From: Dryocola clanedunensis subsp. sulfonylureivorans
GTDB lineage: Bacteria; Pseudomonadota; Gammaproteobacteria; Enterobacterales; Enterobacteriaceae
Direction of reading: 5' to 3'
DNA: 64,000 bases
Assembly (NCBI RefSeq): GCF_016756775.1
Contig: NZ_JAERMU010000001.1
Span: 1-64,000 of the forward strand
Part shown: one piece after another, positions 1-64,000 of the stretch
Position numbering within the stretch: position 1 is the stretch's first letter
Layout: each line of letters starts with the position of its first letter
Notes under the pieces: generated by a model
The model's database searches: none
Told to the model about the DNA's origin: nothing
What the model saw: only the letters and a program-made list of their open reading frames with translations
Translations under genes and position numbers: made by a program

Positions 1-59
1 CGTTAAAATCTACACCACAGACTTGAGAGCCTAAGGTCGGATACGACGTCCGGACTGCG

Positions 60-89
60 TTCAGAATAAACTGGCCGGTTTACTCTGAA
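60..89. repeat. Inverted repeat downstream of narI
   Basis: Two arms reading TTCAGAATAAAC and GTTTACTCTGAA surround a short GC-rich centre (TGGCCG). They can form a hairpin with one internal mismatch. It lies beyond the narI terminator and has no T-run on either side. Its role is unknown. Confidence 0.5.
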
Positions 90-107
90 CAGGGGGAATA
101 ATACAAG

Positions 108-133
108 GTCGGATAAGCGAAGCGCCATCCGAC
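108..133. repeat. REP-like palindromic element
   Basis: The arms GTCGGAT and ATCCGAC enclose GCG/CGC pairs, the usual form of enterobacterial REP elements found between genes. It lies just past the end of the narGHJI operon. Confidence 0.65.
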
Positions 134-154
134 ATCGCCCCCCTAAATAACAGA

Positions 155-186
155 CAAAAAAATACCCGGCCGAAGCCAGGTATTTA
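155..186 (-). terminator. Rho-independent terminator of narGHJI
   Basis: Read on the minus strand, the arms AAATACC and GGTATTT pair around a GC core and a TTCG-type loop, and a run of seven or more T follows. It begins about 18 bases after the narI stop codon, so it closes the operon. Confidence 0.85.
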
Positions 187-203
187 CCATCAATCAATAA
201 GCA

Positions 204-881
204 CTAGCGACGAGCGCGAACGACCTGATACTTGCGGGTCAGATACTCGACCGGCGCACTCCAGACGTGCACCAGACGGGTGAACGGGAACAGCAGGAAC
301 ATGGTCATGCCCAGCACCAGGTGCACGCGGAAAACAAAGGCCACGCCGTCCAGATGCTCAGATGCACCGCCCTGGAAGGTCACAACGGATTGCGCCCAAC
401 CCACCAGCTTCATCATTTCACTGCCGTCCATATGCTGCGCCGAGAACGGAATGGTCAGCAGGCCCAGCGCGCACTGTACGACCAACAGCGTCAGAATCAG
501 GATATCTGCTGCGGTAGAAGTTGCACGAACACGCGGGTTGAACAGGCGACGTTTTAGCAGCAGGATGCCGCCAACCAGCGTCATCACGCCACACGCGCCA
601 CCGGCAAGCATGGCCATCTTCTGCTTCACGTCGATAGGCAGGAAAGACTCGTACATCCAGTGCGGCGTCAGCATCCCCAGGAAGTGCCCGGCAAAAATCC
701 CCAGGATCCCGATATGGAACAGGTTCGACGCCAGATTCATGCCTTTTCTGTCCAGCATCTGGCTTGAACCCGCTTTCCAGGAGTACTGGCCGTAGTCGTA
801 ACGCAGCCAGCTGCCTACCAGAAATACCGTACCGCAAAGGTATGGATAGATGTCAAAGAAGAACACATTCAGAAAATGCAT
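204..881 (-). CDS. narI: Respiratory nitrate reductase A, cytochrome b gamma subunit
   Basis: This is the membrane haem b subunit that oxidises quinol and passes electrons through NarH to NarG. The protein is 225 residues, the usual length for E. coli NarI, and begins [15 protein letters not shown]. It has about five hydrophobic helices. The expected axial haem ligands are visible as His56 and His66 ([12 protein letters not shown]) and as two His in the last helices (RVHLV and LVHVW). The frame can be opened two codons earlier at a GTG, but the ATG at 881 follows a GGAGGA ribosome site and gives the family length. The start lies just after the narJ stop. It is the last gene of narGHJI, followed by a terminator. 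Confidence 0.96.
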
Positions 882-883
882 TA

Positions 884-1585
884 TCACTGTCCTCCGATAT
901 TCAGATACTGCGGAGCGACGGCCCCGGCAAAACGACGCTGGTGGCTGCTGATTTCAGATTCGCCGCAGCCCTGGTCGGCAATAAATTTCACCTGTTCTTC
1001 TTCCCACACCGCGTCCAGCGCCTGTGGGGTATCGTCACGGGCTTCATCGGCAATCTGCTGGCTAACGCTCTCCACAACCACATCGCTTTGTGACAGACCG
1101 ATCATCACGTCGAACAGCACCGCATATTTGCTTTCACGCTGCTTGAGACGCGCGCCCAGCAGAGCCAGAATCGGCGCGATATCCTGCAAGCCACCCCGCG
1201 CTTCAGATTCTGAGCGCTGGGAGAGGTATTCAAGATAAAGCGGCAGATGGTCCGGCAGCTCGCGGCTGTCGATTTCCATACCGGCCTGTTCGTACTGGCC
1301 CATCAGATTAACCATCGCCTGGCCGCGATCCCGGGACTCACCGTGTACGTGTTCGAACAGCAGCAGCGACGTTGCGCGGCCGCGGTCGAACAGTTCGCTG
1401 TAGCTCGCCTGGGCGTCCAGCAAATCTCCACCGCAAAGCGTGGAGATAAACTCATTGAGCTGTGCGGCTTGCTGCAGATCCAGCGCAACACCATCGGCTA
1501 AAGCATCGCGAAGCTCCTGCTGGTGCTGCCACAGGGCAGCGTCCGGGTATTCGAGCAGGCGTGAAATTACCAGAAGTTCAATCAT
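884..1585 (-). CDS. narJ: Nitrate reductase A assembly chaperone (delta subunit)
   Basis: NarJ is a cytoplasmic chaperone of the TorD/DmsD/NarJ family. It binds NarG and allows insertion of the molybdenum cofactor before the complex docks on NarI; it is not part of the mature enzyme. The 233-residue product starts [15 protein letters not shown] and ends in the variable Q/G-rich tail typical of the family. The start codon overlaps the narH stop by four bases (ATGA), indicating translational coupling. The narI start follows its stop almost directly. Its place between narH and narI is the conserved order. Confidence 0.96.
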
Positions 1586-3117
1586 GCTTGCGGCTCCGTT
1601 TTGCTGGAAACGTCAATGGCGTCGATGCGGCGGCTGTTGAACAGGTTGAACTTAGAGTCCGACCCGTGGCAGCCGTCGCCGAAGCTGAAGCCGCACCCTT
1701 TGCTTTCCGGGAAGGCTTCTGCCGCCAGCTCGCGGTGGCTGGACGGCACCACGAAACGGTCTTCGTAGTTGGCAATCGCCAGGTAGCGATACATTTCCTG
1801 CGCCTGGGCTTCGGTCAGGCCGACCTCTTCCAGCGCGCGGGTATCTGTAACGCCTTCCACGGTTTCAGCACGCTTATAATGGCGCATCGCCATCATACGT
1901 TTCAGGGCGCGCAGCACCGGCGCGGTATCCCCGGCGGTCAGCAGGTTCGCCAGGTATTCAACCGGAATACGCAGGCTTTCCACGTCAGGCAGAATGCCGG
2001 TATGCGGCAGCTCACCCGCATCGGCCGCAGACTGAATTGGCGACAGCGGCGGCACGTACCAGACCATCGGCAGCGTGCGGTATTCCGGGTGCAGCGGCAG
2101 CGCCAGCTTCCAGTCCATCGCCATTTTATAGACCGGCGACTGCTGGGCGGCGGTGATGACGCTGTGCGGAATGCCGTCTTTCAGAGCCTGCTCGATAATT
2201 TTCGGGTCGTTAGGGTCAAGGAAGATACCCAGCTGACGCTCGTAAAGATCCTTTTCGTTCTCGGTGCTTGCTGCCTGCTCAATGGCGTCCGCATCATAAA
2301 GCAGCACGCCCAGGTAGCGGATACGGCCTACGCAGGTTTCGGAGCAAACGGTCGGCTGACCGGCTTCGATACGCGGGTAGCAGAAGATGCACTTCTCTGA
2401 CTTGCCGCTCTTCCAGTTAAAGTAGATTTTCTTGTACGGGCAGCCGGTGATGCACATACGCCAGCCGCGGCACTTGTCCTGGTCGATCAGCACGATGCCG
2501 TCTTCTTCACGCTTGTAGATGGCGCCGCTCGGGCAGGTCGCCACGCACGCTGGGTTCAGACAGTGCTCGCACAGACGCGGCAGATAGGCCATGAAGGTGT
2601 TTTCGAACTGGCCGTACATCGCCTTCTGCATGTTTTCGAAGTTCTGATCTTTGGCGCGCTTTTCAAATTCGCCGCCGAGGATCTCTTCCCAGTTCGGGCC
2701 CGCTTCGATTTTGTTCATGCGCTGGCCGGTGATCAGCGAGCGCGGACGGGCGATCGGCTGATGCTTGCCTTCCGGCGCGTTGTGCAGGTGCTGGTAGTCG
2801 TAGTCAAACGGCTCGTAGTAATCGTCGATGCCTGGCAGGTGCGGGTTAGCAAAGATTTTACCCAGCAGCAGAGCACGGTTACCCATGCGCGGCTGCAGCT
2901 TACCGTTGATTTTACGGATCCAGCCGCCTTTCCATTTCTCCTGGTTTTCCCAGTCGTTCGGGTAGCCAATGCCCGGCTTGGTTTCCACGTTGTTGAACCA
3001 CGCGTACTCCATGCCTTCACGGCTGGTCCAGACGTTTTTACAGGTCACAGAACAGGTGTGACAGCCGATGCATTTATCAAGATTCAGCACCATGCCGACT
3101 TGTGAACGAATTTTCAT
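1582..3117 (-). CDS. narH: Respiratory nitrate reductase A, iron-sulfur beta subunit
   Basis: This is the electron-transfer subunit carrying three [4Fe-4S] clusters and one [3Fe-4S] cluster between NarI haem and the NarG catalytic centre. The protein has 511 residues. Cluster motifs are visible in order: CIGCHTCSVTC (Cys16-Cys26), CEHCLNPACVATCP near residue 184, CRGWRMCITGCP, in which a Trp replaces the second Cys as in the [3Fe-4S] site of E. coli NarH, and CIFCYP with CSETC. The gene overlaps narG by four bases upstream and narJ by four bases downstream. It is cytoplasmic and anchored through NarI. Confidence 0.97.
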   Translation of the reverse strand: MKIRSQVGMVLNLDKCIGCHTCSVTCKNVWTSREGMEYAWFNNVETKPGIGYPNDWENQEKWKGGWIRKINGKLQPRMGNRALLLGKIFANPHLPGIDDYYEPFDYDYQHLHNAPEGKHQPIARPRSLITGQRMNKIEAGPNWEEILGGEFEKRAKDQNFENMQKAMYGQFENTFMAYLPRLCEHCLNPACVATCPSGAIYKREEDGIVLIDQDKCRGWRMCITGCPYKKIYFNWKSGKSEKCIFCYPRIEAGQPTVCSETCVGRIRYLGVLLYDADAIEQAASTENEKDLYERQLGIFLDPNDPKIIEQALKDGIPHSVITAAQQSPVYKMAMDWKLALPLHPEYRTLPMVWYVPPLSPIQSAADAGELPHTGILPDVESLRIPVEYLANLLTAGDTAPVLRALKRMMAMRHYKRAETVEGVTDTRALEEVGLTEAQAQEMYRYLAIANYEDRFVVPSSHRELAAEAFPESKGCGFSFGDGCHGSDSKFNLFNSRRIDAIDVSSKTEPQA

Positions 3118-6100
3118 TTTACGCTCTCCTGTTTCTGGTCGTTGCCTTCACCGTCTAACCAGTTAATGTCTTTCATCTTGCGGACCACCACGAACTCATC
3201 ACGGTTGGAGCCCACGGTGCCGTAGTAGTTGAAGCCGTAAGCCAGCTGCGCATAGCCACCAATCATATGGGTTGGTTTCGGGCTGATGCGGGTCACCGAG
3301 TTATGGATACCGCCGCGCTGGCCGGTGATTTCAGAACCCGGCAGGTTCACGATACGTTCCTGGGCGTGGTACATCATCGTCATGCCTTCCGGCACGCGCT
3401 GGCTCACTACCGCACGCGCGGTCAGCGCACCGTTTTTGTTGAACACTTCGATCCAGTCGTTGTCCTCAATGCCCAGATCTTTGGCATCGATTTCACTCAT
3501 CCAGACAATCGGGCCGCCGCGTGACAGGGTCAGCATCAGCAGGTTGTCGCTGTAGGTGGAGTGAATGCCCCATTTCTGGTGCGGCGTCAGGAAGTTCAGC
3601 GCCTTTTCCGGGTTACCGTTGGATTTTTTACCCATCACGCCTTTTACCGAGCGGGTATCAATCGGCGGACGGTAAACCAGCAGGCTTTCGCCAAAATCAC
3701 GCATCCACTGGTGATCCTGATACAGCTGCTGGCGGCCGGACAGGGTGCGCCATGGGATCAGCTCGTGGACGTTGGTGTAACCGGCGTTATAGGAAACGTG
3801 CTCATCTTCAAGGCCGGACCAGGTCGGGCTGGAGATGATTTTGCGCGGCTGCGCCTGGATATCGCGGAAGCGGATTTTCTCCTCTTCTTTGTTGGTCGCC
3901 AGGTGCGTGTGGTCGCGGCCGGTAAACTCGCTGAGCGCGGCCCAGGCTTTCACCGCTACGTGGCCGTTGGTTTCCGGTGCCAGGGTCAGGATCATCTCTG
4001 CGGCATCGATCGCCGTGTTGATCATCGGCTGGCCTTTCGCCGGGCCGTCTGCCTTGGTGTAGTTGAGCTTGCGCAGCAGATCCATTTCGGTCTGGGTATT
4101 CCAGGCGATGCCCTTCCCGCCGTTACCGATGGTTTCCATCAGCGGGCCGATGGAGGTAAAGCGCTCGTAGGTTGCCGGGTAGTCACGTTCAACCGTCACC
4201 AGGTGCGGAGCCGTTTTACCAGGGATCAGATCGCATTCGCCCTTTTTCCAGTCCATCACGCCGAACGGCTGAGCCAGCTCTGCGGCGGAGTCGTGCTGGA
4301 TTGGCAGCGTCACAACATCGGTTTCTTTCCCTAAGTGGCCAACGCACACTTCGGAGAATTTCTTCGCGATATCTTTGTAGATATCCCAGTCGCTTTTTGA
4401 GTCCCATGCCGGGTCAACGGCGGCGGAAAGCGGATGAATAAACGGATGCATATCCGAAGTATTCATGTCGTCTTTCTCATACCAGGTCGCCGTTGGCAGC
4501 ACGATATCCGAGTACAGGCAGGTGCTCGACAGGCGGAAGTCCAGCGTCACCACCAGATCCAGCTTGCCGTCGAGGCCGTTATCCACCCACTCCACTTCTT
4601 CCGGCATCACGCCGCCTTCTATGCCCAGGTCCTTGCCCTGAATACCGTTTTCGGTACCGAGCAGATACTTAAGCATGTACTCGTGGCCCTTACCGGAGGA
4701 ACCCAGCAGGTTAGAACGCCAGACGAACAGGTTGCGCGGGTGGTTGTTGCCCGCATCCGGCTGCTCCGCCGCAAAGCGAATGTCGCCGCTTTTCAGCTGC
4801 TGAGCCGTAAAGTCAGCCGCGCTCATGCCAGCCGCTTTCGCCTGCGCCGCGATGTTCAGCGGGTTGGTATTCAGCTGCGGTGAGGAAGGCAGCCAGCCCA
4901 TGCGTTCCGCGCGGACGTTAAAGTCAATCAAGTGGCCGCTGTAGCGGGATTTGTCCGCCAGCGGGGAGAGCAGTTCTTCCGCAGTCAGCGACTCGTAGCG
5001 CCACTGGCTGGAATGGTTATAGAAGAACGAGGTGCTGTTCATGTGGCGTGGCGGGCGCTGCCAGTCAAGGGCAAACGCCAGCGGAGTCCAGCCGGTTTGC
5101 GGACGCAGCTTTTCCTGGCCCACGTAGTGTGCCCAGCCGCCGCCGCTCTGGCCGACGCAGCCGCAGAAGATCAGCATGTTGATCAGGCCGCGGTAGTTCA
5201 TGTCCATGTGGAACCAGTGGTTCATCCCGGCACCGACGATGATCATCGAACGACCATGCGTTTTATCGGCATTATCGGCGAACTCACGAGCGATGCGTAC
5301 GATGTTCTGACGGGAAACGCCGGTGATCTGCTCGGCCCACGCAGGGGTATAAGCTTTCACTTCGTCATAGCTGGAAGCGCAGTTTTCATCGTTCAGACCG
5401 CGTTCCAGGCCGTAGTTCGCCAGGGTCAGGTCGTAAACGGTGGTCACCAGCGCGCTGCTGCCGTCTGCCAGCTGAATACGCTTAACCGGCAGCTTGTGCA
5501 TCAGCACGTTGTCGAGCTTGACGTTGCTGAAGTGCTCGGAGCTTTCGCCGCCGAAGTAAGGGAAGCCCACTTCGGCCACTTCGTCGTGGCTGCCCAGCAG
5601 GCTCAGGCGCAGCTCGGCCTCTTCGCCGCTGGTGCCGTCGCGCTGCTCGAGGTTCCACTTGCCCTTCTCGCCCCAGCGGTAGCCGATGGAGCCGTTCGGT
5701 GCCAGCAGCTCGCCGTTCTGGTTATCCAGAGCAACGGTTTTCCACTGCGGGTTGTTCTCCTGGCCCAGGCCATCGACCAGGTCAGATGCACGCAGCATGC
5801 GGCCCGCGGCATAGAACCCGTCACGCTCTTCGAGCATCACCAGCATCGGCATGTCGGTGTAGCGACGCACGTAGTCGGTGAAGTACTGGCTTGGGTTATC
5901 CAGGTGGAACTCACGCAGCATGACGTGGCCCATCGCCAGCGCCATCGCGGCATCGGTACCCTGCTTCGGCGCCAGCCACTGGTCGCAAAGCTTGGCGATT
6001 TCCGCGTAGTCCGGCGTGACGGCGACCGTTTTGGTCCCTTTGTAACGCACTTCGGTAAAGAAGTGGGCGTCCGGGGTACGGGTCTGCGGCACGTTAGAGC

Positions 6101-6860
6101 CCCAGGCCATGATGTAACTGGAGTTGTACCAGTCGGCGGACTCAGGCACGTCGGTCTGCTCGCCCCAGGTCATTGGTGACGCAGGTGGTAAATCGCAGTA
6201 CCAGTCGTAGAAGCTCAGACAGGTCCCGCCAATCAGGGAGATATAGCGAGCGCCGGCGGCGTAGGAAACCATCGACATCGCCGGGATTGGCGAGAAGCCC
6301 GCGATACGGTCAGGACCGTAAGTTTTCGCGGTAAAGACGTTGGACGCCGCAATCAGCTCGTTCACTTCCTGCCAGCTTGAGCGGACAAAACCACCGCGAC
6401 CACGGGCTTGTTTATAGCTTTTTGCTTTTTCCGGGTCGTTGATGATGGAAGCCCACGCGTCTACCGGGTCGGCGTGCACGGTTTTCGCTTCGCGCCACAG
6501 TTTAATCAGACGCTTACGCATCAGCGGGTATTTCAGGCGGTTAGCGCTGTAGAGATACCAGGAGTAGCTGGCGCCGCGAGGGCAGCCGCGTGGCTCATGG
6601 TTTGGCATATCCGGGCGGGTGCGCGGGTAGTCGGTCTGCTGGGTTTCCCAGGTGACGAGGCCGCTTTTGACGTAAATTTTCCAGCTGCAGGAGCCGGTGC
6701 AGTTTACACCGTGGGTAGAACGCACAACTTTGTCGTGCTGCCAGCGCTGGCGGTAGCCTTCTTCCCAATCGCGGTTGGTATCGAGCAGCTGGCCATGTCC
6801 GTCGGCAAAGGTATCACCCTTCTGTTTGAAGTAGCGAAACCGGTCAAGAAACTTACTCAT
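3114..6860 (-). CDS. narG: Respiratory nitrate reductase A, molybdenum catalytic alpha subunit
   Basis: NarG reduces nitrate to nitrite in the cytoplasm using a bis-MGD molybdenum cofactor. From the ATG at 6860 the protein has 1,248 residues, like E. coli NarG (1,247), and begins MSKFLDRFRYFKQKGD. The FS0 cluster ligands are visible as HGVNCTGSC (His49, Cys53, Cys57) and GCPRGASYS (Cys about 92). The frame stays open 22 codons further upstream, but that extension is basic and unlike the family, and the chosen ATG has an AGGAGA site seven bases before it. It is the first gene of narGHJI, under the FNR/IHF/NarL region upstream. Confidence 0.97.
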   Translation of the reverse strand: MSKFLDRFRYFKQKGDTFADGHGQLLDTNRDWEEGYRQRWQHDKVVRSTHGVNCTGSCSWKIYVKSGLVTWETQQTDYPRTRPDMPNHEPRGCPRGASYSWYLYSANRLKYPLMRKRLIKLWREAKTVHADPVDAWASIINDPEKAKSYKQARGRGGFVRSSWQEVNELIAASNVFTAKTYGPDRIAGFSPIPAMSMVSYAAGARYISLIGGTCLSFYDWYCDLPPASPMTWGEQTDVPESADWYNSSYIMAWGSNVPQTRTPDAHFFTEVRYKGTKTVAVTPDYAEIAKLCDQWLAPKQGTDAAMALAMGHVMLREFHLDNPSQYFTDYVRRYTDMPMLVMLEERDGFYAAGRMLRASDLVDGLGQENNPQWKTVALDNQNGELLAPNGSIGYRWGEKGKWNLEQRDGTSGEEAELRLSLLGSHDEVAEVGFPYFGGESSEHFSNVKLDNVLMHKLPVKRIQLADGSSALVTTVYDLTLANYGLERGLNDENCASSYDEVKAYTPAWAEQITGVSRQNIVRIAREFADNADKTHGRSMIIVGAGMNHWFHMDMNYRGLINMLIFCGCVGQSGGGWAHYVGQEKLRPQTGWTPLAFALDWQRPPRHMNSTSFFYNHSSQWRYESLTAEELLSPLADKSRYSGHLIDFNVRAERMGWLPSSPQLNTNPLNIAAQAKAAGMSAADFTAQQLKSGDIRFAAEQPDAGNNHPRNLFVWRSNLLGSSGKGHEYMLKYLLGTENGIQGKDLGIEGGVMPEEVEWVDNGLDGKLDLVVTLDFRLSSTCLYSDIVLPTATWYEKDDMNTSDMHPFIHPLSAAVDPAWDSKSDWDIYKDIAKKFSEVCVGHLGKETDVVTLPIQHDSAAELAQPFGVMDWKKGECDLIPGKTAPHLVTVERDYPATYERFTSIGPLMETIGNGGKGIAWNTQTEMDLLRKLNYTKADGPAKGQPMINTAIDAAEMILTLAPETNGHVAVKAWAALSEFTGRDHTHLATNKEEEKIRFRDIQAQPRKIISSPTWSGLEDEHVSYNAGYTNVHELIPWRTLSGRQQLYQDHQWMRDFGESLLVYRPPIDTRSVKGVMGKKSNGNPEKALNFLTPHQKWGIHSTYSDNLLMLTLSRGGPIVWMSEIDAKDLGIEDNDWIEVFNKNGALTARAVVSQRVPEGMTMMYHAQERIVNLPGSEITGQRGGIHNSVTRISPKPTHMIGGYAQLAYGFNYYGTVGSNRDEFVVVRKMKDINWLDGEGNDQKQESVK

Positions 6861-6952
6861 CGGGATTCTCCTGATGTGGAGCCTGGAGGCTCTTCTGTGA
6901 AATCGACATTGCAGATTTGCTGGCACGGTATCGCGCGGATAAGGAGGCAGAA

Positions 6953-6966
6953 TTGATAACGATCAA
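6953..6966 (-). promoter_or_regulatory. FNR box of the narG promoter
   Basis: TTGATAACGATCAA is a perfect match to the FNR consensus TTGAT-N4-ATCAA. Its centre is 99 bases upstream of the narG start codon. If it sits at -41.5 as in E. coli, transcription starts near 6918, leaving a leader of about 58 bases. Confidence 0.9.
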
Positions 6967-7034
6967 CACACCAGGCGTTGTCTTACTGCCTGAAAAACGC
7001 GAATACCACCAAAGTAGCATGCGGAAATATTTTA

Positions 7035-7047
7035 TAATTCATTGATA
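7035..7047 (-). promoter_or_regulatory. Putative IHF site upstream of narG
   Basis: On the minus strand TATCAATGAATTA matches the IHF consensus WATCAANNNNTTR exactly. Relative to a start inferred from the FNR box it centres near -123, close to the known IHF position in E. coli narG. IHF bending there would bring distal NarL to the promoter. The placement is an inference from the motif. Confidence 0.65.
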
Positions 7048-7109
7048 AGTAATGGTTATTTTTGATATTTGATTTTGCAGAGGTACAGTTCAGGCTGCAG
7101 GAGGTATTA

Positions 7110-7116
7110 AGGGGTA
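7110..7116 (-). promoter_or_regulatory. Distal NarL heptamer of narG
   Basis: The minus strand reads TACCCCT, matching the NarL heptamer TACYYMT. It lies about 195 bases upstream of the inferred narG transcription start, which is the position of the high-affinity NarL site in E. coli. Confidence 0.65.
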
Positions 7117-7203
7117 GGTACTACCAGACTCACCCAGCTCCGGAGCCGCAATTGATGTTCAGAGGGAGATATTAGTATGTTGTAACTAAGTCATGTTACT
7201 CAT

Positions 7204-7228
7204 AAAAAAAGCGCGACCGAAGCCGCGC
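7204..7228 (-). terminator. Rho-independent terminator of narK
   Basis: On the minus strand a GCGCGGC/GTCGCGC stem with a TTCG loop is followed by seven T. It lies about 33 bases beyond the narK stop codon and separates narK from the narG regulatory region. Confidence 0.85.
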
Positions 7229-7260
7229 AGGGATAACCAAAATGGTCAATTTTTTAAAAC

Positions 7261-8652
7261 TTATTTGGCAGATTTACGGCCGTACACGGCCCAGGTGATG
7301 ACCACACAGACGATGTAGAACACCAGGAAAATTTTCATTGCTCCTGCCGGGGAACCGGTCAGCGCCAGCGAGGTCCCGAAAGCTTTAGGGATGAAGAACC
7401 CGCCTACGGCACCAATCGCCGAGATAAAGCCAAGCGCCGCCGCGGTGTCGGTTGCCGCTTCGCGCATGGCGTGTTCTTCAGTACCGCCGGCCGCTTTTAC
7501 GCGATCCATAGTCAGCTTGCGGAAGATAACGGAGATCATCTGGAAGGTGGAACCACTGCCCAGCCCGGCCGTCAGGAACAGCATCAGGAACACGCCGAAG
7601 AAGGCAATAAAGTTGCCGCCCACGCCGTTATGCGGCAGCGTGGTGAACAACAGCGCGCTGAATACGGCCATGAAGATGAAGTTAATCAGCGAGACTCGGG
7701 TGCCGCCGAAACGGTCAGAAATCGCACCGCCAGCAGAGCGGGCCAGCGCGCCGAACAGCGGGCCAAAGAACGCGAAGTGCAGAATATTGATATCCGGGAA
7801 CTGGGTTTTGGCCAGCATCGCGAAACCGGCGGAGAAGCCGATAAACGAGCCGAACGTCGCCAGGTACAGCACGCCCATGATCCACAGATGCGCACGCTTC
7901 AGAACCGGCAGCTGTTCGCGCAGCGAGGCCTTAGAGGCGGACAGATCGTTCATGCCAAACCAGGCTGCGATGGTGAAGATAGCCAGGAAAGGCACCCAGA
8001 TCCATGCAGCATTTTCGAGGAACAGCATTGAACCGTCAGCCTGCTCCACGCCCGTGCCGCCGAAGATGGCGAACATAGAAAGGGAAATGGCCAGTGGTGC
8101 AACCAGCTGCATCACGCTCACGCCCAGGTTACCCAGGCCGCCGTTAATACCCAGCGCCCCGCCCTGTTTGGCTTTCGGGAAGAAGAAGCTGATGTTCGCC
8201 ATGCTCGAGGCGAAGTTGGCACCCGCGAAGCCACAAAGCAGCGCGATGATGATAAAGACGCTGAATGGCGTGGTGGTATCCTGCACGGCAAAACCAAGCC
8301 AGACGCAAGGGATAATCAGGATGCCGGTACTGAACGCTGTCCAGCGACGTCCACCGAAGATAGGCACCATAAAGGAGTACGGAACACGAAGCAGCGCGCC
8401 GGAGACGGAAGGCAGCGCGGTCAGCATGAACAGCTGGTCGGTTGTAAAGCTAAAGCCCACCTTGTTCAGGTTCACCGCAACGGCGCTGAACAGCATCCAG
8501 ACGCAGAAGGCGAGCAGCAGGCTCGGCACGGAAATCCACAGGTTGCGGCTGGCAATACGATGACCTTTTGTTTGCCAGAACTCGACATCTTCCGGACGCC
8601 AGTCCGTGACCAGCCCCGCGGATTTCTGCTCTTTATTGGACGACGCAGACAT
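7261..8652 (-). CDS. narK: Nitrate/nitrite antiporter NarK
   Basis: This inner-membrane major facilitator carrier imports nitrate for respiratory reduction and exports nitrite. The 463-residue protein has the E. coli NarK length, about 12 hydrophobic helices and the nitrate-porter signature region GANFASSMANISFFFPK followed by GGLGNLG. The N-terminal part DWRPEDVEFW...RIASRNLWISVPSLLL matches the family. A GTG two codons upstream is also in frame, but the ATG at 8652 has a GAGG site five bases before it. It is monocistronic with its own terminator and has a perfect FNR box about 67 bases upstream. Confidence 0.96.
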   Translation of the reverse strand: MSASSNKEQKSAGLVTDWRPEDVEFWQTKGHRIASRNLWISVPSLLLAFCVWMLFSAVAVNLNKVGFSFTTDQLFMLTALPSVSGALLRVPYSFMVPIFGGRRWTAFSTGILIIPCVWLGFAVQDTTTPFSVFIIIALLCGFAGANFASSMANISFFFPKAKQGGALGINGGLGNLGVSVMQLVAPLAISLSMFAIFGGTGVEQADGSMLFLENAAWIWVPFLAIFTIAAWFGMNDLSASKASLREQLPVLKRAHLWIMGVLYLATFGSFIGFSAGFAMLAKTQFPDINILHFAFFGPLFGALARSAGGAISDRFGGTRVSLINFIFMAVFSALLFTTLPHNGVGGNFIAFFGVFLMLFLTAGLGSGSTFQMISVIFRKLTMDRVKAAGGTEEHAMREAATDTAAALGFISAIGAVGGFFIPKAFGTSLALTGSPAGAMKIFLVFYIVCVVITWAVYGRKSAK

Positions 8653-8712
8653 AAACACCTCAAATGTGTAAGAGTAATTGCCGCCACATTAGGGAGTATT
8701 GGTGAATCTAAA

Positions 8713-8726
8713 TTGATGTATATCAA
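8713..8726 (-). promoter_or_regulatory. FNR box of the narK promoter
   Basis: TTGATGTATATCAA is a perfect TTGAT-N4-ATCAA FNR site, centred about 67 bases upstream of the narK start codon. A -41.5 position would place the transcription start near 8678. Confidence 0.9.
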
Positions 8727-8821
8727 GGGATAATCGGACAGAATGGCGCTTATATTTTAACCATGATTCTTTGTGAGTAAGCCAAAATCACAAAAAAACT
8801 GTGGGTTTTCACTGCCCTGGA

Positions 8822-8896
8822 AGGGGTACAGCAGGGTTATAACCACCGTCATGCCACCAGTGGCAATTAAGGGGTAATCATTAGGGGGTATGGGTA
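8822..8896. promoter_or_regulatory. Cluster of NarL heptamers between narK and narX
   Basis: Four NarL-type heptamers are visible on the minus strand: TACCCCT (8822-8828), TACCCCT (8870-8876), TACCCCC (8884-8890) and TACCCAT (8890-8896). They lie about 145-220 bases upstream of the inferred narK start and within 60-130 bases of narX. They could activate narK and also touch the narXL promoter. Confidence 0.65.
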
Positions 8897-8951
8897 TACT
8901 CCGGGTGATGGCTGAAAATATGCCCACTCAAGCATGAAGGATACCCGATAA

Positions 8952-10748
8952 ATGTTGAAGCGCCTGCTTTCCCCTCTCACTCTGGTTAACCAGTTAGCGC
9001 TGATTGTGCTGCTGCTGGCAACGCTCGGCGTGGCGGGAATGAGCCTTGCCAGCTGGCTCGCGCAAGGGATCCAGGGCAACGCCCACGCCATCAACAAAGC
9101 CGGGTCGTTGCGGATGCAGAGCTACCGTCTGCTGACGGCAATTCCGTTAACCGCTAAAGACGCCCCGCTGCTGACCGAAATGGAGCAAACCGCCTGGAGC
9201 AATGACTTGCAGGATGCAGCGCGCCGTGACGGCCAGCAGGCGCAGCTCATGCAGCTGCAGGATTACTGGCGCAGCACCCTTGAACCCGCCATCAGCCGTG
9301 CGCAGAACGCAGGCCAGGTGACACCTCATGTTGCCCAGTTCGTTGGTCGTATCGATCAGCTGGTCAGCTCGTTCGACAAAACAACAGAGCTGCGGCTCCA
9401 CCGGGTGATCCTGCTGCAGCAAGGCATGGCTGCGCTGATGGGCTTACTGCTGGTCTTCACCGTTATCTGGCTGCGCAAACGCCTGTTACGTCCGTGGCGG
9501 CAGCTGCTGGCGATGGCATCCGCCATCGGCAAACGAGACTTTACCCACCGGGTCAGCGTCTCGGGCCGTAACGAAATGGCGACCCTCGGCATAGCGCTGA
9601 ACAGCATGTCTGCCGAACTGGCGGAAAGCTACTCCGTGCTGGAGCAGCGCGTACGTGAGAAAACCGCCGGGCTGGAGCAGAAAAATCGCATCCTGTCGTT
9701 TTTATACCAGGCGAACCGCCGCCTGCACTCCCAGGCTCCCCTTTGCCAGCGGCTTTCCCCTGTTTTAAGCGAGCTGCAGCACCTTACGCCGCTGCGGAAT
9801 ATTGAGCTGCGCGTGTACGAATACGAAGACGAAGAAAACTACGACGAATACACCTACCAGCCGGACAGCAGCTGTGAGGAGCAGGGTTGCCACCTTTGTC
9901 CTCGGGCCCCTGCGGCGGAACCTGCCGAAACGAATGCGGTCAAATGGCGGCTTACCGATAACCATATTCAGTACGGTCTGGTGCTCGCTCAGCTCCCCCA
10001 GGGCAGCAGTCTGACCGCCGATCAGCAACAGCTTATCGAAACGCTCATCGAGCAGCTGACCGCTACGCTTGCCGTAGAACGACAGCACGAACATCAGCAG
10101 CAGCTGGTGGTGATGGAAGAACGCGCCACCATTGCACGAGAATTACATGACTCCATCGCCCAGTCGCTCTCCTGCCTGAAAATGCAGGTCAGCTGTCTAC
10201 AAATGCAGGGAGCTGCGCTGCCGGACGAGATGCGTGAGCTGTTAAGTCAGATGCGTAACGAACTGAATACATCGTGGCGCCAGCTGCGCGAACTGCTGAC
10301 CACGTTCCGCCTGCAGCTCATTGAGCCTGGCCTGCGGCCTGCCCTCGAGGCAAGCTGTCAGGAGTTCAGCGAAAAACTCGGCTTTAACGTTGAGCTGAAC
10401 TATCAGCTGCCACCTCGTTTTGTGCCCTCTCACCAGGCCATTCACCTGGTGCAGATAGCGCGCGAAGCGCTGAACAACAGTTACAAACACGCACAGGCAA
10501 CGGCCTGTGGCGTCTGCGTCGAACACCTCAACAAGCAGGTAAAATTAACCGTATGGGATAACGGCTGCGGAATACCAGAGAACGGAGAACGCAGAAACCA
10601 TTACGGACTTATTATTATGCGAGACCGTGCGCAAAGCCTGCAAGGCGATTGCCAGATACGGGCTCGCGCTGGTGGCGGCACCGAAGTGGTCGTCAGTTTT
10701 ATGCCCGAAGCACATTTGTCTTCTGCCACAGGAGTAAGCGATGAGTAA
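8952..10748 (+). CDS. narX: Nitrate/nitrite sensor histidine kinase NarX
   Basis: This membrane sensor phosphorylates NarL when periplasmic nitrate is present. The 598-residue protein matches E. coli NarX in length. It shows a first transmembrane helix (about 14-37), a periplasmic domain starting with the P-box-like segment [16 protein letters not shown], a second helix (about 150-172), a HAMP region, a Cys-containing central module ([10 protein letters not shown]) and a HisKA_3/HATPase core. The phosphorylated His lies in [18 protein letters not shown], and the ATP-binding [10 protein letters not shown] is present near residue 536. It overlaps narL by eight bases. Confidence 0.96.
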
Positions 10749-11391
10749 CCCGGAAGCAGCAACTATCTTGCTGATTGATGATCACCCGATGCTAAGAACA
10801 GGCGTCAAACAGCTAATCAGCATGGCGCCTGAGCTGGCCGTTGTCGGCGAAGCCGGGAACGGGGCTCAGGGCGTTGAGCTTGCCGAAGCGCTCGACCCCG
10901 ACCTGATTCTGCTGGATCTGAACATGCCCGGCATGAACGGACTGGAAACCCTGGACTGCCTGCGCGAAAAACCGCTGTCGGGCCGTATCGTGGTGTTCAG
11001 CGTCTCCAATCACGAAGAAGATGTCGTGACCGCACTGAAACGCGGCGCCGATGGCTATCTGCTTAAAGACATGGAGCCTGAGGATTTACTGAAAGCCCTG
11101 CAGCAGGCGGCCGCAGGTGAGATGGTCCTCAGCGAAGCGTTAACGCCGGTGCTGGCGGCAAGCCTGCGGGCGAACCGCGCAACCTCAGACCGTGACGTGA
11201 ATCAGCTAACCCCGCGCGAGCGCGACATTCTCAAGCTGATCGCCCAGGGGCTGCCGAACAAAATGATTGCCCGCCGTCTGGATATCACCGAGAGTACGGT
11301 GAAAGTTCACGTCAAGCACCTGCTGAAAAAAATGAAGCTGAAATCCCGCGTCGAAGCGGCGGTCTGGGTGCATCAGGAACGTATTTTCTAA
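10741..11391 (+). CDS. narL: Nitrate/nitrite response regulator NarL
   Basis: NarL is a two-component regulator that activates narGHJI and narK and represses alternative anaerobic genes in response to nitrate. The 216-residue product has an N-terminal receiver domain with acidic pair Asp13-Asp14 and phospho-acceptor Asp59 ([10 protein letters not shown]). A C-terminal LuxR-type helix-turn-helix follows ([15 protein letters not shown]...[11 protein letters not shown]). It overlaps narX upstream. Its stop codon interlocks with the stop of the convergent ychO gene, leaving no room for a separate terminator. Confidence 0.97.
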
Positions 11392-12800
11392 GGGTTCGTT
11401 CCCTCTTCCGGCAGAAGGTTATAACGAGGATCTTCTGTCGGTGCGGCCACCAGCGGTTCAACCTGTTTGAGCGTTATCCAGTTCGACGTTACCTTCTGTC
11501 CTTTATCATCCTCAAGCGTCACTGACAGGTGATACTCTCCGGCCTCGCCGTCCTGCGACGCAGGCATGATGACGCTCCAGCCATCGGTACTGTGATTGTT
11601 TGCAGGCGGCGTCAGGCTGAGCACCTGGGTATCCCCCTGCCAGCTGATATTGCGGATCGCGTTGTGCGCCCGAACCTGGAGTTTAAGCTCCACGGTCTCG
11701 CCCGGGTGCAGCTCCCACGGTGGTGTTGCCAGGAAGACTGACAGGGTTTTACGCTGGCGATATTCCATCACCGGCAAATGACTGCGTTCCACGCTGTCAT
11801 AGCGGCTGCCGCGTAACGAGCTGGTTGTTGCCACCTCGGCGGAGGAGAGTTGCTTAGCCAGCGGAACGCCCATGCGGTAATTCAGCTTCAGGCCAAGATT
11901 ATCCTGCCCTACGCCGTTCTCACCCTGCTTATGCTGCGCGGTAAAAGTCACCAGCGGCACCGGCGTATAACTCAGTCCCATCGTGACCGCTAAGGGGTTT
12001 CGATAACCCGTGCCGCTGTTGAACAAATCCACGCTGTCGCCAAAATACTGCTCGAGGCTAAGGCTGGTATTGATGTGGCGGTAAAACGGCAGCCACGCCT
12101 GCGCCGTGATGTCGTAGCCTCGCGCCAGGCGTTGCTCCAGCGTTTCGGTATCGTCCTGCCAGCCGTTCAGCGGATGGTAATAGTTGGCGGACAACCGCAG
12201 GTATTCCCCCCACGCCTCGGCACCGACGCCTGCCCGCCGCAGATGGTTCGACAGCTGGCTATCGTAAAACGTGTTGTACCCCAGCAGCCAGTTCCCAGCC
12301 ACCCAACGCTGACCAACGCCGATATTGCCAGTCATGCCGTCTTCCTGCTGGGTAAAGCCGATCTGGCTCCAGGTCAGATAACGGTTGTTATCTTCCCAGG
12401 GACTAAAGAATGAACCGCTGCTGCCGTTCCAGCTCCCGTGCTGATCCACCAGCAGATTAAGGTTCGCTTTTCCCCATGGAGACAGCAACGACTCGGCTTC
12501 ATCCGCGACTTTGTCAGTCAGGGCGTCTCTGATGCTGGTGAAGGCCAGAAGTCGTGCCTGATCGCCGGCGTCCAGGCCATCGTCGATCATGCTGGCCTCA
12601 CCGAACTTCTTCGCCATCTCCGCAATATGCTTTGCAGCGGCGTCAGTTTCAGGAGCCATGCCCAAATCGGGGAGTTCTGCAGAGGCCGGAGGAAGTGCAC
12701 CCTCATCCTTCCCGATAAAGGTCTGGCGGGTACTCGCAACCCCTCCAGCGCTGAGGAGTGTGTATGTCAGGGTCAAAAGTGGTACAGCTTTTTTAAACAT
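11388..12800 (-). CDS. ychO: Inverse-autotransporter outer-membrane protein YchO
   Basis: This is an outer-membrane barrel of the intimin/invasin type, of uncertain role (adhesion or colonisation has been proposed for YchO). The protein has 470 residues. A signal peptide covers about 1-23 ([23 protein letters not shown]). A linker is followed by the inverse-autotransporter barrel ([23 protein letters not shown]..., about residues 110-330) and one Ig-like domain in the last 130 residues. It lacks the long stack of Ig domains seen in true intimins, as expected for YchO. Convergent with narL, with a four-base overlap of stop codons. Confidence 0.9.
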
Positions 12801-12914
12801 CAGGAAATTATAACATCCTGAGCATCCAGTACACGTCTAAAGTCCGGGGTTAATGCCAAGCTTAATCCTAATTTAGCGCTACGCTTAGATATCCAGCCAG
12901 ATGAGTATTCCTAC

Positions 12915-13466
12915 ATGAAAACACCGTTAATCGGTTTATCCGCCCTTCTGTTATCCAGTTGTTTTACAGCTCAGGCAGAAGGGCTTTTTATCCTGCAGTC
13001 ACCCGCATTTACCGATAACGCTATGCTTGATAAGCAATACGCCGGAAATGCGAAAGATAATCCTAACTGCACCGGGAAAAATCTTTCTCCCCCTGTTGTC
13101 TGGAGCAATCCCCCAACCAATACGCAAAGCTTTGCGCTGCTTGTTCACGATCCCGAAGGGGCTAAGGGGCTGGGAGTCACCCATCTGGTGGCCTATAACA
13201 TCCCGGCCAGCGCTACCGGCTTCACCGCCAATGAACTGCGGGACGGTAAAGGCTTTACTGGCGGAAAAAATACGCCCGGCTCGCAGGCCTGGCACGGTCC
13301 CTGCCCGCCACCCGGCAGCGGCGCGCATCACTATACCTGGACGCTGATTGCAACGGATTTACGTGCCGATGCGCTTCCGGCAGGCCTGACCCGGGAAGAG
13401 CTTTTCGCTAAGCTCAAGGGACACGCCCTGGCCGCGGCGGGGCTAATCAGCCGCTTTGGGCAGTAA
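12915..13466 (+). CDS. Exported PEBP-family (YbhB/YbcL-like) protein
   Basis: This is a member of the phosphatidylethanolamine-binding protein / Raf-kinase-inhibitor-like family. The bacterial proteins bind small anionic ligands, but their function is mostly unknown. The 183-residue product has a signal peptide (about 1-21, MKTPLIGLSALLLSSCFTAQA), placing it in the periplasm like YbcL rather than the cytoplasm like YbhB. Family motifs visible are CTGKNLSPPVVWSNPP, FALLVHDPEGAKG, and PCPPPGSGAHHYTWTL near the ligand site. Its 3' end overlaps the convergent nasA gene by 24 bases. No specific partner is suggested by the neighbours. Confidence 0.85.
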   Translation: MKTPLIGLSALLLSSCFTAQAEGLFILQSPAFTDNAMLDKQYAGNAKDNPNCTGKNLSPPVVWSNPPTNTQSFALLVHDPEGAKGLGVTHLVAYNIPASATGFTANELRDGKGFTGGKNTPGSQAWHGPCPPPGSGAHHYTWTLIATDLRADALPAGLTREELFAKLKGHALAAAGLISRFGQ

Positions 13467-16028
13467 CGCCTTCAGCTCCGGGATGCAGGAGCCGCAGTTG
13501 GTGCCGCACCGCAGCTTCTCCCCCAGCATCGCGACGGTGTGACAGCCCGACGCGATGGCCCCCAGTATTGTCTTCTCGCCCACGCCAAAGCAGCTGCAAA
13601 CCGTTCTGCCTGGGGCCGGTACTCCTCCGGGCGCCCGGCCCGCCAGCAGCGAATGCCGCCCATGCGGCGCATTTTCAAAAGCCGACAACACGGCCTGCCG
13701 GTCAATGTCCGGCCAGGCTTTTGCGGCATAGAAGGCCAGCATTAACCTGCCGTCGTGCCACGCCAGCAGATGATACAGCTCCCCGTCGCCGCTCGCGTAC
13801 TGCAGCTGCCAGCCTCGACCGGCGGTCAGGGTTGCTGCCCAGGCCCGCGGATCGCTGTCCGCCGCGCAAAGAAAATGCGCCGCGCCCGGCGACGCCTGCC
13901 GCCACCACTGAATATCCTCCGCAAAGGCAATGTCACCGGCGGCAAAGATCTCGCCGTGCCACGCAGGCTTCCAGCGCTGAAGGCGAACCGCCGTCTGTTT
14001 GCTTTCCGGCTGGCCGGAATCGGCATCGCATACTTTCGCCACCAGGCTGTTTATCTGCCCCCTACGGGCAAACTGCTGGCTCCAGTGCATCGGTGAAAAT
14101 ACGCTTCCCGGCTGCTGATGGCCGCTCAGCTGCGCTCGGGCGACCATACCGCCCAGCGGGGATGCAATGCGCACCAGCCCTGCGTCCGTTATGCCATAGC
14201 GCTGTGCGTCCAGCGGATTAATCTCCAGGTACGGCATCCCGGTATGCTGCATCAGGCCCGGCACGTACCCGGTTCGCGTCATGCTGTGCCACTGATCGCG
14301 AATTCGCCCGGTGTTAAGCAGTAAGGGATAATTACGGTCGGTCAGGGCCGCTGGCAGCCGGGGATCGACCCCCGCCATCTGAAACCTGCCGCTTTTGCGC
14401 CAGCTTTTCACCGGGCCGTGGTGGGCTGCGGCAACGGGCCAGCGCACCGGATCCAGCTCGTCGTACTGCTGGCGGGTCAGCGTTGCCAGCCCGCCGATAT
14501 CAAAGGCGCGTGAGCCGTTATTCTCATAGCCCGACAGCGCCGCATGTTCGCAAAAAATGTCCTGTGGATGCTGCCAGGCGAACATTTTTTCATAGCCGAG
14601 CCGCCGGGCAATCTGCGACAAAATCCACCAGTCGGCGCGGGCCTCCCCCGGCGGCGGCAGAAAGGCGCGCTGCCTTGAAATCCTGCGCTCTGAGTTAGTG
14701 ACCGTGCCGTTTTTTTCTCCCCAGGCCAGCGCCGGAAAGCGCACGTGGGCGTAGCGCCCGGTGTCCGTTTTATCCACCACGTCGGAGACAATGACCAGCG
14801 GGCATTTCGCCAGCGCCCGCTCCACGCCGGAGGCATCCGGCAGCGAAACCACCGGATTGGTGCCCATGATCCACACGGCTTTTATTTCCCCCCGTCCTAT
14901 GGCGTCAAACAGCTCCACCGCCATCAGGCCCGGCGTTTCGGCGATTCGCTCGCTGCCCCAGAAGCGCCCGAGCCGGGCGATGTCGGCAGGTTCAAAATTG
15001 AGGTGGCAGGCCAGCTGGTTTGCCAGCCCCCCGACCTCCCGACCGCCCATGGCGTTTGGCTGTCCGGTCAGCGAAAATGGCCCGCAGCCCGCGCGCCCGA
15101 GCTTGCCGCTGGCCAGATGCACGTTGATGATGGCGCTGCACTTGTCGCTGCCGCTTGAGGACTGGTTAATGCCCATGGTGTAGAGCGTCATGGCGCGCGG
15201 GCTGTCGGCAAACCACTGCCAGAAGGTGCGGATAGCCTGCGCATCCAGCCTGCAAAAGTCGGCGCATTTCTCCAGCGGCCACCCGGCTGCCAGCGCCAGC
15301 GCTTCGGCCTCGCCGTCGAACGTCTGGCCCGGCGGCCCGTGCCGCGTCAGATAATGAAGCAGGCCGACAAACAGCCCGGCGTCGCTGCCGGGCCGCAGCG
15401 CCAGGTGCAGATCGGCGATGTCGCAGGTCGGGGTACGGCGCGGATCTATCACCACGACTTTCATCTCCGGGCGCTGCCGTTTGGCCTCCGCCAGCCGCTG
15501 ATAGAGCACCGGGTGCGTCCAGGCCGCGTTTGAACCTGCCAGCACCACCAGATCCGTCTGATCAAGATCCTCATAGCTGCACGGCACAAAATCCGCGCCG
15601 AACGCGCGTTTGTAGCCAACCACCGCCGAAGCCATGCAGAGCCGTGAATTCGTGTCGATATTCGCCGCGCCGATGAACCCCTTCATCAGCTTATTGGCAA
15701 CATAGTAATCCTCGGTGAGCAGCTGGCCGGATGCATAGAACGCCACCGCCTTTGGGCCGAACTCCCGAATGATGTCCTGCAATTTTTGCGCGGCATGATC
15801 CAGCGCCGCCTCCCAGGCAACGCGCTCGCCGTTAACCTCCGGGAACAGCAGACGCTTTTCCAGACCGAGAGTTTCGCCAAGCGAAGCTCCCTTTACGCAC
15901 AGCCGCCCGAAATTGGCCGGGTGCTGTACGTCCCCGGCTATTTTCACACCGCCGTTCTCATCGGTCAGGGCAGTTACGCCGCAGCCTACCCCGCAATAGG
16001 GGCAGGTTGAACGCACCGGGGCGCTCAT
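13443..16028 (-). CDS. nasA: Assimilatory nitrate reductase, molybdenum catalytic subunit
   Basis: NasA reduces nitrate to nitrite in the cytoplasm for use as a nitrogen source. The 861-residue protein has an N-terminal [4Fe-4S] motif (CPYCGVGCGV, with a further Cys in RLCVKGASL), molybdopterin-oxidoreductase domains, and a C-terminal BFD-type [2Fe-2S] domain (CSCFGVGEK...CGTNCGSC, about residues 805-850), as in Klebsiella NasA (866 residues). The start overlaps the nasB stop by four bases, so it is the last gene of nasFED-CB-A. Its 3' end runs 24 bases into the convergent PEBP-family gene, and no separate terminator was seen. Confidence 0.94.
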   Translation of the reverse strand: MSAPVRSTCPYCGVGCGVTALTDENGGVKIAGDVQHPANFGRLCVKGASLGETLGLEKRLLFPEVNGERVAWEAALDHAAQKLQDIIREFGPKAVAFYASGQLLTEDYYVANKLMKGFIGAANIDTNSRLCMASAVVGYKRAFGADFVPCSYEDLDQTDLVVLAGSNAAWTHPVLYQRLAEAKRQRPEMKVVVIDPRRTPTCDIADLHLALRPGSDAGLFVGLLHYLTRHGPPGQTFDGEAEALALAAGWPLEKCADFCRLDAQAIRTFWQWFADSPRAMTLYTMGINQSSSGSDKCSAIINVHLASGKLGRAGCGPFSLTGQPNAMGGREVGGLANQLACHLNFEPADIARLGRFWGSERIAETPGLMAVELFDAIGRGEIKAVWIMGTNPVVSLPDASGVERALAKCPLVIVSDVVDKTDTGRYAHVRFPALAWGEKNGTVTNSERRISRQRAFLPPPGEARADWWILSQIARRLGYEKMFAWQHPQDIFCEHAALSGYENNGSRAFDIGGLATLTRQQYDELDPVRWPVAAAHHGPVKSWRKSGRFQMAGVDPRLPAALTDRNYPLLLNTGRIRDQWHSMTRTGYVPGLMQHTGMPYLEINPLDAQRYGITDAGLVRIASPLGGMVARAQLSGHQQPGSVFSPMHWSQQFARRGQINSLVAKVCDADSGQPESKQTAVRLQRWKPAWHGEIFAAGDIAFAEDIQWWRQASPGAAHFLCAADSDPRAWAATLTAGRGWQLQYASGDGELYHLLAWHDGRLMLAFYAAKAWPDIDRQAVLSAFENAPHGRHSLLAGRAPGGVPAPGRTVCSCFGVGEKTILGAIASGCHTVAMLGEKLRCGTNCGSCIPELKALLPKAAD

Positions 16029-19000
16029 GATGCCTCCGCGCGCGCAATCAGGGCATGGCTCCCTACCCAGACCATGCCCTGCTCTACCTTCACCGGCCAG
16101 GCGCGAACCGCCAGCTCGCCGTCCGGGCTTCGGCCGTCACGCAGGCGGAACCGGTGTTTATAAAGCGGAGAGATAACCACCGGTTCGCCCGCCACATCCC
16201 CTACGATCCCGCGCGAGAGCACATTCGCCACGCTGCCCGGCTCGTGGTTATCAAGGGCGTAAATCGCCTCGCCGAAGCGGAACAGCGCAATCTGCAGATC
16301 CCCCAGCCGGGCGCCAATGCCTGCCTGCGCCGGTATCGCGCTGATGTCGCAGACGGCCTGCCACGGTTTCACCGGCGGTATAATCTGTTGCTGCGGCTCA
16401 GCATCCGCTGGCTGCAGCTGCCCACGCAGCATCTGCCGCTGCACGGCTTCGTCCGGTTTGTCGCTGTTAACGGAAGAGCGGAACAGCGCGAGGCGGTCCG
16501 GGCTGTTCAGCGTGGTCTGCCACTCGCACTGATAAGTGGCCACCACGCCCGCCATCTCTTTCTCCAGCTCTTCGCCCAGGCCCAGGCTGTCGTTGAGCAC
16601 CACGTCGCGCAGGTATTCCAGCCCGCCTTCGAGGTTATCCATCCAGGTGCTGGTCCGCTGGAGGCGGTCGGCGGTGCGGATGTAGAACATCAGCAGACGG
16701 TCGACGGTGCGGATCAGGGTTTCTCGGTCCAGATCGCTGGCGAACAGATCCGCGTGGCGCGGCTTCATGCCGCCGTTGCCGCAGACATAGAGGTTCCAGC
16801 CCTTCTCCGTGGCGATGACGCCGATGTCCTTGCTTTGCGCCTCCGCGCATTCGCGGGTGCAGCCCGAAACGGCCATTTTGATTTTGTGCGGCGAGCGCAG
16901 CCCCTTGTAGCGGTTCTCCAGCTCAATCGCCAGCCCGGTGGAGTCCTGCACCCCGTAGCGGCACCAGGTCGATCCCACGCAGGATTTCACCGTGCGCAGC
17001 GACTTGCCGTAGGCGTGGCCGGTCTCAAAACCAGCCGCCACCAGCTCCTCCCAGATAGCAGGTAGCTCTTCGAGACGCGCGCCAAAAAGGTCGATGCGCT
17101 GTCCGCCGGTGATTTTGCTGTAGAGCCGATAGCGTTTTGCTACCAGGCCTATGGCGATCAGCCCGTCCGGCGTGATCTCCCCGGCGGGCACGCGCGGCAC
17201 GATGGAATAGGTGCCGTCTTTCTGAATATTGGCGAAATAGCGATCGTTGGTATCCTGCAGCGGCAGATGAGCCGGCTTAAGCAGGTATTCGTTCCAGCAG
17301 GATGCCAGCACCGAGGCCGCCAGCGGCTTGCAGATTTCACAGCCGTGCCCCTGCCCGTAGCGGCTGATGAGCTGGTCAAAAGTATGCAGATGGTTGACGC
17401 GCACCAGGTGGTAGATCTCCTGGCGGGAATACGCGAAGTGTTCGCAGATGTCTTTTTTGACCTCTACGCCCTGCTGCTGGAGCTGGTACTCCATTACCTG
17501 CTTCACCAGCGCGGAGCAGCCGCCGCAGCCCGTCGCGGCTTTGGTGCAGGCTTTTATCGCCGCCATATCACCCGCGCCGCCGTTTACCGCCGCGCAGACA
17601 GCCGCCTTGCTGACGTTGTGGCAGGAACAGAGTTGCGCCGCGTCAGGCAAAGCGCCGACGCCAGGCGTTTTTGATGCCGCCCCCGGCGAAGCGGGCAGGA
17701 TCAGCGTTTCGGGCTGCGCGGGCAGCGCCATGCCGTTGAGCATCATCTGCAGCAGCTGGCTGTATTCGCCGCTGTCGCCCACCAGCACGCCGCCAAGCAG
17801 GGTTTTGCCGTCCGCCGAAACGACGATTTTCTTGTAGATCTGCCGTGGGCCGTTGGTCCACCGATAGCTCTGGCTGCCCGGCGTGCGCCCGTGGGCGTCG
17901 CCGAAGGAGGCGACCTCCACGCCGAGCAGTTTCAGTTTGGTGCTCATGTCGGCGCCGCGAAACGCCGTGCTTTCCCCGGCAAGCGTCGCCGTCGCCACCC
18001 GCGCCATCTGATAGCCCGGCGCAACCAGGCCAAAGATTTTGCCCTCCCACAGCGCGCATTCGCCGATGGCGTAAATCGAGTCGTCGCTGGTCTGGCAGTT
18101 GTCGTTAATGACAATGCCGCCTCGCTCACCCAGCGCCAGCCCGCAGCCGCCAGCCAGCTTGTCCTGCGGGCGAATACCAGCGGAGAAAACGATCAGATCG
18201 GTATCCAGACTCTCTCCGTCGGCAAAACTGAGACGCAGGCCTTCGGCTTCGGTAATCGCCGTCGTCGCCTTGCCGGTCAGCACCCTGACGCCAAGGTCGG
18301 AAATTTTCGCGCGCAGCATGGCGGCCCCGTCGTTGTCGAGCTGGACGGCCATCAGGTTTGGCGCGAACTCCACGACGTAAGTCTCCAGACCGAGCTGTTT
18401 AAGGGCGTTGGCGGCTTCCAGCCCCAGCAGTCCTCCGCCGATGACCACGCCACGCGTGGCGCCGCGCGCGCGTTCCGCAATGGCATCCAGATCGTCGAGC
18501 GTGCGGTAGACAAAGCAGCCGGGTAAATCATTGCCGGGTACCGGCGGCACGAATGGCCAGGAGCCGGTTGCCAGCACCAGCTTGTCCCACCACGTTTCAT
18601 GCCCTTCGCTGTCGCGTACCAGGCGCTGCTGGCGGTCGATCTCCACGATGCGGGTGTGGCTGCGCAGTTCAATACCGTGTTCGGCAAAGAAATCCCCCTG
18701 CACCATAGACAGCGACTCCGCGCTGCGCCCGGAGAAGTATTCAGAAAGATGCACGCGGTCGTAGGCCGGATGGCGTTCTTCTCCGAATACCACGATGTGG
18801 TGCGTTTTATGTAAATTCAGCGCGACGCACCGTTCGAGGAAGTGATGCCCGACCATGCCGTGCCCGATCGCTACCAGCGTTGATTTTGTCATGTCGTCAT
18901 CTCCGGCAGCCTGCGGCTGCATCTGGGGGGTAAAGTCGTCAAACAGGGCACCCGGAGTCACGGGAGCCGCGTTCAGAAGCACGTCTGTCAGTGCGCTGGC

Positions 19001-20092
19001 GGACTGAATGTCACCCATCAGCAGCGCGCCGGTGAGCCTGTCATCGCGCAGATGCAGGCAGCGGTAGTGTCGGGAAAGTGGGTCGAAGGCCGTCAGAACG
19101 CGGGTGCCGGGCCGCTCGCTTAAGTCGCCCGCTGAAAATAATGGAATGCCGCTGACCTTGAGCCGCGTGCCGCGATCCTGATAGCTGAAATCAGCGGCAG
19201 GCGATCCCGCCAGCCTTGCGGCGAGCACGTCGGCCTGCTGCAGACAGGGAGCCACCAGCCCCCAGGTTTGCCCGTCAATCTCACAGCATTCCCCCAGCGC
19301 GCTGACGTGCGGGATCTGGCTGCGCAGCTGGGCGTCAACGCGAATCCCCCGTTCACAGGGCACGCCGCTTTTCTGCGCAAGGGAGATATTCGGCCTGACG
19401 CCGGTGGCGATAACGACCCGTCCGGCAGCCAGCTCGCGGCCATTGCTGAGCAGTACGCGGTCATTGCCGATGCTTTTAATGCCGCAGTTCAGCTCGCACG
19501 CAATGCCGCGGGCCGTTAAAGACTCTTCCAGCAGCAGCCCCGCCTGCTGGTTAAGCTGAAGATCCATCAGCCACGGCTGACGGTGAATAAGCGTGACGGG
19601 GATACCCCGCGCGTTTAAGGCCGCGGCGGCTTCCACCCCAAGCAGGCCTCCGCCCAGCACCGCCACGTTCCCCGCCCCGCGCAATATCGCCTCGACGTCC
19701 GCCAGGGTGCGGAAACAGTGGACGTGAGGCAGGGTATGGCCGGGGATCGGCGGGATAAAGGGCAGCGAGCCCGTGGCAAATACCAGCTCGTCGTACTCCA
19801 TGCTGCGACGGGAAGTGCGGACAGTTTTGTCGGCGGTAGACACCGACAGAACGGCCTCACCGGTCAACAAATTAATGCCCCTCTCCTGATACCAGGCCTG
19901 GTCATGCAGCTGCGTCGCGGCGGCTGGCTTCTCCCCTGCCAGAACCGGCGACAGCAGGATGCGGTTGTAGCTCAGCGCTGGCTCCTCGCCAAATACCGTG
20001 ATGTCCAGCCGTCCGGCCGCCAGCGAGGTGAGCTGTTCCACCAGGCGGACAGCCGCCATGCCGTTACCGATGACAAGCAGGCGTTGCTTCAT
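16025..20092 (-). CDS. nasB: Fused NasC-NasB: FAD/NADH oxidoreductase joined to nitrite reductase
   Basis: One open frame of 1,355 codons from the ATG at 20092 (GAGGAG site before it) covers two proteins described separately in Klebsiella oxytoca. Residues 1-400 form a NasC-like FAD/NAD(P)H oxidoreductase (VIGNGMAAVRL, then VAVLGGGLLGVEAA). From Met401 a NasB/NirB-type assimilatory nitrite reductase follows. It has a second FAD/NAD unit (VAIGHGMVG, GVVIGGGLLGLEAA), a BFD [2Fe-2S] domain (CSCHNV...CGGC), a sirohaem/[4Fe-4S] core (SCVGSTWC, GCTRECAEA) and a C-terminal NirD-like domain without Rieske ligands. NasB reduces nitrite to ammonium with NADH, and NasC passes electrons to NasA. No stop separates them. 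Whether one fused or two proteins are made is unclear, because an internal start with its own ribosome site exists at 18892. The frame is open further upstream into nasD, which I rejected. Confidence 0.88.
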   Translation of the reverse strand: MKQRLLVIGNGMAAVRLVEQLTSLAAGRLDITVFGEEPALSYNRILLSPVLAGEKPAAATQLHDQAWYQERGINLLTGEAVLSVSTADKTVRTSRRSMEYDELVFATGSLPFIPPIPGHTLPHVHCFRTLADVEAILRGAGNVAVLGGGLLGVEAAAALNARGIPVTLIHRQPWLMDLQLNQQAGLLLEESLTARGIACELNCGIKSIGNDRVLLSNGRELAAGRVVIATGVRPNISLAQKSGVPCERGIRVDAQLRSQIPHVSALGECCEIDGQTWGLVAPCLQQADVLAARLAGSPAADFSYQDRGTRLKVSGIPLFSAGDLSERPGTRVLTAFDPLSRHYRCLHLRDDRLTGALLMGDIQSASALTDVLLNAAPVTPGALFDDFTPQMQPQAAGDDDMTKSTLVAIGHGMVGHHFLERCVALNLHKTHHIVVFGEERHPAYDRVHLSEYFSGRSAESLSMVQGDFFAEHGIELRSHTRIVEIDRQQRLVRDSEGHETWWDKLVLATGSWPFVPPVPGNDLPGCFVYRTLDDLDAIAERARGATRGVVIGGGLLGLEAANALKQLGLETYVVEFAPNLMAVQLDNDGAAMLRAKISDLGVRVLTGKATTAITEAEGLRLSFADGESLDTDLIVFSAGIRPQDKLAGGCGLALGERGGIVINDNCQTSDDSIYAIGECALWEGKIFGLVAPGYQMARVATATLAGESTAFRGADMSTKLKLLGVEVASFGDAHGRTPGSQSYRWTNGPRQIYKKIVVSADGKTLLGGVLVGDSGEYSQLLQMMLNGMALPAQPETLILPASPGAASKTPGVGALPDAAQLCSCHNVSKAAVCAAVNGGAGDMAAIKACTKAATGCGGCSALVKQVMEYQLQQQGVEVKKDICEHFAYSRQEIYHLVRVNHLHTFDQLISRYGQGHGCEICKPLAASVLASCWNEYLLKPAHLPLQDTNDRYFANIQKDGTYSIVPRVPAGEITPDGLIAIGLVAKRYRLYSKITGGQRIDLFGARLEELPAIWEELVAAGFETGHAYGKSLRTVKSCVGSTWCRYGVQDSTGLAIELENRYKGLRSPHKIKMAVSGCTRECAEAQSKDIGVIATEKGWNLYVCGNGGMKPRHADLFASDLDRETLIRTVDRLLMFYIRTADRLQRTSTWMDNLEGGLEYLRDVVLNDSLGLGEELEKEMAGVVATYQCEWQTTLNSPDRLALFRSSVNSDKPDEAVQRQMLRGQLQPADAEPQQQIIPPVKPWQAVCDISAIPAQAGIGARLGDLQIALFRFGEAIYALDNHEPGSVANVLSRGIVGDVAGEPVVISPLYKHRFRLRDGRSPDGELAVRAWPVKVEQGMVWVGSHALIARAEAS
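18890..18904 (-). promoter_or_regulatory. Internal ribosome site and ATG for a separate NasB
   Basis: On the minus strand GGAG is followed by eight bases and ATGACAAAATC, giving MTKSTLVAIGHGMVG. This matches where a stand-alone NasB of 955 residues would begin. The site is in frame with the upstream NasC part, so both a fusion and a separate NasB could be made. Confidence 0.55.
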
Positions 20093-20102
20093 GGTCGGCT
20101 CC

Positions 20103-20891
20103 TCAGGCGGCCTTAGGCTGCTTTTCATAGAGGAAACGCAGCACCTGCTGGCGCAGATGGTGGTAGCGTCCGTCCTCCGCAAGGGCAACCCGGCTGCGTG
20201 GTCGAGGCAGGTCAACCTGCAGCGTCTCGCCAACCGTAGCCGCCGGGCCGTTGGTCATCATCAGCACGCGGTCGGAGAGCAGCACGGCTTCGTCCACATC
20301 GTGCGTTATCAGTACGATGGTCGTTTGCAGCTCCTGCTGGATGTGCATCACCGTGTCCTGCAGGTGCGCCCGGGTCAGCGCGTCCAGCGCGCCGAAAGGC
20401 TCATCCATCAGCAGAACCTTCGGCTTCATGGCCAGCGCCCGCGCGATGCCCACCCGCTGCTTCATGCCGCCGGAAATCTCCCCGGGATGTTTGTTTATCG
20501 CGTGGCCCATCTGCACGCGCTCCAGGTTGTGAACGATCCACTCCCGGCGTTCGGCACGGCTCATGGTGCGGCTGAAAACCTTGTCCACCGCCAGCGCAAC
20601 GTTCTCAAAGCAGGTCATCCACGGCAGCAGAGAGTGGTTCTGAAAGACCACTGCGCGATCCGGGCCCGGGCCTGCTATCTCCCGGTTGTCGCACAGCAGC
20701 CCGCCTTCGGAAGGCAGCGTGATGCCCGCAATCAGATTAAGCAGCGTGGACTTGCCGCAGCCGGAGTGGCCGATCAGGCTGATGGTTTCCCCCTCATGGA
20801 TATCGAAACTGACGTTGCTTAAGGCCAGGAACTCACCGCTGGCGGTGGAGAAGCGCTGGCTGACGTTTTGCAGCTGAATGATTTTTTTCAT
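20103..20891 (-). CDS. nasD: Nitrate/nitrite ABC transporter, ATP-binding subunit
   Basis: This ATPase powers nitrate and nitrite import with NasE and NasF. The 262-residue protein has a Walker A site (GHSGCGKST, about 39-47), the signature ISGGMKQRVGIARA, and Walker B VLLMDEPFGALD. It belongs to the NrtD/SsuB/TauB group of ABC ATPases. It starts ten bases after nasE and ends eleven bases before the NasC part of the next gene, in a tight operon. Confidence 0.93.
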   Translation of the reverse strand: MKKIIQLQNVSQRFSTASGEFLALSNVSFDIHEGETISLIGHSGCGKSTLLNLIAGITLPSEGGLLCDNREIAGPGPDRAVVFQNHSLLPWMTCFENVALAVDKVFSRTMSRAERREWIVHNLERVQMGHAINKHPGEISGGMKQRVGIARALAMKPKVLLMDEPFGALDALTRAHLQDTVMHIQQELQTTIVLITHDVDEAVLLSDRVLMMTNGPAATVGETLQVDLPRPRSRVALAEDGRYHHLRQQVLRFLYEKQPKAA

Positions 20892-20901
20892 GGTTATCCC
20901 C

Positions 20902-21786
20902 TTATTTTTCCTGCCAGCTGAAGCGGCGGGCGAGCCACATCAGCCCCTGCTCAAGCAGCAGCCCCACAACGCCGATGATGACAATCGCGATCAGGATGTT
21001 TTCGACGTTGAGGTTGTTCCACTCGTTCCAGATCCAGAAGCCGATCCCCAGCCCGCCGGTGAGCATTTCCGCCGCGACGATCACCAGCCAGGCGATGCCG
21101 ATAGAGAGCCGGACGCCGGTCAGCACGGCGGGCAGGACCGCAGGGAATAAGATGCGGCGCATCACCGTCCACTCGGAGAGCTGCAGCACGCGCGCCACGT
21201 TGTGATAATCCTCCGGGATGCGCTTCACCCCTTCGGCGGTATTGATGATCATCGGCCAGATAGAACAGATAAAAATGGTCCAGCCCGAGGCCGGTTCGGC
21301 CTTCTGGAACAGCAGCAGGCCGATAGGCAGCCAGGCCAGCGGGCTGACCGGCCGCAGCAGGGCGATAACCGGATTGAACATTCTGCCCATAAAGGTGAAA
21401 CGGCCAATCAGAAAGCCTGCCGGGATCCCGACCAGCGCCGCCAGGCCAAAGCCCACCGCCACGCGCTGCAGGGAAGCGAGCACGTTCCAGCCGATGCCCA
21501 TATCGTTTGGCCCGGCGTTATAAAACGGGTCGGCGAACAGGGACATGGCGGAGTCGAGCGTGCTGAGCGGCGTGGGGAAACCTTTGCTGGTGACGGCGGC
21601 AATTTGCCAGCCAACCAGCAGCAGCGCCATGCCCAGCCCTGCCGGGATCAGCCGTTCCAGCAGGCTCCGGCTGGCCTGCCGCCACCACGGTTTACGTCGG
21701 CGAACCGTTACCGGCGGCAGGATAATCACTTCTGCCACCGGCGGCGCTGCGTCTTGTTCTGCTGTTTTATGGGCCTGTGGATTCAT
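20902..21786 (-). CDS. nasE: Nitrate/nitrite ABC transporter, permease subunit
   Basis: This is the inner-membrane permease of the NasFED importer. The 294-residue protein has about six hydrophobic helices and the binding-protein-dependent permease loop around EDYHNVARVLQLSEW. A cytoplasmic N-terminal stretch of about 45 residues precedes the first helix. Two adjacent ATG codons exist at 21789 and 21786. The second was chosen because it lies eight bases from the GAGGG ribosome site, against five for the first. A longer in-frame extension overlaps nasF and was rejected. Confidence 0.92.
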   Translation of the reverse strand: MNPQAHKTAEQDAAPPVAEVIILPPVTVRRRKPWWRQASRSLLERLIPAGLGMALLLVGWQIAAVTSKGFPTPLSTLDSAMSLFADPFYNAGPNDMGIGWNVLASLQRVAVGFGLAALVGIPAGFLIGRFTFMGRMFNPVIALLRPVSPLAWLPIGLLLFQKAEPASGWTIFICSIWPMIINTAEGVKRIPEDYHNVARVLQLSEWTVMRRILFPAVLPAVLTGVRLSIGIAWLVIVAAEMLTGGLGIGFWIWNEWNNLNVENILIAIVIIGVVGLLLEQGLMWLARRFSWQEK

Positions 21787-21797
21787 CATATTTTCCC

Positions 21798-23048
21798 TCA
21801 ACGTTTTATGGCGAAGCTTGCTGCGTAGGCGGCAGGGTTGCTGCCGTCCCATTGGCTGCCGTCCATGAGCGTGCTGGCGCGCATCGTGCTGGCAGGCACG
21901 GCTACGTTGCCTGCGGCCGCGGCGGCCTGCCGGTAAATATCAAGACGGTTGATGCGCGTGGCGACGGCTAAATAATCAGGATCGCTATCCAGCAGGCCCC
22001 AGCGGCGGTGCTGGGTCAGGAACCACATGCCGTCCGAGAGCCACGGGTAGTTCACCTCTCCGTCGCGGAAAAACTGCATGCCGTGGTCGTCGTGCCATTT
22101 TTTACCCAGCCCGTTGTCGTATTCGCCGAGCATGCGCGGGGTGAGGTAGCCGACTTTAGTATTCAGGTAAGCTCGCCCGGCAAGCACGCTGGCGGTTTCG
22201 CGGCGGTTTGCCTCACTGGCATCTATCCAGCGGGAAGCCTCAAGCACGGATGCCACCAGCGCGCGGGCGGTATTAGGATTCTGGTCAACCCATGCGCTGC
22301 GCGTGCCCAGAATCTTTTCGGGATGATCGGCCCAGATGGACTGGGAGGTTGCCGCCGTAAAGCCGATGCCGTCGTTGATGGCCCGCTGGTTCCAGGGTTC
22401 CCCCACGCAGTAGCCGCTCATATTGCCGATACGCATGTTCATCACCATCTGCGGCGGCGGGACGACCACGGTGCGGACGTCGTTGAACGGATGGATCCCG
22501 GCGGCGGCCAGCCAGTAATAGAGCCACATGGCGTGGGTCCCCGACGGGAACGTGTGGGCGAAGGTGAACGTACCGGGCGCGCTGGCGGCGATCAGCTTTT
22601 TCAGGCTCGCGGCATCGGTGACGCCCTGCTTCGTCAGCTCCATGGCCACCGTAATGGCCTGGCCGTTATTGTTGAGCGTCATCAGGTTTGCCATCGCCTG
22701 CTGTTTGCCCGCGATGCCCAGCTCAAGGCCGTAGATCAGGCCGTACAGAACGTGGGCCGCATCCAGCTCGCCGGAGACCAGCTTGTCGCGCACCGCCGCC
22801 CAGCTCGCCTCTTTGCTCGGCACAATCGTTATGCCGTGTTTTTTGTCGAAGCCCTTCACCGAGGCCATCACGATGGAGGCGCAGTCGGTTAGCGGGATAA
22901 AACCCACCTTCACAGTTTCCTGCTCCGGCCCGTCGCTGCCCGCCGCCCATGCGGCATTCATCAGGCCAGGCAGTAAATAAGCCCCGCCCAGCGCGGCGCC
23001 TGCCTGTAAGAATCGTCGGCGGGAAAGCGTTGTTGCGTTGTCACCCAT
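21798..23048 (-). CDS. nasF: Nitrate/nitrite-binding periplasmic protein
   Basis: This is the substrate-binding component of the nitrate/nitrite importer. The 416-residue protein begins with a twin-arginine signal (SRRRFLQ at residues 9-15, then a hydrophobic stretch ending AWA at about 35), so it is probably exported folded. The body matches the NrtA/NasF/SsuA type (VGFIPLTDCASIVMA...). It is the first gene of the nas operon. About 230 bases upstream hold a sigma-54 promoter, NtrC-like sites and a leader terminator, so expression should need both nitrogen limitation and nitrate or nitrite acting through NasR. Confidence 0.94.
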   Translation of the reverse strand: MGDNATTLSRRRFLQAGAALGGAYLLPGLMNAAWAAGSDGPEQETVKVGFIPLTDCASIVMASVKGFDKKHGITIVPSKEASWAAVRDKLVSGELDAAHVLYGLIYGLELGIAGKQQAMANLMTLNNNGQAITVAMELTKQGVTDAASLKKLIAASAPGTFTFAHTFPSGTHAMWLYYWLAAAGIHPFNDVRTVVVPPPQMVMNMRIGNMSGYCVGEPWNQRAINDGIGFTAATSQSIWADHPEKILGTRSAWVDQNPNTARALVASVLEASRWIDASEANRRETASVLAGRAYLNTKVGYLTPRMLGEYDNGLGKKWHDDHGMQFFRDGEVNYPWLSDGMWFLTQHRRWGLLDSDPDYLAVATRINRLDIYRQAAAAAGNVAVPASTMRASTLMDGSQWDGSNPAAYAASFAIKR

Positions 23049-23070
23049 CGGCCTGCTCCTGAAAAAAAGT

Positions 23071-23115
23071 AAAAAAAAAAGCGCCCGTCAGTGTGGGAAT
23101 ACACTGAAGGACGCC
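23071..23115 (-). terminator. nasF leader terminator (3:4 hairpin)
   Basis: On the minus strand a long stem (GCGTCC-TTCAGTGT paired with ACACTGACGGGCGC, one mismatch, loop ATTCCC) is followed by ten T. It lies between the promoter and nasF, so it would stop transcription before the operon unless NasR causes antitermination, as shown for Klebsiella nasF. Confidence 0.85.
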
Positions 23116-23123
23116 TTTGTCCG

Positions 23124-23154
23124 GCCAGGCCCGCCCCGCCGTTGGGGAAGCCTG
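23124..23154 (-). promoter_or_regulatory. nasF leader 1:2 hairpin (NasR target)
   Basis: Just upstream of the leader terminator, the minus strand folds into CAGGCTTCCCC / GGGGCGGGCCTG with one bulged C and the six-base loop AACGGC. In Klebsiella, the ANTAR domain of NasR binds a 1:2 hairpin with a hexaloop at this place. Assignment here rests on position and shape. Confidence 0.8.
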
Positions 23155-23180
23155 AGAAAACCATATTGTTAAAGGAGTAA

Positions 23181-23196
23181 TGCAACCTGCGTGCCA
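23181..23196 (-). promoter_or_regulatory. Sigma-54 promoter of the nas operon
   Basis: The minus strand reads TGGCACGCAGGTTGCA, an exact TGGCAC-N5-TTGCA sigma-54 promoter with GG and GC at the -24 and -12 elements. The transcript would start about 12 bases downstream, near 23170, just ahead of the 1:2 hairpin. Confidence 0.9.
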
Positions 23197-23246
23197 GCTT
23201 ATAAACCCGATGATTCCGGCATTTTTATGCTTAATGCGGGTAAATA

Positions 23247-23263
23247 CGCACCAGGAAAATGCA
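23247..23263 (-). promoter_or_regulatory. Promoter-proximal NtrC-like site of nasF
   Basis: The minus strand reads TGCATTTTCCTGGTGCG, matching TGCACY-N5-GGTGCA at most positions. It centres about 85 bases upstream of the expected start, typical for an NtrC enhancer site. Confidence 0.65.
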
Positions 23264-23268
23264 TGAAA

Positions 23269-23285
23269 TGCCCATTCTCTGTGCA
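23269..23285 (-). promoter_or_regulatory. Distal NtrC-like site of nasF
   Basis: TGCACAGAGAATGGGCA on the minus strand is a second NtrC-like palindrome. Its centre is 22 bases from the first, two helical turns, as in tandem NtrC enhancers. It ends one base before the nasR stop codon. Confidence 0.6.
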
Positions 23286-23286
23286 G

Positions 23287-24486
23287 CTACTCCTTTGGGG
23301 GTAGCGTCCAGATATCTGCCACGGCCACCATCGCCCCAGCCACTTCAACCATGCGCTTATTCTGGTTCATCGCCATTTTACGCAGCGCCTGCCAGGCCTG
23401 CTCTTCGCTGTAGCCCTGATGGCGGATCAGCAGCCCTTTCGCCTTTTCAATAACCTTGCGGTCAGCGAGCGTGGTCTCCAGCGAGGCGAGCCTGCGGGCC
23501 ATAGACTCCAGCTGCTGCGCCTGCTGGCGGACAAGCACCAGCAGATGGCGGTCGAGATAATGGTCGCCTGGCCGGGCCTCTTTGGCTCCCGCGATCAAAT
23601 TCGCCATCTCGTCGTCGCTGGCATCCGGCTCGTTCAGCGCCTGCCCCAGCGCGCGCTGTGCCTGAGCCAGAACGTTATGGATCAGCGTTTCTTCTATGTC
23701 CCTCAGCGCATCAATGCGGGCTGTCAGCAGGGTGAACCAGCGCGAAACAAGCGCTGATGCATCTTCCGCCCGGTTAAGCCTGGTGCAGGCCTGTCGCCTG
23801 AGCTGCTCCATTTCCCGGCAGGGTTCGGCGCAGCTGCGATACCGTTCGCGCAGCGGCTCGTCCGCCATGCTGTAGAAGGTCTCAAAACAGTGCTGCTGGC
23901 CGTCTATTCTGTCCACCAGCTGCTGGCGCAGCGCTTCGTCAAATTCGCCTCGGGTGAAGCCGAGCGCGCCAATTGCCCGTTCCTGCCCCGCCAGCTCCTT
24001 GCCCTGCATAAAGCTGAATAAGGTGGCCAGCGCCCGCGCCACGCCCGGTTCGTCCACCGCGCTGCTGGTTTGCGGGACGATGCACAGTAAGTGCCTCAGC
24101 GTGGTGTTGAACTGCTCCATGGCTTCGACAGGGTCAATTTGCCGGCTGGCGATTCGCTCGCGCAGCGCCGCAAGCTGTTCAAGGGAGTACAAGGCGCAGG
24201 CAAGGCTGGCGACCAGCCCGCTGCCGGGAAGGTAATCCGGCTGCAGCAGGCTCTGCTGAAAGCAGGCGATTTGCTGGTCAACTTCCTGCGCATAATCGAG
24301 ACGTACTTCGCCAAACTGGCGGCCCCCGGAACACAGCCAGATATTGGAGGCTCCGCGTTCGCGCTGTAGCATATGGGCCAGCTTCGCGATCCGCCCGGTA
24401 AGCTGCCCTATTTGCAGCAGATCCTGGAGCTGTGCGCGCTCCCGTGCCTTAGCAATAAGCAGAAAGTTGTGGGCAGTGGGATTCAT
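23287..24486 (-). CDS. nasR: Nitrate/nitrite-responsive antiterminator NasR
   Basis: NasR binds nitrate or nitrite through its NIT domain and then prevents termination in the nasF leader through its RNA-binding ANTAR domain. The 399-residue protein has a helical NIT domain (about 25-260, with LAHMLQRERGASNIWL). The C-terminal ANTAR domain is at about 330-392 (LTLADRKVIEKAKGLLIRH...AWQALRKMAMNQ). It lies directly upstream of, and parallel to, nasF, the standard arrangement in Klebsiella. It diverges from ychN by 79 bases. Confidence 0.93.
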   Translation of the reverse strand: MNPTAHNFLLIAKARERAQLQDLLQIGQLTGRIAKLAHMLQRERGASNIWLCSGGRQFGEVRLDYAQEVDQQIACFQQSLLQPDYLPGSGLVASLACALYSLEQLAALRERIASRQIDPVEAMEQFNTTLRHLLCIVPQTSSAVDEPGVARALATLFSFMQGKELAGQERAIGALGFTRGEFDEALRQQLVDRIDGQQHCFETFYSMADEPLRERYRSCAEPCREMEQLRRQACTRLNRAEDASALVSRWFTLLTARIDALRDIEETLIHNVLAQAQRALGQALNEPDASDDEMANLIAGAKEARPGDHYLDRHLLVLVRQQAQQLESMARRLASLETTLADRKVIEKAKGLLIRHQGYSEEQAWQALRKMAMNQNKRMVEVAGAMVAVADIWTLPPKE

Positions 24487-24565
24487 AAACGCTCCTGAAA
24501 GGCTCTTGCCGCTGATATCCTTTAGCGAAGCAAAAGTCGTGCCTTAAGGAGAAAAGGAGAGAAAA

Positions 24566-24919
24566 ATGCAGAAAATAGTGATTATCGCCAACGGGGCCGC
24601 CTACGGCAGCGAGTCTTTGTTCAACAGCCTGCGGCTGGCTATTGCCCTGCGCGACCAGCCGGAGGCACCCGAGCTTAAGCTGTTTTTAATGTCGGATGCC
24701 GTCACCGCCGGGCTGCAGGGCCAGAGGCCCGTCGAGGGGTATAACATCCAGCAGATGCTGGAGATCCTTACCGCGCAGGACGTGCCGGTGAAACTCTGTA
24801 AAACCTGTGCCGACGGGCGGGGTATCTCCAGCCTCCCGCTGGCGGACGGCGTGGCTATCGGCACGCTGGTGGAGCTGGCCGAATGGACGCTGCAGGCCGA
24901 TAAAGTCCTGACCTTTTAA
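24566..24919 (+). CDS. ychN: DsrE-family protein YchN
   Basis: This is a small DsrE/DsrF-like protein. E. coli YchN forms a hexamer with a conserved Cys but its function is unresolved; sulfur transfer has been inferred from the fold. The 117-residue product matches YchN in full length (MQKIVIIANGAAYGSESLFNSLRLA). The conserved segment VKLCKTCADGRGI carries two Cys near residues 77-80. A strong AGGAGA ribosome site precedes the start. It converges with chaC, the stops being one base apart. Confidence 0.93.
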   Translation: MQKIVIIANGAAYGSESLFNSLRLAIALRDQPEAPELKLFLMSDAVTAGLQGQRPVEGYNIQQMLEILTAQDVPVKLCKTCADGRGISSLPLADGVAIGTLVELAEWTLQADKVLTF

Positions 24920-24920
24920 A

Positions 24921-25628
24921 TCAGGGGGCGGCAAACCCCGGCTCAAAGCTGCCGCCTTCCTGCTCCGGTTTCCGGAGCCAGTCGCGAACCTGATTGACCA
25001 GCTCGTCCAGGCAGTCGTCGTGCATGCCGCGATTTTTAAGCTCCTGTTCAAGGGAGAACAGATACTGGGCATTGGTGCCCAGCGGGCCGCTGGCGGCGGC
25101 GATAAGCGGCGCGATGATTTGTGCGCGGGTATCGGCTTCATACAGCGGGTGGCGGGGATCCATAATAAAAACCAGCGCGTTGACGGTGCGGCCATCGTCC
25201 AGCTCAAGCCGGCACCAGGTCGGCAGGTAGCAGCCGGTGATCATTTCGCGCTTCCAGACCAGCGTCAGCTCCTCTTCCAGAATCGCTTCCGGCAGACGGT
25301 ACGCCAGGCCGGTGGTGCGGCCCCCCTCTTTCAGCGCCAGCATTCTACCCGGCTGGCAGGCGGTGCCTCGCCCGGCCGTCAGGCGCAGGCAGAAGGCGCG
25401 ATGCCAGCCGACCAGCGTGCCGGGTGCTGACTCTTCGAATTCGAACGCCGGGTTCCACATTAAGGAGCCGTAGCCAAAAATCCATACCGGGCTCTGGTCG
25501 GGACGACAGGCAAGCGTTGCCGCAAGAGAAGCCGAACGCTGTTCCGGGGACCACAGCAACGACTCCTCAATGGAACCAAATGCCGTTTTGCAATCCGCTT
25601 TCAACAAGAAATCACGCGTTAACACCAT
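24921..25628 (-). CDS. chaC: Glutathione-specific gamma-glutamylcyclotransferase ChaC
   Basis: ChaC-family enzymes split glutathione into 5-oxoproline and Cys-Gly in the cytoplasm. From the ATG at 25628 the protein has 235 residues. It contains the substrate-loop motif VWIFGYGSLMWNP and the conserved stretch LTLVWKREMITGCYLP, where the catalytic Glu is expected. An in-frame start six codons earlier is possible, but the chosen ATG follows GGAGG and matches E. coli ChaC (MITRDFL). It is the second gene of a chaB-chaC pair on the minus strand, divergent from chaA. Confidence 0.93.
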   Translation of the reverse strand: MVLTRDFLLKADCKTAFGSIEESLLWSPEQRSASLAATLACRPDQSPVWIFGYGSLMWNPAFEFEESAPGTLVGWHRAFCLRLTAGRGTACQPGRMLALKEGGRTTGLAYRLPEAILEEELTLVWKREMITGCYLPTWCRLELDDGRTVNALVFIMDPRHPLYEADTRAQIIAPLIAAASGPLGTNAQYLFSLEQELKNRGMHDDCLDELVNQVRDWLRKPEQEGGSFEPGFAAP

Positions 25629-25847
25629 ACACCTCCGCCACTGCATACTTCCCTGTGACTACGTCAGATGCGCCTTCCCGGCTTTATTTACTGCTCACTT
25701 ATAGAGCAGCATTTTGCTGACGATAAGCAATTAGCGGGTCGCTGGCAAGTTTGATGGCGATCACAAAATAATAAAAATGTCATCAAAACCTGCCAGGCTG
25801 AGGGAGGGAATGGGGAAAGTGAAGCAAATACATTCAATTATGCAGCG

Positions 25848-26078
25848 CTACTTTTTCCTGTGCCATTTGTCGTCGTCGCCCTTTTCATACTGATGCTTCA
25901 CGGCGGCCCAGGCGACCTTATGGGAGGTTTCTTCCCGGCTGGCATCCCCCTTGCGATCCTCTTTGTCCTTGTATTCATCCCATGCGCTGTTAAACGCCTC
26001 TTTATAGATATCCTGCGCGTGGGCGGGCAGAAAGTTTTGTACGCTGTCTGGAAGGTCACTTTTGCTTTTGTATGGCAT
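25848..26078 (-). CDS. chaB: ChaB family protein, putative cation-transport regulator
   Basis: This is a 76-residue, highly charged protein matching E. coli ChaB (MPYKSKSDLPDSVQNFLPAHAQDIYKEAFN). ChaB was proposed to regulate the ChaA antiporter, but direct evidence is thin. The sequence has the family pattern of short helices and a Lys/Asp-rich tail (KHQYEKGDDDKWHRKK). There is a gap of about 220 bases to chaC in which I saw no gene or clear signal. chaA is divergent, 281 bases away. Confidence 0.93.
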   Translation of the reverse strand: MPYKSKSDLPDSVQNFLPAHAQDIYKEAFNSAWDEYKDKEDRKGDASREETSHKVAWAAVKHQYEKGDDDKWHRKK

Positions 26079-26359
26079 AGCATTCTCTCCTGCGTGGGTA
26101 AACGTTAAGTGTGAAACATGCAGAGTGTTACCGCCAACTTTTGATAAATTTTAAAAAAAATATAATTTTATCACGCTGTTTTTAAATGGTTATTTAACAG
26201 TAATCATTTATTATGACCAACTTAAGCAAGAACCATATTAAAGCCGTAAAAATAGGTAAATTTTCCCGAGGTGTTGCTATTTATTGCTATATTAATACCG
26301 TAAAAAACTATGACTATAATAAAGAAATTGCTTATCACCTGTGGAGATGGAGTATCTGA

Positions 26360-27463
26360 ATGACAAAAACAACACATGAGGCGGTGAAAACCCGCCATAA
26401 GGAGAGTTCTCTCATTTTCCCGATTCTGGCGCTGGCGGTACTGGCCGTGTGGGGATCGGGTCAGTCGCTGCCGGTGGTGGTGGGCATCAACATTCTTGCC
26501 CTGGTCGGTATCTTAAGCAGCGCCTTTAGTGTAGTACGCCACGCTGACGTTCTCGCCCACCGCCTGGGTGAACCTTACGGCTCATTAATTCTCAGCCTTT
26601 CCGTCGTTATTCTTGAAGTCAGCCTCATCTCCGCTTTAATGGCAACGGGTGACGCCGCGCCGACGCTGATGCGCGACACGCTCTACTCCATCATTATGAT
26701 TGTTACCGGCGGCCTGGTGGGCTTCTCCCTGCTGCTGGGCGGTCGAAAATTCGCTACCCAGTACATGAATCTGTTCGGCATCAAACAGTACCTGATAGCG
26801 CTGTTCCCGCTGGCGGTGATTGTGCTGGTGCTCCCGACGGCCCTGCCGGAAGGCAATTTCAGCACCGGGCAGGCGCTGATGGCGGCGGCAATCTCTGCGG
26901 CCATGTACGGCGTGTTTCTGCTTATCCAGACCAAAACGCACCAGAGCCTGTTTGTCTACGAGCATGAAGATGAGGCCGACGACGATGACCCGCACCACGG
27001 CAAGCCGTCGGCGCACAGCAGCACCTGGCATGCAGCCTGGCTGATTGTCCATCTGGTGGCGGTTATCGCCGTCACCAAAATGAACGCTGGCCCGCTGGAG
27101 TCGCTGCTGGGCACGCTCAATGCCCCGGCGCAGTTCACCGGCTTCCTGGTTGCGTTGTTGATCCTCTCCCCGGAAGGACTGGGGGCGCTGAGGGCGGTGC
27201 TGAACAATCAGGTGCAGCGCGCCATGAACCTGTTCTTTGGCTCCGTGCTGGCAACGATTTCACTGACCGTGCCTGCGGTAACGCTGATTGCGATGCTGAC
27301 AGATAACGACCTGATCTTCGGCCTCGGCAAACCGGAAATGGTGGTGATGCTGACCTCGCTGGTGTTGTGCCAGATTTCATTTTCGACGGGCCGCACCAAC
27401 GTGCTGAACGGGACGGCTCACCTTGCGCTGTTCGCCGCTTATCTGATGACGATATTTGCCTGA
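26360..27463 (+). CDS. chaA: Sodium-potassium/calcium-proton antiporter ChaA
   Basis: ChaA is an inner-membrane CaCA-superfamily antiporter that extrudes Ca2+, Na+ or K+ in exchange for protons, mainly at alkaline pH. The 367-residue protein has about 11 hydrophobic helices in two halves. An acidic, His-containing cytoplasmic loop (YEHEDEADDDDPHHG, about 198-212) separates the halves. The conserved alpha-repeat regions LGEPYGSLILSLSVVILEVSL and LLILSPEGLGALRAVLNNQ carry the expected Glu residues. It is followed by a strong bidirectional terminator. Confidence 0.95.
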   Translation: MTKTTHEAVKTRHKESSLIFPILALAVLAVWGSGQSLPVVVGINILALVGILSSAFSVVRHADVLAHRLGEPYGSLILSLSVVILEVSLISALMATGDAAPTLMRDTLYSIIMIVTGGLVGFSLLLGGRKFATQYMNLFGIKQYLIALFPLAVIVLVLPTALPEGNFSTGQALMAAAISAAMYGVFLLIQTKTHQSLFVYEHEDEADDDDPHHGKPSAHSSTWHAAWLIVHLVAVIAVTKMNAGPLESLLGTLNAPAQFTGFLVALLILSPEGLGALRAVLNNQVQRAMNLFFGSVLATISLTVPAVTLIAMLTDNDLIFGLGKPEMVVMLTSLVLCQISFSTGRTNVLNGTAHLALFAAYLMTIFA

Positions 27464-27477
27464 TTTTGCCCCGGACA

Positions 27478-27513
27478 TAAAAAAGCCCTTATCGCGAGAT
27501 AAGGGCTTTTTAC
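27478..27513. terminator. Bidirectional terminator between chaA and kdsA
   Basis: The arms AAAAAGCCCTTATC and GATAAGGGCTTTTT pair around a CGCGA centre, with T-runs on both strands. It closes chaA on the plus strand and the hemA-kdsA operon on the minus strand. Confidence 0.9.
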
Positions 27514-27519
27514 TTTGGC

Positions 27520-27548
27520 GTTGTCGGATGACGCGCCGCTTATCCAAC
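27520..27548. repeat. REP-like element between chaA and kdsA
   Basis: GTTGTCGGATGACGCG and the complementary-type CGCTTATCCAAC form an imperfect REP-type palindrome next to the bidirectional terminator. Confidence 0.55.
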
Positions 27549-27562
27549 CTACGAAAGCTGAC

Positions 27563-28429
<867 letters not shown>

Positions 28430-28457
28430 TTATTGGGAAACATGTAAAAATTTAGCA

Positions 28458-29267
28458 TCAGTGCAGGGTAATCTGCTTATGCGAAATCGAGTTAATTTGC
28501 GCCTTGATCATTTCGCTGACCGGGTCTTCAGGGCACTGCTCAACGAAATAGCTGAGATCGCTGAGCGCCACGTGCTCGCAGTCGAGTTGGGCGTAAATCA
28601 GGCCGCGGTCGCGGATTTCGTACGGATCTTCCGGGTTGAACTGCAGCAGGGCTTCACTCGCCCGCAATGCCAGCTCCATCTGCCGCTCTTCCATCAGTGA
28701 AGATTTCAGCGTGTCGAGCAGTTTGCGGATCACCTCGGCGTTATCGGCCTCATCAAGATCTTCTTCAAACAGTTCAGCGCTTGGGTTGATGTTACCCTTC
28801 AGCCACACTTCCAGCGTGTGTTCGTCAAGCGTGTCGCCGTTGAACGGGTTAATTAGCCACATTTCACCGTCGAGCCAGTCACCGCGCAGAATAAGCTGCG
28901 TCGGGAAGATAACCGGCATCAGCGGGATATCCAGGCTTTCCGCCACCCACAACAGGATGGCACCCAGTGACACCGCGCTGCCACGGCGATTTTTCAATAC
29001 CTGATCCAGCCACAATGCGTCTGAAAGACGGTAAACACCGCCTGCATCTTTGAAACCCCATTCGCCGTAAAACAGTTCAAGCAGCTTTTCAAGCTGCTGG
29101 TCGGCATCATCTGCCTCGCAGATATCTTCCCGCGCCTGACGGACTAACTGTTCCAGCTGCGTGCGGACTTCCGCAACGGGAAAATCTTCCCGGATCACCT
29201 GCGAAACTAAAATCATCCCCTCACATAACGGCGCCTGATTGAATTCAAAATCGGCTAACGGACTCAT
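28458..29267 (-). CDS. sirB1: SirB1 family TPR / transglutaminase-like protein
   Basis: The 269-residue cytoplasmic protein matches E. coli SirB1 (YchA). It has a transglutaminase-like N-terminal part (PLCEGMILVSQVIREDFPVAEV...RRGSAVSLGAILLWVAESL) and a helical TPR-like C-terminal third. The Cys/His/Asp triad of active transglutaminases is not evident, so it is probably non-enzymatic. Its biochemical role is unknown; the name comes from a Salmonella invasion-gene study. It overlaps sirB2 by four bases. Confidence 0.92.
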   Translation of the reverse strand: MSPLADFEFNQAPLCEGMILVSQVIREDFPVAEVRTQLEQLVRQAREDICEADDADQQLEKLLELFYGEWGFKDAGGVYRLSDALWLDQVLKNRRGSAVSLGAILLWVAESLDIPLMPVIFPTQLILRGDWLDGEMWLINPFNGDTLDEHTLEVWLKGNINPSAELFEEDLDEADNAEVIRKLLDTLKSSLMEERQMELALRASEALLQFNPEDPYEIRDRGLIYAQLDCEHVALSDLSYFVEQCPEDPVSEMIKAQINSISHKQITLH

Positions 29268-29659
29268 ACAAACCCCAATAACGGTATTTTTGTGGTGGCG
29301 AGTTTAACGATGATGTAGAGCACCACCAGCGCCAGCAGGAAGGCAAACAGACGAACCTGTTGGCTGCGCGGACGTCGGCCCAGCACAATAAAACCCAAAA
29401 CGATGTAGATGATAACGCCAAACAGTTTCTCAGTCAGCCACGTCCCTTGCGGAGTGAACGGATAGAAATGCGTCATCATCACCAGTGCAATACCGCTGCC
29501 CAGCAACAGCGTGTCGTTGATATGCGGCACAATGCGCACCCAGCGCTTGTTGGACAGGGTGCTTTCGCGATACTGCCACCAGTAGCGTAGTACAAACAGG
29601 CTCACCGAAATGATGGCTGTCAAAATATGCAAGTGCTTGAGCGCAAAGTAAGTTGCCAT
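29264..29659 (-). CDS. sirB2: SirB2 family integral membrane protein
   Basis: This is a 131-residue inner-membrane protein of the SirB2 (YchQ) family with four predicted transmembrane segments (about 8-26, 47-65, 75-93, 100-118). Its function is unknown. The frame can begin one codon earlier at a TTG, but the ATG at 29659 is normal and follows an AAGGAA ribosome site. The gene sits between prmC and sirB1, overlapping the latter by four bases, as in E. coli. Confidence 0.9.
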   Translation of the reverse strand: MATYFALKHLHILTAIISVSLFVLRYWWQYRESTLSNKRWVRIVPHINDTLLLGSGIALVMMTHFYPFTPQGTWLTEKLFGVIIYIVLGFIVLGRRPRSQQVRLFAFLLALVVLYIIVKLATTKIPLLGFV

Positions 29660-29676
29660 CAAAAGCGTTCCTTATC

Positions 29677-30507
29677 TTAGTTATAACGTCCCAGAGTCAG
29701 ACGATCGTTGCCGCCATAGTCCTGACAGGTCTGCACGTCAACAAAACCAGCGGCGCTAAACAGGTGCTGTACCTGCTTCGCCTGTTGCCAGCCGTGCTCC
29801 AGCAGCAGCCAGCCGCCGGATTCAAGATACTGTCGGGATGACTCAACCAGCGTGTGTAAATCTGCCAGGCCCTGGTTCTCAGCAACCAGCGCGCTCAGCG
29901 GCTCAAAACGCACATCGCCCTGGGCAAGATGCGGATCGTTGCCGTCGATATAAGGCGGATTGCTGACAATAATCGAAAAACGCTGCGTATTGAGCGCACT
30001 AAACCAATTGCTTTGCAAGACCCTGACATTGGTAATGCCAAGCCGAACGGCATTCTCGCGGGCAAGCTCTACGGCTTCGGGAATGAGATCCAGAGCGGTA
30101 ACGGAACAGTCAGGGCGTTCGCTGGCGAGGGCAAGGGCAATCGCCCCCGTCCCCGTACCGAGATCGAGCACGGCACAAGGCTCATCGGGCATGCGGGCCA
30201 GGGCCTGCTCAACCAGGCATTCGGTATCCGGGCGGGGAATAAGCGTGACGGGGGAAACGCGCAGGGGTAGCGACCAGAACTCTCGCTCCCCGACCAGATG
30301 CGCGACAGGCTCGCCGCGTACACGACGTGACAGCAGTTCATCGAGCTGCTGTTCCTGCGCTGCCGTAAGCACCGTCTCACCAAAGGCCAGAATGAACGTG
30401 CGGGCCTTACCCGTGACAAACCCAAGCAGAATTTCCGCGTCGCGACGCGGACTTTCGCTCTCAACTAGTTGGGCTATCCCCTGCTTAAGCCACTGCTGAA
30501 AATCCAT
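29677..30507 (-). CDS. prmC: Release-factor glutamine N5-methyltransferase PrmC
   Basis: PrmC methylates the Gln of the GGQ motif in release factors RF1 and RF2, raising termination efficiency. The 276-residue protein has a helical N-terminal domain, the SAM-binding motif VLDLGTGTGAIALALA (about 113-128) and the catalytic NPPY motif (IIVSNPPYIDG, near residue 183). It overlaps prfA by one base (TAATG), so the enzyme is coupled to one of its substrates. Confidence 0.96.
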   Translation of the reverse strand: MDFQQWLKQGIAQLVESESPRRDAEILLGFVTGKARTFILAFGETVLTAAQEQQLDELLSRRVRGEPVAHLVGEREFWSLPLRVSPVTLIPRPDTECLVEQALARMPDEPCAVLDLGTGTGAIALALASERPDCSVTALDLIPEAVELARENAVRLGITNVRVLQSNWFSALNTQRFSIIVSNPPYIDGNDPHLAQGDVRFEPLSALVAENQGLADLHTLVESSRQYLESGGWLLLEHGWQQAKQVQHLFSAAGFVDVQTCQDYGGNDRLTLGRYN

Positions 30508-31589
30508 TAATCCTGCTCGGAAAGCGCCGCCAGCTGGTCGGCCTGGTATTCCTGCACGATAGGCTCAATCAGCCCGTCGATTTTGCCTTCCATCACTTCA
30601 TCGAGACGGTAGAGCGTAATATTGATGCGGTGATCGGTCACGCGGCCCTGCGGGAAGTTGTAGGTACGGTTACGGTCGGAACGGTCGCCGCTGCCCAGCA
30701 GATTACGGCGCGTTGAGGCTTCTTCCTGCTGGCGCTTAGCCATTTCTGCCGCACGAATACGCGAGCCGAGAACGGAAAGCGCCTTCGCTTTGTTTTTGTG
30801 CTGAGAACGCTCGTCCTGGCACTCAACGACGATACCAGTTGGCAGGTGAGTAATACGAATAGCGGAGTCGGTGGTGTTAACGTGCTGACCGCCTGCGCCT
30901 GACGAGCGGAAGGTATCGATTCGCAAATCGCCCGGGTTGATATCCGGCAGCTCTGCTTCCGGGATTTCCGGCATCACGGCAACGGTACACGCGGAGGTGT
31001 GAATACGCCCCTGCGATTCCGTAGCCGGAACACGCTGCACGCGGTGGCCGCCAGATTCAAACTTCAGACGGCCGTAGACGCCCTCGCCGCTGATTTTAGC
31101 GATAACTTCTTTAAAGCCACCGTGTTCACCTTCGTTGGCGCTCATGATTTCCACTTTCCAGCGGCGGGATTCCGCGTAGCGGCTGTACATACGGAAAAGA
31201 TCGCCTGCGAACAGCGCCGCTTCGTCACCGCCGGTCCCGGCGCGAACTTCCACGAAAGCATTACGCTCATCATCAGGATCTTTTGGCAGCAGCAGGACCT
31301 GCAACTGCTGCTCTAACGCTTCGCTGGCGCTTTTCGCCTCGTTGAGCTCTTCCTGCGCCATTTCGCGCATTTCCGGGTCGTCGAGCATGCTCTGGGCGGT
31401 TTCAATATCTTCCTGAACCTGGCGCCATTGCAGGAAACAACGCGAGACATCGCTCAGCTGGGCATATTCACGGGAAAGCGCGCGAAAGCGGTCCTGATCG
31501 GCGATGGTGGTTGCGTCTCCTAGCAGGGCCTGAACTTCTTCATGGCGCTCCTGCAAGGCTTCCAGTTTGGCAACAATAGAAGGCTTCAT
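30507..31589 (-). CDS. prfA: Peptide chain release factor 1
   Basis: RF1 recognises UAA and UAG stop codons and triggers peptide release on the ribosome. The 360-residue product has the standard length. The anticodon-like motif is visible in [17 protein letters not shown] (PAT), and the peptidyl-transferase-centre motif is in [15 protein letters not shown] (GGQ, the PrmC target). It lies 35 bases downstream of hemA and overlaps prmC by one base. Confidence 0.98.
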
Positions 31590-31624
31590 GGGCGGTGTAT
31601 CACCTTGTAATAAGAGTTGTTGTG

Positions 31625-32881
31625 CTAATCCAGCCCGAGGCTGTTACGAAGGATCTGCAGGCGTTCGTCATCCCCGTCACGGGCAGCCTGCGCAAGTGAT
31701 TTGGTTGGTGCGTGGATCAGGCGGTTGGTTAACTTCCAGGCCAGATCCTGTAGAACAGTTTCGGCGTCGGCACCCTGAGAGAGTGCGGCAAGCGCCTTGC
31801 CGGCCAGGTCGTCGCGAATCAGCTCCGCCTGGCTGCGGTAATCGCGGATGGTCTCGGTTGCGCTCTGCGCGCGCAGCCAGGCCATAAATTCACTGCACTC
31901 CTGCTCGACGATGGTTTCTGCTTCCACAGCGGCAGCTTTGCGCTGGGCGAGGTTGCTCTGAATAATCGCCTGCAAATCATCAACGCTATATAAGTAGGCG
32001 TTGGCAAGCTTACCCACCTCCGGCTCGACATCGCGCGGTACGGCAATATCCACCAGCAGCATCGGCTGGTTACGACGCGCTTTCAGGGCGCGCTCGACCA
32101 TCCCTTTACCAATGATCGGCAGCGGGCTGGCGGTGGAGCTGATAATAATATCGGCGTCACGCAGGCGCTCATCAATGTCGCTCAGGCCGATAACCTCTGC
32201 ACCAACCTCATCGGCAAGGACCTGGGCACGCTCGCGGGTACGGTTAGCGATAACCATCTTCTTCACGTTGTGCTCGCGCAGATGCCGGGCAACCAGCTCA
32301 ATGGTTTCGCCCGCGCCGACCAGCAGCACGGTAACCGTTGAGAGCGATTCGAAGATTTGCCGGGCAAGCGTACAGGCGGCAAACGCCACGGATACGGCGC
32401 TGGCGCCGATTTCGGTTTCGGTACGCACGCGTTTAGCAACGGAGAAGGATTTCTGGAACATGCGCTCCAGCTCGCTGGAGAGCGAGTGGCCTTTTTGCGA
32501 ATCGGCAAACGCCTTTTTCACCTGGCCTAAAATCTGCGGCTCGCCGAGAACCAGAGAATCCAGCCCGCTGGCCACGCGCATCAAATGGCTGACGGCGTGA
32601 TTATCATGGTGCCAGTAGAGGCTTTTACGCACATCCTCTTCGTTGAGGTTGTGGTAATTGCACAGCCAGCGCACCAGCTGTTCTTGAAGGTTTTCCTGCT
32701 CTTCCACGCTCAGATAAAGTTCGGTGCGGTTGCACGTAGACAGCACTACCCCGCCCTGTACGCTCGGCTGTTCAAGCAGGCTACCTAAAGCCTGGTCGAG
32801 CGTGTCCGGCGAAAACGTAACGCGTTCTCGCAGCGATATAGGTGCAGTTTTGTGGTTGATGCCTAGCGCTAACAGGGTCAT
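31625..32881 (-). CDS. hemA: Glutamyl-tRNA reductase
   Basis: HemA reduces glutamyl-tRNA to glutamate-1-semialdehyde, the first committed step of haem and sirohaem synthesis. Sirohaem is needed by the nitrite reductase in this window. From the ATG at 32881 the protein has 418 residues, like E. coli HemA, beginning [14 protein letters not shown]. The nucleophile Cys50 is in STCNRTEL, and the NADPH fold is at [14 protein letters not shown]. The frame remains open 117 codons upstream, but that part has no family likeness and crosses the intergenic region toward lolB. It heads the operon and diverges from lolB. Confidence 0.97.
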
Positions 32882-33083
32882 TGAGCGGTCTGAGTAATAC
32901 CGATGTTGATAAGGATTTCTGGGCGCATCATACAGGATGCGGGCGGTCAATAAAAGAGAGCCACCCTTTGTGGGGTAGCAGGTCAATTTTTGATTTAGGA
33001 TAACTTGACCATAGACGCCCCGGCTGTGCGCCGCTAGCATGAACGGTTGACTACAATAACGAATTAAAAGGATAAGTTGCGCT

Positions 33084-33707
33084 ATGTTAATGCCAAAAGC
33101 CCGTCTGATGCGCCTTCTGCCCCTCGCCAGCCTGGTTCTGGCAGGGTGTGCAATCAACCAACCTACCGGTCCTGGCAAAAGCCCGGACTCGCCGCAGTGG
33201 TTGCAACACCAGCAACAAGTGCAAAAAATCACCCAGTATCAGACCCGTGGCGCTTTCGCCTGGCTTTCTGATAGCCAAAAAGTTTACGCGCGCTTTAACT
33301 GGCAGCAAACCGCGGCGGACAGATACCGCCTGCTGCTCACCAACCCGCTGGGCAGCACCGAACTTGAGCTGAATGCCAAACCGGGCGAGGTGCAGTTAAC
33401 CGACCGCAACGGCAAGCATTACGTTGCCGACGACGCCGAAGAGATGGTTGGCAAGCTGACCGGGATGCCTATCCCGCTTAACAGCCTGCGCCAGTGGATG
33501 CTTGGCCTGCCGGGCGAAGCGACAGACTATAAGCTGGACAGCCAGTATCGCCTGAGCGAAGTGAACTACACCCAGGACGGCAAAACCTGGAAAGTGGTTT
33601 ATAACGACTACGACGACAACGTGCAGCCCTCCCTGCCGTCGAATATGGAACTGCGCGAAGGCGACCAGCGCATCAAGCTGAAAATGGATAACTGGACCGT
33701 TAACTAA
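33084..33707 (+). CDS. lolB: Outer-membrane lipoprotein receptor LolB
   Basis: LolB takes lipoproteins from LolA and inserts them into the outer membrane; it is itself a lipoprotein. The 207-residue product has a signal peptide with lipobox LAGC (lipidated Cys at about residue 22). No Asp follows the Cys, consistent with outer-membrane sorting. The body ([21 protein letters not shown]...[17 protein letters not shown]) matches E. coli LolB. The second Met (33090) could also be the start. It overlaps ispE by one base (TAATG). Confidence 0.96.
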
Positions 33708-34576
33708 TGCTGACCCGCTGGCCGTCTCCGGCAAAACTGAATCTTTTCCTGTATATCACTGGCCGTCGAGAAGACGGCTACCATACTCTGCAGACGCTGT
33801 TTCAGTTTCTGGACTATGGCGACACTATCACTATCGAGCCGCGTCATGACGGGGTAATAAACCTGCTAACGCCGATAGATGGCGTGGCGGACGAAGATAA
33901 TCTGATTGTGCGCGCAGCTCTGCTGCTACAGGACGAGGCCCGCCGTTTGGGCAAGCTGCCAGCCGGAGCCGGAGCAAATTTAGACGTTGAAAAACGCCTG
34001 CCAATGGGTGGAGGGCTGGGCGGAGGCTCTTCCAATGCGGCGACGGTGCTGGTTGCACTGAACCATTTGTGGCAAACCGGGTTGAGCGAAGACCAGCTGG
34101 CAGAGTTGGGCGTTTCGCTAGGAGCGGACGTCCCGGTGTTTGTGCGCGGCCATGCGGCCTTTGCGGAGGGCGTTGGCGAGAATCTCACTCCTGTCGACCC
34201 CGAAGAAAAATGGTATCTGGTTGCCCACCCCGGCGTGAGCATTCCGACTCCCGTTATCTTCAACGATCCTGAGCTGCCGAGGGACACGCCGAAACGCTCC
34301 GTTGAAACGTTACTGAATTGTGAATTTAGTAACGATTGTGAGCTTATCGCAAGAAAACGATTTCGTAAGGTTGATGAGCTGCTTTCCTGGCTGTTAGAAT
34401 ACGCGCCGTCGCGCCTGACTGGCACCGGCGCTTGTGTGTTTGCTGAATTTAACACCGAGTCCGCAGCCCGCCAGGTGCTTGAGCAAGCCCCGGAATGGCT
34501 GCACGGTTTTGTTGCGCGAGGCATCAATCTCTCCCCGCTGCACCAGGCCATATCCGGGCAAGCTGAGTATTGGTGA
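33707..34576 (+). CDS. ispE: 4-diphosphocytidyl-2-C-methyl-D-erythritol kinase
   Basis: IspE phosphorylates CDP-ME in the methylerythritol phosphate route to isoprenoids. The 289-residue protein is slightly longer than E. coli IspE (283). It carries the GHMP-kinase ATP motif [14 protein letters not shown] (about 103-116) and the N-terminal [13 protein letters not shown] segment with the catalytic-site Lys. The C-terminal [12 protein letters not shown] region is also conserved. Translation is coupled to lolB by the TAATG overlap. About 130 bases without a gene separate it from prs. Confidence 0.96.
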
Positions 34577-34669
34577 CAACGTCACCTCGTTTCAGACGTT
34601 GCATCAAGCTCTTTATACACCGCCTGGATGGGTGTTGCCCCACCCTTACCTGCCGCATTGTTGCGGTAG

Positions 34670-35656
<987 letters not shown>

Positions 35657-35670
35657 TCGAGCCCGCTTTT

Positions 35671-35695
35671 AAAACCCGCTGCGGCGGGTTTTTTC
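35671..35695 (+). terminator. Rho-independent terminator of prs
   Basis: AAAACCCGC and GCGGGTTTTTT pair around a short loop and run into T on the plus strand, 15 bases after the prs stop. Confidence 0.9.
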
Positions 35696-35762
35696 GTTTT
35701 AACGTTCCCTGTTTTAGCACAGCCTCCTTCACCTGCCTCTATGACAGATGATGCGCTCACGG

Positions 35763-37445
35763 ATGAATCAAGTGAAAAACGTATCTTCTCGAGTTTTGCC
35801 TTTCCGCGCTTTTATCGACGCCTGCTGGCGTGAAAAATACACCGTGTCCCGTTTTAGCCGCGATGCCATTGCTGGTATTACCGTTGGGATCATCGCCATT
35901 CCTCTGGCTATGGCGTTGGCTATAGGTAGCGGCGTCGCTCCGCAGTATGGCCTTTATACGGCCGCCGTCGCGGGTATTGTCATTGCGTTAAGCGGTGGCT
36001 CTCGCTTCAGCGTGTCAGGGCCAACCGCCGCCTTTGTCGTTATCCTTTATCCCGTCGCCCAACAGTTTGGTGTAGCGGGCCTGCTTGTCGCCACGCTCAT
36101 GTCCGGGGTTTTCCTGATCCTGTTCGGGCTGGCGCGGTTTGGCCGCCTGATTGAATACATTCCGCTGCCGGTGACGCTCGGCTTCACGTCGGGAATTGGC
36201 ATCACCATTGCCACGATGCAGATCAAGGATTTCTTCGGTCTGCAGCTTGAGCACGTGCCGGAACACTACCTGAATAAAGTCGCCGCGCTGGCGATGGCAA
36301 TGCCAGGCCTGAATGTTGCCGACGCCGTGACTGGCATCGTGACGCTTGCCGTTTTGATCCTCTGGCCGCGCCTGGGCATTCGCCTGCCGGGCCACCTTCC
36401 CGCGCTGCTGGCGGGTTGTGCCGTGATGGGCGTGATGCATCTTGCCGGATGGGACGTGGCGACTATCGGCTCCCGCTTCCATTACCTGCAGGCAGACGGC
36501 ACCCAGGGCAACGGCATTCCGCAGCTGCTGCCGCAGCTGATGCTGCCATGGAATATCCCGCACTCCAGCTTTACGCTGAGCTGGGATTCACTGACCGCCC
36601 TGCTTCCCGCCGCCTTTTCAATGGCGATGCTCGGGGCCATTGAGTCCCTGCTGTGTGCCGTCGTGCTGGACGGGATGACGGATACCAGGCATAACACTAA
36701 CGGCGAGCTTATCGGCCAGGGGCTGGGTAACCTGATCGCCCCGTTCTTTGGTGGGATCACCGCCACTGCTGCTATTGCGCGTTCTGCGGCTAACGTTCGC
36801 GCGGGCGCGACGTCTCCCGTTGCCGCCATCATCCATTCGCTGCTGGTGATCATGGCGCTGCTGGTGCTTGCCCCGCTGCTGTCATGGCTTCCGCTGTCGG
36901 CTATGGCCGCGCTGCTGCTGATGGTGGCATGGAACATGAGCGAGGCGCACAAGGTCGTGGAGCTGCTGAGGCGTGCGCCGAAGGACGATATCATCGTCAT
37001 GCTAATGTGCATGTCGCTGACCGTCCTGTTTGATATGGTCATCGCCATCAGCGTGGGGATCGTCCTGGCTTCTCTGCTGTTTATGCGTCGCATTGCCCGC
37101 TTAACTAAACTGGCACAGTTAAAAATCGCCACGCCGGACGGTGTGCTGGCCCTGCGCGTGACCGGGCCACTGTTCTTTGCCGCTGCCGAAGGGCTGTTTA
37201 ACCAGCTGGCCCAGCGGGTTGAGCAACACCATCTCATTATTCTGCAGTGGGATGCCGTGCCGGTGCTGGACGCGGGCGGACTGGATGCGTTTATGCGTTT
37301 TGTGGCAAAGCTGCCGGAGGGCTGTGAATTGCGGGTCACGAATCTTGAATTCCAGCCGCTGAAAACGCTGGCTCGCGCGGGCGTCAAACCCATTCCCGGC
37401 AGGCTGGATTTCTTCGCCGACGTGCAGGCCGCGCTGGCAAAATGA
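35763..37445 (+). CDS. dauA: C4-dicarboxylic acid transporter DauA (SulP family)
   Basis: DauA (YchM) is an inner-membrane SLC26/SulP carrier that takes up succinate and other C4-dicarboxylates under aerobic acidic conditions in E. coli. The protein has about 560 residues. The N-terminal part holds some 12-14 hydrophobic segments, with SulP signatures such as [20 protein letters not shown] and [16 protein letters not shown]. The C-terminal STAS domain covers about residues 455-550 ([17 protein letters not shown]). The start is uncertain: ATG codons at 35748 and 35763 are both in frame and neither has a strong ribosome site; the second gives the family length. Confidence 0.93.
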
Positions 37446-37446
37446 C

Positions 37447-37482
37447 ATAAAAAAGCTCAGCGGTTTGGCTGAGCTTTTTTTA
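37447..37482. terminator. Bidirectional terminator between dauA and ychH
   Basis: AAAAAAGCTCAGC and GGCTGAGCTTTTTTT pair around a short loop, with T-runs on both strands. It lies between the convergent genes dauA and ychH and serves both. Confidence 0.9.
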
Positions 37483-37496
37483 ATTCCGCTTAATAC

Positions 37497-37775
37497 TTAA
37501 CTGTGGCGATGCTGCTCATCGCGGCGGCAGCGTTTATCATAATGGCGTATCCACCAGTAGCGGTCGCACACTTGTTCACGACCACCGGCTCGCGCACCGG
37601 CCAGCCAGAGCACTGCACCTACAAAGATACTAAGCACTGCTCCATGGGCAAAGATTTGTGGGAAATTGAACTGAGGCAACTGGTTCAGAATGGAGTAACC
37701 AACGCCACCCACCATGACAAACAACCCCAACCCCATGAGAATATTACCGAGCAACGAAGCGTTTCTGCGTTTCAT
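37497..37775 (-). CDS. ychH: Stress-induced membrane protein YchH
   Basis: This is a 92-residue protein with two hydrophobic segments (about 8-28 and 41-61) and a basic, His/Arg-rich tail. It matches E. coli YchH (MKRRNASLLGNILMGLGLFVMVGGVGYSI). YchH is an inner-membrane protein linked to general stress and biofilm phenotypes, but its mechanism is unknown. It is convergent with dauA and divergent from pth, with 275 bases between ychH and pth. Confidence 0.93.
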   Translation of the reverse strand: MKRRNASLLGNILMGLGLFVMVGGVGYSILNQLPQFNFPQIFAHGAVLSIFVGAVLWLAGARAGGREQVCDRYWWIRHYDKRCRRDEQHRHS

Positions 37776-37860
37776 CTGTCACCTCCGGATGGTTCCTGGG
37801 TCGGCGGGGAATATCCCCTTTCCTTGTGTGTAAAGTATAGACAACACTGCCGCTTAGCAT

Positions 37861-37878
37861 TTGCGATAGCGATCGCAA
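37861..37878. promoter_or_regulatory. Palindrome between ychH and pth
   Basis: TTGCGATAGCGATCGCAA has seven-base arms (TTGCGAT/ATCGCAA) around AGCG. It is 86 bases upstream of the ychH start and 173 bases upstream of pth. It could be a regulator site; no specific regulator is recognised. Confidence 0.35.
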
Positions 37879-38050
37879 TTACGAATGAAAGTATGACAAA
37901 AGTTTACAAATAAGCTGCTGAATCACATGAAATTCTAATGGTTCCGTATTTGAACTATTCGGAATATCCGTTCCACATGCAAAGCGCTTTGTCATCACGA
38001 CTACGGCGCAGTAAACTACGCGGCTTGAATCTGCTTTCAGGATGGAAAAC

Positions 38051-38635
38051 GTGAGTATTAAATTGATTGTCGGCCTGGCAAACCCAGGCGCGGAATATGC
38101 GGCAACTCGCCACAACGCCGGGGCCTGGTACGTTGACCTGCTGGCCGAACGCCACAACCAGTCGCTGAAGGAAGAGGCAAAGTTTTTTGGTTATACCGCG
38201 CGAATTAACCTGGCCGGTGAGGACGTTCGCCTGCTGGTGCCGACCACGTTTATGAACCTGAGCGGTAAAGCCGTAAGCGCTATGGCGACCTTCTTCCGCA
38301 TCGCGCCGGACGAAATCCTCGTTGCCCACGACGAACTGGATCTGCCGCCTGGCGTGGCAAAATTTAAGCTCGGTGGCGGGCACGGCGGCCATAACGGCCT
38401 GAAAGACATCATTAACAAACTGGGCAATAACCCGAACTTTCACCGCTTACGGCTGGGAATTGGTCATCCGGGCGATAAAAACAAAGTTGTTGGCTTTGTG
38501 CTGGGCAAGCCGCCGATCAGCGAGCAGAAGCTTATCGATGACGCGGTAGACGAAGCGGCACGCTGCACGGAAGTCTGGCTGAAAGAAGGCCTGACGAAGG
38601 CGACCAACCGCCTGCACGCTTTTAAAGCTCAGTAA
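38051..38635 (+). CDS. pth: Peptidyl-tRNA hydrolase
   Basis: Pth frees tRNA from peptidyl-tRNA that drops off the ribosome. The GTG at 38051 gives 194 residues, the E. coli length, beginning with the sequence [23 protein letters not shown] after the initiator. The catalytic His is residue 21. The GTG has an AGGA site eight bases before it. An ATG three codons earlier directly abuts that site and is less likely. It is followed by ychF 136 bases downstream, the usual pairing. Confidence 0.97.
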
Positions 38636-38771
38636 GGCTGCGCGCCCCGGCCCGCGCCATTTCCACACACCTTTAAAACAGTTTAGGTGTATAATAGGCA
38701 AAGTTATTTCCATTTTTTCATTGAGTTAACATTAACTCATTGATATCAAAGCTATTAAGGTGATTTAAACC

Positions 38772-39863
38772 ATGGGATTCAAATGCGGTATCGTCGGCTT
38801 GCCGAACGTCGGTAAATCCACCCTGTTCAACGCGCTCACCAAGGCGGGAATTGAAGCAGCAAACTTCCCGTTCTGTACCATTGAGCCGAACACCGGCGTG
38901 GTGCCGATGCCGGACCCACGCCTGGACAAGCTGGCCGAAATCGTAAAACCTCAGCGTATCCTGCCTACCACCATGGAATTCGTGGATATCGCCGGCCTGG
39001 TGAAAGGCGCGTCTAAAGGTGAAGGCCTGGGCAACCAGTTCCTGACCAACATCCGCGAAACCGAAGCTATCGGCCACGTGGTGCGCTGCTTCGAGAATGA
39101 CAACATCATTCACGTGAACAACAAGGTTGACCCGGCTGACGACATCGAGGTGATCAACACCGAGCTGGCCCTCTCCGATCTGGATACCTGTGAACGCGCG
39201 ATGCACCGCATACAGAAGAAAGCTAAGGGCGGCGACAAAGACGCAAAAGCCGAGCTGGCCGCACTGGAAAAATGCCTGCCACAGCTGGAAAACGCCGGTA
39301 TGCTGCGCGCGCTGAACCTGAGCGAAGAAGACAAAGCGGCAATCAAATACCTGAGCTTCCTGACGCTGAAGCCAACCATGTACATCGCTAACGTCAATGA
39401 AGACGGCTACGAAAACAACCCATACCTGGACAAAGTCCGTGAAATCGCGGCAGCCGAAGGCTCCGTGGTGGTGGCGGTTTGCGCAGCGGTTGAGTCTGAT
39501 ATCGCCGAGCTGGACGACGCCGACCGTGACGAGTTCATGGCCGAAATGGGTCTGGAAGAGCCAGGCCTGAACCGCGTAATCCGCGCCGGTTACGAACTGC
39601 TGAACCTGCAAACCTATTTCACCGCTGGCGTAAAAGAAGTTCGCGCATGGACAATCCCAGTCGGGGCCACCGCGCCGCAGGCTGCAGGTAAAATCCACAC
39701 CGACTTCGAAAAAGGCTTTATTCGCGCACAGACCATCGCGTACGAAGACTTTATCACCTACAAAGGTGAGCAAGGCGCGAAGGAAGCAGGCAAGATGCGT
39801 GCGGAAGGTAAAGACTACATCGTGAAAGATGGCGACGTGATGAACTTCCTGTTCAACGTCTAA
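38772..39863 (+). CDS. ychF: Redox-regulated ribosome-binding ATPase YchF
   Basis: YchF (OLA1 family) is a P-loop protein of the Obg group that prefers ATP over GTP. It binds ribosomes and is linked to control of catalase activity and oxidative stress. The 363-residue protein has the P-loop GLPNVGKST (about 9-17), switch [18 protein letters not shown] and the altered G4 motif NVNE that explains ATP preference. The C-terminal TGS domain is also present. It is followed by a strong terminator, after which the accessory region begins. Confidence 0.97.
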
Positions 39864-39921
39864 ATAAAATTTGCCGTCTCATGAGGTTCCGCTGAATCTC
39901 ATAAGAGCCGTAGAAAACTAT

Positions 39922-39948
39922 AAAATCCACGCAATTGCGTGGATTTTT
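39922..39948 (+). terminator. Rho-independent terminator of ychF
   Basis: AAATCCACGC and GCGTGGATTT pair around AATT, and T follows. Two close relatives of this hairpin occur 3.7-3.9 kb downstream (43663-43685 and 43826-43850). Confidence 0.9.
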
Positions 39949-40213
39949 CATTTCACAATGTCTCAAATAATAATAGCGACGAAGCGCAGCTAAAATTAAG
40001 TACGCCTGTGCGTAAAATCACTTCCATATTCACGCTCTCGGGCACGGTTGAAACGCGAGTAAGCACGTTGCAGATAAAAGGCTGGCCAGAGCGTGCAGAG
40101 AATGGTCACTTATCGGGTAGAGAGGTGGTGAATAGTTAGCAATAGACAACTCCCCTCGGCAAGAATTATTTTATTAAGTCTGTATGTTAATCCACAAGAG
40201 CCCAGGTTAATAA
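39949..40213. other. Intergenic region between ychF terminator and LysR gene
   Basis: About 265 bases with no gene I can support. A 66-codon frame covers part of it but starts inside the terminator hairpin and has no ribosome site. The region is A+T-richer than the preceding core genes and probably holds the LysR-gene promoter. Confidence 0.5.
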
Positions 40214-41104
40214 ATGCGCCGTAAAAATGTGAACGATTATCAAGCTTTTATCGCCGTGGCTCGAGAAAAAAGCTTCACCAAAGCGGCCGCTCAGTTAGGT
40301 GTCTCACAGTCGGCGCTGAGCTACACGGTGAGGACTCTTGAAGCAGACCTTGGTCTTCGTCTTCTTACTCGAACCACACGTAGCGTTTCTGTGACGGAAG
40401 CTGGCGAGCGGCTACTTTCCCGTATAGGGCCACATTTCGACGAAATTGAAAGTGAGATCGCCGCGCTCAGCGGATTACGGGATAAACCAGCCGGTACTGT
40501 GCGAATTACTGCCGTTGAACATGCAGCCGATACAATTCTCTGGCCTAAACTCGCCCCGGTGATGCTTGAGTATCCTGATATCAACATTGAAATTATCAGC
40601 GAGTACGGACTCAAAGATATCGTCGCTGAGCGTTATGATGCCGGTGTTCGGTTGGGAGAACAGGTCGATATGGATATGGTTTCTTTGCCCCTTGCCAGGG
40701 ACTTCTGTTTTGCAGTGGTCGGGGCCCCCTCGTATTTTAAGGGGAAGACATATCCGGGAACGCCTCGTGATTTAAACGAGCACAGCTGTATCAGATTACG
40801 CCTGCCTACTCATGGCGGATTCTATACCTGGGAGTTTCGGAAGGATAAAACTGAAATTAAGGTTCGCATCGATGGACAAGCGACTTTCAGCACTATAAAT
40901 ATGATGAGACAGGCCGCCCTTGATGGGCTGGGGCTTGCTTATCTGCCGCTAGATACCGTGGAGAATTATCTTGAAAACGGGTTGTTAGTCCAGGTGCTTA
41001 CTGACTGGTGCCCACCGCGTCCCCCCTACCATCTTTACTACCCCAGCCGTCTACAGCATTCTCCGGCATTTGCACTTGTGCTCGAAGCACTCCGCATCCA
41101 ATAA
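40214..41104 (+). CDS. LysR-family transcriptional regulator
   Basis: This is a LysR-type activator/repressor of 296 residues. The winged helix-turn-helix occupies about residues 5-64 (NDYQAFIAVAREKSFTKAAAQLGVSQSALSYTVRTLE), followed by the substrate-binding domain. The wording of the effector domain (LPKLAPVMLEYPDINIEI-type, DIVAERYDAGVRLGE) is that of the subgroup often found next to genes for aromatic or quinone oxidoreductases. It lies 192 bases upstream of, and parallel to, a Tat-exported hydrolase and an old-yellow-enzyme gene, which are its likely targets. The effector is unknown. The stretch has lower GC than the core genes, consistent with later acquisition. Confidence 0.85.
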   Translation: MRRKNVNDYQAFIAVAREKSFTKAAAQLGVSQSALSYTVRTLEADLGLRLLTRTTRSVSVTEAGERLLSRIGPHFDEIESEIAALSGLRDKPAGTVRITAVEHAADTILWPKLAPVMLEYPDINIEIISEYGLKDIVAERYDAGVRLGEQVDMDMVSLPLARDFCFAVVGAPSYFKGKTYPGTPRDLNEHSCIRLRLPTHGGFYTWEFRKDKTEIKVRIDGQATFSTINMMRQAALDGLGLAYLPLDTVENYLENGLLVQVLTDWCPPRPPYHLYYPSRLQHSPAFALVLEALRIQ

Positions 41105-41296
41105 CCTTTGAACGCTGTTTGTCCTGGTCCATATCGTACTCTGTTGCTTATAACCCCATTAAGAAAATCTCCTTCTAAGCCCATGCGAAATTAAGCCTCT
41201 AATTTCTGAATACTGAAGAGATTAAGATGGCCACTGAAACAATCTGTGTTCTTTCAGCGGCCAGGGCCGTCATCATGTAAATGAAGGAGTCTTGCA

Positions 41297-42355
41297 ATGA
41301 GTAATAAAACAGGTGGATTAAGCCGCCGAAATTTTATATTGACAAGTTCAGTGGCCTCCGCAGGATTTCCGATGGCGGGTCATGCTTCAGCCCTGCTCTC
41401 ACCTACCCCTCGAACATCAGGTACCACGACACACGTAGATGGAATCACAGTCAGCAGCGTCCTGTTCCGCAACAATGAGATAATGATGTCCGGAAACGTC
41501 TACGTGCCCCCGGATTTCAGCCAAAACCGTCAATACGCTGCTATTGTCGTTGTCCACCCTGGTGGTGGTGTTAAGGAACAGACAGCTGGCCTTTACGCCC
41601 TCAAGCTGGCTAAAGAAGGATTTGTCACTCTGGCGTTTGATGCCTCCCATCAGGGGGCCAGTGGCGGATTACCGCGCTTTGTTGATGATCCTGTGAAGCG
41701 AGTCGCCGATTTCTATAGCGCAGTCGATTACCTGACGACTCTCCCTTATGTCGATAATAATCGCATTGGCGCATTAGGCGTTTGTGCAGGAAGTGGTATC
41801 ACGGTTAAAGCGTCGATGACGGAACGCCGAATCAAAGCGCTGGCAACAGTCAGTGCCGTGGATGTCGGAGCGGCGACCCGTAAAGGCTGGGCTGGAACAA
41901 CATCTGAATCTGAACTCATTGCGACTCTGGATGCTGTTGCTAAACAGCGCACAGCAGAAGCAGCGGGCGACGCACCGGCTTATGTCAACTATGTGCCCAA
42001 ATTGGGTGACACCAGTGCCCCAAAAGATCTTCAGGAAGCTGCGGACTACTATCTGACCGAACGCGGAAAATATCCGACTTCCACCAACCAAATGCTGATG
42101 ACAAGTATCAGTACGCTGGCGTCATTCACCGGGTTTGAAGGGGCAGATGTCTATTTAACGCAGCCGCTTCTGATTGTAGCCGGTAGCAAAGCTGGTTCGC
42201 TCTGGCACAGCCAGGAATTACACAAAGCTGCTGCTTCTGTTCAAAAAACGCTGCATATCATCCCAGGTGCGACGCACATGGATCTCTATGATGGTCAGGG
42301 TGCAACGGTTGCCGCGAGTGAGCTGGCTCCTTTCTTCAAAAAGAATCTCGTTTAG
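41297..42355 (+). CDS. Tat-exported alpha/beta hydrolase, dienelactone-hydrolase-like
   Basis: This is a 352-residue protein with a twin-arginine signal (SRRNFIL at 9-15, hydrophobic part to about residue 32), so it should act in the periplasm. The hydrolase fold shows VVVHPGGG near 85-91. The nucleophile elbow is GVCAGSG, with Cys163 in place of the more common Ser, as in dienelactone hydrolases. A C-terminal His lies in PGATHMDLYD (about 327). It resembles YcjY-type and dienelactone-hydrolase-type proteins, but the substrate is unknown. It ends 12 bases before the flavin oxidoreductase gene, so the two are co-transcribed. Confidence 0.75.
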   Translation: MSNKTGGLSRRNFILTSSVASAGFPMAGHASALLSPTPRTSGTTTHVDGITVSSVLFRNNEIMMSGNVYVPPDFSQNRQYAAIVVVHPGGGVKEQTAGLYALKLAKEGFVTLAFDASHQGASGGLPRFVDDPVKRVADFYSAVDYLTTLPYVDNNRIGALGVCAGSGITVKASMTERRIKALATVSAVDVGAATRKGWAGTTSESELIATLDAVAKQRTAEAAGDAPAYVNYVPKLGDTSAPKDLQEAADYYLTERGKYPTSTNQMLMTSISTLASFTGFEGADVYLTQPLLIVAGSKAGSLWHSQELHKAAASVQKTLHIIPGATHMDLYDGQGATVAASELAPFFKKNLV

Positions 42356-42367
42356 GTATAGCTATCC

Positions 42368-43486
42368 ATGAAAAAAAATCCACTTCTTGAAAAATTTACG
42401 CTCGGTAAAGGTGTGACTCTGCGCAACCGTATTGTGATGGCACCCATGACAACATGGGCGGGTAATGATGACGGCACAGTATCGCATGAGGAAGAAGCTT
42501 ATTATCGTCGACGTGTTCAGGACATTGGGCTGGTGATTACCGGCTGTACTCATGTTCAGGAAAATGGCATCGGATTTACGGGGGAATTTGCTTCATATGA
42601 CGACAAATTTATTCCCGGTTTAAAGCGTCTTGCGGCGGCGGCAAAAAGCGGTGGAGCACCGGCAATCTTACAAATTTTCCATGCTGGTGTGAAAACCAGC
42701 CCTGAACTAGTTTCAGATATCGTAGCGGCAAGCGCTGTTCCCGGTGATGCTGGGCCTTTCGCACCTTCCGTTATTCCTCGCACACTTACCTGCGCAGAAG
42801 TCGAAACTGTTATTCAAGCTTTCGGTGAAACCACTCGCCGTGCCATAGAAGCAGGATTCGATGGTGTTGAGTTACATGGTGCCCATGGCTTTTTACTTCA
42901 GAACTTTTTCTCACCTCATTCCAACCGAAGAGACGATCAATGGGGCGGCTCTATTGAAAACCGTATGCGTTTCCCTCTCGGCGTCATCGACAGTGTGCGT
43001 AACACAATTGCAAAACATGCAACCAATCCCTTTCTGATGGGATACCGTATTACGCTGGATGAGCATTATGACGATGGGTTGCGCATTGATGAGTCTCTTC
43101 AATTGGTTGATCGCCTTGTCGACAAAGGTATTGATTATCTTAACGTATCACTCGGTAATGCCCTTGAAGCCAGAGCAGTTGATTCGCCGAATGGACCCAA
43201 AGCCATCGAAATCGTGCGCGATCACCTTGCTGGACGTATACCTCTGATTGTTGCCGGACAGTTGCGAACGCCAGAGCAAGCCGAGGATGCTGTTAAAGCA
43301 GGGGTATCTTTGACTGCCGTAGGTCAGGGAATGGTGATGAACCCAGACTGGGTTAAGTTCGTAGAGGGCAAAGCTGAAGGTAAAATTGCTCTCGATATTG
43401 CTGCATCTGATGCTGAACAACTTGCTATACCCCAGAAACTCTGGCGTGTAATTGAGGAAACAACCGGCTGGTTCAACATTCGTTAG
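42368..43486 (+). CDS. Old-yellow-enzyme-type NADH:flavin oxidoreductase
   Basis: This is a 372-residue FMN-dependent ene-reductase-like protein of the OYE/YqjM group. It reduces activated C=C bonds or related electrophiles with NAD(P)H; the true substrate is unknown. Visible signatures are RIVMAPMTTW (FMN phosphate side), FHAGVK, the substrate-binding HGAHGFLLQNFFSPHSN (His170, His173) and DDQWGGSIENRMRF. The active-site Cys of YqjM at the MAPM segment is absent (Thr). No signal peptide is present, so it is cytoplasmic, while its operon partner is exported. It is probably controlled by the LysR gene upstream. Confidence 0.83.
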   Translation: MKKNPLLEKFTLGKGVTLRNRIVMAPMTTWAGNDDGTVSHEEEAYYRRRVQDIGLVITGCTHVQENGIGFTGEFASYDDKFIPGLKRLAAAAKSGGAPAILQIFHAGVKTSPELVSDIVAASAVPGDAGPFAPSVIPRTLTCAEVETVIQAFGETTRRAIEAGFDGVELHGAHGFLLQNFFSPHSNRRDDQWGGSIENRMRFPLGVIDSVRNTIAKHATNPFLMGYRITLDEHYDDGLRIDESLQLVDRLVDKGIDYLNVSLGNALEARAVDSPNGPKAIEIVRDHLAGRIPLIVAGQLRTPEQAEDAVKAGVSLTAVGQGMVMNPDWVKFVEGKAEGKIALDIAASDAEQLAIPQKLWRVIEETTGWFNIR

Positions 43487-43662
43487 ATGTGGCCCAGCTA
43501 AAGAACGCAAATCGCAGTTTTCGAAACGAGTATAAAATGAGTAAACGCTAAAGGCCAGCACATGAAAAAGTTATTATAATCAGCAAAATACAATCTAGAT
43601 TATACGTCCTCCCTCTCCGTTGCCCCATGTCGATTCACGCAATCACATGGACTTCGCTGATA

Positions 43663-43685
43663 AAATCCACGCCGCCGCGTGGATT
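43663..43685. repeat. Terminator-like hairpin repeat, copy 1
   Basis: AATCCACGC and GCGTGGATT pair around CGCC. The 23 bases are repeated exactly at 43826-43848 and resemble the ychF terminator. No T-run follows this copy, so it may not terminate transcription. Confidence 0.65.
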
Positions 43686-43780
43686 CAGACTGATGACAAA
43701 CCTAAAGCGAATGCGTTTCGCAAAGATCTCACCGAATAAATAACAAGGAAAATCAATTCGTTGATTTTCGCCTGCTTATC

Positions 43781-43816
43781 ACAAAGAAGGAAAAACCACG
43801 CTTTTTCCTTCTTTGT
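43781..43816. repeat. Perfect palindrome with 15-base arms
   Basis: Arms ACAAAGAAGGAAAAA and TTTTTCCTTCTTTGT enclose six bases (CCACGC). It can form a long hairpin on either strand. The T-rich second arm does not make a typical terminator because little T follows the stem. The role is unknown. Confidence 0.7.
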
Positions 43817-43825
43817 CAGCAATCT

Positions 43826-43850
43826 AAATCCACGCCGCCGCGTGGATTTT
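43826..43850 (+). terminator. Terminator-like hairpin repeat, copy 2
   Basis: The same stem as at 43663-43685, here followed by seven T on the plus strand, so it is a good Rho-independent terminator. It lies 340 bases past the flavin oxidoreductase gene. Confidence 0.75.
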
Positions 43851-43972
43851 TTTATGTGACAAAACACATGACTCGTAATCAGTCATTTCCTCCTCAACCA
43901 ATCGTTGCAGCAGCGTCAGATATGATGATTTTCTACCTCGATAATTAGTACCACCCTATATTTTCCATTAAA

Positions 43973-43988
43973 TGTGATATATATCACG
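43973..43988. promoter_or_regulatory. CRP-like site
   Basis: TGTGATATATATCACG differs from the CRP consensus TGTGA-N6-TCACA by one base. It is 365 bases upstream of the catalase gene, too far for a simple promoter at the start codon. It may serve an unseen upstream promoter or RNA. Confidence 0.55.
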
Positions 43989-44160
43989 CAAACCATCGAT
44001 TTTAATCCCTTTTGATTGCATGAAGCCTATCGCATAAATAGGCCAGGCTGATTAAGCATTATTAATAATATTTACACCATGATTGTCAGTTTGTTATTAC
44101 CCCCTTGTATGGCGTGGCTTCAGCCTGTTATTAAAAATAATCCAAAAGTAAATTTTAATA

Positions 44161-44183
44161 AATGATAATGGCTCATTATCATT
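44161..44183. promoter_or_regulatory. Fur-like perfect palindrome upstream of the catalase gene
   Basis: The arms AATGATAATG and CATTATCATT are perfect ten-base inverted repeats around GCT. The sequence contains GATAAT/ATTATC elements like those of Fur boxes, but the half-site spacing differs from the classical 19-base box. It lies 170 bases before the catalase start. Confidence 0.5.
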
Positions 44184-44352
44184 GTTAGTATCAGGCGTAA
44201 TTTTGCTTATTTAATGAAGTATGTTACTTCTCATGCCCTGAGTGTCTTTATATGCGCCATATAAATTATTAAAGGCAACTCTATATTGTAGCCGCAGAGC
44301 ATTTAATGATGCCAGGTGGTTAATATAATGTTAAATACAAGCAGGAGTCATT

Positions 44353-45888
44353 ATGAGCAGACAAAAAAATTACGGCAAAATCTTCATGTTTTTGTTGGTA
44401 TCACCTTTAACAGTCCTGGCCTCTGAGAGTAGCCTGATGACTCAGGACAACGGTGCACCCGTCGGCGATAATCAAAACTCACAGACTGCCGGTCCCAATG
44501 GGCCCACGTTACTCCAGGATGGCCATTTAATTCAGAAGCTGCAGCGTTTCGACCGCGAAAGAATACCTGAGCGTGTTGTGCATGCACGGGGAACAGGCGC
44601 TTTTGGAGAGTTTAAGGCTGAGAAAGATATTTCTGATCTGACAAAGGCAAACGTATTTTTACCAGGAACGACAACTCCCGTATTTGTTCGCTTCTCAACG
44701 GTAATACACCCTAAGGGTTCCCCGGAGGAATTAAGAGATCCACATGGTTTCGCCATAAAATTTTATACCTCACAGGGAAACTGGGATTTAGTTGGCCTAA
44801 GCGAACCTGTATTTTTCATCCGTGATGCGATTAAATTCCCTGACATGATTCACTCGCTTAAACCGTCGCCGGTGACCAACGTCCAGAATCCCGAGCGGTA
44901 TTATGATTTTTTCAGCCACCAGCCTGAAAGTACCCATATGCTGACTCGTATCTTCTCTTTCCACGGCATACCCGCCTCATACAGAGAAATGGATGGCTTT
45001 GGCGTACATGCCTTTAAATTCATCAATAAGAAAGGTGAAATAACTTATGTGAAGTTCCACTTTAAAAGCCATCAAGGGGTTAAGGGCTACAACGGGGCCG
45101 AAGCACAAAAGATGCAGGGAAAAGACTTTAACAATCTGACGAATGATTTATACAGCACGATAAATGCCGGTAAGCTCCCGGTGTGGGACTTATACATTCA
45201 GACGCTCAAGCCCGAACAGTTAAACGATTTCAGCTATAACCCCTTAGATGATACGAAAGAGTGGCACGGTGTACCGGAAACCAAAATTGGCACGCTGACA
45301 TTAAATAAAGTTCCCAAAAACTTCTTCGAAACGACCGAGCAGGTCGCCTTTGATCCTTCTAACTTCATTCCCGGCATTGAAGCTTCCGAAGACCGTATGT
45401 TACAGGGCCGTCTGTTCTCTTACGCAGATACCCACATGTATCGCCTGGGTGCTAATTACCAGCAGATCCCGGTTAACCGCCCGAAGGTCGCTGTGAAAAA
45501 TTATAACCAGGAAGGGAGTGGTCATCATGGCCAGACCTCTGGGGAGGTAAACTATCAGCCTTCGGTGAATGATAATGGCCTGAAGGATGATGCCGCTTAT
45601 AAAGCCTCCACGCCTCTCCTCAGCGGAAATGTGCAGCAACAGATGATTGCCAAAACCGACAATTTCGAGCAGGCAGGTATTTTTTATCGTTCTTTAACGC
45701 CTTTACAGCAAAACGATCTTATCCAGGATTTAGGCGATGACCTCCTGAAAGTCCAGAACAAGCAGGTGCGATCTACCATGCTGAGTTATTTCTATAAGGC
45801 TGACGCTGACTATGGTAAGCGTTTGGCAGCACACACAAAAGACGATGTAGCAGTGATAGAAAAAATGGCTGCTGAACTGCAAAACTAA
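44353..45888 (+). CDS. Exported haem catalase (KatB-like)
   Basis: This is a monofunctional haem catalase of 511 residues, small-subunit type, with an N-terminal signal peptide (about 1-24, MFLLVSPLTVLA). It should remove H2O2 in the periplasm. The distal His77 (RVVHARGTGAFGEF) and the proximal haem Tyr357 (RLFSYADTHMYRLG) are present. The usual segment VGNNTPVFFIRD reads VGLSEPVFFIRD (148-159), so the conserved distal-pocket Asn is missing. It is followed 39 bases later by an exported ankyrin protein, the same pairing as katB-ankB in Pseudomonas. The DNA is clearly A+T-richer than the core genes, suggesting acquisition. Confidence 0.88.
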   Translation: MSRQKNYGKIFMFLLVSPLTVLASESSLMTQDNGAPVGDNQNSQTAGPNGPTLLQDGHLIQKLQRFDRERIPERVVHARGTGAFGEFKAEKDISDLTKANVFLPGTTTPVFVRFSTVIHPKGSPEELRDPHGFAIKFYTSQGNWDLVGLSEPVFFIRDAIKFPDMIHSLKPSPVTNVQNPERYYDFFSHQPESTHMLTRIFSFHGIPASYREMDGFGVHAFKFINKKGEITYVKFHFKSHQGVKGYNGAEAQKMQGKDFNNLTNDLYSTINAGKLPVWDLYIQTLKPEQLNDFSYNPLDDTKEWHGVPETKIGTLTLNKVPKNFFETTEQVAFDPSNFIPGIEASEDRMLQGRLFSYADTHMYRLGANYQQIPVNRPKVAVKNYNQEGSGHHGQTSGEVNYQPSVNDNGLKDDAAYKASTPLLSGNVQQQMIAKTDNFEQAGIFYRSLTPLQQNDLIQDLGDDLLKVQNKQVRSTMLSYFYKADADYGKRLAAHTKDDVAVIEKMAAELQN

Positions 45889-45897
45889 CTAATGAGG

Positions 45898-45919
45898 TCT
45901 GCCTGTGCAAGCAGGCAGA
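45898..45919 (+). promoter_or_regulatory. Hairpin between catalase and ankyrin genes
   Basis: TCTGCCTG and CAGGCAGA pair around six bases. No T-run follows. The only AGG-like ribosome site before the ankyrin start lies in its second arm, so the hairpin may limit ankyrin translation. Confidence 0.4.
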
Positions 45920-45927
45920 ATTAGCCA

Positions 45928-46473
45928 ATGAACATAATCGCCAGATTTGTCATTCTCGCACTGATGTTATTATCCCAACCCTCTGTCGCATCGATTAGTC
46001 CTGCCGTTATTGATGCCGCCCGCGTCGGTAACCTTGAGGTAGTAAAACAATCAATCAGCTCCGGCGCTAACGTGAATGACACGGACAGCAACGGTTATAG
46101 CCTGCTGATACTTGCTACTTATCATGGCCAATATAGTGTCGCCCGCTACCTTTTAGCTCAGGGTGCCGATCCGGGCTTGTTAGATAACCATGGACGAAGC
46201 GCGCTGATGGGTGCCGCATTTAAAAACGATATCGGTGCGGCCAGGATATTATTAGGTAATCCACGCACGGATGTTAACCAGCAAAACCCCGTCGGACAAA
46301 CTGCGGCGATGTATGCCGCTCTGTTTGGACATAAGGATTTTTTAACCTTTTTACTTTCTCACGGTGCCGATCTGGCCCTCAATGATAAAAAGGGTAACAC
46401 CGCCGCCTCCCTTGCCGCCGCTCAGGGCAATCAGTCGCTGGCGGACTGGATCTCGACCCGGAGCGTTCGCTAG
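45928..46473 (+). CDS. Periplasmic ankyrin-repeat protein (AnkB-like)
   Basis: This is a 181-residue protein with a signal peptide (about 1-22, ending SVAS) and four ankyrin repeats (for example VGNLEVVKQSISSGANVNDTD, HGQYSVARYLLAQGADPGLLD, HKDFLTFLLSHGADLALND). In Pseudomonas aeruginosa, the ankyrin protein AnkB is encoded next to KatB and is needed for full catalase activity. The order and export signals here suggest the same partnership, which is an inference. It is co-directional with the catalase gene at 39 bases and has a hairpin in the gap. Confidence 0.85.
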   Translation: MNIIARFVILALMLLSQPSVASISPAVIDAARVGNLEVVKQSISSGANVNDTDSNGYSLLILATYHGQYSVARYLLAQGADPGLLDNHGRSALMGAAFKNDIGAARILLGNPRTDVNQQNPVGQTAAMYAALFGHKDFLTFLLSHGADLALNDKKGNTAASLAAAQGNQSLADWISTRSVR

Positions 46474-46534
46474 CCCCTTCTGCAATTAAATGGAATAGTT
46501 GGTCTGTCACAAACGGGCCGTCCACATCATTAAC

Positions 46535-46562
46535 AAAATGCCGGAAATCTACCGGCATTTGC
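46535..46562 (-). terminator. Terminator of the adhesin-like gene
   Basis: On the minus strand AAATGCCGG and CCGGCATTT pair around TAGATTT and run into T-rich sequence. It lies about 25 bases past the stop of the minus-strand fimbrial gene. On the plus strand the T-run is weak, but it may also help end the ankyrin transcript. Confidence 0.7.
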
Positions 46563-46586
46563 TCTAATCACTATGTTAACTCGCCG

Positions 46587-47753
46587 TTATTTATAAAAAA
46601 TGTTGACGACAGCTTCTGCATTAGCCATACCGGGAGCGAGGATTTTCTCAGTCTGGTAGTAACGGGCTGCAAGGGGGATTTTTACGGTCCCCCCTTCCAC
46701 TGGCGGCGTTAAGTTCCAGGTATCTCCATCACTCCAGACCGTTGTTGGTGCTGTTGCCGCTGCATTGATATCGTCAGGGGTATAGCCTAACTGGATCCCT
46801 ACACCTTTCGCAGCATCTGCACCTGTATCAATGGCGATAACCTTACCGGAAACAGGATTCGCCGGTACGACTGAAATGGTGAAGGTATTCGCTGTTCTGA
46901 ACCCTCCTGTCGGTGTATTAGAACCATCTATCGTCTGGTAACCATGGTAGCCATAAAATCCATTAAATTTAGGACAGTTTTGCAAAACGATGGAGGAGTC
47001 AATCCATTTTGTCGTCGACCCAACCCCTGAGAAAGTTGCATCGTTGATACTGTATTTTCCCAGGTTGACGATCGTATTAGCCGGCGTGGTGCAGGTTTGC
47101 GTCACAAATCGGCTACTGCCCGTAAAACTGACATTTAACAGCGAAATGGGTAAACCACCGTAACCTGACTGAGGTGGAACCACCCAGGCCCAATGCGGGA
47201 AAGAACTTGCATTAACAACGGCTCCGGATGCGATTGCGCCAGTCTTGACCAGTGCGACGCCAAAATATTTAACATGCGGCCCTAGCCCGTTATCTCCTGC
47301 CCTATCCAACGAGATGGGATCGGTGGTGGAGATTAATGATGTCCCGAGGAAAATTTTTCGGCCTTCGTTACCATTTTTCCAGATAACGACACCGACACCA
47401 GGTACATTCGTCGGGAAAACCGGCACCGAGCCATAAAGTGTTGTCATCGTAGTTGGCGAGCCGGAAGGAAGGTTAGTTGGCTTCATCGCCATTGTCACAT
47501 TAAATGCACCATCACAGTAAATGCCTATTGTTTGCGAGGAGTACCCCATCTGGGTCGCCCAAATAGTGCTTCCTACATCCATGTCTTCACCAGCCGTTGA
47601 TGATGAGACGGTGACATTGGGAACAATGGTCAGGGGAGGAAATGCTGTTGAAGGCCGACACGTTACCGCTGCGTTTGCTTGCTGGCCAAATACTGACAAT
47701 ATTCCGAATAATGCAACAACCAGGTGCCAGAATGTTTTTTGGCGAATCTTCAT
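46587..47753 (-). CDS. Orphan fimbrial adhesin-like protein
   Basis: The 388-residue protein has a signal peptide (about 1-28, ending ANA) and the make-up of a chaperone-usher tip adhesin. An N-terminal receptor-type domain covers about 29-215. The C-terminal pilin domain starts near TCTTPANTIVNLGKYS and ends AEAVVNIFYK, the usual beta-zipper end. Cys pairs fit the two domains. A GGAG ribosome site lies eight bases before the ATG. No fimbrial chaperone, usher or major pilin is nearby, so it must either be assembled by another fimbrial system in the genome or be a remnant. The A+T-rich flanks resemble mobile or H-NS-silenced fimbrial DNA. Confidence 0.75.
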   Translation of the reverse strand: MKIRQKTFWHLVVALFGILSVFGQQANAAVTCRPSTAFPPLTIVPNVTVSSSTAGEDMDVGSTIWATQMGYSSQTIGIYCDGAFNVTMAMKPTNLPSGSPTTMTTLYGSVPVFPTNVPGVGVVIWKNGNEGRKIFLGTSLISTTDPISLDRAGDNGLGPHVKYFGVALVKTGAIASGAVVNASSFPHWAWVVPPQSGYGGLPISLLNVSFTGSSRFVTQTCTTPANTIVNLGKYSINDATFSGVGSTTKWIDSSIVLQNCPKFNGFYGYHGYQTIDGSNTPTGGFRTANTFTISVVPANPVSGKVIAIDTGADAAKGVGIQLGYTPDDINAAATAPTTVWSDGDTWNLTPPVEGGTVKIPLAARYYQTEKILAPGMANAEAVVNIFYK

Positions 47754-48376
47754 GTTAATGACTCCATGTAATACTTATCGTGCAGACATATCAAGCCATC
47801 ATGTCGACACTTTATTTTAATTATCAGGCTGTGTGTTAAAAAAGAAATAAGTGCAATTCTTTCTTTTTATTAAGCTAATCAAACAAATCCAATCCTACAT
47901 TTATAAAACGTATTACTCAAGTTATAAGCAGTCACCACCAGCTGGACAACAAAATGCATAACATAATGATTATTAATGGTATTTAATAAAAAAATACAAA
48001 TTAACTCTAATCACATTTTAGTCAATTATGAATAACAAAAATCAAATTTAAGTTAAGTGTAAAAATGCTGCAATGAACAGAAACCTCACCGCACAACAAA
48101 GGTCCATAAGAATATTAGAAACCACAAATATTTTCCCACTTCATAAATTTTCCGTTCGTGAGCCATGATAGTTTCATTTTTGTGAACTATTATCTGCACA
48201 GGTTATTTTTTCTGCGCTTCGCTCATTGGAATTCGGTAGTAATGGATGTGAAAGCTCTTTGCGTGATCCTTCCTCGGGGTATCGTCGGCCTTTGAAGTTA
48301 TTTTCGCCACAAGCCGATGGATGACATAAACTGATCTGCCCAAGTTGATTCCTACAACAGAAGGCAGACCAACAGC
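47754..48376. other. A+T-rich intergenic region between adhesin and YghU-like genes
   Basis: About 620 bases, mostly A+T-rich in the first 400. It presumably holds the adhesin promoter (minus strand) and the promoter of the glutathione transferase gene (plus strand). Short frames in it overlap the transferase gene or lack ribosome sites. No repeat, RNA gene or recognisable operator was found. Confidence 0.5.
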
Positions 48377-49240
48377 ATGTCCGAAAACAACTATCATCCA
48401 CCGAAAGTGTGGACCTGGAACAAATCCGAAGCCGGACAATTTTCCAATATCAACCGCCCGGTTGCCGGGCCAACGCACGACAAAGCGCTGCCAGCCGGCA
48501 AACATCCGCTACAGCTCTATTCCCTCGGTACGCCGAACGGTCAGAAGGTTACGATTCTGCTGGAGGAGCTGCTGGCGCTTGGCGTAAGCGGGGCGGAGTA
48601 CGATGCGCACCTGATACGCATTGGCGAAGGCGATCAGTTCTCCAGCGGCTTCGTGGAGGTGAACCCTAACTCGAAAATTCCGGCGCTGCTCGATAATTCA
48701 GCTAACCCGCCGGTTCGCGTATTTGAATCCGGCTCGATTCTGCTCTATCTGGCAGAGAAGTTCGGGCACTTCATCCCGAAAGAGGTTGCCGCTCGTACCG
48801 AAACGCTGAACTGGTTGTTCTGGCTGCAGGGCTCCGCGCCTTATCTGGGCGGTGGTTTTGGGCACTTCTTCCACTATGCGCCGATGAAAATCGAATACGC
48901 CATCAACCGCTTTGCGATGGAAACCAAGCGCCAGCTGGACGTGCTGGATCGTCAGCTTGCCGACCACCGTTTTATTGCGGGCGATGAGTATTCCATTGCG
49001 GACATGGCAATCTGGCCGTGGTACGGCGCGCTGGCAAAAGGCGGGCTTTACGACTCGGCTGAATTCCTCGATGTCGCATCATATAAGCACTTCCAGCGCT
49101 GGGCAGAGGAAGTGGCAAACCGCCCGGCAGTGAAACGCGGACGTATTGTTAACCGCACCTGGGGCGAGCCTTCAGAGCAATTGCATGAACGTCATGATGC
49201 TTCTGATTTTGAGCTGCGTACCGAAGACAAAAAGGTCTGA
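48377..49240 (+). CDS. yghU: Glutathione S-transferase-like disulfide-bond oxidoreductase YghU
   Basis: YghU is a cytoplasmic glutathione-transferase-fold protein with disulfide-bond reductase activity on small disulfides; E. coli YghU has 288 residues and this one has 287. The N-terminal thioredoxin-like domain begins near residue 45 (LYSLGTPNGQKVTILLEEL) after a family-specific extension. The loop VNPNSKIPALLD and the motif VFESGSILLYLAEKFGHF place the glutathione site. The helical C-terminal domain includes FIAGDEYSIADMAIWPWYG. It stands alone at the right border of the accessory island. Confidence 0.9.
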   Translation: MSENNYHPPKVWTWNKSEAGQFSNINRPVAGPTHDKALPAGKHPLQLYSLGTPNGQKVTILLEELLALGVSGAEYDAHLIRIGEGDQFSSGFVEVNPNSKIPALLDNSANPPVRVFESGSILLYLAEKFGHFIPKEVAARTETLNWLFWLQGSAPYLGGGFGHFFHYAPMKIEYAINRFAMETKRQLDVLDRQLADHRFIAGDEYSIADMAIWPWYGALAKGGLYDSAEFLDVASYKHFQRWAEEVANRPAVKRGRIVNRTWGEPSEQLHERHDASDFELRTEDKKV

Positions 49241-49496
49241 TCCCATAGAAAATGCAGGCGATTTTTCTCCTGTAACGTCTCTCCTTAGAGACTCCTGTGC
49301 CATGCAAGCGCTCCCGCGTGAGCATGGTATCCTCTCCCGCAGCGCCTGCCCGGTGCCGATGTTTTTCTCAGCTAAACAAGCTAAGCCATAGTTTTTTATG
49401 CTTAATTAATTTTCCGTGGCCAGCAAATAAAAATTTAACTCCGCGCCGTAGCCTCTAGCATAAGATCATCATAAAAATGTTACACAAAGGTAAATG

Positions 49497-50915
49497 ATGA
49501 GTAACCAGTCGGCAACCTATGACGAGGCGATCGCCCAACCCTTCCTTCATGAACAAGATTTGGCAGACAGAATCGATGCTTTGCCCGTCTCTCGTGGGCT
49601 ATGGCTCTTTATCTCACTGCTGGCGCTGGGGGGCTTTTTCGAACTATACGATCTCTTTCAGACGGGTTACATCAGCGGCGGGTTGATCGCGGAGGGGATT
49701 TTCCATACCGGTTCACAGGGCGTGTTTGGCTTCGCGGATCAGGCTGCATTTGCCTCCGCCACATTCCTTGGCCTGTTTCTCGGTGCCAGCCTGCTCAGTC
49801 CCTACGCCGACCGCCTGGGCCGCCGCACAACGTTCATGTTTGCGCTGGCCTGGTACGGCGCCTTTTCGCTGCTTATGGCCTTTCAGCATCAGGCGGAATG
49901 GGTAATTTTTCTGCGTTTTATGGTGGGAATTGGCTTAGGTATTGAGCTGGTGACCATCGATACCTATCTGACTGAATGGGTTCCTGCCCACCTTCGGACA
50001 AGGGCATTCGCCTTCTCGTTCTTCATTCAGTTTCTTTCCGTTCCCGCCGTGGCCATTATGTCGTGGTGGCTCGTGCCGCAGACGATATTGGGGCTTAGCG
50101 GCTGGCGCTTCGTGGTGATTGCCGGGGCCGTCGCTTCATTTCTGGTCTGGATGGTTCGTCAGGGCCTGCCTGAATCGCCCCGCTGGCTGGTGCAAAAGAA
50201 GCGTTATCAGGAGGCGCGGGAAGTGATGTGGGATATGGAGCGCCGTTGCGGCCTTTCCACAAGCACCGAGTTTCCCGTTCGGGCGGCCTCAGAAAGCGAT
50301 ATGAAACCGCAGCAGGGACGTTTTAAGGATATCTGGTCGCCGCGCTACCGGGGACGCACCATGATGCTGGTAGTGATGAACTTCTTCCAGGCGATCGGCT
50401 TTTTCGGTTTCGGTAACTGGTTACCCGCCCTGCTCTCCGGCAAGGGGGCTTCGGTCACCCACAGCCTTTTGTACGCCTTTTTCATCACTCTGGCCTACCC
50501 GTTAGGCTCGCTGATTTGCAGCCGCTTTGCGGACAAGATGGAGAATAAATGGCAAATCGTCCTCTCCTGCCTGACGACGGTGGTCTTTGGCTCGCTGTTT
50601 GCGCTGCAAAACAATCCCGTATGGCTGATTCTGTGCGGCTTCTTTATCACCTGGTCTAACGCCTGGCTAACCTACAGCTATCACTCGTACCAGTCGGAAG
50701 TCTTCCCGACCTATATTCGCGCGCGTGCGGTGGGTTTCTGCTACTCCTTCAGCCGTTTGTCGACCGTGTTCAGCAGCATCCTGATTGGCCTTATTCTGCA
50801 ATACAGCGGCTCAATTGGCGTGATCGCTTTCATCGTCATCAGCATGCTGATTGTGATGCTCACGATTGGCATTTTTGGGCCAAAGACCCGGGGCATCGAC
50901 CTGGAAAATATCTGA
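49497..50915 (+). CDS. Major facilitator superfamily transporter, metabolite:H+ symporter type
   Basis: The inner-membrane carrier of about 472 residues has 12 predicted helices. Its MFS motif A variants are SPYADRLGRRTTF (about 101-113) and CSRFADKMENKW in the second half. It resembles the YdjE/YaaU/ShiA-type metabolite:H+ symporters and sugar porters (LPESPRWLVQKKRYQEA after helix 6), but the substrate cannot be told. Two adjacent ATG codons are at 49494 and 49497. The second has the better distance (six bases) from AAAGG. It is not in an operon: a REP pair and a terminator follow. Confidence 0.82.
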   Translation: MSNQSATYDEAIAQPFLHEQDLADRIDALPVSRGLWLFISLLALGGFFELYDLFQTGYISGGLIAEGIFHTGSQGVFGFADQAAFASATFLGLFLGASLLSPYADRLGRRTTFMFALAWYGAFSLLMAFQHQAEWVIFLRFMVGIGLGIELVTIDTYLTEWVPAHLRTRAFAFSFFIQFLSVPAVAIMSWWLVPQTILGLSGWRFVVIAGAVASFLVWMVRQGLPESPRWLVQKKRYQEAREVMWDMERRCGLSTSTEFPVRAASESDMKPQQGRFKDIWSPRYRGRTMMLVVMNFFQAIGFFGFGNWLPALLSGKGASVTHSLLYAFFITLAYPLGSLICSRFADKMENKWQIVLSCLTTVVFGSLFALQNNPVWLILCGFFITWSNAWLTYSYHSYQSEVFPTYIRARAVGFCYSFSRLSTVFSSILIGLILQYSGSIGVIAFIVISMLIVMLTIGIFGPKTRGIDLENI

Positions 50916-50929
50916 CAAACCAGTCTCGT

Positions 50930-50998
50930 TGGTCGGATAAACGTAGTGTCATCCGACACAGCAACCATCAGCGGTGGATGACGCTATGCTTATACACC
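50930..50998. repeat. REP-type element pair
   Basis: TTGGTCGGATAAACG with GTGTCATCCGACA, and then GTGGATGACGCTATGC with CTTATACAC, form two REP-like palindromes. They lie between the convergent MFS and DUF4056-like genes. Confidence 0.6.
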
Positions 50999-51001
50999 CT
51001 A

Positions 51002-51025
51002 GCCGCTCTTCGGAGCGGCGCTGTT
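51002..51025 (+). terminator. Terminator downstream of the MFS gene
   Basis: GCCGCTC and GAGCGGC pair around TTCG, then GCTGTTTATTATTT. The T-rich tail fits plus-strand termination of the MFS gene. The minus strand lacks a T-run, so it is a poor terminator for the opposing operon. Confidence 0.65.
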
Positions 51026-51027
51026 TA

Positions 51028-52149
51028 TTATTTATTCATTCTTTGCAGCTGGATCTGATCGGCCTGTTTCGCCTGCTCCGCCAGCGCTTTAAACTGCGGC
51101 GGCGTGTAGAAATCTGCCGGCGCTTTCAATCCTTTCATATTATTGCCTTTATGAATTTGCAGCTCTCCGAGGCTGTTTAGCGGTACACCAGCTACCTCGG
51201 CGGGCATCATAATGCGATAGCGTTCAGCGCGCTCAAAAGGCACTTCGGTCGGCAGGCGGTTTTCACTCAGATCGTAATTGCGGTTCAGCACCAGGAACTT
51301 ATCCGGTACCCGGCGCTTGCTGTTCCACCAGTCGCCGTCCAGGTCGCGGAATTCCCTTTCGGTTTCTTCTTTGCTGACGGCCCCTAGCTGTATGAGCGCC
51401 GAATGTAGCGCTTTATCCATTGCGTGATTGTAGGCCTCCGTGGATCCTGCATGGCCCTGCAAAATAACGTTTATTGCCAGACGTGCGCCCAGCAAATTGG
51501 AGTACAGATCTTCCGGTGAGAAAGCGGATATCTCTTCAGAGAAGCCGGGCACGGACTGGAAGCCATACCATTGGGCAACTTCATGCCACTGCGCCATCTG
51601 GAAAGCGAGATGGCCCGCCAGCCAGGCGGCTAAAGTATAGCGATCCGCCATCGCGGCCGGAGGCGTAAAAGCGTGGAGCTGAATGCGGCGCAGGCCCAGT
51701 TCCTCGCTGAAGAAGATCCGCCAGTCCTGGCCAAGCCTTGAGTAGATGTGCGAGAAGAGATAAAGCGTGTTGTCCGCCGTGTCGCGCACGTGCGCAATAT
51801 CGATAAAGCCGCCGCGATGGGTGTATATCAGGCCACTTTTCTCTTTGCTTAAGCCAACGATATTTTTCACCGCCCCGAACGCACTGTCGTTATAGTGGTG
51901 TTCGCCAAGGGTGGAGGCCGTCAGGACGTTACCTATCTGGTAGACCGGAATGGGGACGCCGATTGCCCGGACGTGAAGGTCGTAGCCAAAAGCACAGCAG
52001 GGCCGCAAAGACTCCGGCGGGGTGAGATTCTCCACAACGGGCCAGACGCGTTTCGCCTGCTCTATGGGTAAAATATCGGTCGCTGGCGTCTGCGCGCCAT
52101 AACTTACAGATGACATACCAAGCAACAGTGTTAAAAGCCATAAACGCAT
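51028..52149 (-). CDS. DUF4056-like exported protein
   Basis: The 373-residue protein has a signal peptide (about 1-18, MRLWLLTLLLGMSSVSYG). Its sequence is like the uncharacterised DUF4056 family: the segment ESLRPCCAFGYDLHV (about 43-57) with paired Cys and the stretch GLIYTHRGGFIDIAHVRDTADN are typical as I recall them. The HRGGFIDIAHVRD and HLAFQMAQWHEVAQWYG parts are rich in His/Glu/Asp and could bind a metal, but this is inference. It is the last gene of a four-gene outer-membrane cluster and overlaps the preceding gene by one base (TAATG), after a GGAGG ribosome site. Function unknown. Confidence 0.7.
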   Translation of the reverse strand: MRLWLLTLLLGMSSVSYGAQTPATDILPIEQAKRVWPVVENLTPPESLRPCCAFGYDLHVRAIGVPIPVYQIGNVLTASTLGEHHYNDSAFGAVKNIVGLSKEKSGLIYTHRGGFIDIAHVRDTADNTLYLFSHIYSRLGQDWRIFFSEELGLRRIQLHAFTPPAAMADRYTLAAWLAGHLAFQMAQWHEVAQWYGFQSVPGFSEEISAFSPEDLYSNLLGARLAINVILQGHAGSTEAYNHAMDKALHSALIQLGAVSKEETEREFRDLDGDWWNSKRRVPDKFLVLNRNYDLSENRLPTEVPFERAERYRIMMPAEVAGVPLNSLGELQIHKGNNMKGLKAPADFYTPPQFKALAEQAKQADQIQLQRMNK

Positions 52150-53282
52150 TAAAATGCCTCCGCGACCTGGAAATAAAATCCGGCGCTCTCTTTCCCAAAT
52201 CCCAAATCGAGACGAATATTCATATCTGGTTTGACCTCAAAGCGATAACCCACACCCGCCGTTGGCAGCGGCGCATGGTCGGAAAGATCCTCTTCGCTAC
52301 CGCCTAAGGCCCCCATCCCTAGCCACAAAACATAGCCGTTTCGCCAGTCCAGCTTTTTGCGGTATTCCACCTGGGTGCTGATCACGTCTTTATCGCGGTA
52401 GCGGCCCTGGTAGTAACCCCGCATCCGGTTGTCGTCGCCTAATTCAGACAGCCGATCCCATGGCACATTCCCACGGGCAAAGCGTCCCCAAAGGTCGAAC
52501 GCCAGCACGTCCGCCTCGTTAAGAGGATGATAATAATTATATTGCAGCTGCAAAACGGTAAAGTGATTATCCGAGCCAAACGCCGGATCAAAGTCGCTGA
52601 ATTCCGCACTGAAAAACTGACCACGCCGCGGCCGGGTAATCACATCCCGCGAGTCATAGTTGAGGGTTGCGGTCACGCCTGAGCTTTTTGAATCTTTTGC
52701 CGCGTCATAGCGGGAGAAATTATCGTCAGGTCGGGTGTTTTCTATCTCGGTGGCATGCAGCGTTGAATAGTCCCAGCCAACCCCCACGTACAGATGATCG
52801 ATGACCTGACGCATTATCTGCGGGTGGATTTCAATCGCCTGGTCCGTGTATTTCTGTTCATTCCCCTGTGCCGCATCATAGCCAATGCCCCAGAATCCTG
52901 TGGGGACATTCGACAACGATCCATCGACAAACATGCGCCATTTGTCACCGCTGAAGAAGGTGTAGGACTTCATGCCCACGCCCAGCGCCCCGCTGGTGCT
53001 GACGAAACCGGTGAAAGAGATAGAGGAGTTCTGCGTAGTTTTATCTTTCGGATCGACGCGATAGACCCCGGCAATCGCCGTTCCCAGACCGAGCTTCAGC
53101 TCAGGGGTATAAAACGGTCCGGGCAGCACGCTCCAGTTGATGCCTTTGCTGGGATCGTACTGATTGTCCGCCCCCAGTTTGCCAAGAAAACCGTCAATCT
53201 CATCGCGAGTCATGCTGCAGGCATTTTTCGATACGGACAGCACGCTTAGCAAGCCGAGGAACAATACGCCATATTTGCTCAT
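52149..53282 (-). CDS. Short Omp85-type (BamA/TamA family) outer-membrane barrel
   Basis: The 377-residue protein has a signal peptide (about 1-23) and almost nothing but an Omp85 surface-antigen barrel. It has no room for POTRA domains (BamA has about 810 residues, TamA 577). The barrel begins near VLPGPFYTPELKLGLGTAIAG, contains the Omp85-type lid motif in NRMRGYYQGRYRDKD and ends with an aromatic residue (VAEAF), the outer-membrane assembly signal. Its start overlaps the previous stop (TGATG), and its stop overlaps the next start. Role unknown: it may be a translocation pore or a membrane-remodelling barrel. Confidence 0.8.
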   Translation of the reverse strand: MSKYGVLFLGLLSVLSVSKNACSMTRDEIDGFLGKLGADNQYDPSKGINWSVLPGPFYTPELKLGLGTAIAGVYRVDPKDKTTQNSSISFTGFVSTSGALGVGMKSYTFFSGDKWRMFVDGSLSNVPTGFWGIGYDAAQGNEQKYTDQAIEIHPQIMRQVIDHLYVGVGWDYSTLHATEIENTRPDDNFSRYDAAKDSKSSGVTATLNYDSRDVITRPRRGQFFSAEFSDFDPAFGSDNHFTVLQLQYNYYHPLNEADVLAFDLWGRFARGNVPWDRLSELGDDNRMRGYYQGRYRDKDVISTQVEYRKKLDWRNGYVLWLGMGALGGSEEDLSDHAPLPTAGVGYRFEVKPDMNIRLDLGFGKESAGFYFQVAEAF

Positions 53283-54259
53283 CAGAATCGGTATTCGCCC
53301 GCCATGAAGAAGCTGTTTCGCTCGTTAAAGCCAATCTCTGTCAGCACGTTAAAATTCTGCGTAATTTCATACTGCGCGCCTATCAACGTGTTCCATGGCG
53401 ACGTCAGATGCTGTTTAACATCAAACCGTCCCTGATCGTCCTTATTCACCGTGTTGATCAGCGGCTGAAGCTGTGCGGGCATATTGAGGTCAGACAGGCT
53501 GCCCCTGAACTCCTGCTGAACGTCCTGGTACATTGCGCCAACCCACAGGCTCAAATGCGACGGCCCGGAAATCCCCTTTAGCTCGAAGCGATAGCCCACG
53601 CGAGGTGAAACCGTCAGGGCGGAAATTTTACCGTCGAGGATATCGAAATCGGTGCGGGTGTAGTTGGTATCCACCAGGCCAAACCAGTTCTGGTATCCCC
53701 CGGCGAGGGTGAAGCCTGCGCCAAAGGTTTGCCCTTTGAAATCAAGTTTAAAATCAATATCCTGCAAATCACCGCTGCGGTTAAGGTTATGCACGGATGA
53801 AGCGATAACGCGGTCGATACCGGTGTAGCGGGACGGGTCGGCATCCACCGAAACGTTTGAAACGGACGATCCTTTGGTGTAGCCCATCAGCCCGTAGACG
53901 TTCAGGAAGGGAAAGACCCACATATCCAGACGCAGGTTTTCACTCTTGCTGCGTTCGCGAGTATTGCCGACGGCAATATCAAACATATCTGTTGGGATGG
54001 CGTGGGTGCCGAGCTTTAGCCCGGAGAATGTAATACTGTCAACGTCGACGTTCTGACGCATATTCATATAGCTGAGGTTGACGCCGAACGGCAGCGGAAT
54101 GGAATAACCCCGCGCCCGGGCTTCGTCTCCCCAGATGGGAAAAGTGCTGCTGTCAGCTGGCGTCCCCGTGTCCGCCGCAGCCAGTGCGTGTCCGGATAAC
54201 AACAGTAGCGGCAGCGCAAACATCCGGTTGTGTTGTTTACCCTTCATTGTTCTCTTCAT
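53282..54259 (-). CDS. Putative outer-membrane beta-barrel protein
   Basis: This 325-residue protein is of no recognised family. A signal peptide is visible (about 1-28, with MFALPLLLLSGHALA). The remainder alternates hydrophobic and polar residues as in barrels (LSLWVGAMYQDVQQEF, LTEIGFNERNSFFMAGEYRF) and ends in Phe, as outer-membrane proteins do. The strand turns are short on one side and long on the other. It lies between two Omp85-type barrel genes and overlaps the next start by one base. A Met at residue 13 could be an alternative start. Function unknown. Confidence 0.65.
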   Translation of the reverse strand: MKRTMKGKQHNRMFALPLLLLSGHALAAADTGTPADSSTFPIWGDEARARGYSIPLPFGVNLSYMNMRQNVDVDSITFSGLKLGTHAIPTDMFDIAVGNTRERSKSENLRLDMWVFPFLNVYGLMGYTKGSSVSNVSVDADPSRYTGIDRVIASSVHNLNRSGDLQDIDFKLDFKGQTFGAGFTLAGGYQNWFGLVDTNYTRTDFDILDGKISALTVSPRVGYRFELKGISGPSHLSLWVGAMYQDVQQEFRGSLSDLNMPAQLQPLINTVNKDDQGRFDVKQHLTSPWNTLIGAQYEITQNFNVLTEIGFNERNSFFMAGEYRF

Positions 54260-54348
54260 CCAAACCCTCTCGATACTGCGCCCGTGTGGACCAACAGCTC
54301 ATGCGTTTTTATTGATATTCGTGTTGCCGTCAAGACGGGAAATTCCTT

Positions 54349-55491
54349 TTACAGCCCCGCCCCAACGTTGAAGTAAACCGCCTGCTCATTGTCGCTGAAG
54401 GCGACATCGACGCCCGTGCGCAGACCAAACTTGCGGGCAATCAGATAACGGAACCCGCCGCCCCACGCCACTTCCGTTGAATCATATAGCTCATCGGCCT
54501 CTTTGCTTGCGCTCCCCGCGCCAACAAATCCCTGCAGGGTCCAGCGCGGCGTCATCTGCCATTCCAGCTGCGTTTGCACCGTGCTGACATAATCCCCCTG
54601 ATAGCGGTAGCGCGAGATACCCCGCAGATTGATATACGGGCGTGCCATCGGCGGTAAATGACCATCCTGGTTTGACAGCGACTGATAATCCCCTGCCAGC
54701 ACCAGCGTAAAATCATGACCGAGCGGCTGGAAATATTTGCCGTCAATCGACAGCTGGTTGTAACGGTAATCCCCACCGAGGAAGCTGGTGTAGAACTGAT
54801 ATTGCCCCGTCACCGACAGCCCGCTATGGGGATAAAAAAAGTTATCCGTCGTGTCGTACTGCACCATCAGCCCGAGGGCTGATGTCGTGCTGTTTTCACC
54901 CAGCACGCGCTGGAGCGCCCGATTGATAACTTTGTTATCGGCAGAAATTTCCATGTTGGCATAAAATTGTGAAGCACCCACAAAGAACGGGGTATCACCT
55001 ACCCGAAACAACAGCCTTTGCAGCCCGCCGTATCCCTTCGTCTGGGTGCTGACGCCTTTTCCCTCGCCGAACCCCAGCGTATCGCCAGAATAAATGTCGA
55101 GATTGACGTCCGCATACCCCATCGCCACCAGATAGCGGATGCTGTCGTCATTCCAGGTGTGGCGATGCCCGCCACCGACAAACCAGGTGCCGTTTTGGGT
55201 GGCTCCGCCGCCAAACGCCGTCATCGCGGGAGGAATCAGCCTGCCGTTCTGGCGATTTTTCGATCTTTCACTGTCCTCGGTATCATGCAGGAACAAGCCA
55301 AACAGCCCGCCGCCATACCCCACCGCCGGTTCGGTTATCACCACCGGGATCGGCAGAAAACCGTAGCGGTTATCAGTGAGATACTCACTCATATCCAGCA
55401 TGCCGTCCGACTTATCGATCATCCCGCTGGCACCGGCGGCCATCGGTAAACACAGCCCAACGGTCAGAAAACACAGCAGCCTCCCGATCAT
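54349..55491 (-). CDS. Short Omp85-type (BamA/TamA family) outer-membrane barrel
   Basis: This is the second POTRA-less Omp85 barrel of the cluster, 380 residues from the ATG at 55491. The signal peptide covers about 1-21 (MIGRLLCFLTVGLCLPMAAGA). The barrel starts near LPIPVVITEPAVGYGGGLFGLFLHD and has the lid motif region INLRGISRYRYQGDYV. It ends in Leu rather than Phe. An earlier in-frame start 16 codons upstream would add a charged leader before the signal, so it was not used. It is the first gene of the cluster, 89 bases ahead of the next. It is probably paralogous to the barrel at 52149-53282, although the two differ strongly. Confidence 0.8.
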   Translation of the reverse strand: MIGRLLCFLTVGLCLPMAAGASGMIDKSDGMLDMSEYLTDNRYGFLPIPVVITEPAVGYGGGLFGLFLHDTEDSERSKNRQNGRLIPPAMTAFGGGATQNGTWFVGGGHRHTWNDDSIRYLVAMGYADVNLDIYSGDTLGFGEGKGVSTQTKGYGGLQRLLFRVGDTPFFVGASQFYANMEISADNKVINRALQRVLGENSTTSALGLMVQYDTTDNFFYPHSGLSVTGQYQFYTSFLGGDYRYNQLSIDGKYFQPLGHDFTLVLAGDYQSLSNQDGHLPPMARPYINLRGISRYRYQGDYVSTVQTQLEWQMTPRWTLQGFVGAGSASKEADELYDSTEVAWGGGFRYLIARKFGLRTGVDVAFSDNEQAVYFNVGAGL

Positions 55492-55835
55492 AAGCCTCAC
55501 CCAGAAAAATGATAATTTTGTCTTATTTTTCAAACACACACAATGTTGATTGATGCTTTATTACTGAATTGAGCATAGACCAGCGTGAAACATATACAAG
55601 CAGCCTTGTCCCTAAGGCAAATACGGCCAAAGCGGATCAAAAGTGATACCGGCGTCGGCAAAATATCACCTTGTTATTTTTTTGTATTCAAAATGTGATT
55701 CAAACCGCAATTTTTGCTGCGATTTTATACAACGGGATGACTTCTTGTTATTCATGGCGCGACGCAAAATTAAAATGAAACACTGTGCCGCCATATGGAA
55801 CACAACAACAAAAGCCCCCTTCCGGAGAGCTATCA
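55492..55835. other. Divergent regulatory region, outer-membrane cluster / IclR gene
   Basis: About 340 bases between the divergent Omp85-type and IclR-type genes. It is A+T-rich, especially near 55665-55735, and should hold promoters for both directions. No clear operator, repeat or RNA gene was identified. A 79-codon frame running into the IclR gene was rejected. Confidence 0.45.
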
Positions 55836-56552
55836 ATGAGCAACAATTTGCAGTCGGCCGCCCTGGTGCTATCGGTACTTAATTACTTCACCCTGCAGAA
55901 AACACGCTGGGGCGTAAGGGAGCTGGCGCGTGAGATAGGCCGCAGCCCTTCGGTCGTGCAGCGGGCGTTGACCCTGCTCGAGGCAGAAGGCTATCTCCAC
56001 CAGGAGGAGGCAGGCCGAACTTACCAGCTTGGCTTTCGCTGTATCGAACTGGGGCATCTGGCCAATGAGACGCGGCAGTTTTCACAAATTGCTGCGCAGT
56101 GTCTTAAACCACTGGTTGAACAGAGTGGTGAAACGGTTTTTATCTACCGTCGCCGGGAGGATATATCCGTCTGTAGCTATATCCAGGAAAGCAGCCAGCA
56201 TATTCGCTTTACGACTACCGTCGGCGAGTCCTTATTTTTACATCAGGCTCCGTTCACCCAGGTCACGCTGGCGTTTATGAAACCGGAAGAGCGGCTTGAC
56301 TATTTATCCCGCCACCAGCTGCAGGCGGACGCTGCGCTACTTGAAACGCTGGAGCTCTTTGCGCAGCAGGGCTACGCCAGCTCCCATGAGGCCTGGCAGC
56401 CGCACACCCAGGGGCTGTCAGTACCGTTATTCAACGTGCAAAAAGAGGTCGCCGGTTCGCTGTGTATCGCGGCCTCTACCCTGCGTGACGATCTCATTGT
56501 TTATAAACCGTTGCTTATTCAGGCGGCAGTGAAGCTCAGCCCGGTACTTTAA
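55836..56552 (+). CDS. IclR-family transcriptional regulator
   Basis: This is a 238-residue regulator with a winged helix-turn-helix (about 5-65, VRELAREIGRSPSVVQRALTLLEAEGYL) and a C-terminal IclR effector domain (GETVFIYRRREDISVCSYIQES...GLSVPLFNVQKEVAGSLCIAA). The ATG at 55836 follows GGAG by eight bases. A start 17 codons earlier is open but has no ribosome site. It lies 49 bases before, and parallel to, the OPT-type transporter operon, which it probably controls. The effector is likely the transported compound or a breakdown product, by inference. Confidence 0.87.
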   Translation: MSNNLQSAALVLSVLNYFTLQKTRWGVRELAREIGRSPSVVQRALTLLEAEGYLHQEEAGRTYQLGFRCIELGHLANETRQFSQIAAQCLKPLVEQSGETVFIYRRREDISVCSYIQESSQHIRFTTTVGESLFLHQAPFTQVTLAFMKPEERLDYLSRHQLQADAALLETLELFAQQGYASSHEAWQPHTQGLSVPLFNVQKEVAGSLCIAASTLRDDLIVYKPLLIQAAVKLSPVL

Positions 56553-56601
56553 AAAACATAATAAAGACAACACAACATCCCTAAACAGACAGGTAAATTC
56601 T

Positions 56602-58239
56602 ATGCATCCACATGTCTCTCTGGAGTCGGCGGGCAACTCCCCTGCTATTTCTGTTTTCCGGCCAGCAATATTTCTGGTGATTGTCGCCCTGTCGTTTTTG
56701 GGGGCGATTATCGGTATCCAGATTATTGTCACCCTGGGTATCTCGGCTAACACCTCAATTATCGGCGCCGTACTGGCTATATTGCTCTCCCGTATCCCCG
56801 GTGAGATCTTTGCCAGCTTCCGCTTTATTGATGCCCAGAACCTGGCGCAAACGGCTATCTCTTCCGCCACCTTCGCCGCCGCTAACGGCCTGCTCATCTC
56901 AATTGGCGTGCCGTGGGTGCTGGGGATGCATGAACTTATCTGGCCGATGCTCGCGGGTGCGTCGCTGGCGTTGGTTATCGATGGCACCATCCTGTATGGC
57001 GTATTTAACACCCGTGCTTTCCCGGCCAATGCACCCTGGCCTGCGGGAGTTGCCACAGCGGAAACATTGTGGGCAGGTAATAAAGGCGGCAAGCGGCTGG
57101 GCCTGCTGCTGGTCGGCTTCGCCCTTGGCATTGGGGGAGCCGCCTTTGGCATTCCCATGGCGTCGGCCGGCATTGCTTTCATCGGCAGCATTTTTGCTCT
57201 GCTGATGTTCGCCGTCGGCCTGCTGGTCAGAGGGTTTTCCGAGTCCGGGCTGATTCCCTATAACCTCTATGAACACTATGTCCCACACGGCTTTATGATT
57301 GGTGCCGGGCTTGTTGCCCTGGTGCAGATTGCGCTGATCGTGATTCGCAAAAGACGCGACCTTAACGAAGAGAGCGGCCCCGAAAGCGAAGAGCTAAAGC
57401 AAAGCGCAAGCCGCCTGAAAAACACGTTGCTCAAGGGTGCCGTGTTCTATTTCATCACCGCCCTTCTGCTGACGCTTATCACGCAAATCTTCACCCAGAT
57501 GTCGCTGCCAATGCTGATTGGTTTTCTGCTCTTTGCTACTGCCGCCGCGCTAGTTCAGGAGATGGTCGTTGGCATGGCCGCCATGCACTCTGGCTGGTTC
57601 CCGGCTACTGCGGCGGCGCTGATTTCTCTGATGATCGGCCTGTTGCTCGGCTTCCCCGCACCGGCCCTTGCCGTGCTGGTTGGCTTTTGCACGGCCACTG
57701 GCCCGGCGTTTGCAGACATGGGCTTTGATTTAAAAACCGGGTTTATGGTTCGTGGCTACGGCAAAGATCCGCAGGCTGAAATTTACGGCCGCAAACAGCA
57801 GTATTTCGCCGCCATGACCGGATTTGCCTGCGCGATGATCGTCGTGGCGCTGGTTTATCCGTTCTATTTTTCGCAGGACAAAATCGTGCCCGCCTCCCGC
57901 CTCTACGCCGCCACCATCGAAGCTGGCCGCTCCACGGATATCGCCATGATGCTGATGCTCTGGGCTGTCCCCGGTGCGCTTTTGCAATGGATTGGCGGCG
58001 CACGTAACCAGATTGGCGTGCTCTTTTCCACCGGGCTGATGATCCACTATCCCATCGCTGGCTGGACGGTTCTTGCCGCCCTGGCCGTGCGCCTGGTGCT
58101 GGAGAAAATCTTCGCCGTCGGCAGCGACAGAATCTCCACGCTGGCCGGTGGCCTGATTGCAGGCGATGCGCTCAGCTCGGCGGCCACGGCACTGTTCCCG
58201 GCGGTAAAAGCGAAATTTCTGACACTCATTGGTCACTAA
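56602..58239 (+). CDS. OPT/YSL-type oligopeptide transporter family protein
   Basis: The inner-membrane carrier of 545 residues has about 14 hydrophobic segments and a charged loop near 255-275. The sequence GPAFADMGFDLKTGFMVRG (about 370-388) and the even spacing of Gly-rich helices fit bacterial members of the OPT (oligopeptide transporter) superfamily. A relative of the less-studied YhfT type is the alternative. OPT carriers take up peptides or metal-chelate complexes with protons. It is the first structural gene of a four-gene operon with a PLP enzyme, a dipeptidase and a DUF1177-like protein, which favours a peptide-like substrate. Confidence 0.7.
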   Translation: MHPHVSLESAGNSPAISVFRPAIFLVIVALSFLGAIIGIQIIVTLGISANTSIIGAVLAILLSRIPGEIFASFRFIDAQNLAQTAISSATFAAANGLLISIGVPWVLGMHELIWPMLAGASLALVIDGTILYGVFNTRAFPANAPWPAGVATAETLWAGNKGGKRLGLLLVGFALGIGGAAFGIPMASAGIAFIGSIFALLMFAVGLLVRGFSESGLIPYNLYEHYVPHGFMIGAGLVALVQIALIVIRKRRDLNEESGPESEELKQSASRLKNTLLKGAVFYFITALLLTLITQIFTQMSLPMLIGFLLFATAAALVQEMVVGMAAMHSGWFPATAAALISLMIGLLLGFPAPALAVLVGFCTATGPAFADMGFDLKTGFMVRGYGKDPQAEIYGRKQQYFAAMTGFACAMIVVALVYPFYFSQDKIVPASRLYAATIEAGRSTDIAMMLMLWAVPGALLQWIGGARNQIGVLFSTGLMIHYPIAGWTVLAALAVRLVLEKIFAVGSDRISTLAGGLIAGDALSSAATALFPAVKAKFLTLIGH

Positions 58240-58254
58240 CAGTAAGGACTGAAC

Positions 58255-59448
58255 ATGACAGACTGGGCAAAAATTTATCAGGACACCCGCGTATCGCAAA
58301 GCTACGCCTATTTTGATACCGGAGCCGCCGCTCCGCCTCCGGCACCGGTGATTGCGGCGGTTAACGACTATCTGAATAAAACGGCCGAGCTGGGGACCTA
58401 TCTCCCTGCCTTTCGCAAAGCGGTGTACCAGGGTATTGAGGTCACGCGTCAGAAGCTGGCCGCATTTATAAATGCCTCTCCCACGGAGATTGCCTTTACT
58501 CGTAACGGTACGGAAGCCATCTGCCTTGCGGCGCGCGGTATCGACTGGCAGGAAGGCGATGAAATCATCCTGCCCGACACCGAAATGCTCAGCAACGTCT
58601 CCATCTGGCACCTGTTAGCGAAAGAAAAAAAGATCCGTCTCGTTTCCCTGAAGGCAAGCGCGGAGGGGGTGATTGACCCCCAGCAGGTGCGCAATCTCAT
58701 CACGTCAAAAACGCGGATGATTAGCTTTGTTGCGCTTTCCAACGTCACGGGCGCGGTGCAATCCGTCGCGGAGATCTGCCAGATTGCCCGCCAGCAGGGT
58801 GTATTAAGCCACGTTAGCGCCTCACAGGCTCTGGGACTGCTGCGTGTCGACGTGCAGGCCTGGCAATGTGATTTTCTCTCTGCCTGCGGGCGTAAGGGGC
58901 TACGGGCTATTGAAGGCTCCGGCCTGCTTTACGTTCGCGAATCGCTGATTTCATCCCTCTCTCCTGCGCTGGTCGGGTGGTGGAACTCCAGTATGGATGA
59001 AGCGGGAAACGTGGTGCTCCCTGAAACCGCAAAGCGTTTTGAAGCCGGCTGCCCGAATGTGCCCGCCATTATCAGCATGGACAGCGCGCTTGATTACGCT
59101 AACGCTATCGGCATCAACGTCGTTGAGCAGCGCTGCCGCGAACTGACCCACTACGCGCTGGAAAAACTGGCGCAGATCCCCGGATTTGAAGCCTATGGCC
59201 CGGCAGACGCCTCCGGCAGGCTGGGAATCATTCCGTTCAATATCAGTGGTGTTAAACCCGACAAACTGACCGAATGGCTGGAAGCTCAGCACATCATTAT
59301 TGAATCAGGTCACTTTATGGCGAGCGCCATTCTGAAAAACTATCAGATAGAAAAAATGGGCCGTATTTCCCTGCACTACTTTAATCAGTTCTCTGAAATC
59401 GACCGTCTTGCCCTTTGCATTACGCAATTTATCAAGGAGTCAGTATGA
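58255..59448 (+). CDS. Class V aminotransferase-fold PLP enzyme with altered active site
   Basis: This 397-residue cytoplasmic protein is of the NifS/SufS/isopenicillin-epimerase fold. The PLP Lys should be Lys214 (SACGRKGLRAIEGSGLLYV). The segment usually reading VDGAQ reads VSASQ (187-191). The Asp that contacts the PLP ring nitrogen is therefore replaced by Ser188, while the Gln is kept. The His normally before the Lys is Arg. The N-terminal YFDTGAAAPPP and NGTEAICLAARG fit the fold. No cysteine-desulfurase Cys loop is evident. It may be a lyase, epimerase or other PLP enzyme acting on an amino-acid product of the imported compound. It overlaps pepE by four bases. Confidence 0.72.
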   Translation: MTDWAKIYQDTRVSQSYAYFDTGAAAPPPAPVIAAVNDYLNKTAELGTYLPAFRKAVYQGIEVTRQKLAAFINASPTEIAFTRNGTEAICLAARGIDWQEGDEIILPDTEMLSNVSIWHLLAKEKKIRLVSLKASAEGVIDPQQVRNLITSKTRMISFVALSNVTGAVQSVAEICQIARQQGVLSHVSASQALGLLRVDVQAWQCDFLSACGRKGLRAIEGSGLLYVRESLISSLSPALVGWWNSSMDEAGNVVLPETAKRFEAGCPNVPAIISMDSALDYANAIGINVVEQRCRELTHYALEKLAQIPGFEAYGPADASGRLGIIPFNISGVKPDKLTEWLEAQHIIIESGHFMASAILKNYQIEKMGRISLHYFNQFSEIDRLALCITQFIKESV

Positions 59449-60170
59449 AAAAAGCATTGTTAATGAGCAGCTCCCGCATGGGAAACCGTGGCTATCTCGA
59501 ACATGCAGATGAGCAGCTGCATACCCTGTTCCAGCAGCAGCCGCTGGAGGTGCTCTTCATCCCGTACGCCGCCGTGACCAACAGCTTTGATAAGTTTGAA
59601 GAGATTGTAAAACCGGCGTTCCAGCGTCTGGGTTACGGCCTGAAATCTATCCACCATTTCAGCGACCCGGTTGCCGCCGTTAAAAACGCGAAAGCAATTG
59701 CCGTGGGCGGGGGAAACACCTTTGCCCTGCTCAGCCGCCTGTATGACAGCAAAATTGTTGAGCTGATTTCACAGCGTGTGAACGGCGGTGAGCTGCCGTA
59801 CGTAGGCTGGAGCGCGGGCAGCAACGTCGCCACGCCGACCATCCGTACCACTAACGACATGCCTATAGTACAGCCGCCAAGCTTTAACGCGCTGCGCCTC
59901 GTCCCCTTCCAGATGAACCCTCATTTTATCTCCGGCAAGCCAGCAGGCCATAACGGTGAAAGTCGCGAAGAGCGTCTGAACGAATTTTTAACGTTCAATA
60001 AAGGAGAAGAGCTGCTGGCGCTGTATGAAGGCTCCGCCCTCTATGTAGAAGGTGATAAGGGGACAATCCTCGGTGAGAAAGAGGGTCTGTGGTTCCACGC
60101 GCCCGACCAGATTGAAACCATCGCCCCAAACCAAAGCTTCGCCTTAGAGACGATCAAAGGAGTGAAATAA
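59445..60170 (+). CDS. pepE: Dipeptidase E (alpha-aspartyl dipeptidase, peptidase S51)
   Basis: PepE splits dipeptides with N-terminal aspartate using a Ser nucleophile in an unusual glutamine-amidotransferase-like fold. From the ATG at 59445 the protein has 241 residues, slightly longer than enterobacterial PepE (229). The catalytic triad of the family is visible: Ser123 in GWSAGSN, Asp138 in TTNDMPI and His160 in MNPHF. E. coli pepE stands alone, whereas here it is inside an operon with an OPT-type transporter. This may be a second, specialised copy. It ends one base before the DUF1177-like gene. Confidence 0.88.
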   Translation: MKKALLMSSSRMGNRGYLEHADEQLHTLFQQQPLEVLFIPYAAVTNSFDKFEEIVKPAFQRLGYGLKSIHHFSDPVAAVKNAKAIAVGGGNTFALLSRLYDSKIVELISQRVNGGELPYVGWSAGSNVATPTIRTTNDMPIVQPPSFNALRLVPFQMNPHFISGKPAGHNGESREERLNEFLTFNKGEELLALYEGSALYVEGDKGTILGEKEGLWFHAPDQIETIAPNQSFALETIKGVK

Positions 60171-60171
60171 T

Positions 60172-61140
60172 ATGTCATCCAAATTTGTCAGCATGGTATA
60201 CGAGGCGCTGGATAATCCGGCGGTCAATGGGGCAACCGTCGTTGCGCTGCTGGAGAGCCTGGGCGCTGCGGAAGAATATGCCAGTATTACCTCCACAGCG
60301 GTAAACTACGAACCGCCGGAAGATACCACGCAGATCTGCGACTTCATTAAAGTCGTGATCAAAGGGAAAACGGGCAAGAAGTCAGGCGGCAGCTCGCCGA
60401 CCATGGGCATCATTGGCCGCCTGGGTGCGCAGCAGGCGCAGCCCGATCGTATGGGGATTGTTTCCGACGCGGACGGCTCCATCGTTGCGCTGGCCAGCGC
60501 GATGAAACTGCTGGATATGTCTGCCAAAGGCGCGCGTCTGGAAGGGGATGTGATTATTACGACCCATATCGCCACGCACGTTTCCATCACGCCGCACGAT
60601 CCGGTGGACTTTATGGGCATGCCGGTGTCATCCACCACGATGAACAAATACGAGGTGGATGACGACATGGATGCCATTCTTTCCGTGGATACCTCTAAAG
60701 GCAACAGCATCATCAAGAAGCGCGGCATAGCGCTCTCCGCGACGGCGAAAGAAGGTTACATTCTGCGCGTCGCGCCGGACCTGGTGAGCCTGATGGAGCT
60801 GGCAACCGGTAATCCGGCGGTCACCTTTCCTGTCACCACCCAGGACATCACGCCTTACGACAACGGCATTTACCACTTCAACTCCATTATGCAGCCGCAC
60901 GTTGCCACCACCGCCCCGGTTGTCGGCCTGGCGATTACGGCAAAATCCGTTGTTCCGGGATGCGATACAGGCGCGAGCTACGAAAGCGAACTGGTTGATG
61001 CCACGGTATTCAGCGTTGAGGTCGCTAAGCAGTTCACGTGGGGCAAAATTGCTTTCTACGATGAAACGGAGTACCAGAAGCTGCTCGATCTGTACGGCAG
61101 CATGGCGGTGCTACAGGGGGATGGCGCTGCGAATAAATAA
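60172..61140 (+). CDS. DUF1177-like protein
   Basis: The 322-residue soluble protein has no signal or membrane segment. Its composition and segments (SGGSSPTMGIIGRLGAQQAQPDRMG, DVIITTHIATHVSITPHDPVDFMGMPVSS, NGIYHFNSIMQPH, ISTAKSV-type VVPGCDTGASYE) fit my recollection of the uncharacterised DUF1177 family, which is often next to OPT transporters and AroM-like proteins. Conserved His and Asp residues in TTHIATHVSITPHDPVDF suggest a metal-dependent hydrolase, which is an inference. It is the last gene of the OPT operon, one base after pepE, followed by an inverted repeat. Confidence 0.65.
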   Translation: MSSKFVSMVYEALDNPAVNGATVVALLESLGAAEEYASITSTAVNYEPPEDTTQICDFIKVVIKGKTGKKSGGSSPTMGIIGRLGAQQAQPDRMGIVSDADGSIVALASAMKLLDMSAKGARLEGDVIITTHIATHVSITPHDPVDFMGMPVSSTTMNKYEVDDDMDAILSVDTSKGNSIIKKRGIALSATAKEGYILRVAPDLVSLMELATGNPAVTFPVTTQDITPYDNGIYHFNSIMQPHVATTAPVVGLAITAKSVVPGCDTGASYESELVDATVFSVEVAKQFTWGKIAFYDETEYQKLLDLYGSMAVLQGDGAANK

Positions 61141-61142
61141 TG

Positions 61143-61218
61143 GCGGATGACGCTACGCCTGTCTGCCCTACGTAAAAGGGTTCTCGTAGGGCAGATAAGC
61201 GACTGCGCTATCCACCTT
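61143..61218. repeat. REP/BIME-type inverted repeat
   Basis: Perfect 11-base arms TCTGCCCTACG and CGTAGGGCAGA (61162-61172, 61185-61195) are nested within outer REP-like sequence (GCGGATGACGCTACGC and GCGACTGCGCTATCC). It separates the convergent DUF1177-like and ddc genes and may work as a transcript end. Confidence 0.65.
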
Positions 61219-61226
61219 AATAAACG

Positions 61227-62699
61227 CTATGCCACCCTTACCTGCTGCGCTGTTTTCTCTACCAGCGCCAGCAGGGTTTTAATATCCCCCAACGTGACGG
61301 TTGGATTAAGCAGCGTCAGTTTCAGGCAGGTCACTCCGCCGTGCTCGGTAACCCCAACGTTGGCGCGGCCTGACTCCAGCAGCGCATCGCCAATTTTCTG
61401 ATTGAGCAATCCCACCTCTGCATCCTTCTGTGCTCCGCGGTCAAGCGGGCGATAGCGGAACAGCACGCTTGCCAGCTGCGGCTGCATCACCAGTTCAAGG
61501 GCGGCCTGCTCATGGACATAGTGCGCTACGTCCTGCGCAAGGCTTACCCCGTGGTCGATGATAGCCGCATACTGTTTCTGGCCTAATGCTTCCAGGCCCA
61601 TCCACAGCTTTAGCGCATCGAAGCGACGCGTGGTTTGTAACGACTTCGACACCAGGTTCGGCACGCCCTGCTCCTCATCAAATTCGGAGTTGAGGTACGC
61701 CGCCTGATAACGCATCAGCTCATAGTGGCGGGCTTCTTTTAACAGGAAGGCACCGCAGCTGATGGTCTGGAAGAACTGCTTGTGGAAGTCGAGCGTGATG
61801 GAGTCCACCAGCTCGATGCCGTCCAGATAGTCGCGATACTGCTCAGAAAGCAGCAGCGCACCGCCCCATGCCGCATCCACATGCACCCAGATATTGTTTT
61901 CGGCGGCCAGGCACGCGATATCGCGCAGGGGATCGATAGCGCCGGCATCCGTGGTGCCCGCCGTCGCCACAATGGCCATGACCTGCTCGCCGTTGGCCTT
62001 CGCCTGCTCCAGCTTCTGGGCAAGGTCGCTTACGTCCATGCGCGCGAAGCGGTCAGTTTTGACCAGCGTGACGGACTGGTAGCCCAGCCCCAGCAGCGCC
62101 ATATTCTTCTGCACGGAGAAGTGGGCGTGCTCAGAACAGAACACTTTTATCTTTTTCAGGTTGCCGGTCAGTCCGTCCTGCTGGACGGAGTGCCCCTGGC
62201 GCGCAAAGAAAGCGTCGCGCGCCAGCATCAGCCCCATCAGATTACTTTGGGTACCGCCGCTGGTGAAAACGCCGGCATCGCCCGGCTGATAGCCAACCAG
62301 GGTGCGCAACCACTCCACCAGCTTCATCTCAATAATGGTGGCCGACGGGCTTTGATCCCAGGAGTCCATGCTCTGGTTGGTGGCGTTAATCAGCACTTCT
62401 GCGGCCTGGCCAATCACCAGGCTCGGGCAATGCAAATGCGCCACGCACTGCGGGTGGTGCACCGACAGGCTGTCTTTTAAAAAGTATTCAACGGCGCGTT
62501 CGATGGCGGCCTGGTTGCCCAGGCCCTGCGGGTTAAAGTCCAGCCGGATACGTTCGCGCAGTTCGGCAACGCTCTTGCCCTGATACATTTCAGGCTGCTT
62601 AAGCCACTGCACAACGGCTTCGCTGCTTTGTGCGATAGCCCGCTGATAGGCCTCAATGCTCTGCAGCGAGGAGGACAGAATTGGGTTTCCCTCAGACAT
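61227..62699 (-). CDS. ddc: L-2,4-diaminobutyrate decarboxylase
   Basis: Ddc is a PLP enzyme of the group II decarboxylases that converts L-2,4-diaminobutyrate to 1,3-diaminopropane and CO2. The 490-residue protein shows FTSGGTQSNLMGLMLARD, the PLP-contacting VHVDAAWGGALLLS and the PLP Lys in SITLDFHKQFFQ. It closely follows the Acinetobacter/Enterobacter Ddc type. The start overlaps the stop of dat by one base (TAATG), so the two steps of diaminopropane synthesis are coupled. It is convergent with the peptide-type operon. Confidence 0.93.
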   Translation of the reverse strand: MSEGNPILSSSLQSIEAYQRAIAQSSEAVVQWLKQPEMYQGKSVAELRERIRLDFNPQGLGNQAAIERAVEYFLKDSLSVHHPQCVAHLHCPSLVIGQAAEVLINATNQSMDSWDQSPSATIIEMKLVEWLRTLVGYQPGDAGVFTSGGTQSNLMGLMLARDAFFARQGHSVQQDGLTGNLKKIKVFCSEHAHFSVQKNMALLGLGYQSVTLVKTDRFARMDVSDLAQKLEQAKANGEQVMAIVATAGTTDAGAIDPLRDIACLAAENNIWVHVDAAWGGALLLSEQYRDYLDGIELVDSITLDFHKQFFQTISCGAFLLKEARHYELMRYQAAYLNSEFDEEQGVPNLVSKSLQTTRRFDALKLWMGLEALGQKQYAAIIDHGVSLAQDVAHYVHEQAALELVMQPQLASVLFRYRPLDRGAQKDAEVGLLNQKIGDALLESGRANVGVTEHGGVTCLKLTLLNPTVTLGDIKTLLALVEKTAQQVRVA

Positions 62700-64000
62700 T
62701 ACGCGTACTCCATGCTTACAGACTTCACGCCCGCGCCGACCAGCGCCTGCTCAAATTTGCTGAGGAAAATTCCCAGCTCTTCATGGGTAATGAGCAAGGA
62801 CGGCAGCAGACGCAGCACGCTACCGTGACGGCCGCCGCGCTCCAGAATCAGCCCGGCTTCAAAGCATTTTTTCTGCAACAGCGCTGAAAGCTCACCATCT
62901 GCCGGATAACAGCCCATATGATCCTGCGGCTCATTCGGCTTAACGATTTCAATACCAATCATTAAGCCCAGGCCACGTACCTGCCCGATAACCGGATAGC
63001 GCAGCTGGAGTTCACCAAGTTTCCCCTTCAGCCATTCGCCCTGCGCCGCGACCTTGCTGGCAACGTCGTTATCTTTCAGCAGCTGGAGCGTTTTAAGCCC
63101 GGTCGCCATTGCCAGCTGGTTGCCGCGGAATGTCCCGGTGTGGTGGCCCGGCTCCCAGGCGTCGAACGTCTTCTTGATGCCCAGTACCGCCAGCGGCAAA
63201 CCTCCCCCCACGGCCTTGGACATCACGATAATATCTGGCTCAATGCCCGCGTGTTCGAAGGCAAAGAATTTGCCCGTACGCGCGAAGCCAGCCTGCACCT
63301 CATCCAGAATCAACAGGATGCCGTGCTCCTGAGTCACCTTGCGGATGCGTTGTAACCATTCGACCGGTGCCGGGTTGACGCCCCCCTCTCCCTGCACCGC
63401 TTCCAGGATCACCGCCGCAGGTTTGCGCACGCCGCTTTCAACGTCGTTTATCAGGTTTTCGAAATAGTAAGTCAGCGCTTTCACGCCAGCCTCACCGCCA
63501 ATGCCCAGCGGACAACGGTACTGGTGCGGATAGGGCATGAACTGTACTTCCGGCATCATGCCGTTGATAGCTTCTTTTGGTGACAGGTTGCCGGTGACGG
63601 ACAGCGCGCCGTGCGTCATGCCGTGGTAAGCGCCAGAGAAGCTAATAATCCCGCTTCTGCCGGTGACTTTTTTCGCGAGTTTTAAAGCCGCTTCTACCGC
63701 ATCCGCGCCGCTTGGGCCGGTGAACTGCAGGCAGTACTCTTTCCCCTGGCCGGGTAATAAAGAGAGTAAGTAGGCGGAAAACTGGTCTTTCAGGGGGGTA
63801 GTCAGGTCCAGTGTATGTAACGGCAAGCCGCTGGTAAGGACATTTTGGATGCTTTGCAGTACGTCAGGGTGATTGTGGCCCAGCGCCAGCGTTCCCGCGC
63901 CGGCCAGACAGTCAAGATAGTGATTGTTCTCAACGTCGGTTATCCACACGCCTTCGGCTTTTGCTATAGCCAGCGGCAGCTTACGCGGATAACTCCTGAC
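62699..64000 (-). CDS. dat: L-2,4-diaminobutyrate:2-oxoglutarate aminotransferase (5' end outside window)
   Basis: Dat makes L-2,4-diaminobutyrate from aspartate semialdehyde and glutamate. The gene runs off the right edge. The frame is open without a stop to base 64000, reading [22 protein letters not shown] before the segment [19 protein letters not shown], so the GTG at 63949 is not the true start. It is a class III aminotransferase with [23 protein letters not shown] and the PLP Lys in [16 protein letters not shown]. About 433 codons are inside the window; roughly 25-30 N-terminal residues are missing. It is coupled to ddc. Confidence 0.92.

Follow-up and report, generated by a model that had tools for sequence, protein, structure and literature searches.

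Why should a gene for the dipeptidase PepE, which in E. coli presumably stands alone, be found in a row with genes for an IclR-family regulator, an OPT-family transporter, a class V PLP protein and a protein of the family DUF1177, and which compound would such a gene set serve? We consider it quite possible, if tentatively so, that the five genes form an accessory uptake-and-hydrolysis operon for an aspartate-containing dipeptide-type compound, cyclo(Asp-X) being the likeliest single candidate for its substrate.

Organisation of the locus

In the window (the whole stretch of DNA that was analysed, 64,000 nucleotides), ORF and profile calls confirmed the five genes at the positions given in Table 1, all on the plus strand. 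The first two gaps measure 49 and 15 bases, the PLP and PepE genes overlap by 4 bases (ATGA) and a single base separates PepE from DUF1177, in line with the first-pass annotation. Both flanks that it had named, the divergent region (with an outer-membrane-type gene, upstream) and the REP-type repeat (downstream, arms of 17 nt each, 88% complementary), were also found. The IclR gene scores under the cut-off of all 8 NCBIfam models that it matched. The promoter scan gave 5 sites against 3.5 ± 1.9 in shuffled sequences, with no sigma-70-like site on the plus strand upstream of IclR. No Rfam family matched across the region at the gathering score, and megablast with the operon DNA matched nothing in E. 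coli.

Table 1. Features of the operon and its flanks in the window
Feature	Position	Strand	Evidence
Outer-membrane-type gene, divergent, upstream of IclR	54349-55539	-	profile search
Presumed control region, separating IclR from the divergent gene	55540-55835		intergenic
IclR-family regulator	55836-56552	+	PF01614 (IclR_C) 44.7 bits, PF09339 34.6 bits
OPT-family transporter	56602-58239	+	PF03169 57.9 bits, cut-off 25.8
Class V (SufS-fold) PLP protein, active-site residues replaced	58255-59448	+	Aminotran_5 279.8 bits
PepE, alpha-aspartyl dipeptidase (S51), triad S123-H160-E195	59445-60170	+	Peptidase_S51 205.1 bits
DUF1177 (PF06675), predicted zinc-aminopeptidase-like fold	60172-61140	+	397.0 bits, cut-off 25
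REP-like inverted repeat downstream of the operon	61156-61201		arms 61156-61172 / 61185-61201

Conservation and spread of the gene set

Neighbouring genes were tallied from a homology map, within 6.5 kb of DUF1177, in 80 named loci, the best of 560 DUF1177 relatives, which were picked by similarity to the query and not at random. Of these 80 loci, 61 have an OPT gene near DUF1177, and 17 have OPT, the PLP protein and PepE all beside it. The 17 come from Enterobacterales, Aeromonadaceae, Burkholderiales and Actinomycetota, and 14 of them also encode IclR on the same strand. This joint recurrence is more than chance, and the neighbourhood is a conserved one. That the genes are fortuitous neighbours with no joint function is highly improbable, given their co-occurrence across two phyla and the finding that the PLP subfamily is present in only 2/394 genomes of the order, each time within such an operon. 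DUF1177 itself is above cut-off in 6/394 genomes, and a genome of the same genus shares the surrounding site without the operon. The distribution is thus patchy, and the operon is best read as a horizontally spread accessory gene set.

Among the 63 loci lacking the full OPT-PLP-PepE set, 51 carry AroM. Either AroM or the PLP protein is found in 68/80 loci and both together within 6.5 kb in none; the mutual exclusions of AroM and PLP and of PepE and M29 follow the tree, and since the former falls together with a single deep branching of the DUF1177 tree, it amounts to nearly one event. Two exceptions were observed: an AroM locus (L043) in which a PLP homologue starts near the locus end, beyond the 6.5 kb limit, and a Bacillota plasmid locus (L094) with DUF1177 and a PLP homologue but no AroM. 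An Asp/Glu racemase gene is present in 28/80 loci and EamA genes in 8 of 80 (tblastn). Genes for NCS1 permeases and for HyuA-type proteins are found in part of the DUF1177 loci.

The PepE and DUF1177 proteins

The fourth gene encodes a PepE by the NCBIfam equivalog for this dipeptidase (300.9 bits, cut-off 156), and residues S123, H160 and E195 are kept in 32/32 sequences (the window and 31 homologues). This Ser-His-Glu triad and its surrounding motifs are common to the known structures 1fy2/6a4r, which we take to be Salmonella PepE, and 7c9b, which we take to be a Xenopus S51 enzyme; the window's PepE differs from them in sitting in an operon beside a transporter. A second S51 protein was not matched in this genome. 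In the accessible part of PMC9239234, Ser-His-Glu is given as the catalytic triad of PepE and linear dipeptides as its substrates. The intact triad, the single S51 match, the OPT membership of the transporter and the conserved gene set are all in agreement with the dedicated Asp-X-type substrate suggested at first.

The DUF1177 assignment is clear (PF06675, 397 bits for a curated cut-off of 25). A literature search found no paper about this bacterial family; the accessible part of PMC4738358 uses the term DUF1177 once, for plant E3 ligases, in what looks a different family. The structure model of the protein (pLDDT 90, pTM 0.92) gave 211 PDB matches at E≤0.001, the best being a Vibrio M28 aminopeptidase (6e-8, probability 1.00), with M17 enzymes and DapE following among the best 50 of the 211, at TM-scores of only about 0.5 for the aminopeptidase-fold matches. 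A fold of the M28/M17/M20 metallopeptidase type is therefore predicted by the model. Searches for a solved DUF1177 structure returned none, the best matches (E 0.1 and 0.06) being chance-like. R83, D99, D101, H132, D173 and H235 are invariant in 86/86 sequences; the DUF1177 alignment comprised the window and 79 of the 80 loci (L016 was left out). In the model, the ligand-type residues D99, H132, D173 and H235 are ordered along the strands as in the M28 zinc aminopeptidases, with which the predicted fold is also shared. In contrast to these enzymes, and with their metal-ligand and catalytic Glu positions as we assume them to be, Arg83 stands where the topology of the fold puts the first His that binds metal and Thr131 where it puts the catalytic Glu, and a reliable profile match is lacking. 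Comparison by hhalign with M20 and M28, from small self-made alignments, gave probabilities of 0.1-0.6% in 11 of 12 runs. With a mixed M28 alignment, a single setting reached 99.1%, over 34 columns and at 9% identity, a value that we regard as an artefact since it disappeared with a different column rule and in both subsets. Sequence profiles therefore gave no reliable support for placing DUF1177 in M28 or M20.

The SufS-fold PLP protein

The PLP protein has the fold of SufS (Foldseek E 1.6e-39, TM 0.90) and retains the PLP lysine (K214), whereas M111, E350 and M355 occupy the places of SufS His123, Arg359 and Cys364, and S188 that of the usual PLP-binding Asp; we assume for these SufS residues their usual roles, the binding of the substrate carboxylate in the case of Arg359. 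In an alignment of 18 PLP homologues (the window, 16 of the 17 PLP loci and L094; L021, whose match is in two pieces, was left out), the Cys364 position is Met and the Arg359 position Glu in 18/18 sequences each, the His123 position is Met in 16/18, and the Asp of the PLP nitrogen is retained in 2/18. The score for the cysteine desulfurase model TIGR01979 (260.4 bits) stays below the curated 475.1 bits. Fold and PLP lysine are thus common to both proteins, the catalytic Cys and Arg being found only in SufS, and a cysteine desulfurase was ruled out for gene 3 on account of the replaced cysteine, arginine and histidine. With these three residues all replaced, desulfurase-type amino-acid chemistry appears unlikely from the sequence, and the role first given to the class V enzyme, the processing of the amino acid that is set free, is not supported in that form.

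One could instead suppose that the operon handles a modified or altered aspartyl compound (D-Asp, isoAsp or an Asp hydantoin) and that the PLP protein, or AroM in the sister operons, is an epimerase giving an L-Asp-X acceptable to PepE, an idea that overlaps with our preferred explanation. The alternation of AroM and the PLP protein, the racemase genes and the NCS1 permeases and HyuA-type proteins noted above would suit it, but no relative of the PLP protein was seen for which epimerase activity has been characterised, and the alternation is close to a single event; we hold this alternative to be quite unlikely.

The transporter and its replacements

As first proposed, the transporter belongs to the OPT superfamily, its PF03169 score exceeding the curated cut-off (Table 1). 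Of the loci without OPT, 7 encode an ABC permease of the peptide/nickel type and 6 encode a permease of the NCS1 family; the ABC permease is found by tblastn in 8 loci in total, the eighth (L051, 27% identity) also having OPT. The ABC components that replace OPT match nickel, opine and peptide models, with all permease matches below cut-off, so that they do not single out peptides. This slightly lowers the case for our preferred explanation and raises that for metal-chelate uptake. The OPT family includes carriers of chelates. Still, profile searches matched no metal-related family in the five genes. Degradation of a peptidyl antibiotic may be considered together with chelate uptake, since some S51 enzymes confer resistance to microcin C; however, according to the accessible part of the same source, E. 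coli PepE gives no such protection and the protective clade has Asp as its third triad residue (PMC9239234), where the window's PepE has Glu. Chelate uptake or antibiotic degradation is, on this evidence, improbable.

The link to cyclic dipeptides

By tblastn, 5/80 loci encode, no more than 6.5 kb from DUF1177, homologues of the two subunits of the cyclodipeptide oxidase AlbAB. None (CDOA/CDOB) was found by tblastn in the window or in the 17 PLP-type loci, so the link to cyclic dipeptides rests on the sister operons. In a sample of 299 genomes, 2 bear the oxidase, 1 of them without DUF1177 near it. Non-CDPS cyclodipeptide oxidase clusters carrying OPT, AroM, DUF917, racemases and peptidases were described in 2024 (PMC11055893), and the clusters in the accessible part of that paper share with the sister DUF1177 loci OPT, AroM, DUF917, EamA, peptidases, the Asp/Glu/hydantoin racemase and, in the 5 loci, AlbA with AlbB. 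The window's operon differs from them in having neither oxidase, AroM nor DUF917 and in having PepE and the SufS-fold PLP protein. The description of the operon as undescribed stands only in part: related oxidase clusters are published, whereas DUF1177 goes unmentioned in the accessible main text of PMC11055893. Among the papers listed, literature searches on PepE/OPT/IclR operons yielded nothing relevant, those on cyclic-dipeptide catabolic genes no such cluster, and those on cyclo(Asp-Phe) only PMC3852281. In the accessible part of the latter, cyclo(Gly-Leu) is degraded by a ring hydrolase and then a dipeptidase, cyclo(Asp-Phe) and cyclo(Asp-Asp) are degraded by Paenibacillus and Streptomyces cells, and the enzymes turning diketopiperazines into linear dipeptides are termed unknown as of 2013. 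DUF1177 was found in other species of these two genera than the known cyclo(Asp-X) degraders.

A simpler route would be one for linear Asp oligopeptides, imported by OPT, trimmed to Asp-X by DUF1177 as an aminopeptidase and finished by PepE. The fold matches of DUF1177 are indeed aminopeptidases and PepE is an enzyme of linear dipeptides (PMC9239234), but this route leaves unexplained the racemase-like AroM, the Asp/Glu racemase, the hydantoinase-like DUF917 and the cyclodipeptide oxidase of the sister operons, as well as the narrow spread of DUF1177, and we regard it as somewhat unlikely.

Proposed function

Taken together, these data suggest the following scheme for uptake and hydrolysis of an aspartate-containing dipeptide-type compound. 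OPT would bring in such a compound, beyond the reach of ordinary peptidases, for which the cyclic dipeptide (diketopiperazine) cyclo(Asp-X) appears the likeliest single candidate; DUF1177, a predicted metallohydrolase-like protein, would open or hydrolyse it to linear Asp-X; and PepE, by the known activity of its family, would split Asp-X into Asp and X. IclR may sense the imported compound or a product, making the operon substrate-controlled and catabolic. The PLP protein, since it occupies the slot of AroM in the sister operons, would most likely invert or otherwise condition a peptide residue and not desulfurise cysteine. The opening of cyclo(Asp-X) by DUF1177 followed by cleavage by PepE is the most specific version that we infer. 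Compared with the first-pass annotation, the conserved set, the OPT carrier and the dedicated substrate are kept, the role of the class V enzyme is not, and the novelty of the operon is reduced. Two conditions that could have refuted that annotation, a neighbourhood not conserved and a transporter outside OPT, both turned out in its favour. A bolder version, which we find rather unlikely, would make DUF1177 the first representative of a novel class of enzymes that hydrolyse cyclic dipeptides, with a metallo-aminopeptidase fold and an arginine in one metal position, opening cyclo(Asp-X); the operon would then be a full route of import, ring opening and dipeptide splitting, and the PLP protein a novel enzyme of the SufS fold, with peptides in place of free amino acids as its substrates.

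Cyclo(Asp-Phe) is the bitter cyclisation product of aspartame, and cells degrading it are described in the accessible part of PMC3852281. For degradation of the cyclo(Asp-Phe) type, this kind of operon supplies definite candidates for the enzyme, the transporter and the regulator. If true, this would give DUF1177 its first function and would describe a SufS-fold PLP enzyme in which the desulfurase active site has been given up.

Composition of the operon and its flanks

Re-reading of the window sequence bore out the five genes, gaps and flanks described in the first-pass annotation, and the families IclR, OPT, class V PLP, PepE and DUF1177 were matched by Pfam and NCBIfam. In the gene pair downstream, the decarboxylase relative scored below its curated cut-off and the diaminobutyrate aminotransferase above. 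The ORF of the aminotransferase matches its profile only from position 50 onwards, so the gene probably starts further upstream, close to the end of the window or past it. The upstream row consists of a DUF4056 gene, two Omp85-type barrels and one beta-barrel match below cut-off, and the stretch aligns with G004, a genome of the same genus.

Features of the window considered in the text
Feature	Position	Strand	Source
Co-directional outer-membrane-type gene row	51028-55539	-	Pfam
Operon IclR-OPT-class V PLP-PepE-DUF1177	55836-61140	+	
SufS-fold class V protein (PLP protein)	58255-59448	+	
DUF1177 (PF06675) protein	60172-61140	+	
Relatives of L-2,4-diaminobutyrate decarboxylase and diaminobutyrate aminotransferase	61227-63949	-	NCBIfam

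Distribution and mobility

With the window's genome included each time, DUF1177 was detected in one of six genomes from the genus; in the order sample 6 of 394 genomes exceeded the cut-off (7 at E<=0.001), and the phylum sample had 3 in 398. The 14 named control genomes included two carriers, both archaea. Among 72,556 plasmid records, 7 had DUF1177, including a conjugative Klebsiella plasmid on which it is flanked by insertion-sequence genes. The flanking segments 51029-55600 and 61098-62962 both align to G004, where a gap of only some 200 bases separates them; the operon is thus absent there from an otherwise common site. The upstream flank gave no alignment in the other three relatives having the downstream gene. 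The operon looks like an accessory, horizontally moving element.

On the Klebsiella pneumoniae conjugative plasmid of locus L091, IclR-OPT-DUF1177-AroM-PepE-racemase (5559-10966) has insertion-sequence genes on either side, and this plasmid may be a vehicle by which the AroM-type operon spreads. A Zobellella genome (G274; L006, L008/L037) holds two DUF1177 copies, one lacking the other operon families and one belonging to a PLP-PepE-DUF1177 operon, after which comes a transposase gene.

Gene neighbourhoods of DUF1177

Neighbours were counted as same-strand genes within 6.5 kb of DUF1177 in 80 loci, the best 80 of at least 560 relatives found by scanning named genomes, with family names taken from one representative per family. 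OPT was present in 61 loci, AroM in 51 and the PLP protein in 17, the last two never together (0/80). Likewise PepE and an M29-like aminopeptidase, each in 26 loci, never shared one (0/80). Asp/Glu racemase (28/80), DUF917 (25/80) and porin (11/80) were also found, together with an NCS1 permease (7/80, 6 of them without OPT), a peptide/nickel-type ABC permease (8/80, 7 without OPT) and both cyclodipeptide oxidase subunits (5/80).

Three layouts could be described: IclR-OPT-PLP-PepE-DUF1177, the window's type, with a porin added in 11 Burkholderiales loci; IclR-OPT-DUF1177-AroM, followed in some loci by PepE and racemase; and, in Bacillota, PucR-racemase-OPT-DUF917-DUF1177-AroM-M29. The three actinobacterial PLP loci have the order PLP-PepE-DUF1177-OPT, and a haloarchaeal plasmid carries DUF917-DUF1177-AroM-aminopeptidase with an ABC transporter. 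Seven Bacillota loci (L026, L032, L034, L039, L044, L048, L094) show beside DUF1177 a second set of NCS1 permease, distant DUF917 protein and HyuA-type hydantoinase/oxoprolinase. In Streptomyces (L084, L086, L087), DUF1177 stands with an NCS1 permease and an M20 peptidase, IclR and PepE being divergent, which is another transporter-and-peptidase solution.

The tree of the 80 DUF1177 proteins separates the 17 PLP rows and one Xenorhabdus row from the other 62 by a branch with 100/100 support. The PLP variant thus forms a line of its own, and the fact that it excludes AroM counts as nearly a single event rather than many. The locus of the Xenorhabdus row shows PepE and DUF1177 only; over 21 kb in Xenorhabdus beddingii (L012) these were the only operon families found. 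With at most four candidates scored per genome, the PLP subfamily (E<=1e-100) occurred in 2 of 394 order-sample genomes, both copies lying within DUF1177 operons.

Predicted properties of the two enzymes

Sequence comparison of DUF1177 with the PDB gave no convincing relative. Its predicted structure (pLDDT 90, pTM 0.92) grouped in Foldseek with the M28, M17 and M20 zinc peptidases (best E 6e-8). Matched by secondary-structure order rather than superposition, D99 and D101, H132, D173 and H235 would sit along predicted strands at the M28 ligand places, with Arg83 at that of the first M28 His; all six residues are invariant in 86/86 DUF1177 sequences. Against a zinc-peptidase reading stand the moderate TM-scores and hhalign, which gave 0.1-0.6% probability in 11 of 12 runs against small M28 and M20 alignments, the remaining run being an untrustworthy outlier.

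The PLP protein, besides which the window's genome encodes three further class V proteins (26-31% identity), has a model (pLDDT 88.9) closely matching SufS (TM 0.90). Met355 occupies the position of the catalytic Cys and Glu350 that of the substrate-binding Arg in 18/18 sequences, while in 16/18 a Met replaces the His over the cofactor, and in 16/18 Ser, Asn or Cys replaces the Asp that normally holds the PLP nitrogen. Titles of SufS mutants H123A, R359A, C364A and H121A figure among the PDB matches. Since the substituted residues Glu350, Phe354 and Met355 do not vary in their turn, the alignment favours a new function over decay. A substrate with its carboxyl group in an amide bond, i.e., a peptide, would fit the loss of the Arg that binds the carboxylate.

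Putative substrate

The operon's PepE is the single S51 peptidase match in the window's genome. Its S123, H160 and E195, equivalent to the Ser120-His157-Glu192 triad described for PepE (PMC9239234), are kept in 32/32 sequences, for which reason an Asp-X dipeptide is the most likely compound to be processed last. Opening of a cyclo(Asp-X) ring would yield a dipeptide of the kind cut by PepE; the substrate may instead be an aspartyl peptide that is linear or altered in its stereochemistry.

Several observations bear on a cyclic dipeptide. In five Bacillota DUF1177 loci a nitroreductase occurs along with a DUF6092 protein. One of these pairs (L029) was compared, and its best PDB matches include the cyclodipeptide oxidase subunits AlbA (1.2e-22) and AlbB (1.4e-4), with the related entry 9exv just ahead. 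Among 20 genomes searched, the DUF6092 gene occurred in those five only, once each and inside the DUF1177 locus. It was found in 2 genomes of another order sample, one of 299 genomes: the centre genome and one other, where the copy is in two pieces with no DUF1177 within about 10 kb. In locus L132 (genome G836), an oxidase A homologue adjoins an oxidase B matching in two pieces, and DUF1177, OPT and AroM were absent from the 19.9 kb examined.

According to a 2024 study, cyclodipeptide synthases are missing from most oxidase clusters, which are enriched in hydantoin racemase, DUF917, AroM, OPT, EamA and peptidases; its main text makes no mention of DUF1177 (PMC11055893). According to a 2013 study, whole cells degraded cyclo(Asp-Phe), inducibly in one strain, diketopiperazines resisted the 15 peptidases tested, cyclo(Gly-Leu) was degraded in two steps by a ring hydrolase then a dipeptidase, and the ring-opening enzymes were then called unknown (PMC3852281). 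We reach a possible cyclic-dipeptide substrate through this chain of inference.

The first-pass annotation had proposed the import and opening of an Asp-containing peptide or peptide-like natural product. In our best reading, the operon is a conserved, mobile set that includes two uncharacterised enzymes and would take up and hydrolyse an aspartyl dipeptide-type compound. Its general kind is already familiar, the novelty lying in the gene combination and in these two enzymes.
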